Source: Alphaproteobacteria bacterium
GTDB lineage: Bacteria; Pseudomonadota; Alphaproteobacteria; Thalassobaculales; Thalassobaculaceae
Assembly: GCA_022822665.1 (NCBI GenBank)
Contig: JAJEAR010000074.1
Location: forward strand, 1-64,000
Length of the DNA stretch: 64,000 bases
Direction: 5' to 3'
This document shows positions 1-64,000 of the stretch, piece after piece. The position numbers and the translations under genes are program-made. The notes under the pieces were generated by a model, which did no database searches, was not told the DNA's origin, and was given only the letters and a program-made list of their open reading frames with translations. Each line of letters begins with the position of its first letter. The first letter of the stretch is position 1.

Positions 1-2
1 GT

Positions 3-273
3 CCCGCGGCGGGCACGGCGCCCCCGCGCGTTGTTGATTCAGGAGATCCTGGAAGCCATCTCGGATTCCGTTGCGGGTTGGATGATAGCGACGCCCTTCC
101 GTAATGGGGCGTTCCCCGTCAAGCGCGATTTTCCATAGCCGGTTGCCCAGGGCCTCATCATCGGCCAAGAGCCTCCGTGCCCGCGGCGGGCACGGCGCCC
201 CCGCGCGTGGTTGATTCAGGAGATCCTGGAAGCCATCACGGCTTCCGTTCCGGGTTGGATGATAGCGACGCCC
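3..273. repeat. 94-bp direct repeat, two copies (3-96 and 180-273)
   Basis: Positions 3-96 and 180-273 match over 94 bp with about four mismatches, and are separated by 83 bp of unrelated sequence. Read on the minus strand, both copies carry the same short C-terminal reading frame ending in MASRIS and a stop. This suggests a duplicated 3' end of a gene, of which the reading frame at 216-476 is the remaining fragment. I do not recognise that protein. Just inside copy 2, GTGCCCGC and GCGGGCAC (177-193) form an 8-bp hairpin with a one-base centre and no T-tract. Confidence 0.75.
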
Positions 274-543
274 TGAGAGGGAATAACGATCCCGGTTGTG
301 TCCGTCGCCAGGCTCTCGCTTCCGTCCGTGGTCAGCGCGGCGGCTGCCAACGTCATGCCTGGTCCAAACGATTCCCGAGTGCCGATCTGGCAGGCGTGCT
401 CGAGCGCCATGGGGCGGCTCGGCAAACAAGGAGTGATACGTGCATCATCGGGAACCGCGTCCCGGCGAGGGGACACCGGTGGCTCGCCATCTTCCGGCGC
501 GGCTCTCCTCTTCTGATTGACTGCCGGTGGGATGCAGCCGCAC

Positions 544-1584
544 CTATGCCGTACGAAGCGCCATCGCTTCCTTGCGCGTGAAGCGGAACCCGGTGCCGTC
601 CCGCCACATCCGGTGAAGCACCACCGCGATGCGCCGGGCCAGCGCGACCGTTGCGCGCTTCTTGCCGCGGAGCGTTGCCAGACGCAGCGCCCATGCCTTC
701 AGCCAGTTCGGGGCCCCGCGGTGCAGCATCACCGTCGCGGCCTGATAGAGCGCCGTGCGCAGACCGGCGTCGCCGGCCCTGGTGATCGCACCGACGATAT
801 CGCGTTCCCCGGACTGATGTCGTCTCGGTGTCAGCCCCACCCAGGGGCCGACATCCTTTGATCGTCGGAACCGGCCAGGGTCGTCGATTGCGGAGACGAA
901 GGTCAGAGCGACGACGGGGCCGACGCCGGGCATGGTCATCAGCACCCCACAGACCGGATCCTCCCGGGCCAGGGTGCGGATCAGCTTCTCCAGGCCAGCC
1001 AGCTCGAGGCGCAGGGCCGCTCGCGCGCGCAGGATCGGCTCAGCCGCGGCTTCCAGCATTGCGTTGCCGGCGATCAGGTCCCGGACACGAGCCTCGTACC
1101 GGCCCTTCGAGACCTGGCCAAGCTTCAGGCCGAAGTTGCGCAAGACACCGCGCAGCGACAGCTCCAGATTGACCAGAACAGACTGCACGGACTTGCGCGA
1201 GGTCAGCAGCGCCCGCATCTCTTGCGACGAGACCGTCTTGCAATGCACCGGCCGGAACCAGCCCATCTGCAGGAGCCGTGCAATGCCTTCGGCATCCCGG
1301 CGATCCGTCTTGATAGGCATCGCCTTCAGCGCCGCCTTGACCTGCCGGGTCTCCATCAGCACGGCTTCGAAGCCAGCATCGGTCAGCCCCTTGTGCAACC
1401 AATGAGACAGCGGACCGGCTTCGAGGCCGATCGCCGCGATGTCGTGCGGCAGCTCGTACAAGAACGCGACCAGCGAATCGGGGGCGCTGGCGACCTGCCC
1501 CTCTGTCACGATCTTCCCCTTCTCGCCGAGAACGCAGATCGCCGTGGTTGCCAGCGATACGTCGAGACCGATATAAATCTCCAT
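544..1584 (-). CDS. IS110-family transposase
   Basis: Transposase of 346 residues, starting at the ATG at 1584 (peptide MEIYIGLDVS). Longer in-frame starts add residues unlike the family. The N-terminal DEDD-type (RuvC-like) catalytic domain shows the first Asp in GLDVS, Glu in GLEAGP, and an Asp pair in KTDRRDAEG. The C-terminal transposase_20 domain begins near MPGVGPVVA and includes the GLTPRRHQSG segment. The gene has no visible frameshift or premature stop, so the element may be functional. An AAAGGG ribosome-binding site lies 8 nt before the ATG, inside the stem of the upstream hairpin. IS110 elements lack clear terminal repeats, so the ends cannot be placed. Confidence 0.92.
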   Translation of the reverse strand: MEIYIGLDVSLATTAICVLGEKGKIVTEGQVASAPDSLVAFLYELPHDIAAIGLEAGPLSHWLHKGLTDAGFEAVLMETRQVKAALKAMPIKTDRRDAEGIARLLQMGWFRPVHCKTVSSQEMRALLTSRKSVQSVLVNLELSLRGVLRNFGLKLGQVSKGRYEARVRDLIAGNAMLEAAAEPILRARAALRLELAGLEKLIRTLAREDPVCGVLMTMPGVGPVVALTFVSAIDDPGRFRRSKDVGPWVGLTPRRHQSGERDIVGAITRAGDAGLRTALYQAATVMLHRGAPNWLKAWALRLATLRGKKRATVALARRIAVVLHRMWRDGTGFRFTRKEAMALRTA

Positions 1585-1669
1585 TGTCGTTGCCCTTTCT
1601 GTTCGAGAACCTGGGGCGCGCCTTGCGGCAAGACCCCGTGAACACGCTGCAAGCGTAAGGGCAACGACA
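1585..1669 (-). ncRNA. Structured leader of IS110 transposase (candidate bridge RNA or translational hairpin)
   Basis: Perfect 13-bp inverted arms at 1585-1597 and 1657-1669 enclose 59 nt. The enclosed segment contains two more 5-bp hairpins (1622-1632 and 1644-1656). In the transposase mRNA the proximal arm ends directly at the start codon and contains the AAAGGG Shine-Dalgarno sequence, so folding would hide it. IS110-family elements are known to encode a bridge RNA in their non-coding ends; whether this segment is part of one is inference. Confidence 0.45.
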
Positions 1670-2200
1670 CCCAATCTCCGACATCACCACAAGCCGACAA
1701 TGTCGCCAGGTAGCGCCGAGCCCCATTACGGCATCTGGGGACACAACCCACCCTGTCGCACGGCGAGACCTGTGGATGATCGGCAGGCGGCTTGGCTACG
1801 GCAACATTGAGACGACCGCCCCGTATGGCGCCTTGCCCGGGATTGCATCCAGAACGCCGCGGCGCGGATCACCGGGAGCATCGGCGTAAACTTGTCTCCC
1901 GATGACGCGCACACCTCTCACGACGTGAGGTAATGACCGTTCTGTCCAGTATCACTTTCGGGCTGCCTCGACACCCGGGCTTGCGCTATGACGCGCCGAC
2001 CGCCCTTGCTCACGCCAAAGGCAGCCTGTCGCCAGGGTCCGACCGGGTCCCACTCGGCGTCGCGCCGAAGATGCGATTCCGTGGCGGAATGACCGTTCAA
2101 CCAGCTGTTTGAGAATTCTGCGGCTTCAAAGCCGTCGACGCGTCGACCACGTTGGTCCTCTTGCCCGAAATTTGCGACAGGTTTCGGTCGCGCCTTACAC
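1670..2200. other. No recognisable gene
   Basis: No reading frame here looks like a known protein. The only structure I see is an 11-bp direct repeat AATGACCGTTC at 1932-1942 and 2088-2098. The stretch is probably IS flank or decayed accessory DNA. Confidence 0.5.
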
Positions 2201-2229
2201 TGTCGGAAACATGCATCATGTTTCCGACA
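2201..2229. promoter_or_regulatory. Operator-like palindrome at a start codon
   Basis: Arms of 13 bp (2201-2213 and 2217-2229, TGTCGGAAACATG and its exact complement) are separated by 3 nt. The right arm runs into the ATG at 2229. A perfect palindrome overlapping a start codon is typical of an autoregulated antitoxin operator. The downstream frame is only a remnant, so the site appears orphaned. Confidence 0.5.
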
Positions 2230-2381
2230 TGACCACGCTCACGCAAGATACGAGTTTGCGCTCCCGGCTACTCGCGCGCATCGCGACCGAACCGAAGGTC
2301 TGGCCGGAGAACGAGCTCTTCCGGCGGTATTTCAGGCACACTATCAACCGCGACAGCCGCCGCAGCGGTATCCGGTGCTGA
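2229..2381 (+). pseudogene. Truncated antitoxin-like N-terminus (DUF6088/AbiEi-like)
   Basis: A 50-codon frame starts at the ATG inside the palindrome. Its first 25 residues (MTTLTQDTSLRSRLLARIA, then EPKVW) resemble, from memory, the N-terminal helix of DUF6088/AbiEi-type antitoxins, which continue into a winged helix. Here the similarity stops after the VW pair and the frame ends soon after, so the winged-helix part is missing. It is probably a decayed fragment. The family assignment is tentative. Confidence 0.3.
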
Positions 2382-2467
2382 CCGCACGCCCGGCTCCAAC
2401 ATGGGCGGCCGCGTGGCAGTGACGCCCTGAAACCGACGAACGCTCACGTGAGCTTCCCTTCTCCGGC

Positions 2468-3097
2468 TCAAGTCCGGGTCCATCGCTTCGGACGCCGCGA
2501 TCCGCTCCTGTGGCTCGCGAGCGGACCACGCCGACGCCGCGCCATGTCATCGAGACCGAGACGGATCAGCGTCTCGTTGAGGACGGACGGATCGAACGGC
2601 CCGCCGTACCACTGGAGTAGCGCCTGGTGCTCCTCGTGGGTCGGATCGAGGACCGCCTCCAGAAAATCCATGAAGCCTCCCGGCCCGCCGACATCCTCCG
2701 GCGGACAGCGCCCGGCCCCCTCCACGAAGGCCGGGTATTCCATGTCAGGATCGCCGTCGCGAACCTCTTCGACGATCACGTCATGGCACCAGTAGTCGCC
2801 GAAGTCGTAGATATAGACGAACCGGTCCACGTCGCGCGCGATCACGGTACGCAGCCGTATCCCCTTCGCACTGTAAAACGCGGGCTCGCCGTCGAACTCG
2901 CGAAACCTCGGATCACTGTAGCGCCGGTCCCCGATCTCGAACTCCCACAGGTGCGAGAAAGTCCAGCCCATGGACCACTGGATTGCCTCGTGAAGAGCCT
3001 GAAGGGTCGTCGACAGCGGCATGTCGATCCGCCGCCAGATCTTCGCCTCGAGCTCCTGAAGTTCGATGCGAAGCCGTGCAATTGGTTCGCTCATCAC
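2468..3097 (-). CDS. Plasmid pRiA4b ORF-3 family protein
   Basis: Protein of about 209 residues matching the pRiA4b ORF-3 family, whose function is not established. Family hallmarks are visible: an early KIWRRI segment, LHEAIQWSMGW near residues 35-45, the HLWEFEIG segment, the YDFGDYWCHDV block near residues 96-106, and the late LQWYGGPFDP segment. The C-terminal 25 residues are Arg/Ser-rich and probably disordered. Such genes are usually found on plasmids, in islands or near transposons, which fits the mobile setting here. No partner gene is coupled to it. Confidence 0.85.
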   Translation of the reverse strand: MMSEPIARLRIELQELEAKIWRRIDMPLSTTLQALHEAIQWSMGWTFSHLWEFEIGDRRYSDPRFREFDGEPAFYSAKGIRLRTVIARDVDRFVYIYDFGDYWCHDVIVEEVRDGDPDMEYPAFVEGAGRCPPEDVGGPGGFMDFLEAVLDPTHEEHQALLQWYGGPFDPSVLNETLIRLGLDDMARRRRGPLASHRSGSRRPKRWTRT

Positions 3098-3667
3098 CCG
3101 TTTCCTTCAGCCTTCCCCTGACCCTTTAGGCGCATAGAACCTCCGCACTGCAGCGACAACCTGCACTTTCCGCGACGGTACCTCCCGGCATGGCCGCGTT
3201 TCCGCCCCTTGTTCACAATTCCCGATCCGACGCGGCGAAGCCTCTGGCTGGATGTATGCTCTCAATTCTTCAACTCTGTCCACAAAAAGGGGCGCCGGCG
3301 TTCATCACCGTAGCGAAAGCGTGTGATGCCTGTCGCAAAAGGACCGGGGAGACCGTGCGGATCCCCGGGCAAGGCCGTGAACGCCACGCCGAGGCCTGCT
3401 GTCGGGTCCCTTTGCGCATTGGCAAAAGGATGTCGTGGTCGAGGTGACCTGGGGTATCGGGACGGTTATCGGCCCGTGAAGCGCGACGCCATGAACCCGG
3501 CTGTGCCCGGCGCACTGCACGCGGTGCTTGAACGGGAACCTGCGCTTGATGAACGGGCGGTGGTGATCCGGCCCCGTGGGCCGACAATCAGCGCCGGGGT
3601 TGCCCCCGAGGAGCGCGGTTGGCCATGCGTCACACCGGAACCGGAATGCCCGGTCGAACGGCTCTTC
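3098..3667. other. No recognisable gene
   Basis: There are several overlapping short frames on both strands, but none has a family signature or a convincing ribosome-binding site. It is probably decayed sequence between the pRiA4b ORF-3 gene and the Rieske oxygenase. Confidence 0.4.
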
Positions 3668-4852
3668 CTACTGGCTGGCGGCAATCCCGGAGGTCCCGGC
3701 GCTCGTCGCGAGGGCCCTTGCCACCGCGACCATGAAGCGGTGCGTGAGCCGGTCGTGCGCCTCGGTCAGGATGCCGCCGGCGAACGCATCCGACCGGCGC
3801 CCGGACTGCATGAGTTCGACAACGCCGACATCCTCCGCAAACACCCTTTTCCAGGTATCGACCAGCTGTTCCACCGCCAGGTCGTGGTCCTCGCGGTCAG
3901 GCCGGTCGCCGACCAGGTACAGGTGGATGCGCTCGCGGGTGCGGTTGGCTGCGAGCGGGTCGATGATGATGGCATAGAAATGGTCGGGCTGGAGGCCCAG
4001 CAGCAGGTTGGGGAACACCAGCGGGTACTCGCCGGACCGCTGCTGTTCGGGTGTCAGGCCCGGAAACGGGGTGAACGGTGCTTCGCCCGAGGACAGGGCC
4101 GAGAATTCCGACGTAACCTGGCCGTAGACCCGGTCGCAGACGACGACCTGGTGATGGTTCTCCAACGGCGACCGCGAAGTCAGGTTCGGGTGGATCCACG
4201 GCAGGTGGTACGACTCGAGGTAGTTCTCGATCGCGAGCTTCCAGTTGGCGGCGAGCTCGAGTTCCCAGCTGGCCGCGTGGCGTAGTCGTGACATCTCGTA
4301 GCCGGACCAGCGCTCGTCAAGCGGTCGGAGGAATGTCGACAGTGGCTCCGCGGTGCCCGAGAGGTCCGCGAAGATCAGGTCGTTCCACACCTCGAGCCGG
4401 ACCGGGGCGAGGCCGAGATCCGATTTCTCCAGCGCCGGGCAGCTGTCCAGGTTCCAGCCACCGGCATGCGGCGTGCGCACCAGCCTGCCGTCGAGACCGT
4501 AGGTCCAGGAATGGTAGGGGCAGCGCAGCGAACTGCGGTGACGTTCCGGCCCGGTGACCAGCAGCACGCCGCGGTGGCTGCACACGTTGTGAAACCCGTT
4601 GATTGCCCCGCCTCGGTCCCGCACCAGCACCAGAGGCATGCCCGCGAGTTCCACCGGACGGACATCGCCGGGCTCGGGAATGTCGGCCCCGACCCCGATG
4701 CAGGTCCAGGTGCGCGCGAACAGCGAGTGCGCCTCAAGCAGATGGGCCTCGGGGTCGCGGTAGCAGGCGTTGGGAAGCCCCCGCCTGGTTTCGGCCGGGG
4801 CGGTGAGACCCGCCATGATCGCGCCGACATCGAGATTCGACATGCGGAACAC
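3668..4852 (-). CDS. Rieske non-heme iron oxygenase, alpha subunit
   Basis: Aromatic-ring-hydroxylating dioxygenase-type large subunit of 394 residues, a normal length. The N-terminal Rieske [2Fe-2S] domain has the Cys91-X-His93 and Cys111-X2-His114 ligands. The catalytic domain contains NWKLAIENYLESYHLPWIH, which supplies the bridging-region Asn/Glu and two mononuclear-iron histidines (near 216 and 221). No beta subunit, ferredoxin or reductase gene is adjacent, so electron donors must lie elsewhere. The substrate cannot be deduced; demethylase-type oxygenases of this family often act on quaternary amines or methoxy compounds. MSNLDV, four codons in, is an alternative start. Confidence 0.9.
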   Translation of the reverse strand: MFRMSNLDVGAIMAGLTAPAETRRGLPNACYRDPEAHLLEAHSLFARTWTCIGVGADIPEPGDVRPVELAGMPLVLVRDRGGAINGFHNVCSHRGVLLVTGPERHRSSLRCPYHSWTYGLDGRLVRTPHAGGWNLDSCPALEKSDLGLAPVRLEVWNDLIFADLSGTAEPLSTFLRPLDERWSGYEMSRLRHAASWELELAANWKLAIENYLESYHLPWIHPNLTSRSPLENHHQVVVCDRVYGQVTSEFSALSSGEAPFTPFPGLTPEQQRSGEYPLVFPNLLLGLQPDHFYAIIIDPLAANRTRERIHLYLVGDRPDREDHDLAVEQLVDTWKRVFAEDVGVVELMQSGRRSDAFAGGILTEAHDRLTHRFMVAVARALATSAGTSGIAASQ

Positions 4853-4953
4853 CCTCCGGGACAGGGCCTGATATTCCGCTTGTGCATGACGAACGGGTGT
4901 TCCTGCTGTTTCCGGTCCGTCACAATTCTTGCCAGAAAACGCCGTTTCTGGGT

Positions 4954-5724
4954 TCAGGCGTCGATCTCGAGCCAGACCGGGGTATGGTCGGAAGCCTTCG
5001 GCCTGCCCCGCGGAGCGGTGTCGATCCCGGCGTCGAGCAGCCGGTCGGTGGCCCAGGGCGAGACCAGCAGGTGATCAATGCGCACGCCGTGGTCCTTGTG
5101 CCAGGCGCCGCCCTGGTAATCCCAGAAGGTGTAGCGATGCGGCGTGTCGTCGAACACCCGGAACGCGTCCATGTAGCCGAGGTTGAGGATCTGGCGGAAC
5201 CGCGACCGCGACTCCGGCTGGCACAGCGCATCGTCGGCCCAGGCTGCGGGATCGTGCACGTCGTCGTCGCCGGGCACCACGTTGTAGTCACCGGCGAGCA
5301 CCACCGGCATCTCGAGATCAAGCAGTGCCCGGGCCCGGTCGATCAGGCGGTCCATCCATTCGAGCTTGTAGGAAAACCGGTCGGTGCCGATCGGGTTGCC
5401 GTTCGGCAGGTAGATCGAGGCGAACCGCACCGGTCCGACAGTGGCCTCGAGATAGCGGGCCTGGGCATCGTCATCGTCGCCCGGAAGCCCCGACTCGACA
5501 TCCTCGAGCGGGTCCTTCGAGAGGATGGCAACACCGTTGTAGCTCTTCTGGCCGTGAACCGCGACGTTGTAGCCGCGGTCTTCGATCTCCAGTCGGGGGA
5601 AGGCCTCGTCGACCGTCTTGGTCTCCTGCAGCATGACGACGTCGGGCCGGGCCTGGTCGAGCCAGTCGAGGAGGTTCGGGAGCCGGGCGCGGATCGAGTT
5701 GACGTTCCAGGTGGCTGCCTTCAC
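4954..5724 (-). CDS. xthA: Exodeoxyribonuclease III
   Basis: AP endonuclease and 3'-5' exonuclease of base-excision repair, about 256 residues. The start is the GTG at 5724 (VKAATWNVNS, matching the family's MKIATWNVNSI), which overlaps the upstream ErpA-like stop codon as GTGA and implies translational coupling. Catalytic features of the EEP fold are present: Asn in WNVNSIR, the metal-binding Glu in LQETK, Asp/Asn in GDYNV, and the final SDHTPV with catalytic Asp-His. It is co-directional with the Fe-S carrier gene, an arrangement common in alphaproteobacteria. Confidence 0.95.
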   Translation of the reverse strand: MKAATWNVNSIRARLPNLLDWLDQARPDVVMLQETKTVDEAFPRLEIEDRGYNVAVHGQKSYNGVAILSKDPLEDVESGLPGDDDDAQARYLEATVGPVRFASIYLPNGNPIGTDRFSYKLEWMDRLIDRARALLDLEMPVVLAGDYNVVPGDDDVHDPAAWADDALCQPESRSRFRQILNLGYMDAFRVFDDTPHRYTFWDYQGGAWHKDHGVRIDHLLVSPWATDRLLDAGIDTAPRGRPKASDHTPVWLEIDA

Positions 5725-6104
5725 TCCTCCGGGTCCCTGATCGAGAACGAGGTCCCGCATCCGCATGACGACGCCGCATTCGGATTGGTGACCTGGAAAT
5801 ACGACCCGATCAGTTCCTCCACGTAGTCGAGCACGCCGCCATGGACCAGATCGAGCGACACGGGGTCGACCAGGACGGTGACGCCGTCGCGTTCGAAGGC
5901 GAGGTCGTCGGAGTCGCGTCGGGCATCAAGCGAGAAGTTGTACTGGAACCCCGAACACCCGCCGCCTTCCACCGAGACCCGCATGTACATGGGTGCACCG
6001 CCGCCGCCGCCGGTCTGTTCGTCGCGCAGCAGCACGCCAACGCGCCGCGCCGCGCTCTCTGTGAGGTCGAAGGGCTGGACGGATGCAGGATGGCCATCAG
6101 GCAT
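5721..6104 (-). CDS. erpA: ErpA/IscA-type iron-sulfur cluster insertion protein
   Basis: A-type Fe-S carrier (HesB/IscA/ErpA family) of 127 residues that delivers clusters to apoproteins. The three conserved cysteines are in GGGCSGFQY and in SSCGCGTSF near the C-terminus. A Gly-rich insert (GGGGG) lies in the N-terminal half. The gene ends in a GTGA overlap with xthA. In related genomes erpA often faces dgt directly; here about 7.9 kb of accessory DNA separates them. The symbol is by family and context; IscA or SufA subtype cannot be excluded. Confidence 0.9.
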   Translation of the reverse strand: MPDGHPASVQPFDLTESAARRVGVLLRDEQTGGGGGAPMYMRVSVEGGGCSGFQYNFSLDARRDSDDLAFERDGVTVLVDPVSLDLVHGGVLDYVEELIGSYFQVTNPNAASSCGCGTSFSIRDPEE

Positions 6105-6351
6105 GGTGCACTCCTGTGTTCCGTGCGGGAATGACCAGTGCAGTATACCTGCATCTCGGGCGCTGCTTCAATGGGCCCGGCGCGATCGGCCGTGGCCATG
6201 CGGAGCCTGCCTTGCGCATACTGGCAGCGCCCGGGGGATGGGAGAGCGTCTTGCTCCGGAACTCTGTTCCCGTTGCGGAAGCGAGCGCGGGCCGATTGAT
6301 GCGCTGCTGCGCTGAACCTGCAACGTCCGGACAGGTGGAAGGAGTATCGCC

Positions 6352-6663
6352 GTGTCGAACTTCAGCGACATCAAGGCGCACTCGAACGAGATGGCGAACG
6401 ACACCATCCGGATGAGAGTGAGGCCAAGCGACAGGGAGCGTATTGCACGGGCCGCCGGGTTGTCGGGCATGACGCTCGCGACGTTCGTCAGGGCGTCGGC
6501 CGCCCGGGAAGCCGGGCGTATCCTGCGGGAGCATCGAACGACGACGCTCTCGGAGCGCGACAGCCGGGCCCTGCTGGAGGCGCTCGACCATCCGCCGCCG
6601 CCAATGGCGGCGGCTCGGGACGCGGTGCGCAACTACCGCTCCCGGATTGCCAATGCGGAGTGA
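6352..6663 (+). CDS. tacA: TacA-like type II antitoxin (DUF1778)
   Basis: Ribbon-helix-helix antitoxin of 103 residues. The N-terminal DNA-binding segment NDTIRMRVRPSDRERIARAA and the following TLATFVRASA helix are typical of DUF1778. The C-terminal part (SERDSRALLEALDHPPPP) is the usual toxin-neutralising tail. The GTG start is supported by AAGGAG 7 nt upstream; ATG at 6391 is an alternative. The cognate acetyltransferase toxin reading frame overlaps its 3' end by 11 bp but is broken, so this antitoxin is now probably an orphan. Confidence 0.85.
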   Translation: MSNFSDIKAHSNEMANDTIRMRVRPSDRERIARAAGLSGMTLATFVRASAAREAGRILREHRTTTLSERDSRALLEALDHPPPPMAAARDAVRNYRSRIANAE

Positions 6664-7480
6664 TGAAGAGCCGCCATCCGTCGCAGGAATCTCCATCGAG
6701 CCATTCGACCCCGGCCGGCACGACCTGCCGGATTTTTCCTGCTGGACGGATCGTCTCGACAACTTTCTTCGCTTCACTGCCAGCAAGTAGCAGAAGGACG
6801 ACTCCACGCGGAAATTCGTTGCGGTAAACGTGAATCTGCACCATGTGCTCGACAACTGGTTCCACAACACATGGTACCGGTGGAACACGAAAGGCGATGC
6901 GATAATCATACGTTATGCGGACCACTTCGTGCGCGGCTTCCAGTACATGGAAGACACGAAACTTTCCCGGCGGGACCCCTGCGATCGACTGGCCCAACAT
7001 GGACTGGAACTGCATCCACCAAAGACCCGGTTCATCGAAATCGGGCGGCACGCGGAAGCGGACCGCAAGGTCCGGGGACAGGGAAAACCGGGGACGTCCG
7101 ACTTCCTTGGCATGACGCACTTCTGCGATCAGTCAAGGAATGAACGGTTCAGGATCGGCCGCAAGTCTGCCCGCAAGCGGGTCAACCGCACGTTGCGGCG
7201 GATCACGCAGGCGCTTCGCAAGCGTTGGCACGACTATCGGCACGAGACGGCCAGGTGGTTGGGCAGGGACATCGACGGCTGGCTCAACAACGCCGTACCC
7301 GGGAATGGTCGACACCTGGAGAGCTTCATTCACCGGTACAGAGTGCTGCTTTGAGGTGCACAACTGCGATGGTCCCGGCGGGACCGCACCGAATGGGACA
7401 AGACAGACTCCCCCAGCGCTGTCCACCGGCTAAGAGACCGGATCCGACACCCGTGGCCGGGCCAACGGTTCGTCGTCTAG
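6653..7480 (+). pseudogene. tacT toxin fragment fused in frame to group II intron reverse transcriptase remnant
   Basis: One reading frame from the ATG at 6653 to the stop at 7478 is interrupted only by an in-frame TAG (6788) and TGA (7352). Its first 57 or so codons resemble the N-terminus of a TacT GNAT toxin (FSCWTDRLDNFLRF, then KDDSTRKFVAV). Near 6830 it switches to group II intron reverse transcriptase from just before the catalytic box (NLHHVLDNWF) through the maturase region to HPWPGQRFVV. The catalytic YADD is YADH. The toxin C-terminus and the first half of the reverse transcriptase are both missing. Confidence 0.75.
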
Positions 7481-7489
7481 CCCAGAGGG

Positions 7490-7563
7490 GGGAGCCCGAT
7501 GCGCTGGCGCGCAAGCCAGGATCTGCGCAGGCGGTGCCGGGTAACCGGCTTCACTACCGTGAT
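7490..7563 (+). mobile_element. Degenerate 3' end of a group II intron (domain V/VI-like)
   Basis: Just after the reverse-transcriptase remnant, GAGCCCGATGCG (7492-7503) followed by AAGCCAGGATCTG and a GGGTAACCGGCTTCACTACCG tract resembles the domain V and VI region that follows bacterial group II intron ORFs. The pairing is imperfect and no 5' intron end was found, so the intron looks dead. Confidence 0.45.
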
Positions 7564-8090
7564 ACAACAGGCAGCACTCCGGCTCCCGCCGCTTCAGATG
7601 GGGTGGAAGCGGCCCCCAACCGGACTTCCCGGCAAGCCCCGGACCACGATCCGAGGCAACCGGCGAGGGGTGCTTTCCACCGACAATCGATACAGGATCC
7701 GGTCAATGCCCGCCGGATTCTTCGCCGTTCGCAACCGCGGGCACGCCCTCCACGATCTGTTGACAAGCCTAGGCCCTGTGCCAAAATGGCCCATGGTGAA
7801 CAGGACCTCCGCAAGGCGGCTCTGGACTAATGAAGGCACCACGACCGGGGGTGCCGTCGGCACCTCTGAGCCAGTTGAATCGCTGCGGCCCGCACAAACC
7901 GATACTGCGCTCGGAACCTGGGTATCCGAGTGGCCTTCTGATGCTGGCTCCGGTTTTGTCGCTTGCGACGACAAGGATACAGCCAGCCGCCGAGCCTTCG
8001 AAGCTTCGCTCAAGGACTGCACGCCGGGCTGTATCACGGGGCCGAACCGGTTCAAGGATCGGGGTCCGTCCACCGCTACCGCAAAGTTCC
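7564..8090. other. No recognisable gene
   Basis: An open frame runs through this stretch and into dctP, but it lacks family signatures and a ribosome-binding site. It is best read as non-coding flank. A small hairpin GGTGCC-GTC-GGCACC lies near 7850-7864. Confidence 0.45.
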
Positions 8091-8116
8091 CCGGAGTTGA
8101 CCCCAACCAACTCCGG
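8091..8116. promoter_or_regulatory. Operator-like inverted repeat upstream of dctP
   Basis: The perfect 9-bp arms CCGGAGTTG (8091-8099) and CAACTCCGG (8108-8116) have an 8-nt spacer. They overlap the predicted -35 box and most of the promoter spacer of the TRAP operon, so a bound repressor would block RNA polymerase. The regulator is not in the window. Confidence 0.5.
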
Positions 8117-8124
8117 AATACAAT
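8097..8124 (+). promoter_or_regulatory. Predicted sigma-70 promoter for dctPQM
   Basis: -35 TTGACC (8097-8102), 16-bp spacer, -10 TACAAT (8119-8124). Transcription would start near 8131, leaving a very short leader before the ATG at 8141. The GGAGGT ribosome-binding site (8131-8136) would lie at the extreme 5' end. Confidence 0.4.
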
Positions 8125-8140
8125 CGAACCGGAGGTCAAG

Positions 8141-9298
8141 ATGATCATTACTCGCAAACCTTGGACGTGCGCAACCCTTGCACTTGCCTCCCTTGCTTTT
8201 GCTGCAACAGCACAGGCGGACTTTGTCGACGAGTGGCTTGAACTGCAATATCCGGGTCAGGTGCTTCCTGTTACTACAACCCAGGCACCTCTTCAGCTGA
8301 AGTTCTCTCATCCGGCAAATCCGACTTCCTTGATTGGACCTTGGTGGGAAAGGAACGCGAAGCTTTTGAGCGGCCTCACCGACGGAAAGATGCAATTCGA
8401 GGTTTACGGCGGAGCCACGCTTCATGGACCCCTCGACGGTTTCAAGGCCGTCCGCGGCGGGGTCAGCGACTATGCGATGTGCTATTCCAACATGGAGCCA
8501 CAACGAAACCTGCCGATGAGCAAGGTGTTCGAGCTGCCCTTCCTGGTATCGCCCAACCCGCAAGCGGCCAACAGGGTATTCATCGAATTGGCTCCGAAGT
8601 ACTTCACGCCCGAATATGAGGGCCGGGGAGTCTATTTCGGTAACAAGCACTTTATGGGGTACCAGGACATATACACGAAGAAACCTGTACGCACCCTGGC
8701 AGATCTGAAGGGTATGAAGATTGCCGCCCAGGGCACGTCCCCGGAGATTGGCGAAGCCCTCGGTGTCGTGTTCGTCAACATGCCGTTCACAGAGATATTC
8801 GCTGCTTTGCAGCAAGGAGTAGTGGATGGAACAATGTGGGTCGATGCAGGTGTTGTGGCTTGGAAGGCCTACGAAGTTGTCAAGTATGTGACACGCCTGA
8901 ACTTGAGTGCGTTGCACCTCGACCAATGCTTCAGTCAGGAAATGTTCGATTCGCTCCCGTCCGATCTGAAGCAAATCTTCTATAACAATCAACAGCAAAT
9001 CCCATTCATCTTCACTCAGCGGGGTTACGTCAACAAGGTGGAGGAAAACGAACAGATATACCGGGATAACGGTATGGAAATCATCCACCTGGAACCAGCC
9101 GCGCGCGAAGAATTCAAGCAGGCGCTGCAGCCGGTCATTGAAAACTGGATTGAGACCTATGAGGCTGAAGGCTTGCCGGCTCGCCAGCTTATCGAGGATA
9201 TCGAGCGACTCAATGCCAAGTATGGCGACATGAGCCCCGAGGAGCTGTTCAGACTCACCGTGGACAACCCCGTACCCGGCCTCGTGTCCGGCATGTGA
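8141..9298 (+). CDS. dctP: TRAP transporter solute-binding protein (DctP family)
   Basis: Periplasmic solute-binding subunit of a tripartite ATP-independent transporter, 385 residues. The start at 8141 follows GGAGGT and gives a Sec signal peptide (MIITRKPWTCATLALASLAF, cleavage likely after AQA). The long frame extending upstream is not part of the gene. The DctP fold is visible in FSHPANPTS, the ADLKGMKIAAQGTSPEIGEAL segment that contributes the ligand-binding region, and QQGVVDGTMW. Ligands of this family are mostly carboxylates; the specific one is unknown. First gene of dctP-dctQ-dctM. Codon third positions are visibly less GC-rich than in the core genes, suggesting transfer. Confidence 0.92.
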   Translation: MIITRKPWTCATLALASLAFAATAQADFVDEWLELQYPGQVLPVTTTQAPLQLKFSHPANPTSLIGPWWERNAKLLSGLTDGKMQFEVYGGATLHGPLDGFKAVRGGVSDYAMCYSNMEPQRNLPMSKVFELPFLVSPNPQAANRVFIELAPKYFTPEYEGRGVYFGNKHFMGYQDIYTKKPVRTLADLKGMKIAAQGTSPEIGEALGVVFVNMPFTEIFAALQQGVVDGTMWVDAGVVAWKAYEVVKYVTRLNLSALHLDQCFSQEMFDSLPSDLKQIFYNNQQQIPFIFTQRGYVNKVEENEQIYRDNGMEIIHLEPAAREEFKQALQPVIENWIETYEAEGLPARQLIEDIERLNAKYGDMSPEELFRLTVDNPVPGLVSGM

Positions 9299-9365
9299 GG
9301 TGCTGCGGGGCGGTAGGGTGGCCGTGTGAGTGCGGCTGCCCGGCTGCTCCGGGGGCGGGTGACTG

Positions 9366-9884
9366 TTGATCAGGATTCTTCACGCAGCAGAGCGCGCGAC
9401 ACGGACGCTGCACTCGGTGTCCGCCTATCTCGCCGTGCCGTTGATGATCGCGCTGGTGATCTATGACGTGTTCCTGCGATATGTAGTGGGTGACCCCTCG
9501 GTATGGGCCAACGAGGTCAGTGCCGTTCTTCTCATCCTGGTTGTGTTTGCAACGCTGCCGCATGTCACTATCCGGCGCGACCATCTGGGCAACGACATGG
9601 TCTATCTCATGCTCGGAAGCCGGGGCAAGCGTCTGACGGCGGGCGCCGGTTATCTGTGCGGCGCGGTTTTCGGGGGCGTTCTTTCCTATCGCAGCTTTAC
9701 TGCGATGCTGGATGCGCATCGGTACAACGAGGGCACACAGAACGTCGATTTTCCCTATTGGCCCTTCTACGGGGTAATGACAGTCAGTGCCGCTCTCGTC
9801 GTTGTAATTTGTATCCTGCAGATAGCGTTCGCGGTATCCGGCGGCCCGGTTGATGCCAGATCCGAACCGAAGGACGAAGGCTAG
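9366..9884 (+). CDS. dctQ: TRAP transporter small permease (DctQ family)
   Basis: Small membrane subunit of 172 residues with four predicted transmembrane segments (about 20-40, 50-70, 92-110 and 130-155). The family motif VFLRYVVGDPSVWANE is present near residues 35-50, including the Arg and the acidic residue that follow TM1. The start is a TTG at 9366; no better ATG or GTG lies in frame. It sits 67 bp after dctP and 5 bp before dctM. Confidence 0.9.
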   Translation: MIRILHAAERATRTLHSVSAYLAVPLMIALVIYDVFLRYVVGDPSVWANEVSAVLLILVVFATLPHVTIRRDHLGNDMVYLMLGSRGKRLTAGAGYLCGAVFGGVLSYRSFTAMLDAHRYNEGTQNVDFPYWPFYGVMTVSAALVVVICILQIAFAVSGGPVDARSEPKDEG

Positions 9885-9889
9885 GGCAA

Positions 9890-11191
9890 ATGGACCCCTT
9901 TTTCATCGGCGTCGCGGCCATCGTTGTCATGATAGCCTTGATTATCTGGGGCATTCCGATCGCCTTCAGTTTGGTGATTGTCGGCATTGCGGGAAATGTA
10001 GTGCTTCTCGGTCCCGCGCAGGCTGCCACACAACTGCAGCTGATAGCTTGGGAAACTGGCACCAATTTCCTTCTCATTGCAATTCCACTTTTTATTTTCA
10101 TGGGTCAGCTCACTTATCATACCGGTTTGGCTACAGACCTCTATGAAGTGGTATACAAGTGGTTGGGCAGAATGCCCGGCGGAGTTGCCGTTACGGCTAC
10201 CGTCAGTTCTGCCGGGTTTGGAGCTGTGACAGGTTCCAGTGTCACCACGATCGCCACGATGGGTAGTATGGTGATGCCCGAAATGAAGCGTTACGGGTAT
10301 GATTCCAGACTTGCGTCCGGAAGTGTGGCGTCAGCGGGAGCGCTCGCAATTCTAATTCCGCCTTCCATCCCCATGGTTGTCTATGGCGTATGGACAGAAA
10401 CCTCCATTGCTCAGCTATTCATTGCTGGTATTATCCCGGGAATCATCATGGCGGTCCTGTTCGCGGCATACATCGTTGCTCGATGCGTATTGACGCCGGA
10501 AATGGGTCCACGAGGACCGGGTTTTACGTGGACAGAGAAGTGGAAATCTCTGGTCAAACTTCTTCCGGTAATTTTGATTTTCGTTGCGGTGCTTGGTGGG
10601 ATATACGGTGGAATCGTCACTCCGACAGAAGCCTCTGCCGTAGGGTGCGCCGCAGTGGCGTTGGTCGCACTTGCAATGCGTCGCCTGACCCTGGAAAGCG
10701 TGAAGAAGGCTCTGGATCAGGCAGCAAACATCAGTGGCGTTCTCTTTTTTGTCGTTATCGGTGGAATTTTCATCAGTCGATTCCTGGTATTGACTGGGCT
10801 GACGCCGGGCGCTGTCGACCTGATTATCGGTCTCGATCTGGGCACGTACGGTGTCATAGCCATGTTGGTCATTCTTTACCTGGTTCTCGGGACCTTCCTG
10901 GAGACCTTCGGACTGCTTGTGCTCACCCTTCCCTTTGTGATGCCGGTTTTCATCGATCTCGGTATCGACAAGGTGTGGGTCGGTATCTTTCTTGTTCTGA
11001 TGATCGAGATGGCTCTTATCACGCCGCCGGTGGGCCTCAATGTCTTCGTGATGCACAAGGTGGCTCCTGACATCGGACTGCCCACGATTTTCCGGGGTTC
11101 CATCCCCTTTGTCCTGATTACGCTCGGCGCGGTTGCGCTGTTTACACTCCTCCCCGAACTGGTGCTCTGGTTGCCCAGGCAGATGAACTGA
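9890..11191 (+). CDS. dctM: TRAP transporter large permease (DctM family)
   Basis: Large permease of 433 residues that carries out sodium-coupled uptake with DctP and DctQ. About 12 hydrophobic segments are visible. Family hallmarks include GIPIAFSLVIVG near the N-terminus, the GFGAVTGSSVTTIATMGS loop around residues 105-125, IPPSIPMVVYG, the central GIYGGIVTPTEASAVG, and the C-terminal ITPPVGLNVFVMH. Base composition is lower in GC, like its two neighbours. No sensor kinase, regulator or catabolic enzyme is linked to the operon. Confidence 0.95.
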   Translation: MDPFFIGVAAIVVMIALIIWGIPIAFSLVIVGIAGNVVLLGPAQAATQLQLIAWETGTNFLLIAIPLFIFMGQLTYHTGLATDLYEVVYKWLGRMPGGVAVTATVSSAGFGAVTGSSVTTIATMGSMVMPEMKRYGYDSRLASGSVASAGALAILIPPSIPMVVYGVWTETSIAQLFIAGIIPGIIMAVLFAAYIVARCVLTPEMGPRGPGFTWTEKWKSLVKLLPVILIFVAVLGGIYGGIVTPTEASAVGCAAVALVALAMRRLTLESVKKALDQAANISGVLFFVVIGGIFISRFLVLTGLTPGAVDLIIGLDLGTYGVIAMLVILYLVLGTFLETFGLLVLTLPFVMPVFIDLGIDKVWVGIFLVLMIEMALITPPVGLNVFVMHKVAPDIGLPTIFRGSIPFVLITLGAVALFTLLPELVLWLPRQMN

Positions 11192-11509
11192 CGGAGTTTG
11201 ACTTTTTTGCGGCCCGGAATGCGGGGTTCACGCGAAGGCGGCTTGAAGAGTGTGCGCCAGGGCGCTCAAGTGCGGGTTGATGCCGGGGCCCCGATACTCT
11301 CGGGCTGTAGGCATGGTCGTGTCGGCCGGATAGATGTGTTCGGGGGTCACGTGGCGCCGGCGGGACACAGCGCTGGGCAGCGGCCTTTCTCCGGATCGCC
11401 CGGGGTCATGCGGCCGGCCTTCAGGCGGAAACGTCGCAGGTAGATGCTGGAGTTTTCCGACTTCTTGCCCTCATCGAATCTGCGCTGATGCAAGGTCCGG
11501 GCTCCCGTC
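11192..11509. other. No recognisable gene
   Basis: I see no supportable coding region. TTTTTT lies 11-16 nt after the dctM stop without a convincing stem in front of it. The 3' part may hold more of the decayed transposase that follows. Confidence 0.4.
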
Positions 11510-12163
11510 GGTGGCAGAGCACGTGCAGACCATCCTCAGGTCGATGCCCGGGTAGATGGGTTCGGTGGCATTGGGTTCATCGAGCAGGGGCGCGATATGC
11601 CGGTCCCGGACAGCCGCACCTCGAGGACCCGGTTGTCGGGATCGGGCAGGATGTCGGCATCGGCGGTCATCACGGCCTGCAGCAGCGTGCGGGGATCGGG
11701 TTCCCCCCTGGGCATGGATGATCAGCAGTGTCATCCGGGTTTCTGCGCCGCAGGCGAGCGTGCGGATGGCGTCGAGGAGCAGCCGCTCGCCTGGCGACAG
11801 CACGCTCAGGTGCTCGATCCCGCTGAGGTCGCCGGCTCGGCAGTGGGTGATTTCGCTCTTGGCGACGGTCCTGACAATGGCGAGAGCGTCTTCGAGATCC
11901 CCGGTTTCCGCCTTGAGTTTGGGGCCCGGTTTCTTCCGTGCGAGCCGTTCGGCGGGGGCCGTGCGCACCCTGGCGGGTTGTCCCGCAAGCGTGCGTCCGG
12001 CCTGCCCGCAGCGACGACGGCGGGGATTGGCGACGATGGTCTCCGGGTCCAGTTTCCCGAGATCGTGGGTCGACTTGGCACCGAGGCCCAACTCGTGGCG
12101 CATGTACCCGGACACATACTCCTGCGCCCGTCTGGAGAACATGGCGCCGGCGGGACCAGCCAT
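11510..12163 (-). pseudogene. Decayed transposase C-terminal remnant
   Basis: Minus-strand segment that resembles, from memory, the C-terminal third of a bacterial transposase family. A helical segment AQEYVSGYMRHELG and then GDLEDALAIVRTVAKSE are followed, after a change of frame near 11710, by a terminal block LLDEPNATEPIYPGIDLRM. The N-terminal catalytic part is missing. The exact IS family is not certain. It belongs to the mobile debris between dctM and higBA. Confidence 0.45.
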
Positions 12164-12259
12164 CGGGCGTTCGAAGTCGGTGGCAGTGAACGGGACCTGT
12201 CGGCCGCGCGAGCTGCGCTTCGGACCGCGGCGAGCCTTTTCCGTCGTGCCGGTTACGTG

Positions 12260-12514
12260 TCACGCCGCACGCGCACGTCGCGCAAGCGTCAGGTCATAAT
12301 CGCCCTGCATCCTGACCCAGAACTCTGCGCTTCCCCAGCAGAGCGTTTCAAGCGCGAGCGCCATCTCGACCGACACCGCCGCGCGGCCGTTCAGGACGCG
12401 AGAGAACGCCGCACGCGAGACCCCGAGCCGCTTCGCCGCTTCCCCGACTGTCCAACCCATCACCTCGACGCTTTCGCGGATGCACTCGCCCGGATGCACC
12501 GGATCCATACCCAT
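12260..12514 (-). CDS. higA: HigA-type antitoxin (XRE family)
   Basis: Antitoxin of 84 residues with an N-terminal PGECIRE segment typical of the HigA/VapI group. The helix-turn-helix (EAAKRLGVSRAAFSRVLNG, about residues 25-43) is followed by the VSVEMALALE helix and a C-terminal tail ending in the FWVRMQGDYDL region. The start at 12514 (MGMDPVHP) lies 22 bp after the stop of the upstream toxin gene. It is the second gene of the pair, the usual order for higBA. It should neutralise HigB and repress the operon. Confidence 0.85.
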   Translation of the reverse strand: MGMDPVHPGECIRESVEVMGWTVGEAAKRLGVSRAAFSRVLNGRAAVSVEMALALETLCWGSAEFWVRMQGDYDLTLARRARAA

Positions 12515-12536
12515 TTCCACCGCGTGCCCCTCAGTG

Positions 12537-12857
12537 TTAATCAACCAAATCAACGTCCATCGCCTCACCGGCCTCGAAGCGAAAGACGATGCGCCAGTTC
12601 CCCGACACGGCGACGCTCCAATGGCCTTGGTACTCGCCTCGCAACGGATGCAGTCGAAAGCCGGGCTGATCCATGTCGCTCGGCTGTCGGGCGGAGCGCA
12701 GCATGTACAGGATGCGACGTATCCGGGGGACGTGCGCGGCGTGCAGGCTGCGCAGGTCATTGCGCTCGTAGAGCCGTCGCAGTCCTTTGATGTCTGATGT
12801 GCATGAACAGTTTGTATCGTGGTGCGCGTCACGATTCACCTTCTGGCGTTCGTTCAT
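12537..12857 (-). CDS. higB: HigB/RelE-type mRNA interferase toxin
   Basis: RelE-superfamily ribosome-dependent endoribonuclease. Core features are KGLRRLYERND, a helix with VPRIRRILYMLRSA, PGFRLHPLRGEYQGHWSVAVSGNWRIVFRF and the C-terminal DVDLVD. The first 22 or so residues of the longest frame do not look like the family, whose proteins usually begin just before the IKGLRRLYE segment. The true start is therefore uncertain (GTG at 12839 or a rarer codon). Nothing in the core suggests inactivation. A perfect 20-bp inverted repeat lies just upstream. Confidence 0.8.
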   Translation of the reverse strand: MNERQKVNRDAHHDTNCSCTSDIKGLRRLYERNDLRSLHAAHVPRIRRILYMLRSARQPSDMDQPGFRLHPLRGEYQGHWSVAVSGNWRIVFRFEAGEAMDVDLVD

Positions 12858-12896
12858 GCACCAGGGCGGGAGAATTGACCCGATTGATCAGCAACG

Positions 12897-12940
12897 TATC
12901 GCGGCAGGGGAGCCGGGTAACCGGCTCCCCTGCCGCGATA
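12897..12940. repeat. Perfect 20-bp inverted repeat with 4-nt loop
   Basis: Arms 12897-12916 and 12921-12940 are exact complements around GTAA. The stem is very GC-rich and has no T-tract on either side. It lies about 40 bp upstream of higB and could be an extragenic palindrome, an operator, or a mobile-element end. Confidence 0.7.
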
Positions 12941-13840
12941 TGTTCGGGATGGAGGTCTCGGGAGACCGGAAACCGCCTGAGCAGGTACGCGAATACGCGC
13001 CCTCGACCGAGTTGCCGTTGCCGTTCGCAAACGTGCGCTCGGACACCCGTGCGCTGCATCGCAGTACTCCCATGAAGGGAGGCCGCCTGCATGATCGACG
13101 AAACCGTCCTTTCGAAAGTCAAGCTCCGGAACCGAATGCGCGACGCAAGTCCCGAGCCGCGGTGCGAAGTCCGCCGGATCATTCGTCCAGACCGTACGCA
13201 GTTCGACGCGCAGCTGGCGCCCGAGAGAATGGTCTGCCAAAGGTGAGCCCCGTGTTTTCTGCCATACGGCGCGGCACGCTGAGCCAGAATTCGGCAATGG
13301 CCCGAAGCGATCAACGGGCAGAGAACACGATTGTGCCCTGCAGGGGGCGAACGCTGTCTTCGTGCCTCTCCGTCTGACTGCCGCGGGTTCGAACTGCGTG
13401 GCGAGTGCGCCGCCGCACGCACCCGGGACGCCCTCGACGGATTCCCGGTCCCTCTGGCACATGTTCAGCGGCATCTGGCTGCGCCGTCATGCAGTGCGAC
13501 GGGAGATCAGCTCCTGAACACCCCGAAACCGTGTCCGGCCGATACTGACCGCGAAGGCAGGCCCGCCGATGGCCCGGGTCGCCTTGAGCACAATCGTTCT
13601 TCGTTCCGCCAACACCCTGGACCCGACACTGAAGCAGTGGTGTTCCATTCAGGCACTCGGAACCCATGTGGGAGAATCCGAGTGGAGTTGCCGATCAGGG
13701 TCACGGTTTGTCGAATGCCCAATGGCAACGCTTTGCCTGTGCCGCATCGCCGGTCTCCGGCGCAGCCCGGCCCGCGTGAAATCCTGCAGCGGCGCGCTGG
13801 GCCCGGTCTCCGTGACCCTTCGATCCGGTTCCCCGGTTTC
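12941..13840. other. No recognisable gene
   Basis: About 900 bp with overlapping frames on both strands, but no start, ribosome-binding site or family signature I can support. It separates higBA from the dgt promoter and is probably eroded accessory sequence. Confidence 0.4.
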
Positions 13841-13869
13841 TTGCGCGCCGGTACCCGGACCGGTAGACT
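13841..13869 (+). promoter_or_regulatory. Predicted sigma-70 promoter for the dgt-argS operon
   Basis: -35 TTGCGC (13841-13846), 17-bp spacer, -10 TAGACT (13864-13869). The leader to dgt would be about 130 nt and contains a 20-codon frame. Confidence 0.45.
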
Positions 13870-13899
13870 GCAGGCCTGCCGTGACACCGGGAGAGACAG

Positions 13900-13962
13900 A
13901 TGAGGATCGCGGTACGCACAGGTGTGGTGGTGCTGGCCGCCCGGTGTGCCGTTGTCCCCTGA
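13900..13962 (+). CDS. Short leader ORF (20 aa) upstream of dgt
   Basis: ATG at 13900 preceded by GGGAGAGA, encoding MRIAVRTGVVVLAARCAVVP. The product has no known family. It might be a leader peptide or chance. Its only support is the good ribosome-binding site and its place in the predicted dgt leader. Confidence 0.25.
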   Translation: MRIAVRTGVVVLAARCAVVP

Positions 13963-14004
13963 GAACCGGATGCCGAGCGGCACCGCGACGCGGACCGGGG
14001 ACTG

Positions 14005-15180
14005 ATGTCGGACGAGCTGCCGCATTCCCGGTACGGGGCGCTTGCCCCCTATGCCTGTGCGCCGTGGCAGACCCGGGGGCGGCTGCACCCGGAGCCGGAG
14101 GCGAGCGAGAGGACCCCCCACCAGCGGGACCGCGACCGGATCGTCCACTGCGGCGCCTTCCGCAGGCTGCAGTTCAAGACCCAGGTCTTCGTCTATCACG
14201 AGGGTGACAATTTCCGCACCCGGCTGACCCACAGCCTGGAGGTCTCCCAGCTGGCCCGCTCCATCAGCCGGGCGCTGGGACTCAACGAGGACCTCGCCGA
14301 GGCGCTGGCACTTGCCCACGACTTCGGGCACACGCCGTTCGGCCACGCCGGGGAAGACGCGCTCGACACCCTGATGCGGCCGTGGGGCGGCTTCGATCAC
14401 AACGACCAGTGCCTGCGGATCATCACCCGGCTCGAGCAGCGATACCGGGGGTTCGACGGACTGAACCTCACCTGGGAAACCGTGGAGGGGATCGCGAAAC
14501 ACAACGGCCCCGTCACCGGTCGGCTGTCACCGGTGCTGGCCGCGGTCGACGCCGACTACCGCCTTGACCTTGCAAGCCACGCCTCGGCCGAAGCCCAGGT
14601 CGCGGCGATTGCCGACGACATCGCCTACGGATCGCACGACATAGACGACGGGGTGCGCGCCGGACTGTTCGGACTTGCCGACCTCGCAAGCGTTGGCGCC
14701 GCCAGCCTGGAACTGGCCGGAACCGAGGGAAACGGTGACACCTGCAGGGATCATCGTGCGGTGCACGAGCTGGTGCGCCGGCTCATCGACTCCCTGGTGA
14801 CCGACCTGCTCGAAACCACCCGAAGCGCGCTCGCCCGTCTCGGGCCGGAGGGGCCCGACGATATCCGCCGGGCGACGTGGCCGGTGGTTGCGTTCTCCGA
14901 GGACATCCGCTCCGGGGTCGCGGACTTGAAGTCGTTCCTGTTTACGCGCATGTACCGCCACGAACGGGTCAACCGGATGACGCGCCGCGCGCGCCAGCTG
15001 GTCACCGGCCTCTTCGAGCGCCTCATGGAGGACCCGCAGCGGCTGCCCGGAAGGTGGCAGCAGCAGTCGGCCTTCGATGACGAGGCGATCAGGGCGCGGC
15101 TGGTTGCCGACTACATTTCCGGCATGACGGACCGGTTCGCGATCCTCGAGCACAGGCGGGTGTTTGGACGGGAAGGGTAG
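14005..15180 (+). CDS. dgt: dGTP triphosphohydrolase-like HD protein
   Basis: HD-domain deoxynucleoside triphosphate triphosphohydrolase of 391 residues (dGTPase type 2 length), controlling dNTP pools. Metal ligands are His76 in FRTRLTHSLEV and the His105-Asp106 pair in LALAHDFGHTPFGH. A later Asp in AIADDIAYGSHDIDDG completes the HD set. The N-terminal RTPHQRDRDRIVHCGAFRRL segment is typical of the family. It is the first gene of the long housekeeping run. Its stop abuts the argS ATG with no gap, so the two are probably coupled. Confidence 0.93.
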   Translation: MSDELPHSRYGALAPYACAPWQTRGRLHPEPEASERTPHQRDRDRIVHCGAFRRLQFKTQVFVYHEGDNFRTRLTHSLEVSQLARSISRALGLNEDLAEALALAHDFGHTPFGHAGEDALDTLMRPWGGFDHNDQCLRIITRLEQRYRGFDGLNLTWETVEGIAKHNGPVTGRLSPVLAAVDADYRLDLASHASAEAQVAAIADDIAYGSHDIDDGVRAGLFGLADLASVGAASLELAGTEGNGDTCRDHRAVHELVRRLIDSLVTDLLETTRSALARLGPEGPDDIRRATWPVVAFSEDIRSGVADLKSFLFTRMYRHERVNRMTRRARQLVTGLFERLMEDPQRLPGRWQQQSAFDDEAIRARLVADYISGMTDRFAILEHRRVFGREG

Positions 15181-16935
15181 ATGGACGTCTTCAGGGAAAT
15201 CGAGGCCGTGGTTCGAGAGGTGCTCGCGACGGTGCCGGAGGTGACGGCGGCCCTCGATCCTGCCCGGGAGCGCATCGTGGTCGAGGTGCCGCGCAACGAC
15301 TCTCACGGTGATCTGTCGGCCAACGCGGCGATGACGCTGGCCAGGCGGGTCGGCATGCCCCCGCGCGAGCTCGCCGCGCGTCTTGCCGCCGGGCTCGAGG
15401 ACCGTCCGGAGATCACCCGTGCGGAAGTGGCCGGGCCGGGATTCGTCAACATCACGCTTGCCGACGCGTTCTGGCGCGAGCGGCTGCGGGATGTGCTGCA
15501 GGCCGGCGGCGCCTGGGGAGAGTCGACGATTGGCAACGGCCGCAAGGTCAACGTCGAGTATGTCTCGGCCAATCCCACCGGGCCGCTCCATGCCGCCCAT
15601 GCCCGCGGTGCGGTGGTGGGCGACGCGCTGGCGCGGCTGCTCGACAAGGTCGGGTACGACGTGTGCAGGGAATACTACATCAACGATGCCGGCTCCCAGG
15701 TGGACGTGCTCGCCCGTTCGACCTGGGCCCGCTACCGCGAGGCGCTGGGCGAGGAGATCGGAACTCTGCCCGAGGGACACTACCCGGGCGACTACCTGGT
15801 TGACGTCGCCGAGCGCCTGGTGGCCCGTGACGGTGACCGGTGGCTGCACAGCGCCGAGGAAGAATGGATGCCCGTCATGCAGCGGCATGCGGTCGAGACA
15901 CTGCTGGACGGCATCCGCGATGACCTCGAACGTCTTGGCGTGCACATCCAGGTATGGTCGTCGGAGCGCGCCCTTGTCGAGTCGGGCCGGGTCGACGAGG
16001 CGATGTCGGCGCTCGATTCCGGCGGCCTGCTCTACACCGGCGTGCTCGAACCTCCGAAGGGGCGGGTCCCCGAAGACTGGGAACCGCGTCCGCAGCGCCT
16101 GTTCAGGGCGACCGAGTTCGGGGACGACGTCGACCGGCCGATCCGCAAGTCCGACGGAACCTGGACCTACTTCGCCTCGGACGCCGCCTATCACTTTGAC
16201 AAGTACCAGCGCGGTTTCGGCGAGATGATCGACGTGTGGGGCGCCGATCACGGCGGCTACGTCAAGCGCATGCAGGCCGCCGTCCGGGCGCTCACCTCCG
16301 GTCAGGGATCACTCGATGTCAGGATCTGCCAGCTTGTCAACCTGACCCGGGACGGCAAGCCGGTGCGCATGTCCAAGCGCGCCGGGACCTTCGTGACCCT
16401 TTCCGACGTGATCGATGCCGTCGGCCGGGACGTGGTCAGGTTCATCATGCTGACACGGCGCAACGACCAGCCGCTCGACTTCGACCTTGCGCGGGTGACC
16501 GAGCAGAGCCGGGACAACCCGGTTTTCTATGTCCAGTACGCACACGCGCGGTGCCACTCGGTGCTCCGTCACGCCGCGGATCTCATGGATGCGGCCGCAC
16601 TTGACTGCCAGTCGCTCGGGTCCGCTGATCTTGATCCGCTGACCGATGACGGAGAACTCGGGCTTATCCGGCAGCTTGCTCGCTGGCCGCGAACGGTCGA
16701 GGTTGCGGCCGAGACGCGAGAACCCCATCGCATTGCCTTCTTCCTGACCGACCTTGCCGCGGGGTTCCATGCCCTGTGGAACCGGGGCCGGGAGGACACG
16801 CGGCTCAGGTTCATCGATCCCGCACGACCGGAGGCAACCCGGGCGAGGCTGGCCCTGGTGCGTGGCGTTGCCACCGTCATCGCGTCCGGCCTGTCGGTCA
16901 TCGGGGTCAGGCCGGTCGAAGAGCTGCGATCGTGA
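15181..16935 (+). CDS. argS: Arginyl-tRNA synthetase
   Basis: Class I aminoacyl-tRNA synthetase of 584 residues that charges tRNA-Arg. The ATP-binding HIGH-type motif is HAAH at residues 137-140 within [15 protein letters not shown]. The KMSK-like motif is MSK near residues 397-399 ([11 protein letters not shown]). The N-terminal additional domain and the C-terminal anticodon-binding DALR domain are complete. HAAH departs from the more usual HVGH but keeps both histidines. The gene follows dgt with no spacing and ends in a GTGA overlap with the SPOR gene. Confidence 0.96.
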
Positions 16936-17807
16936 GTCGGCCCGACCATGTCGCGCAGGGTGGATACGGCATGCGAACGGCTCCGCGCTGGTTGTCGGTC
17001 GTGGTCGGGCTCGGCGCCCTGCTCGTGTTTGGCGGACTGTTGCTGTATGCCTATGGCGACGCGTTCCTGAGTCCGGTGACGGAGGACATCCCGTTGATCA
17101 GGAGGGAACCGGGTCCGGAACGGGTCAGGCCGGCAGATCCGGGCGGGCGGGAGATCCCGTACCGGGACATGGAGGTCCTGAAGGCCCGGTCCGGAGAGCA
17201 GCCGCCCGCACCGGCGGCCGAACGCGTGTCGCCGCCGCCGGAGAAACCGGTGGACCCTTCCACCCTGATAGCGGCCGCTGACGATGCGGCACCCCCCCGG
17301 CGGGATCCCGCCGCGCCCGCAGATCCGGATTCCGCTGCCGGTCCCGGTACGGACGTGGATGCGGGCACGGATCCGGTTCCGGTTGCCGGACCGGAAGACC
17401 AGGTTGTCGCCGATGCCGGGACGGGCGAACCGGGCAGCGAACCGGCGGTCGGGGTCCCACTGCCGCGCCCGAGGCCGGTTGCGGCTGCGGCGCCGCCCGT
17501 GGAGGAGGAGGTCGAGTCCGGCGTGCTGCCGAGATTGCGGCCGTTCACCGACCGGGGAATCCGCGGCCCAGGTGGACGGATTCAGGTCGGAGCGGTCAGG
17601 GGCAGGAGCGACGCGATCACTGTCTGGGAGGAACTTCGGACCCGGCATCCGGCCGAACTCGGTGACCTCACCCTGCGGCTGGAACAGAGCGGCGGTGAGG
17701 ACGGGTACTTCCGCCTGCTTGCCGGTCCGGTCACGGTGGCGCGGGCGCGACAGATCTGCAGGACACTGGTCTCCCGCGGCCAGACCTGCCTTCTGGACTC
17801 GCCATGA
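16932..17807 (+). CDS. SPOR-domain membrane protein
   Basis: Protein of about 291 residues with one N-terminal transmembrane helix ([21 protein letters not shown]), a long Pro/Ala/Asp-rich periplasmic linker, and a C-terminal SPOR domain starting near [12 protein letters not shown] and ending in [16 protein letters not shown] domains bind denuded peptidoglycan at division sites. The start chosen is the GTG at 16932, which overlaps the argS stop; ATG at 16971 is an alternative. It sits next to nagZ, a usual alphaproteobacterial pairing that suggests a role in cell-wall turnover. Confidence 0.88.
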
Positions 17808-18841
17808 AGGCGTGCATCCTCGGCTGCGGCGGACCGGCCCTGACGCCGCGGGAACGTGCCTATTTCCGGGAGGCCGATCCCTACGGGTTCATCCTGTTCG
17901 AACGGAACTGTCACTCGCCCGATCAGCTCCGTGCGCTGGTTGCGGACCTTCGCGACGCCGTGGGTCGCCGTGCACCGGTCCTGGTCGACCAGGAGGGGGG
18001 CCGGGTGCAACGGCTCCGTCCGCCGGCATGGCGCAGGTATCCGCCCGCGGGCCTGTTCGGCGCGCTGATGGAGGAGAACGTGCCGGTGGCGGTGGAACTG
18101 GTCGGGCTCACCGCACAGCTGATCGCGAACGACCTGCGCAACGGTCCGGACATCGACGTCAACTGTGCCCCGGTTCTCGATCTGCGGCTTGACGGTGCGC
18201 ACGGGATCATCGGCGACCGGGCATTTTCCAGCGAAGCGGACCAGGTCGCGTTGCTGGGAACCAGCTGGATCGGGGGTCTGAAGGCAGGCGGCGTCGTCCC
18301 GGTCATGAAGCACCTGCCCGGACACGGCCGGGCCAGTTGCGACAGCCATCTGTCGCTGCCGGTCATCGATACCCCGGCCGAAGAGCTTGCCTACAATGAT
18401 TTCATGACCTTCCGCATGGTTGGCGGCCAGCATCCGGGTCTTCCCGGCATGACCGGCCACCTCCTGTTTCCGGGTATCGACCCGCACCTGCCCGTGACGC
18501 TGTCGCCGGTGCTGCTGGAAGAGCTGGTCCGCGGTTACATCGGGCTGACCGGACTGCTGATCAGCGACGATCTCTCGATGAAGGCACTGGAAGGGCCGCT
18601 AGCGGACCGTGCGGCAGCGGCGTGCCGGGCCGGGTGCGATGTCGCCCTGCACTGCAACGGCCGGTTCGAGGAGATGGTGTCGGTTGCGGACGCGGTTCCG
18701 GTGCTTGCCGGCGCGGCCCGCGAGCGGGCCGTCGCGCTGATGGAGGACGCGGAAACGTTGCGGGCCGGCGCCGAACAGGTCGACGCGCGCGAACTCGAGG
18801 AGAAGATCACCGCCGCGGTCCGGACCATGGCCGATGTCTGA
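17804..18841 (+). CDS. nagZ: Beta-N-acetylhexosaminidase, GH3
   Basis: Cytoplasmic peptidoglycan-recycling enzyme that removes GlcNAc from GlcNAc-anhydroMur-peptides, 345 residues. GH3/NagZ hallmarks are VDQEGGRVQRL near residues 61-71, KHLPGHGRASCDSH near residue 168 (the flexible loop His/Asp pair), MTGHLLFPGID, and the catalytic nucleophile Asp in LLISDDLSMKAL near residue 255. It overlaps the SPOR gene by 4 bp and the M50 protease gene by 8 bp, so all three are probably translated together. Confidence 0.95.
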   Translation: MKACILGCGGPALTPRERAYFREADPYGFILFERNCHSPDQLRALVADLRDAVGRRAPVLVDQEGGRVQRLRPPAWRRYPPAGLFGALMEENVPVAVELVGLTAQLIANDLRNGPDIDVNCAPVLDLRLDGAHGIIGDRAFSSEADQVALLGTSWIGGLKAGGVVPVMKHLPGHGRASCDSHLSLPVIDTPAEELAYNDFMTFRMVGGQHPGLPGMTGHLLFPGIDPHLPVTLSPVLLEELVRGYIGLTGLLISDDLSMKALEGPLADRAAAACRAGCDVALHCNGRFEEMVSVADAVPVLAGAARERAVALMEDAETLRAGAEQVDARELEEKITAAVRTMADV

Positions 18842-19532
18842 CCTCGCTTTCCAGGCGGAACGTGCGCTGTGGCTGCTGTCGATCTGGGCGCTGCCGGTGG
18901 TCCTCGCGGTCACGATGCACGAGGCCGCACACGGCTGGACGGCAGCGCGGCTCGGAGACACCACCGCGCGCGACATGGGGCGCGTCACGCTTAACCCGTT
19001 GCCGCACATCGACCCGTTCGGGACGGTGATCCTGCCGCTGCTCTGCATCATCTCGCCGCTGGCACTCGTCTTCGGCTACGCGAGGCCGGTACCGGTCAAC
19101 ATCGCCCGGCTGGGCGCACCGCGCCGCGACATGATGCTGGTCGCCGTTGCCGGTCCGGCGGCGAATGTCATGCTCTGCGTGATCTCGGCGCAGCTGTTGG
19201 GGCTGGTCCCGCTGGTGCCCGACGTGATGGCGGCCTGGATGGCCAACATGCTGCAGTGCTCGATCATCCTGAATGCGGTGCTGGCGGTGTTCAACATGCT
19301 GCCGGTTCCCCCGCTCGACGGCGGGCGGATCGTGACCGGCCTGCTGCCGCCGGCGCTGGCGGTCCGGTACGTGCGGCTCGAACGCTACGGAATCCTGCTG
19401 ATCCTCGCGGTGCTGATCCTGCCGTCCCTGATCGGTGACCTGCTGCGGCTCGATCTCGATTTCCTCTGGCCGCTGCTGGTCCTCCCGATCGAGGGGCTGA
19501 TCGGCCTCGTCATGGCACTGGCGGGAGCCTGA
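18834..19532 (+). CDS. Site-2 protease family (M50) integral membrane protein
   Basis: Short M50B metalloprotease-type protein of 232 residues with several membrane segments. The zinc motif HEAAH is at residues 29-33 and the second metal-ligand region appears as NMLPVPPLDGGRI. The substrate is unknown; this compact group (YwhC-like) is common between nagZ and scpA in alphaproteobacteria. It overlaps the 3' end of nagZ. Confidence 0.9.
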   Translation: MSDLAFQAERALWLLSIWALPVVLAVTMHEAAHGWTAARLGDTTARDMGRVTLNPLPHIDPFGTVILPLLCIISPLALVFGYARPVPVNIARLGAPRRDMMLVAVAGPAANVMLCVISAQLLGLVPLVPDVMAAWMANMLQCSIILNAVLAVFNMLPVPPLDGGRIVTGLLPPALAVRYVRLERYGILLILAVLILPSLIGDLLRLDLDFLWPLLVLPIEGLIGLVMALAGA

Positions 19533-19588
19533 CGGCGCATGGCGGGGACCGGCACGCCGTTCCGGCGGGGCTGCTGGGGGCCGGTCCG

Positions 19589-20350
19589 GTGAACGGCGGG
19601 CCGGAGCGCGGGGACGAGGGTCTGCTGCTCAGCCTCGACGGCTATCAGGGTCCGATCGACGTCCTGCTCGACCTGGCGCGCCGCCAGGAGGTCGACCTGG
19701 TCCGGATTTCTGTCCTGCAGCTCGCCGACCAGTACCTCGCCTTCCTGGCGGCCTCCCCCGACCTGCAGAGATCGGCCGACTACCTGGTCATGGCGGCGTG
19801 GCTGGTGTGGCTGAAGTCCCGGCTGCTGCTGCCCGAGGACGAGGAGGACGAACCGGTCTCGGCCGAGGAAATGGCCGAGGTGCTGCGTCTGCGCCTTCGC
19901 CGCCTCGAGGCCATGCAGCAGGCGGGGCAGCGGCTCCTGGACCTGCCCCGGCTCGGCCGGGACCGGTTCGCCCGCGGCATGACCGACGAGGTCGCCGACA
20001 TCGCGCGCACCCGGCACCTTGCGACGCTGCGGGACCTGCTTCGCGCCTATGCGAACCGCCGCATGCGGCAACAGGACGCATCGCTCAGCATTGCGCCGCC
20101 GCGGCTTCATTCGGTACGAGACTCCGCGACACTGCTTCGCCGCATACTCGGTGTGTCCACGCGCTGGCACCGCCTGTTCGAGATGGTGCCGGCGGGTACC
20201 GGCGGCGGGCTCGAGATCCGCTCGGCCATTGCGTCGCTGTTTGCGGCCAGCCTGCAGCTCGCGGGTGACGGCGAGGTCGAACTGCGCCAGGACAGGCCGT
20301 TCGGAGAGATCGAACTGAGGGGAACGGGGCGTCGGGAGGAGGAGACGTGA
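19589..20350 (+). CDS. scpA: Segregation and condensation protein A
   Basis: Kleisin subunit of the SMC-ScpAB condensin complex, 253 residues. The N-terminal helical domain (LSLDGYQGPIDVLLDLARRQEVDL) is typical and is followed by DYLVMAAWLVWLKSRLLLP and an acidic linker. The C-terminal winged-helix part (VEVRLRQDRPF-like end) is present. The start is a GTG at 19589. It overlaps scpB by 4 bp. Confidence 0.93.
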   Translation: MNGGPERGDEGLLLSLDGYQGPIDVLLDLARRQEVDLVRISVLQLADQYLAFLAASPDLQRSADYLVMAAWLVWLKSRLLLPEDEEDEPVSAEEMAEVLRLRLRRLEAMQQAGQRLLDLPRLGRDRFARGMTDEVADIARTRHLATLRDLLRAYANRRMRQQDASLSIAPPRLHSVRDSATLLRRILGVSTRWHRLFEMVPAGTGGGLEIRSAIASLFAASLQLAGDGEVELRQDRPFGEIELRGTGRREEET

Positions 20351-20940
20351 ACGAGGAGCGGCCGGAGCCCGCGCACCGGAAGGATGGCTGCCGACTCGCC
20401 GAGGCGCTGCTGTTTGCGAGCGCGGAACCGCTTGCGGAGGACTTCCTGCAGCAGAGGATGCCGGAGGGCGTGGCGGTCGGCGAAGTCCTTGCCGAGCTTG
20501 TCCGGGCCTACGACGGGCACGGGGTCAACCTTGTCAGGGTCGGGGCAGGCTGGGCGTTCAGGACCGCGCCCGACCTGGCCGGTCGCCTGCGACGCGAGGT
20601 CGACGTGCCGCGCCGGCTGTCGCGGGCGGCCGTGGAGACCATCGCGATCATCGCCTATCACCAGCCGGCGACCCGTGCCGAAATCGAGGAGATCCGCGGC
20701 GTGGTACCGGGCCGGGGGACCATGGACATGCTGTTCGAACTGGGCTGGATCCGGCCGCACGGACGCCGCGAAACCCCGGGACGGCCGCTGCAGTGGGTGA
20801 CGACCGAGGCGTTCCTGGATCACTTCGGGCTGGCCTCGCTCGATGACCTGCCGGGACTGGAGGAACTGCGCGCATCGGGACTGCTCGACCCGGTTCCCGA
20901 GTTCGGATCCGACCCGGAACCGGAGGACAACGGTGGTTGA
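20347..20940 (+). CDS. scpB: Segregation and condensation protein B
   Basis: Winged-helix partner of ScpA, 197 residues, acting with SMC in chromosome compaction and segregation. The pair of winged helices is recognisable from LAEALLFASAEPL at the N-terminus and LSRAAVETIAIIAYHQPATRAEIEEIRGV in the middle, a strong family signature. The C-terminus is acidic. It overlaps scpA by 4 bp, and its 3' end overlaps the predicted ABC ATPase start by 8 bp. Confidence 0.94.
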   Translation: MNEERPEPAHRKDGCRLAEALLFASAEPLAEDFLQQRMPEGVAVGEVLAELVRAYDGHGVNLVRVGAGWAFRTAPDLAGRLRREVDVPRRLSRAAVETIAIIAYHQPATRAEIEEIRGVVPGRGTMDMLFELGWIRPHGRRETPGRPLQWVTTEAFLDHFGLASLDDLPGLEELRASGLLDPVPEFGSDPEPEDNGG

Positions 20941-22015
20941 TGCCGCGCCACGGATCGGGGCCGCCCGCGCCGCGCGGCTCGAGGTGAGCGGTCTCGGTCA
21001 CCGTTTCGCGGCGGTGCAGGCGCTCGCGCAGGTGTCGTTTGCCGCCGAGGCCGGACGGATCACCTGTCTGCTCGGACCCTCGGGCTGCGGCAAGACCACG
21101 CTGCTGCGCCTGGTCGCCGGCCTCGAGCGTGTCCAACAGGGACGGATTCGCATCGGGGAAGAGACCGTTGCCGATCCCCGCGGTCAGGTCCCGCCGGAAC
21201 GGCGCGGGGTCGGCCTGGTGTTCCAGGATCACGCGCTGTTCCCCCATCTTTCGGTGCTCGACAACGTGATGTTCGGCCTGTCGCGGCGCCCGGACCGGCT
21301 TGACCGTGCCATGCAGACGCTCAGGCGGGTGCGCATGGCGCGGCATGCCCATGCCTTTCCGCACGTGCTCTCCGGCGGTGAGCAGCAGCGGGTGGCGCTG
21401 GCAAGGGCGCTGGCACCGGGCCCCGACGTGCTGCTACTCGACGAACCGTTCTCCAGCCTCGACTCACGGCTGCGCGACGAGGTTCGCGACGAGATCGTGC
21501 AGGTGCTGAAGGCGGCGGACTGCACCACGCTGATCGTCACGCATGATTCCGAGGAGGCGATGTTCATGGCCGACCGGATCGTGCTGATGCGGGCGGGAAC
21601 GGTGGTGCAGTCGGGAACACCGCACGAACTCTACTGTGCTCCGGCAACCCCGTTCGTGGCCGACTTCTTCAGCCATATCAACCGGTTCGACGGCGTGGTT
21701 GCCCGCGGCGGCGTCGAGACACCGCTCGGCCGGGTAGCGGCGGCCGGGTTCGCCGAGGGCAGCGCCGTCGAGGTGGCCGTGCGTCCCGAGGGGGTCCGGA
21801 TCGTCGGCGGGGCGGGCGGCGACGGGGTTCAGGCGGTGGTCCGTGATGCCAGGCTGCTCGGTCGCAGCAGCCTGCTGCAGCTGGCCTGCACGGGCCCCGG
21901 GGGCACGGTGCAGCTGCAGGTCCGCACCCCCGGCGTGGTGACACCGGGTGCGGGAACCCGGCTCTCGGTCCGGCTCGATCCGGCACAAACCTTCGTCTTT
22001 CCAGTCTCCGGGTGA
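20933..22015 (+). CDS. ABC transporter ATP-binding protein (FbpC/PotA-like)
   Basis: ATPase of about 360 residues starting at the GTG at 20933, which overlaps the scpB 3' end. The nucleotide-binding domain is complete: Walker A GPSGCGKTT near residues 42-50, Q-loop FQDHALFPHLSVLDN, signature LSGGEQQR, Walker B VLLLDEPFSSLD and the switch His in VTHD. A C-terminal TOBE-like regulatory domain follows (from about residue 270). The family energises import of ferric iron, polyamines or similar solutes. No permease or binding protein is nearby, so its partners are unknown. Confidence 0.88.
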   Translation: MVDAAPRIGAARAARLEVSGLGHRFAAVQALAQVSFAAEAGRITCLLGPSGCGKTTLLRLVAGLERVQQGRIRIGEETVADPRGQVPPERRGVGLVFQDHALFPHLSVLDNVMFGLSRRPDRLDRAMQTLRRVRMARHAHAFPHVLSGGEQQRVALARALAPGPDVLLLDEPFSSLDSRLRDEVRDEIVQVLKAADCTTLIVTHDSEEAMFMADRIVLMRAGTVVQSGTPHELYCAPATPFVADFFSHINRFDGVVARGGVETPLGRVAAAGFAEGSAVEVAVRPEGVRIVGGAGGDGVQAVVRDARLLGRSSLLQLACTGPGGTVQLQVRTPGVVTPGAGTRLSVRLDPAQTFVFPVSG

Positions 22016-22135
22016 GGCCTCCCGTTCAGGCCCACAGCTGTGCTAGGACGTTGCGAAGGGCGCGGGAGTCGTGCATACACTCCTGCTGTCAGCGCGTGAG
22101 CCGGTCGCACGGTTCAGGTTTCGGGAGCAGTTTAC

Positions 22136-22366
22136 ATGGGATTCACCAGCATCTGGCACTGGTTGATCGTACTTGCCGTCGTGCTCCTGTTGTTCGGCGG
22201 ACGCGGCAAGATATCGTCGCTTATGGGGGATTTCGGCAAGGGATTGAAGAACTTCAAGTCCGGGCTGAAGGAAGACGACAAGCCGGAGACCGCATCCGGG
22301 GCGCTCGAAGGTGATGCGGTCGCCCAGGCGGAACCGGCGAAGAATGACCAGGCGGTCAAGAGCTAG
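22136..22366 (+). CDS. tatA: Sec-independent translocase protein TatA
   Basis: Pore-forming component of the twin-arginine translocase, 76 residues. One N-terminal transmembrane helix ([21 protein letters not shown]) is followed by the hinge Gly and an amphipathic helix ([17 protein letters not shown]), with a charged tail. The pattern FGxxK/R after the membrane segment is typical of TatA/E. First of tatA-tatB-tatC. Confidence 0.95.
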
Positions 22367-22445
22367 CTTCCAGACCCCAGCCCCCGTGGTGCCGGACCGG
22401 CGATGCGGTGCCGGGTGCGCCGCATCCCCGTAACGGACCGGCGGC

Positions 22446-23018
22446 ATGTTCGATCTCGGTTGGCAGGAGTTCTTCCTGATCGCGGTCATCGGGTTGCTCG
22501 TGGTGGGCCCGAAGGATCTGCCCGGAGTGATCCGCACGGTGGTCAAGTGGATCCGCAAGGTGCGGGGGATGGCGCGGGACTTCCAGCACCAGGTCGAGGA
22601 AGTGGCGCGCGAGGCCGAGCTTGACGAGATCCGCGAGGAAGCCCGGAAACTGTCGCGCTCCGACATTGCCGGCGCCATCCGCGACACCGTCGATCCCGAC
22701 GGAGAGCTGACCCGCAACGTCGACGAGACCCGCCGGACGATCGAACGCGAGGCCCGCAGCGACGATGCCGTGCCGGCGACGGCCGCCGCGTCCGATGCCG
22801 GGACCGCCGATGCCGGGACCGGAACCGGCGTTCCGGATGACCGGGCCGAAGGCGAGGCCGGCGCCGACCCTGTCGTCCCGGGCGGGGACAGGGTGGAGGA
22901 TGCGGGCGGCGATCCCGGCACCCGGGACGCGGCCGAGCCTGCGGCACCGGAACCTGCGCCGGCCGTCGACGAGCCGGACGACCGCGGGGTTGTCGCTGCG
23001 GCCGGGGAGCGACGGTAG
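22446..23018 (+). CDS. tatB: Sec-independent translocase protein TatB
   Basis: TatB subunit of the substrate-receptor TatBC complex, 190 residues. The N-terminus MFDLGWQEFFLIAVIGLLVVGPKDLP contains the conserved Glu in the membrane segment and the GPK/P turn. An extended amphipathic helix follows (VKWIRKVRGMARDFQHQVEEV). The last 80 residues are Ala/Gly/Asp-rich and probably disordered. It ends directly at the tatC start. Confidence 0.95.
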   Translation: MFDLGWQEFFLIAVIGLLVVGPKDLPGVIRTVVKWIRKVRGMARDFQHQVEEVAREAELDEIREEARKLSRSDIAGAIRDTVDPDGELTRNVDETRRTIEREARSDDAVPATAAASDAGTADAGTGTGVPDDRAEGEAGADPVVPGGDRVEDAGGDPGTRDAAEPAAPEPAPAVDEPDDRGVVAAAGERR

Positions 23019-23792
23019 ATGGCATCGGACGACCTCGACGAAAGCAGGATGCCGCTGCTCGATCACCTGATCGAGCTCAGGCAGCGCCTGATCTGGTCCT
23101 TCGTCGGCCTGATCGTCGCCTTCTTCGTGTGCTACGCGGTGGCCGGGCACATCTACAACTTCCTGGTCCAGCCGCTCGCCGACATCACCGAGGGCCAGGA
23201 AGGCCGCCGGATGATCTTCACGGCCCTGCACGAGGCGTTCTTCACCCAGATCAAGGTCGCCTTCTTCGCCGCCATGTGCATTGCCTTTCCCATCATGGCG
23301 ACCCAGGTGTGGGGATTTGTCGCCCCGGGACTCTATCGGACCGAACGCCGCGCGTTTCTGCCGTTCCTGATTGCGACGCCGATGCTGTTCACGCTCGGCG
23401 CCGCGGTTGTCTACTACCTGGTGATCCCGCTGGCCTGGCGGTTCTTCATCAGCTTCGAGCAGCCGGGCGGCGACGGTGTGCTGCCGATGCAGCTCGAGCC
23501 CAAGGTGGACCAGTACCTGTCGCTGGTCATGCGACTGATCTTCGCCTTCGGCGTGTGTTTCGAGCTGCCGGTACTGATCATCCTCTTGACCCGGGTCGGG
23601 ATCGCCAGTTCCGCCGGCCTGCGCGCCAAGCGCAAGTACGCGATCCTGATCGCCTTCGTCGTTGCCGCAGTGATCACGCCGCCCGACGTGATCAGCCAGA
23701 TCCTGCTCGCGGTGCCGGTGATCATGCTCTACGAGGTCTCGATCCTGTGCGCGAGGGTGATCGAGCGCCGACGGGCCGACCAGGAAGACTGA
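23019..23792 (+). CDS. tatC: Sec-independent translocase protein TatC
   Basis: Six-helix TatC, 257 residues, recognising twin-arginine signal peptides with TatB. Signature features are the N-terminal MPLLDHLIELRQRL, the FAAMCIAFPIMATQVWGFVAPGLY segment, and FAFGVCFELPVLIILLTRVG in TM4-5 with its conserved Phe/Glu. The ATG follows tatB's stop with no gap. Confidence 0.96.
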   Translation: MASDDLDESRMPLLDHLIELRQRLIWSFVGLIVAFFVCYAVAGHIYNFLVQPLADITEGQEGRRMIFTALHEAFFTQIKVAFFAAMCIAFPIMATQVWGFVAPGLYRTERRAFLPFLIATPMLFTLGAAVVYYLVIPLAWRFFISFEQPGGDGVLPMQLEPKVDQYLSLVMRLIFAFGVCFELPVLIILLTRVGIASSAGLRAKRKYAILIAFVVAAVITPPDVISQILLAVPVIMLYEVSILCARVIERRRADQED

Positions 23793-23887
23793 CCCGGTCC
23801 GGTGGACCGAAACCGATGCTGCGGCTATAAGGGCCGCCGACGGCGGCGGCGGGCAAGCCCGGGTTCCCGGTCCGGGGTGAATGGCAC

Positions 23888-25180
23888 ATGCATGACATCA
23901 GGCGAATTCGCGAAGACGGGGTCGGGTTCGACCGCGAGATGCGCCGGCGCGGCCTTGGCGACGTCGCGGACGAAATCCTCGATGCCGACCGTCGCTGGCG
24001 GGAGTGCGTCAGCGCCGCCCAGGCGCTGCGCCAGCAGCGCAACGACGCCTCGCGCGAGATCGGGCGGCGCAAGCGCGAGGGCGAGGATGCCGACGAACTG
24101 ATCGGACAGGTTGCCCGGATTCGCAGCGAGGCGCAGCAGCTCGAGGAGACGGCGCACCGGCTCGAGGCCGGGTTGCGCGACCTGCTGGCCGGGCTTCCGA
24201 ACAGCCTGGCCCGGGAAGTGCCGGACGGTCGCGACGAGACCGAGAACCTCGAGATCCGCCGCTGCGGTGACCTGCCGGCGTTCGATTTCCTGCCGAAGGA
24301 CCACGTGGCCATCGGCGCCGGGCTCGGTCTCATGGACTTCGTCCGCGCGGCCAGGCTCTCCGGGGCCCGGTTCGTGTTCCTGACCGGCATGCTGGCGCGG
24401 CTTGAGCGCGCGCTTGCCGCCTTCATGCTGGACCGCCAGGCCGGCCACCATGGTTACCTCGAGGTCTCGCCGCCGTTCATGGTGCACGAGGAGGCCCTGT
24501 TCGGGACCGGGCAGCTGCCTAAATTCGCCGACCAGCAGTACCGGACCGAGGACGGGCTCTGGCTGATCCCGACTTCCGAGGTCCCGCTCACCAACCTGGT
24601 TGCCGACGAGATCATCGATGTGGCCGACCTGCCGCTCAGGTTCACCGCCCACACGCCGTGTTTCCGCTCCGAGGCCGGTGCGGCGGGCCAGGACACCCGC
24701 GGCATGATTCGCATGCACCAGTTCACCAAGGTCGAGATGGTCTCGATCTGCCATCCCGACCAGGCGCAGGCCGAGCACGAACGCATGACCGAGTGCGCGG
24801 AGGACATCCTCCACGTGCTGGGGCTGCCGTTCAGGACCGTGCTGCTGTGTTCGGGCGATACGGGGTTTTCCGCACGCAAGACCTATGACATCGAGGTCTG
24901 GCTGCCGGGCCAGGACGAGGGCCGGGGCCGGTACCGGGAAATTTCCAGCTGTTCGGACTGTGGCGATTTCCAGGCGCGGCGCATGAAGGCGCGCTTCCGC
25001 CACGATGGCGGGATCGACCATCCCTGCACCCTGAACGGGTCGGGTCTCGCCGTCGGCAGGACCCTGATCGCGGTGCTGGAGAACTTTCAGCGCGCCGACG
25101 GCAGCATCGTCATTCCCGAGGCGCTGCGACCGTGGATCGACGGCCTCGAGGTCATCGCGCCCGGAGACGGGGCCCCGTGA
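23888..25180 (+). CDS. serS: Seryl-tRNA synthetase
   Basis: Class II synthetase of 430 residues that charges tRNA-Ser and tRNA-Sec. The N-terminal coiled-coil arm for the long variable loop spans about residues 30-105. Class II motif 2 appears as FRSEAGAAGQDTRGMIRMHQF, and motif 3 as NGSGLAVGRTLIAVLENFQ. It is complete and normal in length. The 3' end overlaps the surE GTG start as GTGA. Confidence 0.96.
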   Translation: MHDIRRIREDGVGFDREMRRRGLGDVADEILDADRRWRECVSAAQALRQQRNDASREIGRRKREGEDADELIGQVARIRSEAQQLEETAHRLEAGLRDLLAGLPNSLAREVPDGRDETENLEIRRCGDLPAFDFLPKDHVAIGAGLGLMDFVRAARLSGARFVFLTGMLARLERALAAFMLDRQAGHHGYLEVSPPFMVHEEALFGTGQLPKFADQQYRTEDGLWLIPTSEVPLTNLVADEIIDVADLPLRFTAHTPCFRSEAGAAGQDTRGMIRMHQFTKVEMVSICHPDQAQAEHERMTECAEDILHVLGLPFRTVLLCSGDTGFSARKTYDIEVWLPGQDEGRGRYREISSCSDCGDFQARRMKARFRHDGGIDHPCTLNGSGLAVGRTLIAVLENFQRADGSIVIPEALRPWIDGLEVIAPGDGAP

Positions 25181-25956
25181 CCGCGCGGCCGCGCACCTTC
25201 CCCGCCGATCTGCGGGGCGCCCGGGTCCTTCTGACCAACGATGACGGGTACGATGCCGCCGGACTCGCGTGCCTGGAGACCATCGTGGCCGGGTTGTGCG
25301 ACGATGTGTGGGTGGTGGCGCCGGAGACGAACCAGAGCGGGGCCGGACACTCGCTGACGCTGCGCCGGCCGCTGCGAATCACCGAACACGGCGAGAAGCG
25401 CTACTCGGTTGACGGCACGCCGACAGACTGCGTTCTGCTGGCCATCAACCGTATCATGGCGGACCACCGTCCCGATTTCGTGTTCTCGGGCGTGAACCAC
25501 GGGACCAACCTCGGCGACGACGTGACCTATTCGGGCACCGTCTCCGCGGCGCTGGAAGCCGAGGTGCTGGGCGTGCCCTCGATCGCCTTCAGCCAGGAGC
25601 TGGACGAGGCCGGCGCGACCGACTGGGCAGGCGCGCGCGACGGTCTGGCCGGGCTGGCGCAGGCACTGGTCGTGCGCGGATGGCCGTCCGATACCCTGAT
25701 CAACGTCAATTTTCCGCGCGAGCCGGGCGGAGTCGCGGTTACCAGGCTCGCGAGGCACAAGGTCGGTGACCAGACCGTGCCCGAAAACAGCGCGTCCGGC
25801 GGGACCCGTTTCTGGATCGGCGACATGCACACCACCGAGCCGGGTGACGGGACCGACGTCGCCGCGGTGGCCGGGGGGCTGGTTTCGGTCACGCCGCTCA
25901 TGCTCGACTTCACCGACTACCGCACACTCGCGGACCTGGCCGCGGCACTGGGGTGA
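25177..25956 (+). CDS. surE: 5'-nucleotidase SurE
   Basis: Metal-dependent nucleoside 5'-monophosphatase of about 259 residues, linked to stationary-phase survival. The start is the GTG at 25177, overlapping the serS stop. The active-site Asn-Asp-Asp is at residues 21-23 (LLTNDDGYDAAGL). SVDGTPTDCVLLAI and SGVNHGTNLGDDVTYSGTVSAA are also strong signatures. It overlaps pcm by 4 bp (GTGA). Confidence 0.96.
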   Translation: MTARPRTFPADLRGARVLLTNDDGYDAAGLACLETIVAGLCDDVWVVAPETNQSGAGHSLTLRRPLRITEHGEKRYSVDGTPTDCVLLAINRIMADHRPDFVFSGVNHGTNLGDDVTYSGTVSAALEAEVLGVPSIAFSQELDEAGATDWAGARDGLAGLAQALVVRGWPSDTLINVNFPREPGGVAVTRLARHKVGDQTVPENSASGGTRFWIGDMHTTEPGDGTDVAAVAGGLVSVTPLMLDFTDYRTLADLAAALG

Positions 25957-26612
25957 ACGACGCCGAACGCGGGCGTTCGCGCATGGTGGAGCTGCTGCAG
26001 CGCCAGGGCATCAGCGACAGCGGCGTTCTCGATGCGCTGCGCCGCGTGCCGCGCGAGCTGTTCGTCCCGGCGGTCTTTCGCCCCCACGCCCACGCCGACC
26101 GGGCGTTGCCGATCGAGGCCGGCCAGACCATCAGCCAGCCCTTCATCGTCGCCTACATGACCGAGCGGCTGGAGCTGTCAGCCGATCACAAGGTACTGGA
26201 GGTGGGGACCGGTTCGGGCTACCAGGCCGCGGTGCTCGCCGTAATGTGCAGGCGGGTCTACACCATGGAGCGTTCGCGCGTGCTGCTGGCGCTCGCGCGG
26301 CGCCGGTTCGAGGACCTCGGGCTGGTGGACGTCATCAGCCGCCTCGGCGACGGGTGGCGCGGATGGAGCGAACAGGCGCCGTTCGACCGGATCATCGTGA
26401 CCGCGGCCGCGCCCGAACTGCCTGCGGACCTGGTGGAGCAGCTCGCGGACAACGGACGCATGGTGGTTCCGATTGGCCCGGAGCAGGGGGACCAGACACT
26501 GGTGCTTGTCACCAGGAGGGCCGGCAAGATCGCGCAGCAGCGGCTGCTGCCGGTCCGGTTCGTCCCCCTGGTGAGCCATTCACGCACTGGGCGCGGCGCC
26601 GCTCCCGGCTGA
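25953..26612 (+). CDS. pcm: Protein-L-isoaspartate O-methyltransferase
   Basis: SAM-dependent repair enzyme for isoaspartyl residues, 219 residues. The family N-terminus (RVPRELFVPAVFRPHAHADRALPI) is followed by QTISQPFIVAYMTE, the SAM-binding motif VLEVGTGSGYQAAVLA and FDRIIVTAAAPELP. The gene order surE-pcm-nlpD matches that of enterobacteria. Confidence 0.95.
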   Translation: MNDAERGRSRMVELLQRQGISDSGVLDALRRVPRELFVPAVFRPHAHADRALPIEAGQTISQPFIVAYMTERLELSADHKVLEVGTGSGYQAAVLAVMCRRVYTMERSRVLLALARRRFEDLGLVDVISRLGDGWRGWSEQAPFDRIIVTAAAPELPADLVEQLADNGRMVVPIGPEQGDQTLVLVTRRAGKIAQQRLLPVRFVPLVSHSRTGRGAAPG

Positions 26613-26760
26613 GCACCGGGACGGTGGCCGCGGAAAACGGTCCCGTGTCCGGCCACCGTCTTGCACCGGTCGGGATCGCATCAATCGCCTGGTGCCCGGT
26701 CCCGAATAGCGCCGGGGCGACGGGCTTGTGCGGCCTTGGCCGGAAGGTATCATCGGTCTG

Positions 26761-27774
26761 ATGCGGTCATTGCGAGCACTCGTCCGGTTCCTGCTGCTGG
26801 TGCTGCTCGTCGGCGGCTGCAGCGGTCTTGGGGCACCGCCGCAGCGTGAAGCGGCGGTGAGCCGGCCGCATGCGGACGCTTCAGGGCGGCGATATGTCCG
26901 GGTCGCCCGTGGCGACACCGTGACCGCGATTGCCCGGCGACATGGTGTCACGGTCCGGGCTCTCGTCGAAGCGAACGGACTGGAGAGCCCCGACAGGCTG
27001 AGGGTCGGCCAGCTGCTGCGCCTCCCGGCTCCAGGCGGCTACACGGTCCGGCCTGGCGACTCGCTGCTTGGTATCGCCAGGCGGTTCGATATCGACCCGC
27101 AACGGCTGGCACGGCTCAACCGTCTCGAGCGGCCCTGGACGCTTCGGCCCGGCCAGGTCCTGGCAATGCCGGTCACCCCCGCGGGTGGCGGTTCAGTTCC
27201 GGTCCCGGTGCTGCGCGGCGCCCCGGCGGCGGGGCAGCCGGAAGCCGGGACCGACTGGCTGGGCAACATCCTCGCGCGAATTCTCCCCACGGATCCGCCG
27301 GTACCGGATCCGCCGCCGGACGACCCGGTTGCCGCTGCCTCGAGGACCGCCGCGCACACCCCGGCACTTGCCCACGCCGCCCAGCCGGCGCGCGAGGCCG
27401 GGCCGCTCATGTGGCCGGTGCGCGGCCCTGTGATCTCCGGCTTCGGGCCCGGCGGCGACGGATTGCGCAACGACGGCATCAACATCGCGGCCCCGACCGG
27501 TACCCCGGTGCTCGCCGCCGGTCACGGGGAGGTGGTCCTGGTTGCCGAGGAGCTTGCCGGGTACGGCACCCTGGTGCTGATCAGGCACGCCGGCGGCCTG
27601 ATCACGGCCTACGCCCATGTCGGACGGATCCTGGTACGCGAAGGCGACACGGTCCGGCGCGGGACGACGATCGCGACCGTCGGGACCAGCGGCGGGGTGC
27701 AAAGACCGCAGCTGCACTTCGAGGTACGCCGCGGCGCCACCGCACTCGACCCCGAATTGCATCTCGGATCCTGA
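26761..27774 (+). CDS. nlpD: NlpD-like lipoprotein with two LysM domains and a degenerate M23 domain
   Basis: Outer-membrane lipoprotein of 337 residues with lipobox LLVGGCSG (acylated Cys near residue 20). Two LysM domains (about 43-88 and 91-136) bind peptidoglycan. A Pro-rich linker follows, and then an M23/LytM domain (about 215-330). The zinc-ligand His and Asp of the first motif are replaced (NDGINIAAP), so the domain is probably inactive and serves to activate an amidase, as NlpD and EnvC do. The ATG at 26761 is preferred over the GTG at 26728 because it gives a proper signal peptide. It lies downstream of surE-pcm. Confidence 0.9.
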   Translation: MRSLRALVRFLLLVLLVGGCSGLGAPPQREAAVSRPHADASGRRYVRVARGDTVTAIARRHGVTVRALVEANGLESPDRLRVGQLLRLPAPGGYTVRPGDSLLGIARRFDIDPQRLARLNRLERPWTLRPGQVLAMPVTPAGGGSVPVPVLRGAPAAGQPEAGTDWLGNILARILPTDPPVPDPPPDDPVAAASRTAAHTPALAHAAQPAREAGPLMWPVRGPVISGFGPGGDGLRNDGINIAAPTGTPVLAAGHGEVVLVAEELAGYGTLVLIRHAGGLITAYAHVGRILVREGDTVRRGTTIATVGTSGGVQRPQLHFEVRRGATALDPELHLGS

Positions 27775-27931
27775 GCATCCGGCATCGCCGGGGCGGGGCC
27801 GCCCGCAGGGTGCCGCACCGGAGAGCGCAGTTCGTTGCAATCACAACATCGATCGCTATAGTCCGGCGACGCGTGTCACCCGTGTGCCAACGAACCGATC
27901 CGCTGCGGGATCGGGGACCAGGGAGCTGACA

Positions 27932-28252
27932 ATGTTCACCACACCTGCATTTGCCCAGTCCGCGGGCGGTTCCGGAGGGTTTGACCTGGTGGCGCTGGCG
28001 CCGCTCGCGCTGATCTTCGTGGTCTTCTACTTCCTGCTCATCCGTCCCCAGCAGAAGCGGATGAAGGAGCACAAGGCGATGCTCGAGAAGATTCACCGCA
28101 ACGACCGGATCGTGACCAACGGTGGACTGATAGGCAAGGTGGCCAAGGTCGTCGCCGACCGCGACGAGCTCGAGGTCGACATCGCCGACAACGTCAGGGT
28201 CAAGGTCCGCCGCGGCATGGTGTCCGAGGTGATTTCGAAAGGCAGCGACTGA
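27932..28252 (+). CDS. yajC: Preprotein translocase subunit YajC
   Basis: Small inner-membrane partner of SecDF, 106 residues, with one membrane helix (LALIFVVFYFLLIRPQQKR) ending in the RPQQKR motif typical of YajC, and a cytoplasmic domain containing DRIVTNGGLIGKV. It starts the yajC-secD-secF segment. A 157-bp gap after nlpD may hold its own promoter. Confidence 0.96.
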   Translation: MFTTPAFAQSAGGSGGFDLVALAPLALIFVVFYFLLIRPQQKRMKEHKAMLEKIHRNDRIVTNGGLIGKVAKVVADRDELEVDIADNVRVKVRRGMVSEVISKGSD

Positions 28253-28282
28253 CAACCCGAACAGAGCAGGCGGCGACCGGCC

Positions 28283-29857
28283 ATGTTGCACTTTCCACCC
28301 TGGAAGATCGCAATCGTCCTGCTGGTGTGCCTGATCGGCCTGGTTTACGCCGCGCCCAACGCGATCGATGCCGACTACTCGGACCGGGTTCCCGACTTTG
28401 CGCCGGGCAAGAAGGTCAGCCTCGGACTTGACCTGCAGGGAGGATCCTACCTGCTGCTGAAGGTCGAACTCGATGTGGTGATCGCCGAGCGCCTGGAGAG
28501 CATCGTCGACGCGGCGCGCCAGGCATTGCGACGGGAACGGATCGGCTACCGCGGTCTCGGAGTGGCCGGCGAGCGCGTCGAGGTGGGGATCAGGGACGTC
28601 GCGGACGTGCCGCGGGCGCGCGAGATCCTGCAGGGTCTCGACCAGGAAACGGTGGTGGAGCTGGACGAGGCGTCCGGCCGGGCAGCGATCACGCTGACCG
28701 AGACCGCTATCGTCGATGCCCGCGCCGCAGCACTGCAGCAGTCGATCGAGATCGTGCGCCGGCGCATCGACGAGACCGGCGTGCGCGAACCCACGATCCA
28801 GCGCCAGGGCCAGGACCGCATCCTGGTCCAGCTGCCCGGTGTCGACGATCCCGACCGGATCAAGGCGCTGCTCGGCCAGACCGCCAGGATGGTGTTCCGG
28901 ATGGTGGACATCACCGCTCCCGTGGACAGCGCTCTTGCCGGCCGGGTTCCGCCCGGTTCGCTGCTGCTTCAGGCAGCCGATCCCGGACCAGGCGAACCGG
29001 GCCACTACGTGGTCCGCCGCCGCGTCGAGGTGAGCGGAGAAAACCTGGTCGATGCCCAGCCGACCTTCCAGGACGGACAGCCGGTCGTGAGTTTCCGGTT
29101 CGACACCCTGGGGGCCAAGCGGTTCGGCCGCACCACCTCGGACCATGTCGGCGAACCGTTTGCGATCGTGCTCGACGACAAGGTCATCAGCGCACCGGTG
29201 ATCCGCGAGCCGATCCTGGGGGGCACCGGGATCATATCGGGCAACTTCACGGTTAAGTCGGCCAACGACCTGGCGCTGCTGCTGCGCGCCGGTGCGCTGC
29301 CGGCGCCGCTGGTGGTGCTGGAGGAACGCACGGTCGGGCCGGGGCTGGGCGCCGACTCGATCGCCGCGGGCAAGGTTGCCAGCGTGATCGGGCTGGTGAT
29401 GGTGGTGGCGTTCATGGTGGTGGCCTACGGCCTGTTCGGCCTGTTCGCCAATGTCGCGCTGCTGTTCAACATCACCCTGATCCTGGGCGTGCTCTCGGCC
29501 CTGCAGGCGACCCTGACCCTGCCCGGCATCGCCGGGATCGTGCTGACCATCGGCATGGCGGTGGACGCCAACGTGCTGATATTCGAGCGGATCCGCGAAG
29601 AAATGCGGTTGGGTCGCACGCCGATCTCGGCGATCGATGCCGGCTACAAGCGGGCGCTGACCACCATCATCGACTCCAACCTGACCACGCTGCTGGCCGC
29701 GATCTGCCTCTATGCCTTCGGGTCCGGACCGATCAAGGGGTTTGCGGTCACGCTGGCGGTGGGGATCATGACCTCGATGTTTACCGCGATCATGGTCACC
29801 CGGTTCATGGTGGTTCTGTGGCTGCGCCGCCGCCGTCCGGCGGCGGTGCCGATCTGA
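28283..29857 (+). CDS. secD: Protein translocase subunit SecD
   Basis: RND-type membrane protein of 524 residues that uses the proton gradient to complete Sec-dependent export. The N-terminal membrane segment is followed by the first signature GLDLQGGSYLLL, a large periplasmic P1 domain, and six membrane segments in the C-terminal third. The MAVDANVLIFERIREE motif in TM4-5 is characteristic. It precedes secF by 25 bp. Confidence 0.96.
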   Translation: MLHFPPWKIAIVLLVCLIGLVYAAPNAIDADYSDRVPDFAPGKKVSLGLDLQGGSYLLLKVELDVVIAERLESIVDAARQALRRERIGYRGLGVAGERVEVGIRDVADVPRAREILQGLDQETVVELDEASGRAAITLTETAIVDARAAALQQSIEIVRRRIDETGVREPTIQRQGQDRILVQLPGVDDPDRIKALLGQTARMVFRMVDITAPVDSALAGRVPPGSLLLQAADPGPGEPGHYVVRRRVEVSGENLVDAQPTFQDGQPVVSFRFDTLGAKRFGRTTSDHVGEPFAIVLDDKVISAPVIREPILGGTGIISGNFTVKSANDLALLLRAGALPAPLVVLEERTVGPGLGADSIAAGKVASVIGLVMVVAFMVVAYGLFGLFANVALLFNITLILGVLSALQATLTLPGIAGIVLTIGMAVDANVLIFERIREEMRLGRTPISAIDAGYKRALTTIIDSNLTTLLAAICLYAFGSGPIKGFAVTLAVGIMTSMFTAIMVTRFMVVLWLRRRRPAAVPI

Positions 29858-29882
29858 GAGCCGGGCGAGAGGTGCGACGGAC

Positions 29883-30836
29883 ATGCTGAAACCGCTGCGT
29901 CTCGTACCGGCCGATACCCGGGTCCCGTTCGTCGCGAACCGGCGCTACGCCTTTGCCGCATCCGCCGTCATGGTGATCGGCTCGCTGCTGGCGGTGCTGC
30001 TGATGGGGCTCAACTTCGGCATCGACTTCCGTGGCGGCATCCTGATGGAGGTGCGCTCTCAGCAGGCTGTCGACATTCCGCGGGTCCGCAGCACCCTGTC
30101 GGACCTCGGCCTCGGCGAGATCAGCATCCAGGAATTCGGCGTCGAGACCGACGTGCTGATCCGGGTGCAACGCCAGGACGGGGCGGAACGCGAGCAGATG
30201 GCCGCGATCGAAGCGGTCAAACAGGCGCTGGGCCAGGAGTTCGACTACCGCCGGACCGAGTTCGTCGGGCCGACCGTGGGCGAGGAACTCAAGGAGGCCG
30301 GCGCGCTGGCGGTGGGTCTCGCGCTGCTGTCGATCCTGGTCTACATCTGGTTCCGGTTCGAGTGGCAGTTCGGGATCGGCGCGATCCTGGCGCTCGGCCA
30401 TGACATCCTGACCACGGTTGGGCTGTTCGCCATCATCCAGCACGAGTTCAACCTCGCCACGGTGGCGGCGGTGCTGACCATCGCCGGGTACTCGATCAAC
30501 GACACCGTGGTCGTGTACGACCGCGTGCGCGAGAACCTGCGCAAGTACAAGCGCATGGACCTGGCCGACCTGTTCAACATGTCGATCAACGAGACGCTGT
30601 CGCGCACCACCATGACCTCGGTGACGACCCTGCTGGCCCTGTTCTCGATCTACTTCTTCGGCGGCGAGGTCCTGGCCGACTTCGCGCTCGCCATGATCTG
30701 GGGCGTGTGCATCGGCACCTACTCCTCGATCTTCATCGCCGTGCCCCTGCTGCTCTACACCAACCTGAAACGCGGCGAGGAGACGCCGACGCACGTTTCG
30801 GTGCCCCAGGACGAGCGGGTCGGGGAGGACGGCTGA
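29883..30836 (+). CDS. secF: Protein translocase subunit SecF
   Basis: Partner of SecD, 317 residues. Signature elements are the N-terminal GLNFGIDFRGGILMEV, the GPTVGEELKEAGALAV segment at the start of the membrane bundle, and the family motif GYSINDTVVVYDRVREN around residues 200-216. Only 3 bp separate its stop from the next gene's GTG. Confidence 0.96.
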   Translation: MLKPLRLVPADTRVPFVANRRYAFAASAVMVIGSLLAVLLMGLNFGIDFRGGILMEVRSQQAVDIPRVRSTLSDLGLGEISIQEFGVETDVLIRVQRQDGAEREQMAAIEAVKQALGQEFDYRRTEFVGPTVGEELKEAGALAVGLALLSILVYIWFRFEWQFGIGAILALGHDILTTVGLFAIIQHEFNLATVAAVLTIAGYSINDTVVVYDRVRENLRKYKRMDLADLFNMSINETLSRTTMTSVTTLLALFSIYFFGGEVLADFALAMIWGVCIGTYSSIFIAVPLLLYTNLKRGEETPTHVSVPQDERVGEDG

Positions 30837-30839
30837 CCC

Positions 30840-31247
30840 GTGGACGTGACCCCGCTGGTTCCCGAGGGACGCCAGGTGGTCGATGGCTACGGCGACGGGT
30901 ACTTCCGGGTGTCGGGAACGGTCTGGCAGGGAGCCGTGATCATCTTTCCCGACAGCTGCATCGCCTGGCCGGCCGCGGCGAGCGGGGAGGACATGCGCGC
31001 AGCACTGGTCTCGCAGTCCGGCGCGCTCGAGGCCCTGGCACCGGTGTTCGAGGTTGCGGAGATCCCGGAGATCCTGCTGCTCGGATGCGGCGCGCGGGCC
31101 TTGCCGGTCCCCCCGGCCGTGCGCGCGGCGATCAGGAACAGGGGACCGGTGCTCGAGGTCATGGATACCGGTGCCGCCTGCCGGACCTACAACCTGTTGC
31201 TCGCCGAACAGCGCCGCGTCGCGGCGGCCCTGGTTCCGGCGGGCTGA
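30840..31247 (+). CDS. Mth938-like domain protein (NDUFAF3 family)
   Basis: Protein of 135 residues with the Mth938/DUF498 fold: an N-terminal strand region VDGYGDGYFRV, central LLLGCGARALPVPP, and the C-terminal signature VMDTGAACRTYNLLLAEQRRVAAAL. The eukaryotic member NDUFAF3 assembles respiratory complex I, and bacterial homologues typically sit beside secDF as here. The function in this organism is inferred from that link. Start is GTG at 30840. Confidence 0.88.
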   Translation: MDVTPLVPEGRQVVDGYGDGYFRVSGTVWQGAVIIFPDSCIAWPAAASGEDMRAALVSQSGALEALAPVFEVAEIPEILLLGCGARALPVPPAVRAAIRNRGPVLEVMDTGAACRTYNLLLAEQRRVAAALVPAG

Positions 31248-31269
31248 CGGGGAAGGGCCACTGCCCAGG

Positions 31270-32082
31270 CTGTCGGACTGCGCGGCGCTGGTCCGCCGGC
31301 ACGATCCCGACCGCTACCTGTGCGCGCTGTTCGCCGACGCCGCGAGCAGGGAGGCACTGCTCGCGCTCTACGCCCTGAACGTCGAGGTCTCGATGGTCGG
31401 CGACCGGGTGAGCGAACCGCTCACCGGCCGCATCCGGCTGCAGTGGTGGCGGGACAGCATCGACATGTTGGCCGCAGGAGAGACGCGGCGCCACGCCGTG
31501 CTCGAGGCCCTGGCCGTCCGCGCACCGGACCCCGCGAAGCTGCACCGGCTGGTGGATGCGCGGGAACTCGACCTCGAGGATGCGCCGTTCGCGGACAGCG
31601 ACGCTCTGGAGACCTATGTCGCCGATACCTCGGGCGTGCTGTCCGAACTGGCGCTCGACCTGCTGGGGGTGGCGGATGGCGCCGCCCGGGACAGTGCCGG
31701 GCATGTCGCCCGGGCCTGGGGCCTCGTCGGTCTGCTGCGCTCGGCGCCGTTCCACGCCAGGGCGCGCCGCATGATGGTGCCTGACGATGCGCTGCGCCGC
31801 CACGCGGTGCCGCCCGGCGCCTACCTCGAGCTTCGTGGCGGGCCGGAACTCGGCGCGCTGGCGCGCGAGACGGGGGAACTCGCCGCGGCCGCGCTGGAGG
31901 GTGCCCGCCGGCCGGCCCGCTATGCGGCCGCCGCCCCGGTGCTGCTTCCCGCGACCCTAGCCCGGCTCTACCTCGCCCGGCTCGCGGCCGTCGACTGGAA
32001 CATGTTCGACCCCCGGGTAACGGCTCCGGTGCCGCACGCGGTGTTCCGCCTGGTACTCGCCCGGCTGTTGCGCCGGGTCTGA
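31270..32082 (+). CDS. Squalene/phytoene synthase-like protein (NDUFAF6-like), non-canonical start
   Basis: Protein of about 270 residues with the isoprenoid-synthase helical fold (ALYALNVEVSMV, IRLQWWRDSIDML, DARELDLEDAPF). The paired DxxxD motifs expected of an active prenyl condensing enzyme are not evident. This fits the NDUFAF6 complex I assembly group rather than carotenoid or hopanoid synthesis. No ATG, GTG or TTG lies in frame near the family N-terminus; CTG at 31270 (or 31261), after GGGGAAGGG, is the likely start. It follows the Mth938 gene closely. Confidence 0.82.
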   Translation: MSDCAALVRRHDPDRYLCALFADAASREALLALYALNVEVSMVGDRVSEPLTGRIRLQWWRDSIDMLAAGETRRHAVLEALAVRAPDPAKLHRLVDARELDLEDAPFADSDALETYVADTSGVLSELALDLLGVADGAARDSAGHVARAWGLVGLLRSAPFHARARRMMVPDDALRRHAVPPGAYLELRGGPELGALARETGELAAAALEGARRPARYAAAAPVLLPATLARLYLARLAAVDWNMFDPRVTAPVPHAVFRLVLARLLRRV

Positions 32083-32193
32083 ACCGGTTGGCGCGGCAGG
32101 GTTGCGGGGCGGACCATCCTTGCCCTATTCAGGAGCCCCTTCGCCATGGACCGGGGGGCTCCGGTCCATGGCACCGATCAACGGAGTGCGCAA

Positions 32194-32709
32194 ATGACAC
32201 ACAAGCTGGAAGCCGGCGGCGCGATGCCGGACATCACCCTGCCAACGGTTGCCGGCGACGAGGTCAGCATCGGCGGTCCCGGCGAGCGGTGGCGGATGGT
32301 CGTGGTCTACCGGGGGCTGCACTGCCCGATCTGCAAGGACTACACCGCGCGGGTCGAGGCGCTGACCGGTGAGCTGGCAGAGCTGGGGACCGACATCATC
32401 TTCGTCTCCGGGGACACACCGGAAAAGGCGCAGGCCTTCGCCGAAGAGGTCGGCCTGAAACAGCCGGTGGCGCACAGCCTGTCGGTGGAGCAGATGCGCA
32501 GGCTCGGTCTCTACGTTTCCCAGCCGCGGCCGAACGAGACCGACCGGCCGTTCCCGGAACCGGGCGTGTTCGTGGTCAACGAGCAGGGCCGGGCCCACAT
32601 CATCGAGATCGCCAACGCCCCGTTCATTCGCCCGGAACCCGCGCTGGTTCTCCGCGGCATCCGCCACATCCGTACCAACGACTACCCGATCCGCGGCACG
32701 CTCGCCTGA
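32194..32709 (+). CDS. Peroxiredoxin-like (AhpC/TSA family) protein
   Basis: Thioredoxin-fold peroxidase-like protein of 171 residues. The candidate peroxidatic Cys is in GLHCPICKDY, a CxxC arrangement near residue 49. IIFVSGDTPEKAQAFAEEVGL and the late PEPGVFVVNEQGR support the family. The ATG at 32194, after ACGGAG, is chosen over a start 16 codons upstream. It is convergent with trmFO and 13 bp from it. Confidence 0.88.
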   Translation: MTHKLEAGGAMPDITLPTVAGDEVSIGGPGERWRMVVVYRGLHCPICKDYTARVEALTGELAELGTDIIFVSGDTPEKAQAFAEEVGLKQPVAHSLSVEQMRRLGLYVSQPRPNETDRPFPEPGVFVVNEQGRAHIIEIANAPFIRPEPALVLRGIRHIRTNDYPIRGTLA

Positions 32710-32722
32710 ACCGGTCCGGGGA

Positions 32723-34060
32723 TCATCCGCCCGCCCAGGCGGTCACGTCGTCGAGCGCGCGGGCTGCCATGGCGCGTTTGCGCTCGCGGCCACGCAGGCG
32801 CGCCGGGGCGGCGAGCGGTGGAAACAGGCCGAAGTTCACGTTCATCGGCTGAAATGTCCTGCTGTGGGCTCCGCCGGTGATGTGCGCGAGCAACGCCCCG
32901 AGCGCGGTGGTTCCGGGCGGCGCAGTGCCCGTGGAGCCGAGCCGCTCGGCGGCAGCGAACCGGCCGGCCAGCAGTCCCACGGCGGCGCTCTCGACGTAAC
33001 CCTCGACTCCGGTGATCTGCCCGGCAAACCGCAGCCGTGGCTCGGCGCACAACCGCAGCTGCCCGTCGAGCAGGGCGGGCGAGTTGATGAAGGTGTTGCG
33101 GTGCAGCCCGCCGAGCCTGGCGAACTCCGCGTGCTCGAGCCCGGGGATCATGCGGAAGACGCGAACCTGTTCGGCATGGCGCATCTTGGTCTGGAACCCC
33201 ACCAGGTTGTAGAGCGTGGCCAGCGCGTTGTCCTGGCGCAGCTGGACCACCGCGTGCGGACGCCGGCCGGTCGCGGGATCGGTGAGACCGACGGGCTTCA
33301 TCGGGCCGAAGCGGAGGGTTTCGCGTCCGCGTGACGCCATCACCTCGATCGGCATGCAGCCCTCGAAGTACGGAGTGTCGCGTTCCCAGTCACGAAACTC
33401 GATGGTCTCGGCCGCGAGCAGGGCATCGAGGAACGCCGCATAGCGCTCTTCGTCGAGGGGACAGTTGATGTAGTCGGCCCCGTCGCCGTCACCGGACCCG
33501 CGGTCCCAGCGCGACTGGAACCAGGCGGTCTCGAAGTCGATGCTGTGCCGGTGGACCACCGGTGCGATGGCGTCGAAGAAGGCGAGCGCGTCGGTGCCGG
33601 TCAGCGTCGCGATGGCATCCGCCAGTCCCGGCGAGGTCAGGGGGCCGGTGGCAATGATCACGCTGTCCCAGTCACCCGGCGGCAGTCCGTCGACCTCGTC
33701 GCGCTCGACGGAGACCAGCGGGTGGGTGCCAAGCCGTTCCTCGACCGCGGCGGAGAAGATATCCCGGTCCACCGCCAGTGCGGATCCGGCCGGCAGGCGG
33801 GCGCCATCGGCCGCCTGCATCACCAGCGAGCCGCACCGGCGCATCTCGGCGTGGAGCACGCCCACGGCGTTGCTCTCGTGGTCGTCGGAGCGGAATGAGT
33901 TGGAACAGACCAGCTCGGCGAGGCCTGCCGTGCGATGGGCGTCGGTCATGCGTCGGGGCCGCATTTCGTGCAGGACCACCGGTGTTCCGGCCCGGGCCAG
34001 CTGCCAGGCGGCCTCGGACCCCGCGAGGCCGCCACCGATGACATGCACCGGCCGGGTCAT
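32723..34060 (-). CDS. trmFO: Folate-dependent tRNA U54 methyltransferase
   Basis: FAD- and methylenetetrahydrofolate-dependent enzyme making ribothymidine at tRNA position 54, 445 residues. It has an N-terminal dinucleotide-binding motif ([13 protein letters not shown]), the HEMRP segment, CSNSFRSDD, and the C-terminal family signature [27 protein letters not shown]. The ATG overlaps the uvrA stop as ATGA, so the two genes are coupled. TrmFO replaces SAM-dependent TrmA in many alphaproteobacteria. Confidence 0.96.
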
Positions 34061-36927
34061 GCGGACCGGCGCCGGTCGAGGTCGGGAAGACAGCCGCGGA
34101 GGTACTGGCCGGTGAAGCTCGCCGCACAGTCGGCAACGGTTTCAGGCGTTCCCTCGACCACCACCTCACCACCGCCGCTGCCGCCGAGCGGGCCGAGGTC
34201 GATGATCCAGTCGGCGGTCTTGATGACCTCGAGATTGTGTTCGATCACCACCACGGTGTTGCCCTGCTCGACCAGGGCGTTCAGGACCTCGAGCAGCTTG
34301 CGGATGTCGTCGAAGTGCAGCCCGGTGGTCGGTTCGTCGAGGATGTACAGCGTCCGCCCGGTCGCCCGGCGCGACAGTTCCTTTGCCAGCTTGATGCGCT
34401 GTGCCTCGCCACCGGACAGGGTGGTGGCGGGCTGGCCGATGGTGATGTAGCCGAGGCCCACCTTCTGCAGCGTCGCGAGCCGCCTGTGGATGGCGGGGAT
34501 GGCGGCGAAGAACTCGGTGCACTCGTCGACCGTCATGTCCAGGACGTCGGCGATCGACTTCTCCCGGTACCTGATTTCCTGGGTTTCCCGGTTGTAACGC
34601 CGGCCGCGGCAGACCTCGCACTGCACGTGCACGTCCGGCAGGAAGTGCATCTCGATGCGGATGACACCGTCACCGTTGCAGGCCTGGCAGCGTCCGCCGG
34701 CGACGTTGAAGGAGAACCTGTTCGCCCTGTAGCCGCGTGCCCGCGCCTCCGGCAGGCCGGCATACCATTCGCGGATCGGCGTGAAGGTGTTGGTGTAGGT
34801 CACCGGGTTCGACCGGGGGGTGCGGCCAATCGGCGACTGGTCGATGTCGATTACCTTGTCGAGCATCTCGAGCCCGAGCAGCTCGTCGTGCGGTCCCGGG
34901 ACCTGCTCGGCCCTCTGCAGCCGTCGCGAGGCCGCCTTCCACAGGGTCTCGACCACCAGCGATGACTTGCCGCTTCCAGACACCCCGGTCACGCAGGTGA
35001 ACACTCCGAGCGGGAACCGCACGTCAATCCCGTTCAGGTTGTTGGCCCGTGCGCCGTTGAGCCGCACCATGCGCTCCTCCGAAACCCGCCGCCTGGAAGG
35101 CGGCACCTCGATTCTCCGGGTGCCGCGCAGATACTCTCCGGTCAGGCTGCCGGGCGTGCGCATGACGTCGCCCGGGGTGCCGCTGGCCACAACCAGGCCG
35201 CCGTGCTGGCCGGCGCCCGGGCCCATGTCGACCACGTGGTCGGCGGTGCGGATCGCGTCCTCGTCGTGCTCGACCACCATGACCGTGTTGCCGAGGTCAC
35301 GCAGGCGCTTGAGGTTGGCGAGCAGCTTGTCGTTGTCGCGCTGGTGCAGGCCGATCGAAGGCTCGTCCAGCACGTACAGCACCCCGGTCAGCCCCGAGCC
35401 GATCTGGGATGCGAGCCGGATGCGCTGGCTCTCGCCGCCCGACAGGGTTCCCGAGGTGCGTGACAGGGTGAGGTAGTCGAGGCCGACGTTGTTCAGGAAG
35501 CCGAGCCGCTCGCGGATCTCGCGCAGGATGCGGTGGCCGATCTCCAACTGTTTCGCGGTCAGCGTGTGTTCCAGCGCGGCGAACCACTCCACCGCCTGGG
35601 CAATGGACATCTCGGTAATCTCCGAGATGGTCAGTCCGCCAACCCGGACCGCGAGCGCGGCAGGCTTCAGGCGCTGGCCGTTGCAGGCCTCGCACTTGGC
35701 CACCGACTGGTAGCGGCCCAGCTCCTCGCGCACGCGGACGGATTCGGTCTCGCGGAAGCGCCGTTCGAGGTGCGGTATGACTCCCGGAAACGGCGCGCGG
35801 GTCCGGTAGTTCTTGCGCCCCGCCCGGTAGCTGATCGTGACCGGCTCGCCCCCGGTGCCGTACAGGATCGCGTGGCGCACTTCCTCCGGGAGTTCGCCGA
35901 ACGGGGTGCGCGTCGACACGCCGAAATGGTCGGCGATCCCCTTCAGAGCCTGGTCGAAGTAGACGTGCTCGCGCTGGTGACGGCCCCACACCTGGACCGC
36001 GCCGTCGGCCAGCGACATGGTGCGGTCCGGAACCACGCGGTCCGGGTCGAAGTATTGGCTGCGGCCGAGCCCGTCGCAGGTCGGACAGGCGCCGAAGGGA
36101 TTGTTGAACGAGAACAGCCTCGGTTCGATCTCGTCGATGGTGAACCCGGAGACCGGACAGGCGAAACGCGACGAGAAGGTGAGGCGTTCTCCGGTATCGG
36201 CGTTGTCCGCGAACAGCAGTCCGTCGGAAAGCCCGAGCCCGGTCTCGATCGAATCGGCGAGCCTGACCTCGATGTCGTCGCGCACCACGACCCGGTCGAC
36301 CACGACCTCGATGTCGTGCTTGAACTTCTTGTCGAGCTTCGGCGCGTCGGCGATGGTGGTGATGTCCCCGTCGATCCGCACCCGCTGGAACCCCTTGCGG
36401 CGCAGTTCGGCGAGTTCGCGGCGGAACTCGCCCTTCCTGCCGCGCGCCACCGGGGCCAGGAGGTTCAGCCTGGTGCCGCGGGGCAGCGCCATGACGATGT
36501 CGACCATCTGGCTCACCGTCTGGCTCTCGATCGGCAGGCCGGTGGCAGGCGAGTAGGCAACGCCGATGCGGGCAAACAGCAGGCGCAGGTAGTCGTAGAC
36601 CTCGGTCACCGTGCCGACGGTGGAACGCGGATTGCGCGAGGTGGTCTTCTGCTCGATCGAGATCGCCGGTGACAGCCCCTCGATCAGGTCGACGTCGGGC
36701 TTGTCCATCATTTCCAGGAACTGCCGGGCATAGCTCGACAGGCTCTCGATGTAGCGGCGCTGCCCCTCGGCATAGATGGTGTCGAAGGCGAGCGAGGACT
36801 TGCCCGAGCCGCTGAGCCCGGTGAGCACGATCAGCCGGTTGCGGGGCAGGTCGAGGTCGACGTCGCGCAGGTTGTGTTCCCGTGCGCCCCGGATCCGGAT
36901 GCTGGAAATCTCGGTGTGGTTCGCCAT
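34057..36927 (-). CDS. uvrA: UvrABC excinuclease subunit A
   Basis: Damage-recognition ATPase of nucleotide-excision repair, 956 residues. The start is the ATG at 36927 ([10 protein letters not shown]); an upstream in-frame ATG at 37008 adds 27 unrelated residues. There are two ABC modules: Walker [10 protein letters not shown] and GVSGSGKSS, signatures LSGGESQRI and LSGGEAQRI, and Walker [11 protein letters not shown] and [10 protein letters not shown]. Zinc-finger cysteines appear in CPTCDG, CEACNG and the [12 protein letters not shown] set. It is divergent from ssb, which is common, and no clear LexA box was found in the 196-bp gap. Confidence 0.97.
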
Positions 36928-37123
36928 GCGCCCGCCCGGGCGGCCTCCCGTTGCATGTGGTACCCGGATGAATGACCGGCGCGCTGCCCCGGGTCCGCAG
37001 GATGCCAACCGGGTGCGGCCGCATCAAGGGCGAGGAGGCCTGCGGCCGCCCGCAAGACGGTCTGGATTCACATCACCGGCTGTGACACAGTCCGACCGGT
37101 GTGATCACGAACCTGGACGGGAC

Positions 37124-37636
37124 ATGGCGGGCAGCATCAACAAGGTCATCCTGGTCGGAAACGTGGGCAGGGAACCTGAAATCAGGACCATGCAGAACGG
37201 CGGCAAGATCGCGAACTTCACGCTTGCGACCAGCGAATCCTGGCGGGACCGCGACAGCGGCGAGCGACGCGACCGCACCGAATGGCACCGGATCTCGATC
37301 TTCAACGAGCACCTGGTTCGGGTGGTCGAGGACTACGTGCGCAAGGGGCAGCAGCTCTATATCGAGGGGCAGCTCCAGACCCGCAAGTGGACCGACCGGG
37401 ACGGGCAGGAGCGCTATACCACCGAGGTGGTGCTGCAGCGGTTCCGCGGAGAACTGCAGATGCTGGGCCGGCGCGGCGACGCGCTGGAGGACAGGTCGGA
37501 CTTCGGCGACTCACGGGAACGGCAGTCCGATGACGCCCCCCCCGCCGGACTGGCGCCGACGCGTGGCGAGTCTTCCGGCCAGTCTGGCATGCGCGCACCC
37601 GTCGACGACGATCTCGACGACGAGGTTCCGTTCTGA
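37124..37636 (+). CDS. ssb: Single-stranded DNA-binding protein
   Basis: SSB of 170 residues: an OB-fold ([18 protein letters not shown] and the WHRISIFNE segment) in the first 110 residues, a disordered Gly/Ser/Pro linker, and the acidic C-terminal tip [10 protein letters not shown] that recruits repair and replication partners. It is divergent from uvrA. In related genomes gyrA and coaD usually follow closely; here an accessory islet of about 12 kb separates them. Confidence 0.97.
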
Positions 37637-38029
37637 GGGGCCCTTGGCCGCTCTCGTAAAGTTCACAGGGTGTCTTTTTGCCGCCGGAAGTCCTGGGGGC
37701 GGGACGTGCTTCCCGCCGGTTGGACGGTGGTCATCCACGACCTCGCTTGACCCCGGATCCGGCCGACCCTGACAACCGTTCCCTGCTGTGCAGCCGGCCG
37801 GTCGCTCCCCGGTCCCGATCATGCGGCCCCGGGTTTCGGCTCGAGACTCTGCCCGGCGGACTTCCTTCCATCCCACAGTGCTGAATACCGGCAGGAAGGA
37901 GGACGCTCACCAGACTGCAAGCCGACATGCCGCGTGCGGCTCAACCTCCACCAGCAGCAAGTTCGTTTGGCGATCTGCCAATGGCAGCCATGCGTTCCGG
38001 ATGCGTGTCAGGGACTGCCTGCAGCGAGG
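37637..38029. other. No recognisable gene
   Basis: A hairpin with 7-bp arms GGCGGGA/TCCCGCC (37698-37704 and 37711-37717) lies about 60 bp after ssb and could mark its 3' end, though it lacks a T-tract. I see nothing else supportable. Confidence 0.4.
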
Positions 38030-38725
38030 TCAGAACTGGCCATCTTCGCCGAGTTCGCGTTTCTCATAGACGGTTTCAATGTCCCGACCGTTCCATACGT
38101 AGCAGAGGTGACGCCCCTGGCGGGCGGTGGAGAGAAGGAGCGGTCGGAAGACGGCAACACAGTCGCCCCCTGTCCGGCGGACGCTGTCATCGGCGATCCC
38201 GTTCGAGCCGGTCTCACGCAGCGTTCCCGCCAGATGCTGGCCCGCGGCATGGTTGTCGTTGTGGTAGATAAGCGGCTGGGCGGCTTTCTGGCAGCTCAGG
38301 TCATGCAGATCCCCGTCGAGGTCGACCAGGTAGACCCGCATGTCCAGTTCCATGTGCGGCTGGTTCGTGGCGCCCAGGAACTGCTCGCGATGGTACCTGG
38401 TCTCGGCAATGGCCGTATTGATGTCGTTCGCAGCATGGAAGACACCGTAGGTGCCATCCGAGAACCGGCTGCCGCTCCGGTTGAGATGGGCGAATGCTGC
38501 CATGATGATGGTTGTCCCGGGGCAACTGATGCGGTCTTCCGGTGGCACGAGTGCAATATCGCCGGCCTCGTCACGAAGCCTGGGATTCGTGAGCGCGTGC
38601 AACTCGAAGATGGCTTCGAGATCATCCGGATCTGTCACCCGCTCGAACAGCCGAATCGGCGGAAACCGGCTGGGGATGAGTCGCCAGCACGGCTTCCGCT
38701 CGATGTGGACGATCGGCAACGTCAT
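38030..38725 (-). CDS. RES-domain toxin
   Basis: RES-family protein of 231 residues; characterised members degrade NAD+. The N-terminal CWRLIPSRFPP supplies the conserved Arg. The core segment SRFSDGTYGVFHAANDINTAIAETRYHRE carries the Tyr/His and the Glu of the active cleft. The C-terminal part is longer than in compact RES proteins. It is preceded by, and overlaps by ATGA with, its Xre/ParS-type antitoxin, the canonical order. No disruption is visible. Confidence 0.88.
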   Translation of the reverse strand: MTLPIVHIERKPCWRLIPSRFPPIRLFERVTDPDDLEAIFELHALTNPRLRDEAGDIALVPPEDRISCPGTTIIMAAFAHLNRSGSRFSDGTYGVFHAANDINTAIAETRYHREQFLGATNQPHMELDMRVYLVDLDGDLHDLSCQKAAQPLIYHNDNHAAGQHLAGTLRETGSNGIADDSVRRTGGDCVAVFRPLLLSTARQGRHLCYVWNGRDIETVYEKRELGEDGQF

Positions 38726-39126
38726 GCCCAGCCACCCCGTTGTGCATCGAGGTATTGCCTTACGACGAAGAGGTCTGCCACCTGGCCGGAGAGCATCCGG
38801 TCAAGAGCCGACCGGCCAGCGAACGGCGGTGGCGCGTTCGGACGCCGCACCCATTCATCGGCAGCCTGTTCGTCGGGGAGCAGGATCTGAAGCGCCTCAT
38901 AGATGCCCAGGATGCAGGAAACGCGCTCCAGCGTGTCCTTTGGCAGAACGGTGTTCGGGTCCTTCTTCCACTTGAAGAAGGTCGATCGGGCCGTCAGACC
39001 AAGCAGGGTCATCTGTTGCTCGACCGAGAGGTTCCAGAGGTTCGCGATGCGAAAGAAGGTGCGCAATGCCGGACCGGAGAAGCCCTTCCCGTCAAAGGCT
39101 GTTGACGGACGCGCTTGCGCAGTCAT
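38722..39126 (-). CDS. Xre/MbcA/ParS-type antitoxin
   Basis: Antitoxin for the RES toxin. From the ATG at 39126 (MTAQARPSTAFDG) it is 134 residues; a longer frame from 39207 lacks support. The N-terminal Xre-like helix bundle includes QMTLLGLTARSTFFKWKKDP. The C-terminal toxin-binding domain has the DUF2384 pattern RVSCILGIYEAL, WVRRPNAPPPFAGRSALDRML and the final VVRQYLDAQRGGWA. It overlaps the toxin start by 4 bp. It should repress its own promoter. Confidence 0.87.
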   Translation of the reverse strand: MTAQARPSTAFDGKGFSGPALRTFFRIANLWNLSVEQQMTLLGLTARSTFFKWKKDPNTVLPKDTLERVSCILGIYEALQILLPDEQAADEWVRRPNAPPPFAGRSALDRMLSGQVADLFVVRQYLDAQRGGWA

Positions 39127-39573
39127 GGCGAGATCCAAGAATGGTGTTTTGCCGAATCTACTCCATTTGTGGACTGTATGTACCGCAAAATTACGGGGAT
39201 CCGTCATCCCAGGATGGCACTTTTCGCACGCGTGATACGTTACCGGCTGGCTGGCCGCGCGATGCCGACTTCCCGCGTGATGGCCGCCGGCTCGACTCCG
39301 GCTTTACTGGTGGCCCGGATCAACCGCTCCTGACATGGCCCCTGTGCCGTTTGCAGGACGGGGCTTTCCATCCGCCAACGGGCTGCCGTTGAACCCTCCG
39401 GCAGGTTGCGTCCACGCCGCCAGGCTTTCTCGAACACCGGCTTCATCAGCCGGTTCATCTCTGCCTCCGACCGGGTCCCGTCCGAGCGCCGCCGCTCCTC
39501 GACCCTGTGCGTCTTGGGTGCCCGTCAAATCGGACACCTGCCGAGTGCGGAGGGTACAGGCCGGTGGGCTGGT
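39127..39573. other. No recognisable gene
   Basis: The first part must hold the promoter of the RES/Xre operon. A 72-codon minus-strand frame (39240-39458) has no family I recognise. The remainder is probably decayed sequence. Confidence 0.35.
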
Positions 39574-41145
39574 TCAGGGACTGTCCGGTTTCCCTTGGTC
39601 CCGCGCGCCGGCCTCCCTGCCTGCGCAGAAATCGATGATCTCGCGCTTCTGGATCTTGCCTGTCGGTCCCTTGGGCAGATGGTCCCAGATCTCGACCGCC
39701 TTCGGAATCTTGAAGGTGGCGATCTTGCCGCGACAGAACTCGCGGAACTCTTCGGCACCAGGCCGTTCCGCGCCGGAAAGCGTGATCACGGCGTGGATCC
39801 GTTCGCCCCATCTGGCATCGGGAAGACCGACCACCGCGACTTCGTTGACCGCCGGGTGCTCGGCCAGGCAGTTCTCGATCTCGACCGGGAATATGTTGAA
39901 ACCGCCCGACTTGATACGGAATTTCGCGCGGTCCTTCAGATAGATGAAACCTTCGTCGTCGCGGGTCGCGATATCCCCGGTGCGCAGCCAGCCGTCGTGC
40001 ACCGTTTCCGCATACTGGAGGTCCTGATTCCAGTAACCCGGGATCACGTAGTCGGACTTGATCCAGAGTTCTCCCGCTTCACCTTCGCCGACATCGCGTC
40101 CGTCGTCATCGACAATGCGGGTCTGGACGAAGTGGAGCGGTCGACCGGCGGACTCCAGGCATCGATGTCCTTCCGCCAGCGCCCGTTGGTGATCGGAGGG
40201 CATCAGCATCATGGACATGCCCATCAGTTCGGTCGTGCCGTACATCTGCAGGAAACCGCATCCCAGGGCATCCATGGCTTCGCGGATCGTGGCGGGCGGC
40301 AGCGGGGCGGCGCCATAGCCAAGCTGGCGCATGGAACTGCAATCGAACCCGGGGATCAGGCCCGAAGCCAGGAGGTCGTTCAGCATGGTGGGAACCAGCA
40401 CCGTGATGGTGCAGCGTTCGCGCTCGATCAAGGTAAGCGCGCGTTCCGCCGACCAGTCGCCGACGATCGCGCATCTGGAACCATGGAAGACGTTTCGCAG
40501 CAGGTGCATGACCGGAATGCCGGAGGCGGGCATGGCATGCAGCCAGACGTCGTCGGCGTGCGCACCTTCCGAAAGTGCGATCGCCGCCATCGATTCCAGC
40601 ATCGGACGGTGCGGATAGATGGCGCCTTTCGGAAATCCGGTCGAACCGGTCGTGTAGCAGATCATCAACCGTTCGTGAGGCGTCTGGACCAGCGGACCGC
40701 GCTTCAGCCCGTCTGCGACAAGGTCCTCGTAGTCGAGGTCGAGCCCATGGCCCTCACCGATGCCGATGAGTTCGGGCGTTCGTTCCGCTGCCGCGACACC
40801 GGCGGTCACGACCTCGATCAGGTCCGCCTGCACGAAAACGAAATCGACCCCCGCATCGTCGATCAGCTGACCGATCTCCGGAGGAGCCAGGCGGTAGTTG
40901 AATCCGACCCGAAGGGCGCCGATCTTGGCGCAGGCACCGATGGTTTCCGCCACCTCGATCGAGTCCCTCAGAACGACACCAACCCGGTCGCCGGGTCTCA
41001 CGCCCCTTTCGCGCAGGCCGTGGCCGAGCGCATCGGTGCGTTCATGGAGTTCCGACCACGTCCGCCGTCGCTCCATTTCAACATATGCATCGCGTCCCGG
41101 CAGGCCGCGAGCGTTCCGTTCGATCAGTCTGCCGAGCGCCAGCAT
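39574..41145 (-). CDS. AMP-dependent acyl-CoA synthetase/ligase
   Basis: ANL-superfamily adenylating enzyme of 523 residues. The P-loop-like motif YTTGSTGFPKG is at residues 164-174 and the A5 motif at YGTTELMG. The hinge region appears as GWLRTGDIATRDDEGFIYLKDR and KFRIKSGGFNIFPVEIE, with the catalytic Lys in PKGPTGKIQKREI. It activates a carboxylate as an acyl-AMP, then probably as an acyl-CoA. The substrate is unknown. A luciferase-like monooxygenase lies just upstream on the same strand, suggesting one catabolic unit. Confidence 0.9.
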   Translation of the reverse strand: MLALGRLIERNARGLPGRDAYVEMERRRTWSELHERTDALGHGLRERGVRPGDRVGVVLRDSIEVAETIGACAKIGALRVGFNYRLAPPEIGQLIDDAGVDFVFVQADLIEVVTAGVAAAERTPELIGIGEGHGLDLDYEDLVADGLKRGPLVQTPHERLMICYTTGSTGFPKGAIYPHRPMLESMAAIALSEGAHADDVWLHAMPASGIPVMHLLRNVFHGSRCAIVGDWSAERALTLIERERCTITVLVPTMLNDLLASGLIPGFDCSSMRQLGYGAAPLPPATIREAMDALGCGFLQMYGTTELMGMSMMLMPSDHQRALAEGHRCLESAGRPLHFVQTRIVDDDGRDVGEGEAGELWIKSDYVIPGYWNQDLQYAETVHDGWLRTGDIATRDDEGFIYLKDRAKFRIKSGGFNIFPVEIENCLAEHPAVNEVAVVGLPDARWGERIHAVITLSGAERPGAEEFREFCRGKIATFKIPKAVEIWDHLPKGPTGKIQKREIIDFCAGREAGARDQGKPDSP

Positions 41146-41179
41146 CTGCGAACCTCCCCGTACTCGGCGGCAAGGCGGT

Positions 41180-42313
41180 CTAGCCGTTGACTTTCCTGAT
41201 GACGCCTTCGGAGAACTCTTCGAGCGCTTCCTTCTCGATATCGTCTCCGAAGAAGCCGATGTGATGCCAGAGGAAAAACTCGTCGATCTCGTACCGTTCG
41301 GCGAGTTCCATCACGTTGTCCAGGGTCTCCTGGCGCGACCCCTTCCAGACCCGTCCCATCGGCACGTGGTAGGGCGGCGCGTCGTACGCGTAGCTGAAGA
41401 CCTCGCTGAACATTTCATAGTAGCGCTCGGCGCGTTCCGGCGTCTTCCCCATCAGGAGGTGCGCGCCCAGGGCGAGCACGTCGTTGTTGACCGTTTCGGT
41501 GCGGCCGGCCTCGTTCGCCGCCATCAGGCAGTTTTCGAGAATGACCGGCATGAACCCTTCCTTGTCGGCCGAGACGAAGGACACCATCTTTGCGCCTTCC
41601 GCAGCCCAGAAGCGTGCCGTGTCCATGGAGTAACTGAACGGTGCGTACACCTTCGGGTGGGGATCCTGCAAAGGACGGGGCACGATACCGCTCTTGCGAA
41701 GAATGTTGTCGCTGTCGACCGCGCCTTCCCCGCCCCAGTCCCGGGTCGGGTTGAAGACCCATTCGACGTCATACGGGAATTTCCAGAACTCGCCGTCATG
41801 CGCCGTCAGGTCGTCGGTCCAGAGCGACTTGACGAGCCTCCAGTTCTCGTAAAGCGCACGGCGGTTTCGCTGGTCCGCTTCCGACTTGTCCGACTCGGCC
41901 GACGTGATGTCGAGATGCTGCCCCATGGTGGCGGTCCACCGTGGCGTGTTTCCGCGCGAGAAGCCGACGAAAAGCCGGCCGCCCGTCAGATGATCCAGCA
42001 TGGCCAGGTCTTCCGCCAGCTTGATCGGGTTCATCGCGGTGAGGTTCATGCCCAGCTGGCCCACCATCATCTTCCTGGTGTGCTGGGCGATGTACATGTT
42101 CCAGAACAGCGGGTTCGTCGTGCATTCGACGCCCTCGACCTGCATGTGATGCTCCGTCATGCAGAAGCCGTCGTATCCGAGTTCTTCGGCGAGCACGAGC
42201 TGCTCGCGCATCTTGTGCATCATCGTCTGAAACCGGTTTCTGTCCCGACCGGCCAGTTGAACGTCCTCGCCGAACTGCCGTGCGAACGGTATCGCAAGAA
42301 TCTTGAATTTCAT
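41180..42313 (-). CDS. LLM-class flavin-dependent oxidoreductase
   Basis: Luciferase-like TIM-barrel monooxygenase of 377 residues, starting at MKFKILAIPFARQ (42313). Family signatures are LAEELGYDGFCMTEHHM, MNPIKLAEDLAMLDHLTGGRLFVGFSRG and the PHPKVYAPFSYSM segment. It would use FMNH2 or F420-type flavins supplied by a reductase not seen here. It is 34 bp upstream of the acyl-CoA ligase and divergent from a second LLM protein. Confidence 0.88.
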   Translation of the reverse strand: MKFKILAIPFARQFGEDVQLAGRDRNRFQTMMHKMREQLVLAEELGYDGFCMTEHHMQVEGVECTTNPLFWNMYIAQHTRKMMVGQLGMNLTAMNPIKLAEDLAMLDHLTGGRLFVGFSRGNTPRWTATMGQHLDITSAESDKSEADQRNRRALYENWRLVKSLWTDDLTAHDGEFWKFPYDVEWVFNPTRDWGGEGAVDSDNILRKSGIVPRPLQDPHPKVYAPFSYSMDTARFWAAEGAKMVSFVSADKEGFMPVILENCLMAANEAGRTETVNNDVLALGAHLLMGKTPERAERYYEMFSEVFSYAYDAPPYHVPMGRVWKGSRQETLDNVMELAERYEIDEFFLWHHIGFFGDDIEKEALEEFSEGVIRKVNG

Positions 42314-42691
42314 GGTGCGCGGCCTCCCCCCACGGGGTGGTGATTCTCTACCCGTGAATAGAACCGGTACTCTCCCGATGATCAAGGAGCGCTACGGCAA
42401 ATGGCTCCCAGGCAACCTCCATGCGCTGGATGGTTCGCCGACCTGCCCGTGGCATGTCGCCGACCGGGAGAGGGGACCGCCGTCGTGATTCCAGTTCATC
42501 TGTCCCAGGATCGAGTCGATGACTGTCACCCGATGTCCATGGCGGTCTTTCGCCGTTGGTGAGGCGATCGGTAGCGCGACCTCCGGCCCGATCGTGCCCG
42601 GCTCATCGACGGCCGGGTCGACACGCGGTCCCGTGGTGCGTCCCGCCGGTGCTGCGGTAGGCTCGTGCTGGCAATCCGCGCGGAGCCGTCC
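42314..42691. other. Intergenic region between divergent LLM genes
   Basis: The region should hold the promoters of both flavin-dependent oxidoreductase genes. I could not identify a convincing -35/-10 pair or operator. Confidence 0.35.
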
Positions 42692-43732
42692 ATGACCGGG
42701 TTCAACGTCTTCCTGTCGTGCCACCACTTTTCCGATCCCCGGAGCCACGCGCAGCTCTATGCCGACCTGGTCGAGCAGGCGCGCCACGCCGAGGCGCTGG
42801 GCTATGACGGTCTCTCGGTGCCCGAGCACCACTTCGTCAACCTCCTGATGAACCCGGACCCGCTGCTGTTCGCACTTCATGTCGCGAACGCCACCGAGCG
42901 GCTGCCGGTCACCACGGCGGTGGTGGTCCTGCCGTTCCACGACATGCGCCGCTTCGCGGGCCAGGCGATGCTGGCTGACATCCTGTCTGGGGGACGCATC
43001 GAACTCGGCGTCGGGCGCGGCGCCTTTGCCTACGAGATGGAACGCATGGGGATCGACCCTTCCGACACGCGCGCGAAGTTCGATGAATCGCTCGCCGTGC
43101 TGGAGGCGCTGTTCGACGGCGAGGACGTGTCCTGGCGGGGCGCCTGGTACGATTTCGGCCCCCTCACGGCGATGCCGCGTTCGCCGCGCCGCCCGAAGCT
43201 CTGGATCGCCGCGCTCGGACCAGAGGCGATCTACCATACCGCACGCCGGGGCTACGACGTGCAGACCACGCCACTCAGGGGCGGCCACGCGCTGGCGGTC
43301 AAGCAGATGGAAGCGTTCCATCGGGGTGCCGACGAGGCGCTGGCGCAGACCGGCCGGCGGCCGCGGATGTCGATGCTGCGGTCGGCCTATGTCGGGACCG
43401 ACGAAGCCGACGTGCGGGAAAAGGCGAGGGTGGCCCACGAATACGGCCTGCGCTTCGCCAACGGATTCGAGACGCCGGGTACGGTGACGAGGGGCGAGCT
43501 GGAGATCGTCGGGACCGACTTCGGCTTCGAGGACGCCATGCGCCAGATCCTGGTTGGAACGACGAACGAGATCGTGGACAGGATCGGCGCCTATGCCGAA
43601 CTCGGCATGGACGAGATCGCGCTCGACATGCACCTCGGCATCCCCCGCCACGCCGACGTGATGGCTTCCATGGAGCGTTTCGCCGCCGACGTCATGCCGC
43701 TGTTCCGCGACAGCGGGACAGGTGCCGCCTAG
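42692..43732 (+). CDS. LLM-class flavin-dependent oxidoreductase
   Basis: Second luciferase-like monooxygenase, about 346 residues from MTGFNVFLSCHHFSD (42692). The signatures ARHAEALGYDGLSVPEHHF, FAGQAMLADILSGGRIELGVGRG and the SPRRPKLWIAALG segment place it in the bacterial luciferase-like family. It is clearly different in sequence from the divergent neighbour. Its substrate is unknown. Confidence 0.88.
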   Translation: MTGFNVFLSCHHFSDPRSHAQLYADLVEQARHAEALGYDGLSVPEHHFVNLLMNPDPLLFALHVANATERLPVTTAVVVLPFHDMRRFAGQAMLADILSGGRIELGVGRGAFAYEMERMGIDPSDTRAKFDESLAVLEALFDGEDVSWRGAWYDFGPLTAMPRSPRRPKLWIAALGPEAIYHTARRGYDVQTTPLRGGHALAVKQMEAFHRGADEALAQTGRRPRMSMLRSAYVGTDEADVREKARVAHEYGLRFANGFETPGTVTRGELEIVGTDFGFEDAMRQILVGTTNEIVDRIGAYAELGMDEIALDMHLGIPRHADVMASMERFAADVMPLFRDSGTGAA

Positions 43733-44163
43733 AACGCCCCCGCGGTTGGACTGGCGTTGCCGATGACCGTGCCGTCGGCCCAATCTGGGAGCAAGGAGAG
43801 TGCTGGCTTCCACTTCCACCTCGGGTCCGGCATCTCGCAAAACGCCGCGTAGCAGAAGGGAACGCGATGAGCACGATGCCTCGGTCGACGCATCGGATTT
43901 TCGTGCGCTCGCGCCCGCACAAAAGTGCCAACGCAGTGACGCAACGATCGCAGAAGTAACGCTTCACCGACACCCCGGCCCTGCAGCACTGTTTCGAGCC
44001 GGCGTCTCGTCCCTGATTGCCTGGCTCTGCAAATATCTGCGCAATATTCGATCCCGGCCCGAGAGTTGCTCGCTCCGTGCTCAATCTCTATCGCCACATG
44101 GCGTTGTCGGTCGCAAAGTCGGAATTTCCCGCTCGACGAACTGCTGCATCACCAGTGCCTGGC
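43733..44163. other. No recognisable gene
   Basis: The stretch lies 3' to both the LLM gene and the nuclease-like gene. Short minus-strand frames have a few Cys-rich segments but no family I can name, and no terminator with a clear stem and T-tract was seen. Confidence 0.35.
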
Positions 44164-44829
44164 TCACCCGAGAAAGGACAGGAGAGCATGGTGCAACTCG
44201 ATCGAGGGCCTCCGCTCGCGAGGATGATTGCTTTGCCACGCCCATGATTCGGCGATCAGGGTCGACGGTTCCAGTCTCTCCGGCTCCCGCGATCTCCCTC
44301 GCAGGTAGAGGTTTACCCGGTTTACGGCAGCGGTTCCGTCGCCGGCGATCAGGTATCCTACCATGAACCCGACCGGATGGTTCCCGCTGTACTTTCCGGT
44401 CCGGAACCGGTCCATGCCTTCCACGACATATTCGCGGCACAGATTGGAATCGTTGCCGGAGAGACGCTTGCATTCGATAATGGCGTGTGGGTCGTGCTCC
44501 TGGAAACGCCGGAATATACCGATGCTGAAGACTGGAATGTCGACGCGTCCGTCGGGAGTGGAAAGGTCCGGGCGAGATTTGGACTCGGTTCCCGGAAGTA
44601 CCACGATATCTTTTCCCAACGCCAACTCTTCAGTTTTCAAGGCCTCGCGCATGCCCTCTCTCAGGCGCTCCGTCAGCGGCACTTCCAGGAGGTGAGGGCC
44701 TGTATCAGGCCTCCGGCGCGCGATCATCCAGCCTGCCCTGATGACGCGCATGACCGCCGGCGCGAGCTCGCGCGCGAGTTCGCTGAACGGTGTGCCCGCG
44801 GTGTCTGTTTCGTAGCGTGGTAACCTCAC
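44164..44829 (-). CDS. Putative PD-(D/E)XK nuclease-like protein coupled to N6-methylase
   Basis: Protein of 221 residues that I do not recognise as a named family. A candidate restriction-endonuclease-fold active site is visible: Asp97 in DGRVDIPVF, then Glu119-Cys-Lys121 (HAIIECKRL), the ExK that follows at the usual spacing. A downstream block YVVEGMDRFRTGKYSG and GFMVGYLI looks conserved-type rather than random. The start overlaps the methylase stop as ATGA, so the two products are made together and probably act together. Nuclease activity is inference from the motif and context. Confidence 0.6.
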   Translation of the reverse strand: MRLPRYETDTAGTPFSELARELAPAVMRVIRAGWMIARRRPDTGPHLLEVPLTERLREGMREALKTEELALGKDIVVLPGTESKSRPDLSTPDGRVDIPVFSIGIFRRFQEHDPHAIIECKRLSGNDSNLCREYVVEGMDRFRTGKYSGNHPVGFMVGYLIAGDGTAAVNRVNLYLRGRSREPERLEPSTLIAESWAWQSNHPRERRPSIELHHALLSFLG

Positions 44830-47780
44830 GCAGAGCCTCCGGAGAAGCTCTCCGCGATTACGGCGTCCGCGTCCTCCAGCCCCGATACGGCCATCCAGTA
44901 CCGGCGGGCGGACGGCTTGATGATGACCACTTCGTCAGGACCGTACAGCTTGAGCGTGCGCAAGCCAGACAGGTGTTTGCCGAGTTCCACTTTCAGCTGC
45001 GTTCCGATTCGGTTCAGAACGGTCCTTAGATTTCCCTCCGGCCTGACAACCCGTTCCGGCGCGGTACTCTCGCGATCCTCAAGTACGAAACGAACAATGC
45101 GAAGCGGTGCGTCTCCGGGTAGATCGAATATCTCCGCGCCGATGCGACGGCGGTTGCCTGCAGAGAGCCAGACATCGACTGCCATGCGGAAGGCTCTTGA
45201 GTAGTCGTGAAGATGCGGATCGGTGTGGGCCGGCGCTGTTGAAGCAACTCTGCCCTTCTCCCATTGCCAGGTCGCCCGAAACAAGCCGTCACGGGCGACG
45301 ATGCGGTCGGCCTCGTCCAGCTCGTACAGGTCAAAGACAGTTTCATCGAGTTCTGAAATCCGGGGATCATCATCTTCCGGTGGCTTCTGCCCGAATTGAC
45401 TGACAAGCCGAACGAGGCGTCTGCCGGCTTCGGATCGCTCCGCCCGCTCGAGATCCGGTACGGGAATCACCAAGACATCCTTGGGCAACACCCGTCGCAT
45501 CGAGAGTCCGAACGTCGAGCCGGTCATCAGGAAGTACCAGGAGGCAAGCGATGACCTCAGGATTCCGGCCAGGAGGCAGGCAATCTGCGAATATCCGGCC
45601 GGCAAGGCAGCTCCGAAAAAGGCATTCGTGAATACGAGATCTCGCTCGGACACGGCGGTGACGAGTCGGCCATCGGCCGCCATGAATTCTTTTGCGAGGA
45701 GTAGCGGCGCACGATAAACATCCCGTCCTCTCGGTCGCTCGGCGGTCTCTTCGTCGTAGGGTGCCAACCCATCGGGTACGCGGAATGGCATGAGGTTGTT
45801 CTTGGTCAAATACGGCAGGCCGTGCAGAAAACTCGAATCCCGGCTCCGATCGCCCACCGTCAATCCGTATTCGAGCCCGGCACCGAGCCGCTTCAGTATC
45901 TCACCGAACGTCTCATGGCTTTTTGTCAGCCTGTCCAGCAACACCAGGTCGCGCCGCGAACCGAAGAACGCGGCCTTCAAGAGTTGCGATGGCTCCGCTG
46001 TCGGCAACGCAAGGATATCGTCCGGGGCGATTTCGAATGTGTGGCTTCGAGCACCGGCTGGCGACCATGGAACCTGTACGGTTTCAATCTCCGCGCGGTC
46101 AGCGTCACGATGGCGAGCGTAGAGAACGATGGCAGGCAAATTGCTGCGCGGGAACAGCCAGCTCGACTGGTTTGAAAGGTTGACCAGTGTCAATGGAGAT
46201 AGCTTGTCGATCAGTTCTTGCCTGGCCGCGATACCCGTGTTGCTGCGTGCAAAGAACTGAACTGCACTCAGGACCAGTCCGAACCGGGTTCGTTCCGACG
46301 CGAAATCCATCGCCCTGAACGCAAAGTTCAGGCTCTGCCCACGCGGCGCACGGGCCCTGGGCTGCGTGGCCCTGGCGCCTTTCCCGCCGTAGCTCCAGGG
46401 CGGATTGCCGACGATGAGATCAAACGTAGAAGGGGCGCCTTCCGTGATCGGCGCGGCGGGCCCGCCCATCGGTGGCCCGATCCTCAAGGCGTCGTCGACG
46501 AAAAGCGTCCGCCCGATCAAGGGATCGAACCTCAGCGCTTCCGGTGGTTGCGGATCCGGATCAAGTTCCAGCGCGGCCAGATACAGACTGAACGCGGCGA
46601 CCCTCACGGCGGCTTCGCTGATGTCGACACCATAGATCTGTTCGTTCAATGTTGCGCGGATCATTTCGCGACTCGGCGGACCTTCGCCGGAACGGCGATC
46701 AACCAGTCTACGCAATGCTTCGACAAGGAACACGCCGGATCCGCAGGTGAAGTCGAGCACGGTTTCCGATCCGGTCAGGCCGTGCATCACTTCGTCGAGA
46801 ACCAACGAGACAAGCGACATTCTCGTGTAGAACACGTCCCTGGAGGTGTCAGGCTTCCTGGCCTCGCCGCTCCCGCGCACGTCGCGCTTCCCGGATGTGG
46901 AAAAGGAATGAGAGAACTGCTCGTAGATCGAACTGATCAATTCCACCGGTATGACATCGAACTGATAGGGAAAGAGGCTTGTCTGTCCGTCGGGGCCTAC
47001 CGCCTCGAGAAAGTCGGCAACGTGTCCGAGATACGCGGGCCCAGGTACGGACAGGTTATCCGGTGGAAACATGTCGCCGTTGAACGTCCTTTGGAGCCAC
47101 GCAAAGAGATTTTCGGTGGCAGATCTATTGCGCAATATGTGGGAAAACCTGCCCTCCCCGCAGATGTCTTGCAGAAGTTCCACGGTAAGGATGTCGCGGT
47201 CGACCAGATACTGGATAAATATCGATCGGCCGATCAATCCTTGGGCGTTCAGGCGTCCCAGTCCTGCCGCTTCGAGAGTGCGTTCGAGTTCGAGAAGGTC
47301 CGACAGAAGCTGTCGATCGACGCTGGTCCTCCGATTCACTGGACGGGCCCTCGATTCCGACCAGAACCGGCCGGTCTCCATGGCGAGGCGACCGGCAAAT
47401 GCATCGAGTCTTTCGAGGTCGGACTCGATCAGGCTGAAGGAATCCAGTCGATGCGTGGCGGCGTCGTCGGTCGTCCTTGGGCGCCCGAAACCGTTATAGA
47501 GATCGATCCCTTGGGGCGAGACGACCCATAACAGCGGGGCGAATCCCCGATTCCAAACCGCCCGCCGCCACCTGGCCACGGTTTCGGCACTCGGCGGTAC
47601 GGGTTCGTCCTTGAAATAAACCGTGAGCTCCGAGCGGCTTCTCCACGAGGCGTCGGGAGCAAAATCCCCGCGGCCGACGTCATCGCGCGCATCCTGGTCC
47701 AGCAGTACGCCGGGCGCAGGCACCCGATTTGCCATGTACCCCGTCTGTTCGAGCACGTCATGCAGGGTTGGGGGAGTCAT
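44826..47780 (-). CDS. Large N6-adenine DNA methylase (type IIG/BREX PglX-like)
   Basis: Protein of 984 residues. An N-terminal domain (1-150, with WNRGFAPLLWVVSPQGIDLYNGF) and a helical part (150-300) precede the methylase core. The SAM motif I is VLDFTCGSGVFL (about 341-352) and the catalytic motif IV is NPPW (459-462), typical of gamma-class N6-adenine methylases. A long C-terminal half (600-984) probably recognises DNA. No nuclease motif is evident in its N-terminus; the ExK-bearing partner is encoded downstream with an ATGA overlap. The likely role is restriction or another anti-phage defence; the target sequence is unknown. Confidence 0.85.
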   Translation of the reverse strand: MTPPTLHDVLEQTGYMANRVPAPGVLLDQDARDDVGRGDFAPDASWRSRSELTVYFKDEPVPPSAETVARWRRAVWNRGFAPLLWVVSPQGIDLYNGFGRPRTTDDAATHRLDSFSLIESDLERLDAFAGRLAMETGRFWSESRARPVNRRTSVDRQLLSDLLELERTLEAAGLGRLNAQGLIGRSIFIQYLVDRDILTVELLQDICGEGRFSHILRNRSATENLFAWLQRTFNGDMFPPDNLSVPGPAYLGHVADFLEAVGPDGQTSLFPYQFDVIPVELISSIYEQFSHSFSTSGKRDVRGSGEARKPDTSRDVFYTRMSLVSLVLDEVMHGLTGSETVLDFTCGSGVFLVEALRRLVDRRSGEGPPSREMIRATLNEQIYGVDISEAAVRVAAFSLYLAALELDPDPQPPEALRFDPLIGRTLFVDDALRIGPPMGGPAAPITEGAPSTFDLIVGNPPWSYGGKGARATQPRARAPRGQSLNFAFRAMDFASERTRFGLVLSAVQFFARSNTGIAARQELIDKLSPLTLVNLSNQSSWLFPRSNLPAIVLYARHRDADRAEIETVQVPWSPAGARSHTFEIAPDDILALPTAEPSQLLKAAFFGSRRDLVLLDRLTKSHETFGEILKRLGAGLEYGLTVGDRSRDSSFLHGLPYLTKNNLMPFRVPDGLAPYDEETAERPRGRDVYRAPLLLAKEFMAADGRLVTAVSERDLVFTNAFFGAALPAGYSQIACLLAGILRSSLASWYFLMTGSTFGLSMRRVLPKDVLVIPVPDLERAERSEAGRRLVRLVSQFGQKPPEDDDPRISELDETVFDLYELDEADRIVARDGLFRATWQWEKGRVASTAPAHTDPHLHDYSRAFRMAVDVWLSAGNRRRIGAEIFDLPGDAPLRIVRFVLEDRESTAPERVVRPEGNLRTVLNRIGTQLKVELGKHLSGLRTLKLYGPDEVVIIKPSARRYWMAVSGLEDADAVIAESFSGGSA

Positions 47781-47924
47781 GCGGTTCTCTGCCTAGTGGT
47801 GAACCTGTGGCCGATCACGAGACGGCCGGCTGCGAACCGGCGCTGGAAGACCTGTGCAGATCCGGTGGCAAGGAACCCGGCCAAGGAGGAACGGGATGCT
47901 CATCACGAATCAAGTGTAACATAC

Positions 47925-48851
47925 TCAGAATTGAGGTTGGCGATGACGATACGCCAACATGTTGTGTGTGAACGCATGCGGGCGAAGAGTCGAAACCACC
48001 TGTGCACATGGCTCCGGCTTGATCAACATGTTGTAGATCATGGGTTGGGCCTTGATGGCGAGGGTGAACAGTGAATGGAAGGCGGCGTGTCTGATTCCGT
48101 GCCGATTGAACCGGAGGACGAATTCGTTGAGGCAAGCCTGCAGGTGCTTGTGTCGCAACCCGTGGTAGACGCCTCGTGCTCGCCCCTTGACGTTGGAATA
48201 GATCTGGCGGATCCAGGGGAAAACGAGAACGGTGGGGGTGCCCCCGACGACATGCACCTCGTGTGGGTCTGAGGGAACCACGGCGTAGCCGTGCCAACCG
48301 TCGGTCTTGATGGTGGCGTCGGAACTGGCGGCGGTTTCGAGGAACAGCCCACCAATGTCGTCGGCTCCGTACGAGGCGATTTCGGCCAATCGTAGACGGT
48401 CGGGCGTGTTTCCATCTCCGGGTTCGAGTGCGCCGATCATCAACATCTTGCCGTCGTGGCTGCGGTCCTGCCCACTGGCGGGTGGATCGTTCCTGGACCG
48501 GAAGGAAAGGCTGACCTCGTCGACTACAACCAGGCCTGACAACGGGTTGCGCTTAGGGTCAACCGTCGCGGAGCCCAGCGTGTGGGCAAGCAGCCAGGCG
48601 CTCCGGTACCGGATGGTCAGTGGCAGCGCGCCGGCGTGCAGCACCGTTCCGGCCGTCACCGACGTTTGCCGGCCGCTCCCGGCACATTCGAAGGCATGGG
48701 GCTTGCCGCGCAATGCCCATCCCTTGTCATGACTGCAATTGGGACAGACGAGACCGTCCGGCCAGCGCATCTCGATCAACCAGGCGGCACAGGCGTCATC
48801 GTCTGGGAACGGACGTTGGAAAGAGGGATGGCTGTCTGGATACGTCGGCAT
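47925..48851 (-). pseudogene. IS1595-family transposase, internally deleted
   Basis: ISXO2-like transposase reading frame of 308 residues. It has an N-terminal zinc ribbon half (CPNCSHDKGW), the first catalytic Asp in VVVDEV, the second in IKTDGWHGYA, and the C-terminal HKHLQACLNEFVLRFNRH. Between the LHAGALPLTI and RYRSAWLLAH segments about 30-40 residues expected in the family are absent, without a frameshift. The usual DET triplet after the first Asp is DEV. It is therefore probably an inactive copy. Terminal inverted repeats were not identified. Confidence 0.75.
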
Positions 48852-49425
48852 TCGAGATCTCTACGGTCTAAGAACGAACAGGGAACATTTTAGGCGTCCC
48901 GAACCCGGTTTGCAACCACAACATCTCGTGGTTGAACACCAAGACTGGAACCAGGTGAATAAGCTGCGAGTCGAAAACCGGTCATGAAGCTCTTCCTGCA
49001 ACCGAGACTGACGCTTGCCGACTCGCGACCCAGGCTGCCAGCTATCGTCTCATCCTGTTCGATGTCCGTAAGCGGCTACGTCGATCTCGCCGCCCGCCGG
49101 GCCTCCATGCTGCCGATCGTGGAGATGGCAGCGAAGCCGGTACATATTCGGGAACCGTTCTACTTGTATAAGCCTTCGGGCCTTGGAAATAACACCGGGC
49201 GGACCACCCGCAAGGAGACGACCTGCCGCTCCGTCTCAACGGGTGCCTTGCAGGCCGGTGTTGCGGGCTGGAGTGCGTCACGAACCGACTGCTCGGGCGC
49301 CGTCATGCGACGCCAACGCACACCTGACACGGCAGGGGCACCGCCGATGGTCCGGTGCGTTTCCCGGGGCCCCGGAATCGGGGCGGAACAGGCCGGCAAT
49401 TCCCCGATTACGGGGACCGCAAACC
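48852..49425. other. No recognisable gene
   Basis: A 6-bp hairpin AACCAC/GTGGTT lies at 48914-48933. I see no supportable coding sequence. The stretch ends at the gyrA promoter and probably marks the right edge of the ssb-gyrA islet. Confidence 0.4.
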
Positions 49426-49454
49426 TTGCCCGCTGCCGCGACATATGGTATGTT
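49426..49454 (+). promoter_or_regulatory. Predicted sigma-70 promoter for gyrA
   Basis: -35 TTGCCC (49426-49431), 17-bp spacer, -10 TATGTT (49449-49454). It lies about 93 bp before the gyrA GTG start and is the nearest good match in the region. Confidence 0.5.
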
Positions 49455-49546
49455 GCCGTTATCTTACCGACGAGACCTGACATTCCCGCCGAGTGCACGC
49501 GGTGCGGGCTGTCGTCGACATCCGACACCTTCCGGGCAGGCATCGC

Positions 49547-52273
<2,727 letters not shown>

Positions 52274-52312
52274 ACCCCCGAGCCCAGGTTCCCCAGATTC
52301 CCGGAGACAGGC

Positions 52313-52828
52313 ATGCGAACCGGCGTCTACCCAGGCACGTTCGACCCGATTACCAACGGGCATATCGACATCATCCGTCGTGGCAGCAAGCTGGTCGACA
52401 GGCTGGTGGTCTCGCCGGCCCGCAACATCGGCAAGTCCCCCATGTTCGGGACCGACGAGCGCGCGGAAATGGTGAGCGACGAGGTCGCCGTCATCGTCGA
52501 AGAGAACCGGCGGGCCGGGATCGAGTGCGACATCAGGGTCACCTCGTTCGACACCCTGCTGATGCACTTCGTCGAGCAGTGCGGAGCGCGGTTCATCATC
52601 CGCGGACTGCGCGCGGTGTCCGACTTCGAGTACGAGTTCCAGATGGTTGGCATGAACGCGCGTCTCAACCCGCAGGTGGAGACCATCTTCCTGATGTCGT
52701 CGGAACGGCACCAGTTCATCTCCTCGCGCCTGGTCAAGGAGATCGCGCGGCTCAACGGCGAGATCCGCGAGTTCGTCTCTCCGCGGGTCGAGGCACATGT
52801 GAGGGCGGCGATCGCGCGCGGGAACTGA
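52313..52828 (+). CDS. coaD: Phosphopantetheine adenylyltransferase
   Basis: Coenzyme A biosynthesis enzyme that makes dephospho-CoA from 4'-phosphopantetheine and ATP, 171 residues. The nucleotidyltransferase motif GTFDPITNGHIDII is near residue 10, with the catalytic His. RGLRAVSDFEYEFQM and SSRLVKEIARLNG, the latter providing the ISSR-type motif, confirm the family. gyrA-coaD adjacency is common in alphaproteobacteria. Confidence 0.96.
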   Translation: MRTGVYPGTFDPITNGHIDIIRRGSKLVDRLVVSPARNIGKSPMFGTDERAEMVSDEVAVIVEENRRAGIECDIRVTSFDTLLMHFVEQCGARFIIRGLRAVSDFEYEFQMVGMNARLNPQVETIFLMSSERHQFISSRLVKEIARLNGEIREFVSPRVEAHVRAAIARGN

Positions 52829-52876
52829 CGGTCCCGTTGACCACGTGCCCGGCCTTCCATAGTGTGCGGCCCGGTC

Positions 52877-52952
52877 GGGCGCGTAGCTCAGTTGGTAGAG
52901 CAGCTGACTTTTAATCAGCGGGTCACAGGTTCGAATCCTGTCGCGCTCACCA
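52877..52952 (+). tRNA. trnK: tRNA-Lys (UUU)
   Basis: Seventy-six nucleotides with encoded CCA. The acceptor GGGCGCG pairs with CGCGCTC (one G-U pair). The D arm is AGCTCAGTTGGTAGAGC. The anticodon stem GCTGA/TCAGC holds a CTTTTAA loop with anticodon TTT. The T arm is ACAGG-TTCGAAT-CCTGT. Its 3' end overlaps the convergent DUF938 gene by 6 bp. Confidence 0.97.
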
Positions 52953-53585
52953 TCCCGTGTCCGGCGTGCGGTTCCGGTAGACGGCGAGGAGGTTGTCCGA
53001 CGGCATGCCGCAGATCCTGTCGAGGCCGAGTCCCGCCCGAACAGCGTGTTCGGTGACCTCGTCGAGATCCCGTACGCCCCACTGGGGATCCTGGTGACGC
53101 AGGGCGGTATCGAAGCGCGCGTTGCCGGGCCCGGTGTGGCGCCCTGACCGCATGAACGGCCCGTAGATGCACAGCGGGCCGCCGTCCGGCAGGACACGCG
53201 CCGCGCCCGCGAGCAGGCCGAGAGTGACCGGCCACGGTGCAATGTGGAGCAGGTTGATCGCGACGATGGCGGCAATGCGGTCAGATGGCGAGACGTCCCA
53301 GGACGGCGAAGCGGCATCGATGTCGCGGGGCGGGAGCGGGGCATCCCCGGGAACCGAGGCGGTCCACGCGGTGATGCTGGCGCGCTGGCCGGGATCCGGG
53401 TCGCTGGGAAGCCAGGCAAGGGGTGCCAGGGCAGGGGCGAACACGGCTGCGTGCTGGCCGGTACCGCTCGCAATCTCGAGCACGGTGCCCGAGTGCGGGA
53501 GCACGGTGCGCAGCACGCCCAGGATCGCGGCGCCGTTGCGCCGCGCCGCCGGGGCATCAAGCATGGGAGAGTGTTCTCTGACCAT
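52947..53585 (-). CDS. DUF938 family SAM-dependent methyltransferase
   Basis: Predicted class I methyltransferase of 212 residues, from MVREHSPMLDAPAARRNGAAI (53585). The SAM-binding motif VLEIASGTGQHAAVF is near residues 35-49. AIVAINLLHIAPWP and the ARVLPDGGPLCIYGPF segment follow the family pattern. The substrate is not known. Its stop codon is supplied by bases inside the tRNA-Lys CCA end on the opposite strand. Confidence 0.88.
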   Translation of the reverse strand: MVREHSPMLDAPAARRNGAAILGVLRTVLPHSGTVLEIASGTGQHAAVFAPALAPLAWLPSDPDPGQRASITAWTASVPGDAPLPPRDIDAASPSWDVSPSDRIAAIVAINLLHIAPWPVTLGLLAGAARVLPDGGPLCIYGPFMRSGRHTGPGNARFDTALRHQDPQWGVRDLDEVTEHAVRAGLGLDRICGMPSDNLLAVYRNRTPDTGW

Positions 53586-53636
53586 GGCGCGACATCTATC
53601 CGAACCGCTCGTGATACCGCAACCGGGAGTCAGGCG

Positions 53637-54119
53637 ATGCTTCGCAGGCTGAAGGCGGCCCTTGAGGCGCATCGGGCGAGCGAACCGGCTGTTCCTTCCG
53701 TGTCGACCGACCCGGCGCGCCTGGCCTGCGCCGCCCTGCTGACCAGGGCGGCGTGGCTGGATGGCCACCTTTCCGAGAGCGAGGAGGCTGCGGTCGAGCG
53801 CACCATGGTCGACCGGTTCGGGCTCGGGCCGGACGAAGTGCGCGCCATCCTTGCTGAGGCCGAGGACGACCTCGACCGCAGTGTCGACATCTACCGCTAC
53901 ACGCGGGCGCTGCGCGGTGCCTTCGACGAGAAGGAACGCATCGAGCTGCTGGAGATGCTGTGGGAAGTCGTGTACGCGGACGGCGTGGTCCACGCATACG
54001 AGGCCCAGCTGATGCGACGCCTCGCCGGGTTGCTCTACGTCGAGGACCGTGACAGCGGTACCGCGCGCAAGCGCGCACTCGCGCGCCTGGGACTTGCCGG
54101 GGACCCGGCCAGCGAGTAG
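53637..54119 (+). CDS. TerB-like tellurite-resistance family protein
   Basis: Cytoplasmic helical protein of 160 residues starting at the ATG at 53637. Two related halves carry acidic, TerB-type metal-binding loops: [20 protein letters not shown] in the first and [26 protein letters not shown] in the second. The function of such stand-alone TerB proteins is unknown. It is divergent from the DUF938 gene and upstream of fdxA. Confidence 0.88.
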
Positions 54120-54163
54120 GAGACGCGGGCGCTGATCGCAGCAGGGGTCGGAAGGGCTGGAGA

Positions 54164-54502
<339 letters not shown>

Positions 54503-54532
54503 GCCCGATCGGCCGGGCGTGGCTCTCCAGGA

Positions 54533-55714
54533 TCAGCCGTCCGCGAGCCATTCCTCGAGGACCGTGCCCGCGTGCTCGCCCAGCAGCGGCGCCGTGCCGA
54601 CCGCTGGCGGCGCGTCTCCGAAACGGACCGGCCACCCGCTCATGACATAGTCCCCGATGACGGGATGGTGCATGGTCTGCCGGATCCTGCGGTCCTCGAA
54701 GCTGGCATCGTCGGCCAGTTCCCGGGTGTCGAGCACCGCTCCTGTCGGAACCGTGGCTTCGCCGATCAGGCGCATAGCGGTGTGCTTGTCGTGCCCGCGG
54801 GTCCACTCGGCCACCAGCTGATCGACCTCGTCGCGCCGTTCGCGCCGTGCCTCCGGCGTGCTGTAGCGGGGATCGCCGATCAGGTCCTCGCGACCCATTA
54901 CCCGGAGCAGCCGGTCCCAGTGTTCCGGGTTCGACGGGCTGGTGAAGACGTAGACGTAGTCGTTCGGACCGCCGCCCTGGCAGGGGTAGACGCCGATCGG
55001 CGGGTGGGCGCCACCCACGGTCCGCGATCCAGCCCGGGGCGCGGGCAGTCCGTCGGTGCGTTCCATGTAGGCGAACGCGTTGCGGATGAAGTGGAGGATG
55101 GCATCCTGCATTGCTACCTGCAGGTGTTCGCCCCGGCCGGTTCGCATCCGGCGCACGTAGGCGCCGAGAATCGAGACCGCCATCAGCATGCCGGTTCCGG
55201 TGTCCCCGATGGTGGCGCCGGGCTTGCACGGGGGTCCGTCCTCCTGGCCGGTGACCGACATCAGCCCTCCGCACGCCTGGGCGATCATGTCGAAGGCAAG
55301 GTTCTTCTCGTAGGCGGTTCCGGCACCGAAGCCCTTGATCTGGCAGTAGATGATGCCCGGGTTGATCGCGCGCACGACGTCGTATCCCAGCCCGAGGCGT
55401 TCGATGGCACCGGGAGCGAAGTTCTCGATCATCACGTCGGCACGGGCAAGCAGTGCCTTCGCGGTCCCGATGCCGTCGGGGTCCTTCAGATCGAGCGTGA
55501 TCGATCGTTTCGAGGCGTTGTACTGCAGGAAGTACAGCGCATCCTGCTCCGGGTCCGTGCGGCCCAGGGACCGGCCCGGGTCGCCGCGGTTCGGATTCTC
55601 GACCTTGACCACGTCGGCTCCGAGCCAGGCCAGCGCCTCGGTGCAGGACGGGCCGGCTTCGAACTGGGTGAAGTCGAGGATCTTCAGGCCCGCGAGGCAG
55701 TCTTCGCCGTTCAT
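54533..55714 (-). CDS. Class III (CaiB/BaiF) CoA-transferase
   Basis: CoA-transferase of 393 residues. The N-terminus (LAGLKILDFTQFEAGPSCTEALAWLGADVVKVENP) matches the family. The catalytic Asp is in GDTGTGMLMAVSILGAY. The C-terminal NDYVYVFTSPSNPEHWDRLL segment is also typical. It exchanges CoA between carboxylates; the pair of substrates cannot be told. It is followed on the same strand (upstream) by an EamA transporter and an amidase. Confidence 0.92.
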   Translation of the reverse strand: MNGEDCLAGLKILDFTQFEAGPSCTEALAWLGADVVKVENPNRGDPGRSLGRTDPEQDALYFLQYNASKRSITLDLKDPDGIGTAKALLARADVMIENFAPGAIERLGLGYDVVRAINPGIIYCQIKGFGAGTAYEKNLAFDMIAQACGGLMSVTGQEDGPPCKPGATIGDTGTGMLMAVSILGAYVRRMRTGRGEHLQVAMQDAILHFIRNAFAYMERTDGLPAPRAGSRTVGGAHPPIGVYPCQGGGPNDYVYVFTSPSNPEHWDRLLRVMGREDLIGDPRYSTPEARRERRDEVDQLVAEWTRGHDKHTAMRLIGEATVPTGAVLDTRELADDASFEDRRIRQTMHHPVIGDYVMSGWPVRFGDAPPAVGTAPLLGEHAGTVLEEWLADG

Positions 55715-55790
55715 CGGTCGTTCTCCGCTACGATCACTGTCCGCCCGATGCTACGCACCGTCGCGCGCCGGGTCGAGTGGCCTTCGATCG

Positions 55791-56687
55791 TCACTGCCGG
55801 CCCGTCCCCGCGGCCCGCCGTTCGCCCTCCCAGACATACAGCCCGCTGGCGATGATGATCAGGGCGCCGGCGAAGGTTGCCGGCTCCGGCCAGTGATCGA
55901 ACAGCATGAAACCGAGCGACAGCGACCACAGCAGTTCGCAGTACATGAACGGGGCGAGCAGGCTGGCGGGTGCCCGTTCACAGGCGCGAATCAGCAGGTA
56001 GTGTCCCATGCCACCGAACAGGGCCGGGAGTGCGAGCAGCATCCAGCCCGACAGGTCGGGTGTGCGCCAGAAGAACGGCACCGCGATGCTGCAGGTCACC
56101 GCACCGAGAAAGGCGGCGTAGAACAGGCCGACAAGGGTCGGGGCCGTGGGCGCGAGCGCACGGGTGATCACCTGGTAGAGCGCGTAGAACACGGCCATGG
56201 CAAGTGCGTAGAGCACGCCTGTCGACACCACGAAACCGTCCGGCCGGGCAACCAGCACCACGCCGGCAAGACCGGCCGCCGCCGCTGTCCAGCGGCGCCA
56301 TCCGACCTGCTCGCCAAGGCCGATGGCGGCGAACGCCATCACGAACAGCGGTGCGACGAAGGTAATCACGTTCATCTGCGCGAGTGGCAGACGCGCCAGC
56401 GCGGCAAAGGAACAGATGGTGGAAAGAACCAGCAGGGCGCTGCGGAACAGCTGAAGGCCTGTCCGTCCGGTTCGCAGCACCTGCCTCGCGCCGCCCGGTA
56501 CGATCAAGACCACCAGCACCAGGTGCAGGCTGAAACGGGCCCACGCCACCTGGACCGGGGAATACCCCGCCTGCGTGCCCGCCTTCGCCGCCGCCTGCAT
56601 GCAGACGAAGCACAGCCCTGCCAGCAGGATGAGCCCGATCCCGCCGAGCGTGCCGGGCCCGCTCCCCTGTGTCCGCGCTCCGGCCAC
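55791..56687 (-). CDS. DMT-superfamily transporter (EamA)
   Basis: Membrane protein of 298 residues with about ten transmembrane segments in two EamA repeats (about 10-140 and 150-285). The region ending ALIIIASGLYVWEGER is typical of the second repeat. The transported metabolite is unknown; related proteins export amino acids or sugars. It lies between amidase and CoA-transferase genes, 9 bp after the amidase stop. Confidence 0.88.
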   Translation of the reverse strand: MAGARTQGSGPGTLGGIGLILLAGLCFVCMQAAAKAGTQAGYSPVQVAWARFSLHLVLVVLIVPGGARQVLRTGRTGLQLFRSALLVLSTICSFAALARLPLAQMNVITFVAPLFVMAFAAIGLGEQVGWRRWTAAAAGLAGVVLVARPDGFVVSTGVLYALAMAVFYALYQVITRALAPTAPTLVGLFYAAFLGAVTCSIAVPFFWRTPDLSGWMLLALPALFGGMGHYLLIRACERAPASLLAPFMYCELLWSLSLGFMLFDHWPEPATFAGALIIIASGLYVWEGERRAAGTGRQ

Positions 56688-56696
56688 GGCCGGCTG

Positions 56697-58085
56697 TCAC
56701 ATGCTGATCGGTGACAGGTTCCCCATGATCCAGCGGGCCAGCGCCGTGACCCGGGCGTCGGATTCGGGCGGGCCCATGACCTGCACACCCACTGGCAAGC
56801 CGTCGACGGCGAGCAGTGGCATGGTGACGGCCGGTGCAAACAGGTAGGAAGACGGCGCATTGAAGACCGGGTCGCCCGTCGGTCTCTCCATCAGCGGCTC
56901 ACCGGGCCGGTCGCCCTGCCAGACGTGGGCCGGCCCGGGGCAGGAGAGCATCACGATCGCGTCGGCCCCGGCCAGCACCGCTGCTCCGGCCTGTTGTGCC
57001 GCGGCCCGGCGCTGCAGCGCATCGCGGTAGTCGGCGGGTGTGAGCGCCTCGGCACGGGCAAGGACTTCCCGCGCCCGTGGGCTGACGGACTCCGGATCCT
57101 GGTCCACGAGGTTGCGGTAGAGCCAGTGATTCTCCCAGCCGGTGATCAGGTTGCAGGTCTCCATGCAATCGACGAGGAGGTGCTCGAGCTCAACCACCAG
57201 GGGATCTTCCCCGGCACCGGTCATCTCCACGCCGGCTTCCCTCAATGCGGAACAGACCGCGTCGAACGCCGAGCGGGTTGCCGGGTCGAGGGCGTCCCAG
57301 CCCGCGCCGTGCAGGACGACGAGACGGGTCGGACGGACGGGCTCGGGGAGGTCGTCCGGACCGCTCAGGCCGGGGTGGCCGGGGTCGCCTCCGGCGCGTT
57401 TCGCGATTTCGATCGCCACCCGCCACATGTCCTCCAGGGCATTTGCGTGCACGCCGTGAACGCTCATGCTCGTGGCTTGGCGCTCACCCCTGTTAATGGC
57501 GCCCTTGCTGGGCTTGATGGCGACGTTGCCGCAGTAGGCGGCGGGCCGGATGATCGATCCGGCGACCTGGGTGCCGATGGCGGTCGGCATCATGCCGGCG
57601 GCAACCGCCGCGGCCGAGCCCGAGGATGATCCTCCCGGCGAGCGCGAGGGATCGTGGGGGTTTGTGGTCGGACCGGGATGCGACCCGCCGAGCTCTGCGG
57701 TAACCGTCTTGGCCAGGATGATGGCGCCGGCGGCCCGAAGCGCCCGCACGGCGGCATTGTCGCGGCGGGGAAAGTTCCCGCGAAACGCCGCACACCCCAT
57801 CTCGGTGGGCATGGTGGCGGTCTCGAGCAGGTCCTTGATGCCGATCGGCATGCCGTCGATTGCCGACAGCGTCCGGCCGTCCTTCCAGCGCCGGGTGCTG
57901 GCGTCGGCCCGGGCGCGCGATCCGTCCTCGTCCACGGCGGTGAGCGCCCGGACCACCGGTTCACGCTCGGCGATGGTCTCGAGGCAGGACTCCAGGTACT
58001 CGCGCGGTGTCGTCTGACCGCTCGCCATCCGGTCGAGCGAGGCGCACCAGGTGAGGCCGCGAAAGGTTGTCGGGTGGTAGGTCAT
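56697..58085 (-). CDS. Amidase (amidase-signature family)
   Basis: Amide hydrolase of 462 residues with a Ser-cisSer-Lys triad: Lys84 in MPIGIKDLLET, the Gly/Ser-rich signature PGGSSSGSAAAVAAG near 150-164, and the nucleophile Ser177 in TQVAGSIIRPAAYCG. It is not GatA by context, since no gatB or gatC is present. With the adjacent EamA transporter and CoA-transferase it may form a small degradation unit, but the substrate is not evident. Confidence 0.92.
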   Translation of the reverse strand: MTYHPTTFRGLTWCASLDRMASGQTTPREYLESCLETIAEREPVVRALTAVDEDGSRARADASTRRWKDGRTLSAIDGMPIGIKDLLETATMPTEMGCAAFRGNFPRRDNAAVRALRAAGAIILAKTVTAELGGSHPGPTTNPHDPSRSPGGSSSGSAAAVAAGMMPTAIGTQVAGSIIRPAAYCGNVAIKPSKGAINRGERQATSMSVHGVHANALEDMWRVAIEIAKRAGGDPGHPGLSGPDDLPEPVRPTRLVVLHGAGWDALDPATRSAFDAVCSALREAGVEMTGAGEDPLVVELEHLLVDCMETCNLITGWENHWLYRNLVDQDPESVSPRAREVLARAEALTPADYRDALQRRAAAQQAGAAVLAGADAIVMLSCPGPAHVWQGDRPGEPLMERPTGDPVFNAPSSYLFAPAVTMPLLAVDGLPVGVQVMGPPESDARVTALARWIMGNLSPISM

Positions 58086-58366
58086 TGGCGATTTCCACGA
58101 CGGTTGGTTGCAACGGGACGATGTCCGGGAACACCGGCGAGGACGGCGGAAACGGCCCGATTCCTGCGATTTTCCCGTGATTTCCTGCAGGTTTCATGGT
58201 ACAGTAGCAAATCCTCGGAAGTACACGGGTCACTGACCCGGCGTCTCCGGCCGCGACAGCAGCGCGGCAATCCTGCCCGCGAAATGGACAGGCCTGCGCC
58301 TGCATGCAGCAGGACGCGCGGGACTGTTGTTCGCCTGATGAAGGTACGATCAGAAAGAAGGTTCGA

Positions 58367-58864
58367 ATGGCAAAGAAAGCAGAATACAAGGCCGGTGAAT
58401 TCGTCGTCTACCCGACCCATGGTGTGGGCGAGGTGATCGGAACGGTAACTGAGGAAGTCCTTGGCAGCGCGCTCGACCTTCTGGTGATCAAGTTTCCGCA
58501 GGACAGGATGACACTGCGCATTCCCGTTGCGAAGGCGGGGGATTCGGGGTTGCGCCGACTGAGTTCTCGCAAGGTGATGGATGAGGCGCTCGCCAAGCTC
58601 AAGGGGCGGGCCAAGGTGCGCCGGACCATGTGGTCGCGCCGCGCGCAGGAATACGAGGCCAAGATCAACTCCGGCAATCCCGCCGCGATCGCCGAGGTGG
58701 TTCGCGACCTGCGCCGCAACACGACCCAGTCGGAACAGTCCTACAGCGAACGCCAGATGTACCAGGTCGCACTCGACCGGCTGTCGCGCGAGGTCGCGGC
58801 AATCGAGCGCATCGACCAGGAAAAGGCGGCCACCAGGCTCGAGAAGATCATGACCGTCGCGTGA
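58367..58864 (+). CDS. carD: CarD family transcriptional regulator
   Basis: RNA-polymerase-interacting protein of 165 residues that stabilises open promoter complexes. The N-terminal Tudor-like domain (KAGEFVVYPTHGVGEVIGTVTEEVLG) contacts the polymerase beta subunit, and the C-terminal helical domain (TMWSRRAQEYEAKINSGNPAAIAEVVRDL) contacts DNA. The ATG at 58367 after AAGAAGG is preferred over an upstream in-frame start. Confidence 0.95.
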   Translation: MAKKAEYKAGEFVVYPTHGVGEVIGTVTEEVLGSALDLLVIKFPQDRMTLRIPVAKAGDSGLRRLSSRKVMDEALAKLKGRAKVRRTMWSRRAQEYEAKINSGNPAAIAEVVRDLRRNTTQSEQSYSERQMYQVALDRLSREVAAIERIDQEKAATRLEKIMTVA

Positions 58865-59090
58865 GCCGGATGCATGTGCCCGCTGGCGTGTGACGAAGGC
58901 CGGGTACGGCCGATGGCAGCGAGTGGACGGCAGTCAGGTGACGGCCGCAGGCGGCGTCGTGCGTGTGTGGTGGTGCCTGGCGCCGGGTTGACCCGGGGTG
59001 CGGAACCGGCAGCCGGCCGTCGGAGGTGACCACGGGTCGGGAAACCGGTGGCAGGCGCGCACCACCGCCGCCACCGGGTGGGCGGTCTGC

Positions 59091-60044
59091 ATGAGATCGG
59101 TGCTCTTTCCCGACGTCGCGGCGCGGTGCAGCGGCATGCTGCCGGTGTCCGACCTGCACACCATTTATTGGGAAGAAGTCGGGCGTGAGGACGGAATCCC
59201 GGCCCTGTTCCTGCATGGCGGTCCTGGGTCCGGCCTTTCGCGGTCACACCGGCGCTTCTTCGATCCCGGCGCCTACCGCGTGGTGCTGTTCGACCAGCGC
59301 GGCGCCGGCCGTTCGGTCCCGGTCGCGGAGACCAGGGAGAACACGACGGCGGATCTCGTTGGTGACATCGAGACGTTGCGCCGGCACCTCGGCATCGACC
59401 GCTGGCTGCTCTTCGGCGGATCCTGGGGCAGCACGCTGGCCCTTGCCTACGGCCAGCAGCATCCGGACCGCTGTCTGGGCTTCATCCTGCGCGGCATCTT
59501 CCTCGGGCGGCGCTGCGAAATCGACTGGTTCCTGCATGGGATGGGGCTGTTCCATCCCGAGGCGTGCTCCCGGTTCCGGAACTTCCTGCCCGAGCCCGAG
59601 CGCGGCCGGGTGCTCCAGTCCTACGGCACGCGTCTGGATGATCCGGACCCGGCGGTTCACGGTCCGGCGGCGATGGCGTGGTGCAACTACGAGGCGGCCT
59701 GTTCGACCCTGCGGCCCGAACAGCCCGGCCAGCAACCGGTGCCGAATCCTGCCGCGACCCTGGCCCTTGCCCGAATCGAGGCCCACTACTTCGCCCACGA
59801 CATGTTCCTCGCGCCCGGGTCCCTGCTTGACGGAATGTCGCGGATCGCAGACAAGCCCGCGTGGATCGTGCAGGGGCGGTACGACATGGTCTGTCCGATC
59901 CGCACGGCCGACACCCTTGCCCGCGCCTGGCCGGGTGCAACCTACGTGATCGTGCCGGATGCGGGACATTCGGCGATGGAACCGGGTATACGAGCGGCAT
60001 TGGTCCGTGCCACGGAAGAATTCAGGTGTAGACTGCGTGGCTGA
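59091..60044 (+). CDS. pip: Proline iminopeptidase (S33)
   Basis: Alpha/beta-hydrolase peptidase that releases N-terminal proline, 317 residues from the ATG at 59091. The oxyanion motif LHGGPGSGLS, the FDQRGAGRS segment and the nucleophile elbow GGSWGS are present, with later Asp (GRYDMVCP) and His (DAGHSAMEPG) completing the triad. The 31 in-frame codons upstream lack family similarity. Confidence 0.94.
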   Translation: MRSVLFPDVAARCSGMLPVSDLHTIYWEEVGREDGIPALFLHGGPGSGLSRSHRRFFDPGAYRVVLFDQRGAGRSVPVAETRENTTADLVGDIETLRRHLGIDRWLLFGGSWGSTLALAYGQQHPDRCLGFILRGIFLGRRCEIDWFLHGMGLFHPEACSRFRNFLPEPERGRVLQSYGTRLDDPDPAVHGPAAMAWCNYEAACSTLRPEQPGQQPVPNPAATLALARIEAHYFAHDMFLAPGSLLDGMSRIADKPAWIVQGRYDMVCPIRTADTLARAWPGATYVIVPDAGHSAMEPGIRAALVRATEEFRCRLRG

Positions 60045-60066
60045 GCCGGCACATCCGGGGGGAGCA

Positions 60067-60606
60067 ATGCAGGGTTCGAAACGAGGCCGGGGCGCCGGAC
60101 CGGCGATTCGTCGATGCGCGGCGGTGCTGGCGGCCGGGTTGTGCGCCATGGTGCTGCCGGTTGCGCAGGCGCCCGCAGACGACGGGGATGCCGTCATTAT
60201 CGGTGCCGGTGTCTATGACGTGACGGATGATCGCACCACTGCCGAATTCCGGGCCGAGTACGTGTTCGGCGGCTTCGATTACCAGCCCTTTGTCGGGCTC
60301 ATGGCGACCGGCGAGGGCGGCGCCTATGCCCACGCCGGGGTCGGCTTCGACTTCGAAATCGCCGATCGCATCGTGCTGACACCGAGCTTCGCGGCCGGGG
60401 TGTATGCGAACGGCAACGGCAAGAAACTGGGGCACACGGTGGAATTCCGGTCCGGTGCCGCGCTTGCCTACAGGCTGGAGGACGGCTCGAAGCTCGGCGT
60501 CGGCGTGTACCACCTGTCGAACGCCGGCCTCGGATCGGTCAACCCGGGTGTCGAATCGGTCATGCTGCTCTGGACCGTGCCGATAGACGTTCGTGCATCA
60601 CGGTGA
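60067..60606 (+). CDS. pagL: PagL-like lipid A 3-O-deacylase
   Basis: Outer-membrane acyloxyacyl hydrolase of 179 residues with a Sec signal peptide (AAVLAAGLCAMVLPVAQAPA). The body has alternating hydrophobic strands typical of an 8-stranded barrel. The catalytic block YHLSNAGLGSVNPGVES holds His, Ser two residues on and Glu fourteen on, the same spacing as His126/Ser128/Glu140 of Pseudomonas PagL. It removes the 3-O acyl chain of lipid A. It lies 22 bp after pip and 12 bp before larA. Confidence 0.88.
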   Translation: MQGSKRGRGAGPAIRRCAAVLAAGLCAMVLPVAQAPADDGDAVIIGAGVYDVTDDRTTAEFRAEYVFGGFDYQPFVGLMATGEGGAYAHAGVGFDFEIADRIVLTPSFAAGVYANGNGKKLGHTVEFRSGAALAYRLEDGSKLGVGVYHLSNAGLGSVNPGVESVMLLWTVPIDVRASR

Positions 60607-60618
60607 TGCTGCGGGGGC

Positions 60619-61905
60619 ATGGTGAAGGTCAACCTCAACTACGGACGATCCACCCTTCCGGTCGAACTGCGCGACGACTGGGACGTCACCGTGTTCCGCA
60701 AGTCCGACATGCCGGTGCTGCCCGCGCCGCAACAGGCGCTTGAACACGCGCTCGCGGCCCCGCTCGGCAGTCCTCCGCTTGCGACCGTGGCGCGGTCCGC
60801 GCGCTCGGCCTGCATCCTGATCTGCGACATCACCCGGCCGGTTCCCAACCACCTGCTGCTGGGCCCGCTGATCCGCTGCCTGCTGCATGCCGGCATGGCG
60901 CCCGATGCCATCACGGTGCTGGTGGCCACCGGGCTGCACCGTCCGAACGAGGGCGCCGAACTCGAGGAACTCGTCGGTGATCCATGGGTGCTCGAGACGG
61001 TCAGGGTCGTCAATCATCACGCACGCAACGATGACGACCATGTCCATGTCGGTACCACGAGGAGTGGCACGGTAGTGCGGCTGGACCGACGGTTCGTCGA
61101 GGCGGACCTCCGGCTGGTCACCGGGCTGGTGGAACCGCACTTCATGGCCGGATGGTCGGGGGGACGCAAGGTCATCGCCCCCGGTGTCGCCCACGCGGAG
61201 ACCATCACCACCTTCCACTCCTACCGCTACATGGAGCATGCCGCGACTGCGAACTGCGTGCTCGACGGCAACCCGCTGCATACCGACCAGCTCGAGATCG
61301 TCGGCATGATCGGCGGTGCGCTGGCGGTCAACGTGGTCATCGACGAGCGACGGCAGGTCTCGTTCCTCAACTTCGGGGAAATCGTCTCGAGCCACCTCGA
61401 GGCAGTGGACCACGTCCGCCGCTATGCCGAGGTTCCCTCGCGGCGCCGGTTCCCGACGGTGATCACCAGCTGCGCGGGCTACCCGCTTGACCAGAACTAC
61501 TACCAGACGGTGAAGGGCATGGTCGGTCCGATGGACATCCTCGAGCCGGGCGGTGACCTGATCGTGGTGTCCGAGTGCTCCGGCGGGTTCGGGTCCAGCG
61601 AGTTTGTCGACGCCCAGCGCCGGCTGGTGGCGCTCGGGCCGGACCGGTTCCTCGAGACACTCAGCCACAAGCCGCGTGCCGACATCGACGAATGGCAGAC
61701 CGAGATGCAGGTCAAGCCCATGCGCGTCGGTCGCATCCACCTGTTCGCTGGAGAACTTGCCGAGGAGTACTGGCCGCTGACCGGGGTCAATCGCGTCGAT
61801 GACCTGGCGCACTGCATCGAACGCTGCGTCGGCCGGTCGGCCAGCCGCTCGGTGGCGATCATTCCCGAAGGGCCCTATGTCATCCCTGTCATGCAGGGTG
61901 CGTGA
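60619..61905 (+). CDS. larA: Lactate racemase family protein (nickel-pincer enzyme)
   Basis: LarA-family enzyme of 428 residues using the nickel-pincer nucleotide cofactor. Key residues fall at or within one of the Lactiplantibacillus LarA positions: His107 (GLHRPN), His174 (VEPHFMAGW), Lys184 that anchors the cofactor (SGGRKVIAPG) and His200 (TFHSYRYM). Asp70 and Arg73 sit in CDITRPVP. It interconverts D- and L-lactate or a related 2-hydroxyacid. It overlaps larC by 4 bp. Confidence 0.92.
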   Translation: MVKVNLNYGRSTLPVELRDDWDVTVFRKSDMPVLPAPQQALEHALAAPLGSPPLATVARSARSACILICDITRPVPNHLLLGPLIRCLLHAGMAPDAITVLVATGLHRPNEGAELEELVGDPWVLETVRVVNHHARNDDDHVHVGTTRSGTVVRLDRRFVEADLRLVTGLVEPHFMAGWSGGRKVIAPGVAHAETITTFHSYRYMEHAATANCVLDGNPLHTDQLEIVGMIGGALAVNVVIDERRQVSFLNFGEIVSSHLEAVDHVRRYAEVPSRRRFPTVITSCAGYPLDQNYYQTVKGMVGPMDILEPGGDLIVVSECSGGFGSSEFVDAQRRLVALGPDRFLETLSHKPRADIDEWQTEMQVKPMRVGRIHLFAGELAEEYWPLTGVNRVDDLAHCIERCVGRSASRSVAIIPEGPYVIPVMQGA

Positions 61906-63083
61906 GGTCGCCGGTGCACATTCATCTCGACCCGGTCGGCGGGCTTGCCGGCGACATGTTCCTGGGGGCGATCCTGCATGGCTGGCCGGAGCTCGAGGAG
62001 GGGGTGGTGGCGTCGGTGCGGGCCGCCGGACTGCCGCGGTCCTGGACAGTCATGGTGGTCCCGGGAACGTCGGGAGGGATAACCGGAAACCGGTTCGTGG
62101 TGAGCGGAGAGGCCGAGGGCCATCCGGTGGGCCGGTTTCGCGACATCCGGTCACGCCTGCTCGCGGCCCCGCTGGCCGAGGGAGTGCGCTCCCGCTCGCT
62201 CGCCATCTTCTCTCTCCTGGCGCGGGCCGAGGCCCGGATTCACGGTGTCGCGGTGGACGACGTGCACTTCCATGAACTGGCGGACTGGGATTCGGTTGCC
62301 GATATCGTGGGTGCGGCCGCTGCCATCGAGGCGCTGGGTGCGGCCGGCTGGTCGGTCGGCGACCTGCCGATGGGGTCCGGCACGGTGATGACCGCGCATG
62401 GCCGCATGCCGGTCCCGGCCCCGGCCACCGCCCTGCTGCTGGCCGGTTACCGGCTGGTCGACGACGGGGTGCCCGGCGAACGGGTCACGCCGACTGGTGC
62501 GGCACTGCTTGCCCACCTGCAGGCCCGACAGGATGGTCGCCGGCCGTCGGGGACCGTGCAGGTGAGCGGATACGGACTGGGTACCCGCACGCTCGAGGGC
62601 ATGGCCAACATCCTGCGCGTCATCGCGCTCGACACCGGACAGGCTGCGGTGCGCGGGGCGGTTGGCGTCATCAGCTTCGAAATCGACGACCAGACGCCCG
62701 AGGAGCTGTCGGCGGGCCTCGATCGGCTGCGCGCGCAGGACGGCGTGCTCGACGTGGTGCAGGTCCCGGTAACGGGAAAGAAGGGTCGTCTGGCCGTGTC
62801 GGTGCGGGTCCTGTGCCGGACCGGCGCGGCACAGGCGGTCATCGAGGCATGTTTTGCCCAGACCACAACTATCGGGCTGCGCTGGCGGACCGAGGAACGG
62901 GTGGAACTGGCGCGCGAGGAAGTAACGATTGCCGGACACGGCGCCAAGCGGGTCCGGCGTCCCGACGGGGCCGTTACCACCAAGGCGGATCTCGATGCGC
63001 TTGTCGACGCCGCGACCGATCACGCCGGACGCGCACGGCTGCGGCGCCGCATCGAGGGGGAGGCGGACGATGGACAGCCGTGA
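61902..63083 (+). CDS. larC: Nickel-pincer cofactor biosynthesis protein LarC
   Basis: CTP-dependent cyclometallase that inserts nickel to finish the pincer cofactor, 393 residues. The N-terminal domain shows HIHLDPVGGLAGDMFLGAIL and the conserved DVHFHELADWDSVADIVG. The centre has GSGTVMTAHGRMPVPAPATALLLAGY and ERVTPTGAALLAHL. The C-terminal CTP-binding part is intact. It is encoded by one continuous frame, whereas some organisms split it as larC1/larC2. GTG start; it overlaps larA and larE. Confidence 0.93.
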   Translation: MRSPVHIHLDPVGGLAGDMFLGAILHGWPELEEGVVASVRAAGLPRSWTVMVVPGTSGGITGNRFVVSGEAEGHPVGRFRDIRSRLLAAPLAEGVRSRSLAIFSLLARAEARIHGVAVDDVHFHELADWDSVADIVGAAAAIEALGAAGWSVGDLPMGSGTVMTAHGRMPVPAPATALLLAGYRLVDDGVPGERVTPTGAALLAHLQARQDGRRPSGTVQVSGYGLGTRTLEGMANILRVIALDTGQAAVRGAVGVISFEIDDQTPEELSAGLDRLRAQDGVLDVVQVPVTGKKGRLAVSVRVLCRTGAAQAVIEACFAQTTTIGLRWRTEERVELAREEVTIAGHGAKRVRRPDGAVTTKADLDALVDAATDHAGRARLRRRIEGEADDGQP

Positions 63084-63876
63084 GGCCCGTATCCGGATCG
63101 AGGACGTCCTGCGGACAACGGGACGGGTCGCGATCGCGGTGAGCGGCGGAGTGGACAGCATGACACTCGCCCATGTTGCGGCCCGCACGCCAGGCGTCGA
63201 TCCGGTGATCTACCATGCCCTGTCCCCGGCCGTGCCCGCGGAGGCAACGGCACGCGTCGAGCAGCACGCGGCCGGGTTCGGCTGGGCGCTCGAGATACTG
63301 AATGCCGGCGAGATGCAGGATCCGGACTACCTTGCAAATCCCGTCAACCGGTGTTTCTTCTGCAAGACCAATCTCTACGGCCGGATCGGCGGGCTCACCG
63401 ACCGCGTCATCCTCTCGGGCGCCAATCTCGACGATCTCGGCGACTATCGCCCCGGGCTCGAGGCGGCCCGCAACCACCGGGTGCGTCACCCGTGGATCGA
63501 GGCCGGGATCGGCAAGCCGGTGATCCGGCGGCTGGCCCGTGACCTGGGACTCGACGACGTGGCCGAACTGCCGGCGTCGCCCTGCCTGTCGAGCAGGATC
63601 GAAACCGGGATTCCGGTCACCCGGGAGCGGCTTGCACTGATCTCGGAAGTCGAGGGAGCGGTGAGGGCCGAGGTCGGGGAGATCACCCTGCGCTGCCGGG
63701 TGCGTCAAGACGGTGTCGTGGTGGAACTCGAACCGGCCGCGCTCGCGGGAACCGGTGACCGGCTTCCCGCCCTGCTGCAGGGCGTGCTCGACCGGCATGG
63801 TGTGCCCGGTCCGGTCCGGGTCGAGGCCTACCGTCGCGGAAGCGCGTTCCTGCGTGACGGTGCGAGGCCGGAATGA
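63070..63876 (+). CDS. larE: Nickel-pincer cofactor sulfur transferase LarE
   Basis: ATP-dependent sulfur transferase of 268 residues that thiolates the cofactor precursor. The PP-loop SGGVDS is at residues 25-30. Cys172 in PASPCLSSRI lies at the position of the sacrificial Cys of the Lactiplantibacillus enzyme. Cys95 and Cys98 (NRCFFCK) give a three-cysteine set, so a [4Fe-4S]-type LarE is possible. The ATG at 63070 overlaps the larC end. Its stop overlaps the next start as ATGA. Confidence 0.92.
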   Translation: MDSREARIRIEDVLRTTGRVAIAVSGGVDSMTLAHVAARTPGVDPVIYHALSPAVPAEATARVEQHAAGFGWALEILNAGEMQDPDYLANPVNRCFFCKTNLYGRIGGLTDRVILSGANLDDLGDYRPGLEAARNHRVRHPWIEAGIGKPVIRRLARDLGLDDVAELPASPCLSSRIETGIPVTRERLALISEVEGAVRAEVGEITLRCRVRQDGVVVELEPAALAGTGDRLPALLQGVLDRHGVPGPVRVEAYRRGSAFLRDGARPE

Positions 63877-64000
63877 GTGACCCGGTTGCCGAAGTCCGGT
63901 TCGATGCGGCGAGACGCGAGCGTCTCGGGCTTCCGGAGGCGGTGCTCGCCGACGTCAAGTCTCCCGGACAGCTGGCCGAAGCGGTGCGCCAGGCGCTCGA
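63873..64000 (+). CDS. larB: LarB-like protein, N-terminal part (cut by window end)
   Basis: The first 42 codons of a gene that runs off the window. The visible part (MSDPVAEVRFDAARRERLGL, then PEAVLADVKSPGQLAEAV) follows the N-terminal pattern of LarB, in which an acidic/Arg-rich start leads to PEV, then a K-T/S-P segment. LarB carboxylates and hydrolyses nicotinic acid adenine dinucleotide, the first step of pincer-cofactor synthesis. Position after larA-larC-larE with an ATGA overlap supports this. Confidence 0.7.
   Translation, partial: MSDPVAEVRFDAARRERLGLPEAVLADVKSPGQLAEAVRQAL

Follow-up and report, generated by a model that had tools for sequence, protein, structure and literature searches.

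Gene content of the locus

The stretch of alphaproteobacterial DNA analysed here (64,000 nucleotides, referred to as the window) carries two genes on the minus strand which share four nucleotides, the first encoding a large DNA methyltransferase (MTase) and the second a protein of 221 residues. The features of the locus are collected in Table 1. The first-pass annotation had described the overlap of the two genes as ATGA, and this has to be corrected, as the coding strand at 44826–44829 reads GTGA. Its description of the proteins was accurate: the 984-residue protein carries a SAM motif (VLDFTCGSGVFL, residues 341–352) and NPPW (residues 459–462), and the numbering of D97, E119 and K121 in the smaller protein is right if the GTG start is counted as residue 1. 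In public annotation the MTases appear as 'N-6 DNA methylase', and in PADLOC as the fused IIG enzyme, while the partner is a 'hypothetical protein'.

Table 1. Positions of the features discussed in the text, in window coordinates
Feature	Position	Strand	Basis
N6-adenine DNA methyltransferase of the gamma class, 984 aa, with Type IIG-like architecture	44826..47780	-	ATG start; ORF, Pfam, PADLOC, structural model
MTase residues 1–115, nuclease-like N-terminal domain without ExK motif	47436..47780	-	alignments, model
MTase residues 150–300, helical connector	46881..47333	-	model helices; Type I M subunit matches start at residues 149–156
MTase residues 318–607, SAM-binding / NPPW catalytic core	45960..46829	-	Pfam, alignment, model
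MTase residues 615–745, target-recognition domain (TRD), block-swapped between relatives	45546..45938	-	model, relative comparison
MTase residues 823–984, conserved C-terminal domain, candidate nuclease docking site	44829..45314	-	alignment, model
GTGA stop/start overlap, couples MTase and nuclease-like genes	44826..44829	-	coding-strand letters
221-aa protein resembling PD-(D/E)XK nucleases, proposed as the detached restriction (R) subunit	44164..44829	-	GTG start; conserved residues, model
E49 codon, helix before core, invariant 48/48	44683..44685	-	homologue alignment
D97 codon, invariant 48/48	44539..44541	-	homologue alignment
E119-C120-K121 codons, E and K invariant 48/48	44467..44475	-	homologue alignment
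IS1595-type transposase gene, outside the module, where relatives often have a MerR-like gene	47925..48851	-	Pfam, comparison
Accessory islet absent from same-genus genome G001	43779..49349		genome comparison

The pair had also been placed in an accessory islet, which was borne out by comparison with the same-genus genome G001. This genome matches the window at 94% on both flanks and has 2989 bp of different sequence where the window has the islet, and the G+C content of the islet stretch is about 60%, against roughly 63–70% in the surroundings. No convincing terminal inverted repeats were found around the IS1595-type gene. Many relatives carry a gene for a MerR-like wHTH protein upstream of the MTase gene, whereas the window copy is devoid of it; a profile search for a remnant of this gene in the window found none, and tblastn returned many weak, chance-level matches, the best of which (L005, E 0.003) lies on the other strand at a considerable distance upstream. 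The neighbours of the relatives vary from locus to locus, and several relatives adjoin other defence genes, BREX-related ones included. Some lie near integrases and resolvases.

The two proteins and their domains

The residues E49, D97, E119 and K121 of the 221-residue protein are all unchanged in 48 of 48 non-redundant homologues, so that the catalytic D, the ExK and the upstream E of PD-(D/E)XK nucleases are all conserved. The structural model (mean pLDDT 82.1) has the alpha-beta order of such nucleases, with helices at 49–65 and 128–139 and strands at 75–77, 98–102, 116–124 and 153–162. Foldseek found nothing in the PDB at E<=0.001 and no significant match in BFVD. In VIA-align the best matches were OkrAI (Z 6.2), BglII and BstYI (both 5.8), values of about 6 being weak by the tool's own note, and 15 of the top 20 rows are what we take to be PD-(D/E)XK enzymes. 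Element order and weak structural matches, if not Foldseek, thus fit the PD-(D/E)XK-like fold for which the first-pass annotation had proposed a structure prediction. A role of this protein as an S subunit was set aside, as its catalytic residues are invariant.

Sequence and profile searches assigned the protein to no family in Pfam, NCBIfam, PADLOC or PHROGs; among 24 members of its family no Pfam family was found in more than two and no PADLOC family in any. A search of the PDB with the family profile gave no relative, and the single-sequence search gave one weak match to a ribosomal protein. Likewise, no relatives were present in 50,697 phage records, and viral contigs yielded no match with the window protein and one with the family profile (A3), on a contig that begins at the nuclease gene (L064).

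The MTase matches N6_Mtase (6.8e-10) and Eco57I (3.7e-7) in Pfam and REase_MTase_IIG (5.7e-38) in PADLOC. Structural matches of its model include CamA (Z 23.0) and DrdV (Z 19.6); since the DrdV match spans residues 1–820, the N-terminal domain occupies the position of the nuclease domains of IIG enzymes. The gamma-class MTase, integral TRD and helical connector of a Type IIG enzyme are all present, and a catalytic nuclease domain at the N-terminus of the same chain is not. We do not file the protein as a IIG enzyme proper because this domain is without the catalytic ExK: D43 and K57 are kept in the window copy, Y55 stands where an acidic residue is expected, and residues 1–115 contain no D..[DEQ]xK string, while some such string occurs in the N-domain of 11 of 42 homologues. 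The N-terminal nuclease-like domain is probably a structural remnant from which the ExK has been lost. At the other end of the chain, W962 is found in 42 and R960 in 41 of the 42 homologues. Profile comparison of the 221-residue protein with the N-domain and the C-domain detected no homology, and derivation of the nuclease from the lost N-terminal domain of the MTase is unsupported.

It could be argued that the large protein is by itself a complete IIG enzyme, its N-domain still cutting by means of a relocated acidic residue, and that the small nuclease is a second, auxiliary effector. Relocated acidic residues are known in the PD-(D/E)XK superfamily, D43, F56 and K57 are invariant in an alignment of 20 sequences (A5), and L083, L086 and L090 have an ExK on a later strand of the domain. 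However, 26 of the 42 homologues retain D43 and 24 retain K57, and residue 55 is acidic in none; moreover, the full invariant site is that of the separate protein. We regard this explanation as very unlikely.

Linkage and divergence in relatives

The nuclease profile and the MTase profile (E<=1e-40) match the same 10 of 385 genomes of the class, and the nuclease adjoins the MTase in all nine other than the genome analysed here. In a sample of 398 genomes of the phylum, the nuclease profile (A4) matched six and the MTase profile seven, and a nuclease gene is adjacent in all seven MTase genomes; the four new genomes common to both searches have linked genes, and in the seventh MTase genome (G584) the nuclease lies directly downstream. 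On genome contigs, 25 loci were found via the nuclease, with the MTase upstream in 24 and a C-terminal MTase remnant only at the remaining one (L057), and the pair is present in 13 of the 14 plasmid loci inspected. The linkage is near-absolute, and the survey of homologues proposed earlier found them next to the methylase almost without exception. As dozens of divergent relatives have the same catalytic residues and the same linkage of the genes, the pairing goes beyond chance, and a chance pairing was set aside.

At several loci (L003, L021/L062, L024, L057, L060 and L091) the nuclease frame is open beside a broken or truncated MTase, although, outside the complete plasmids L003 and L091, the breaks may stem from errors of assembly. 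This retention bears on an epigenetic or plasmid-maintenance role, in which the nuclease would act chiefly on cells losing the element and not on phage. The presence of the pair in plasmid loci and the integrases and resolvases near some relatives would agree with such a role, but a nuclease that is kept where the MTase is broken speaks against strong post-segregational killing, and we give this possibility very little credence. It would employ the same split restriction-modification mechanism and differ in role only.

As regards target recognition, replacement of the TRD as a block is seen most clearly in just one pair of relatives, L019 and L020. Identity between them is 88% in the nuclease, 97% in the MTase core and 59% in the TRD, falling to 37–40% at residues 641–661. 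Such a swap beside a conserved core and nuclease suggests that the MTase, and not the nuclease, reads the target. Across 13 relatives, the partial correlation of the nuclease was 0.07 with the TRD and 0.58 with the C-terminal domain of the MTase, the latter being a value that may merely reflect adjoining stretches of DNA.

These data also weigh on the reading of the locus as an ordinary Type II pair, in which the 221-residue protein would be a sequence-specific endonuclease that acts on its own, in the manner of OkrAI or BglII, and the large protein would only methylate the same site. The size of the protein and its top weak structural matches, which are Type IIP enzymes (OkrAI, BglII, BstYI), are in line with this, and pairs of a gamma-class MTase with a separate Type II endonuclease have been described (PMC4081073). 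Nevertheless, the nuclease of L019/L020 remains largely identical despite the replaced TRD, its divergence follows the rest of the MTase and not the TRD, and a free site-specific endonuclease should be lethal at the six loci with an intact nuclease and a broken or truncated MTase. We therefore hold an ordinary Type II pair to be unlikely.

Comparison with known systems and proposed organisation

The order of N-domain, helical connector, gamma-MTase and TRD is that of Type IIG enzymes (BpuSI, DrdV, MmeI) and of the Type IIB enzymes BsaXI and BcgI. The cleavage domain of IIG enzymes is a permanent N-terminal part of the chain (PMC3874165), whereas here the N-domain has no ExK, the intact site lies on a separate gene and there is an extra C-terminal domain. 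As in Type I systems (HsdR, HsdM, HsdS), R is separate from M, and the matches to Type I M subunits cover the connector and MTase core; unlike in Type I, the R-like protein has 221 residues, with no room for a motor ATPase, and the TRD lies inside the M protein. Neither an HsdR with a motor ATPase nor a separate HsdS was found among the ORFs beside the pair.

CamA and M.BseCI, stand-alone adenine MTases and the top structural matches for the part that comprises MTase core and TRD, have about 550–580 residues and end before the C-terminal domain, and their matches start after the N-domain of the MTase. Neither is known to have a nuclease partner.

A related gamma-MTase core is shared, in sequence, with PglX/BrxX of BREX and DrmMI of DISARM, and with PglX/BrxX also in fold. 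One could thus envisage a BREX- or Pgl-like exclusion, in which self DNA is marked by methylation and the small nuclease does not cut at recognition sites but serves as an effector, conditional or abortive; the match to PglX/BrxX and the BREX-related or other defence genes beside several relatives lend it some appeal. Yet the MTase scores 34.9 bits against PglX, where the curated cut-off is 400, the defence neighbours vary between loci, and neither PglZ, BrxC and BrxL nor any recurring BREX or DISARM gene set was seen in the annotated neighbourhoods of the relatives. The score against DrmMI is 5.1e-6 only, over the core MTase motif, and no DrmABC set was seen beside the module. BREX or DISARM membership was rejected, as the scores are far under the curated cut-offs and the core partner genes, to which the first-pass annotation had drawn attention, do not recur; the exclusion mechanism itself appears improbable to us.

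In the open-access literature (titles and starts of abstracts) we found no description of this gene pair. The closest case is that of Haloferax volcanii HVO_A0006 and HVO_A0237, for which separate genes are described, as here, for a Type IIG-like MTase and a PD-(D/E)XK protein, and a split IIG complex is suggested (PMC4389544). By that account, however, the Haloferax nuclease is a fragment with homology to the N-terminus of IIG enzymes, its MTase is without that region, and each gene has its own transposase or integrase neighbours; in the present family the degenerate N-domain is kept, profile comparison detects no homology between it and the nuclease, and the two overlapping genes form a conserved operon.

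The order of the genes, their linkage, the conserved residues, the loss of the ExK and the replacement of a TRD with the nuclease unchanged can be read directly from the sequence. On balance, we consider the pair to be, with fair probability, a split, motorless restriction-modification system of Type IIG-like kind; the earlier suggestion of a separate coupled nuclease-like subunit is upheld, and its split IIG-like variant is better supported than a distinct module. We infer that the large protein would recognise its DNA sequence via the TRD and methylate adenine at N6, so that self DNA is marked. The 221-residue protein would be the restriction subunit, forming a physical complex by docking on the large protein, whose C-terminal domain may provide the site, and cutting at or near unmethylated sites that it does not choose itself. 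In ordinary IIG enzymes the N-terminal domain is the cutter; here this nuclease-like domain would have ceded that function with its ExK, and the module encodes no motor ATPase. In such a form the pair would presumably restrict phage and serve in defence. The MerR-like wHTH protein of many relatives may be a controller, its gene having been lost from the window copy or never present there.

Whether this amounts to a previously unnamed organisation of restriction-modification, namely a TRD-bearing gamma-MTase whose IIG nuclease domain is dead, combined with a motorless PD-(D/E)XK R subunit that is detachable and, in many cases, with a MerR-like controller, we regard as evenly balanced. If so, the 221-residue protein would be an overlooked cutting subunit of a widespread family, standing between Type I, with its separate R, and Type IIG, with its fused R. 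The family would then illustrate one step in the interconversion of fused and multi-subunit restriction enzymes, the nuclease having been replaced in trans after decay of the fused one, and a TRD swap would change specificity while leaving the nuclease untouched. A small detachable nuclease with specificity set by a swappable TRD would also offer a simple model for the coupling of methylation sensing to cleavage. The first-pass annotation had not anticipated the degeneration of the N-domain, a third gene of MerR-like type, or a swap of the TRD with no change in the nuclease.

Gene pair and its accessory site

The genes of the N6-adenine methyltransferase (MTase) and of the small protein overlap by GTGA, and not by ATGA as the first-pass annotation had it. 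The two most likely constitute a split, motorless IIG-like restriction-modification system, whose mechanism we infer; with this one small correction, the main reading of that annotation, a nuclease-like part as a separate, coupled subunit, is supported. Its placement of the pair in accessory DNA also stands, since the same-genus genome G001 matches both flanks at 94%, lacks the pair and holds 2989 bp of different DNA between them, and since G+C of the pair's stretch is about 60%. As G001 carries different accessory DNA at the same site, this place next to gyrA has the look of a hotspot for integration. The gyrA gene (judged from translation) lies further upstream, beyond the transposase gene, around which no terminal inverted repeats were found.

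Coordinates of the gene pair, its surroundings and loci of relatives
Feature	Position	Strand	Remarks
MTase gene	47780..44826	minus	984 aa
Small-protein gene	44829..44164	minus	221 aa, GTG start, downstream of MTase gene
Gene overlap	44826-44829		GTGA
IS1595-type transposase gene	47925-48851		directly upstream of MTase gene
Flanks matched by G001	42597-43779; 49349-55359		94%
Possible second accessory stretch	8001-11000		G+C 53-58%, 64-65% either side
G001 DNA at pair's site (L079)	G001:C8, 2985-5974		HigB/HigA-like ORFs, integrase C-terminal end; named by eye
L039, closest relative	1596-2948		AlbA_2/HATPase_c_4 protein gene
L003, Agrobacterium plasmid	11980-14199		truncated MTase gene
L064, viral contig	1-660		nuclease homologue
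L005	15844-19974		Eco57I/MmeI-like methylase
L055	6711-10811		Eco57I/MmeI-like methylase

Many relatives encode, ahead of the MTase and mostly overlapping it by 4 nt, a MerR-like protein some 150-220 aa long. When six of these were searched with Pfam MerR_1, the best value was 1.2e-5, two scored above the cut-off and two gave no match. An XRE-like gene takes its place in L008, L085 and L089 (by annotation or sequence) and in L039 the AlbA_2/HATPase_c_4 protein gene does so, overlapping the MTase start; several relatives have no such gene. The window copy is without the MerR-like gene, no remnant of which was found in the window; the IS1595-type gene lies at the position that such a gene often takes in relatives.

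Predicted properties of the two proteins

Searches of Pfam, NCBIfam, PADLOC and PHROGs assigned the small protein to no family. Across eight divergent homologues (21-28% identity to the small protein of the window), ten columns are invariant: E49, T53, D97, E119, K121, Y134, F142, M156, Y159 and H214; E49, D97, E119, K121, F142, M156 and H214 remain so in all 48 non-redundant homologues. The structure model (mean pLDDT 82.1, pTM 0.83; weak at residues 1-15 and 83-91) shows the PD-(D/E)XK order of elements, with D97 just ahead of one strand and E119/K121 inside the next. Foldseek gave no significant match for this model. The top 20 VIA-align rows, at weak Z of 4.5-6.2, include OkrAI, BglII, BstYI, McrC, EcoT38I, PaqCI, NgoMIV, Card1, Can2 and MunI, as well as unrelated proteins such as Rep15; 15 of the 20 we take to be PD-(D/E)XK enzymes. 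Motif and predicted fold combined make the small protein likely PD-(D/E)XK nuclease-like, as had been proposed; this fold search would be insufficient by itself.

The MTase matches Pfam N6_Mtase and Eco57I, and its top PADLOC model is REase_MTase_IIG (E 5.7e-38, residues 72-823). Its structure model, built on a 20-sequence alignment (mean pLDDT 78.9, pTM 0.73), resembles CamA (Z 23.0), DrdV (Z 19.6, 615 residues aligned) and, beginning at residue ~150, the M subunits of Type I systems. Because the DrdV match runs across residues 1-820, the modelled N-domain (1-115) sits at the position of the IIG nuclease domain; residues 823-984 are mostly outside the structural matches. Among 42 non-redundant homologues of at least 900 aa, D343, G347, N459, P461 and W962 are invariant, D43 and K57 of the N-domain are kept in 26 and 24, and residue 55, the acid position of ExK, is acidic in none. 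The loose pattern D-x6-30-[DEQ]xK occurs at scattered positions within the first 115 aligned residues of 11 of the 42, and in 48/48 small proteins. An ExK on a later N-domain strand is common to L083, L086 and L090.

Linkage, damaged copies and target recognition

In the class sample, the nuclease profile A1 matched 10 of 385 genomes, the MTase profile A2 (E<=1e-40) matched the same ten, and the pair is adjacent in all nine besides the window's own. In the phylum sample, nuclease profile A4 matched 6/398 genomes and the MTase 7/398; the pair is adjacent in all four new shared genomes, and in the seventh MTase genome (G584) a nuclease unseen by A4 lies downstream (A1 match, 2.8e-35). A single-sequence search of 98 relatives gave two matches, own genome included. 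Genome contigs yielded 25 nuclease loci, 24 with the MTase directly upstream (some frames broken); going by record titles, one Gemmatimonadota MAG and members of the alpha-, beta- and gammaproteobacteria are among them. Fourteen plasmids were examined (13 of 49 with an MTase match, 1 of 5 with a nuclease match), and 13 carry the pair; the exception, L087, has a 210-aa MTase fragment. The proposed linkage of nuclease homologues to the methylase is thus borne out. The L064 record has a nuclease homologue exactly at its start; next comes a serine recombinase gene, which is on the opposite strand.

A free sequence-specific endonuclease would be hard to keep in the absence of its MTase. The nuclease frame is open beside interrupted MTase frames (L021/L062, L024, L060, L091) and in L057, the one contig locus with only a C-terminal MTase remnant. 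The nuclease gene is likewise intact in L003, where the MTase has lost its nuclease-like domain with the first 289 or so residues and is otherwise 93% identical to that of L059. Complete plasmids among these are L003 and L091 alone, so assembly error is possible at the other loci.

Across 820 pairs from 41 systems, identity of the nuclease correlates with that of the MTase at 0.98, which, the pairs not being independent, tells only that both genes travel together. Informative is the comparison of L019 with L020, in which identity is 88% for the nuclease, 94% for the connector, 97% for the core, 92% for the C-domain and 59% for the target-recognition domain (TRD), where it falls to 37-40% in windows at residues 641-661; the nearest TRD neighbours are L046 and L048, respectively. 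Within the 13 systems of this clade, the nuclease-TRD partial correlation, controlled for connector, core and C-domain, is 0.07, and 641 of 2000 permutations reached at least this value. Because of this value and the differing TRDs beside a conserved nuclease, the nuclease seems indifferent to the identity of the TRD that it serves. Controlled for core, connector and N-domain, the partial correlation between nuclease and C-domain is 0.58; the nuclease may contact the C-domain, or adjacency on the DNA could explain the value.

Neighbourhood and known systems

As described by Loenen and colleagues (PMC3874165), the R domain is permanently N-terminal in Type IIG enzymes, and Type I R forms a motor-bearing subunit of its own; the present pair fits neither description. 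IIG and IIH definitions are given in PMC4081073. The nearest published idea that we found (PMC4389544) concerns HVO_A0006/HVO_A0237 of Haloferax. For BREX-related systems, a BREX survey (PMC12839542) reports inactive REase domains as well as auxiliary REases, which parallels this pair. Neither a BREX nor a DISARM gene set recurs beside the relatives at the loci inspected. Neighbours include Hachiman, SIR2, AbiE, DarT, TIR, DUF1156 MTase, Type I HsdR and SNF2 helicase genes and vary between loci, as they do in defence islands; in PADLOC, five of ten flanking ORFs had no match. In L005 and L055, methylases of ~1370 aa lie directly downstream of the pair, so that two R-M-like systems adjoin.
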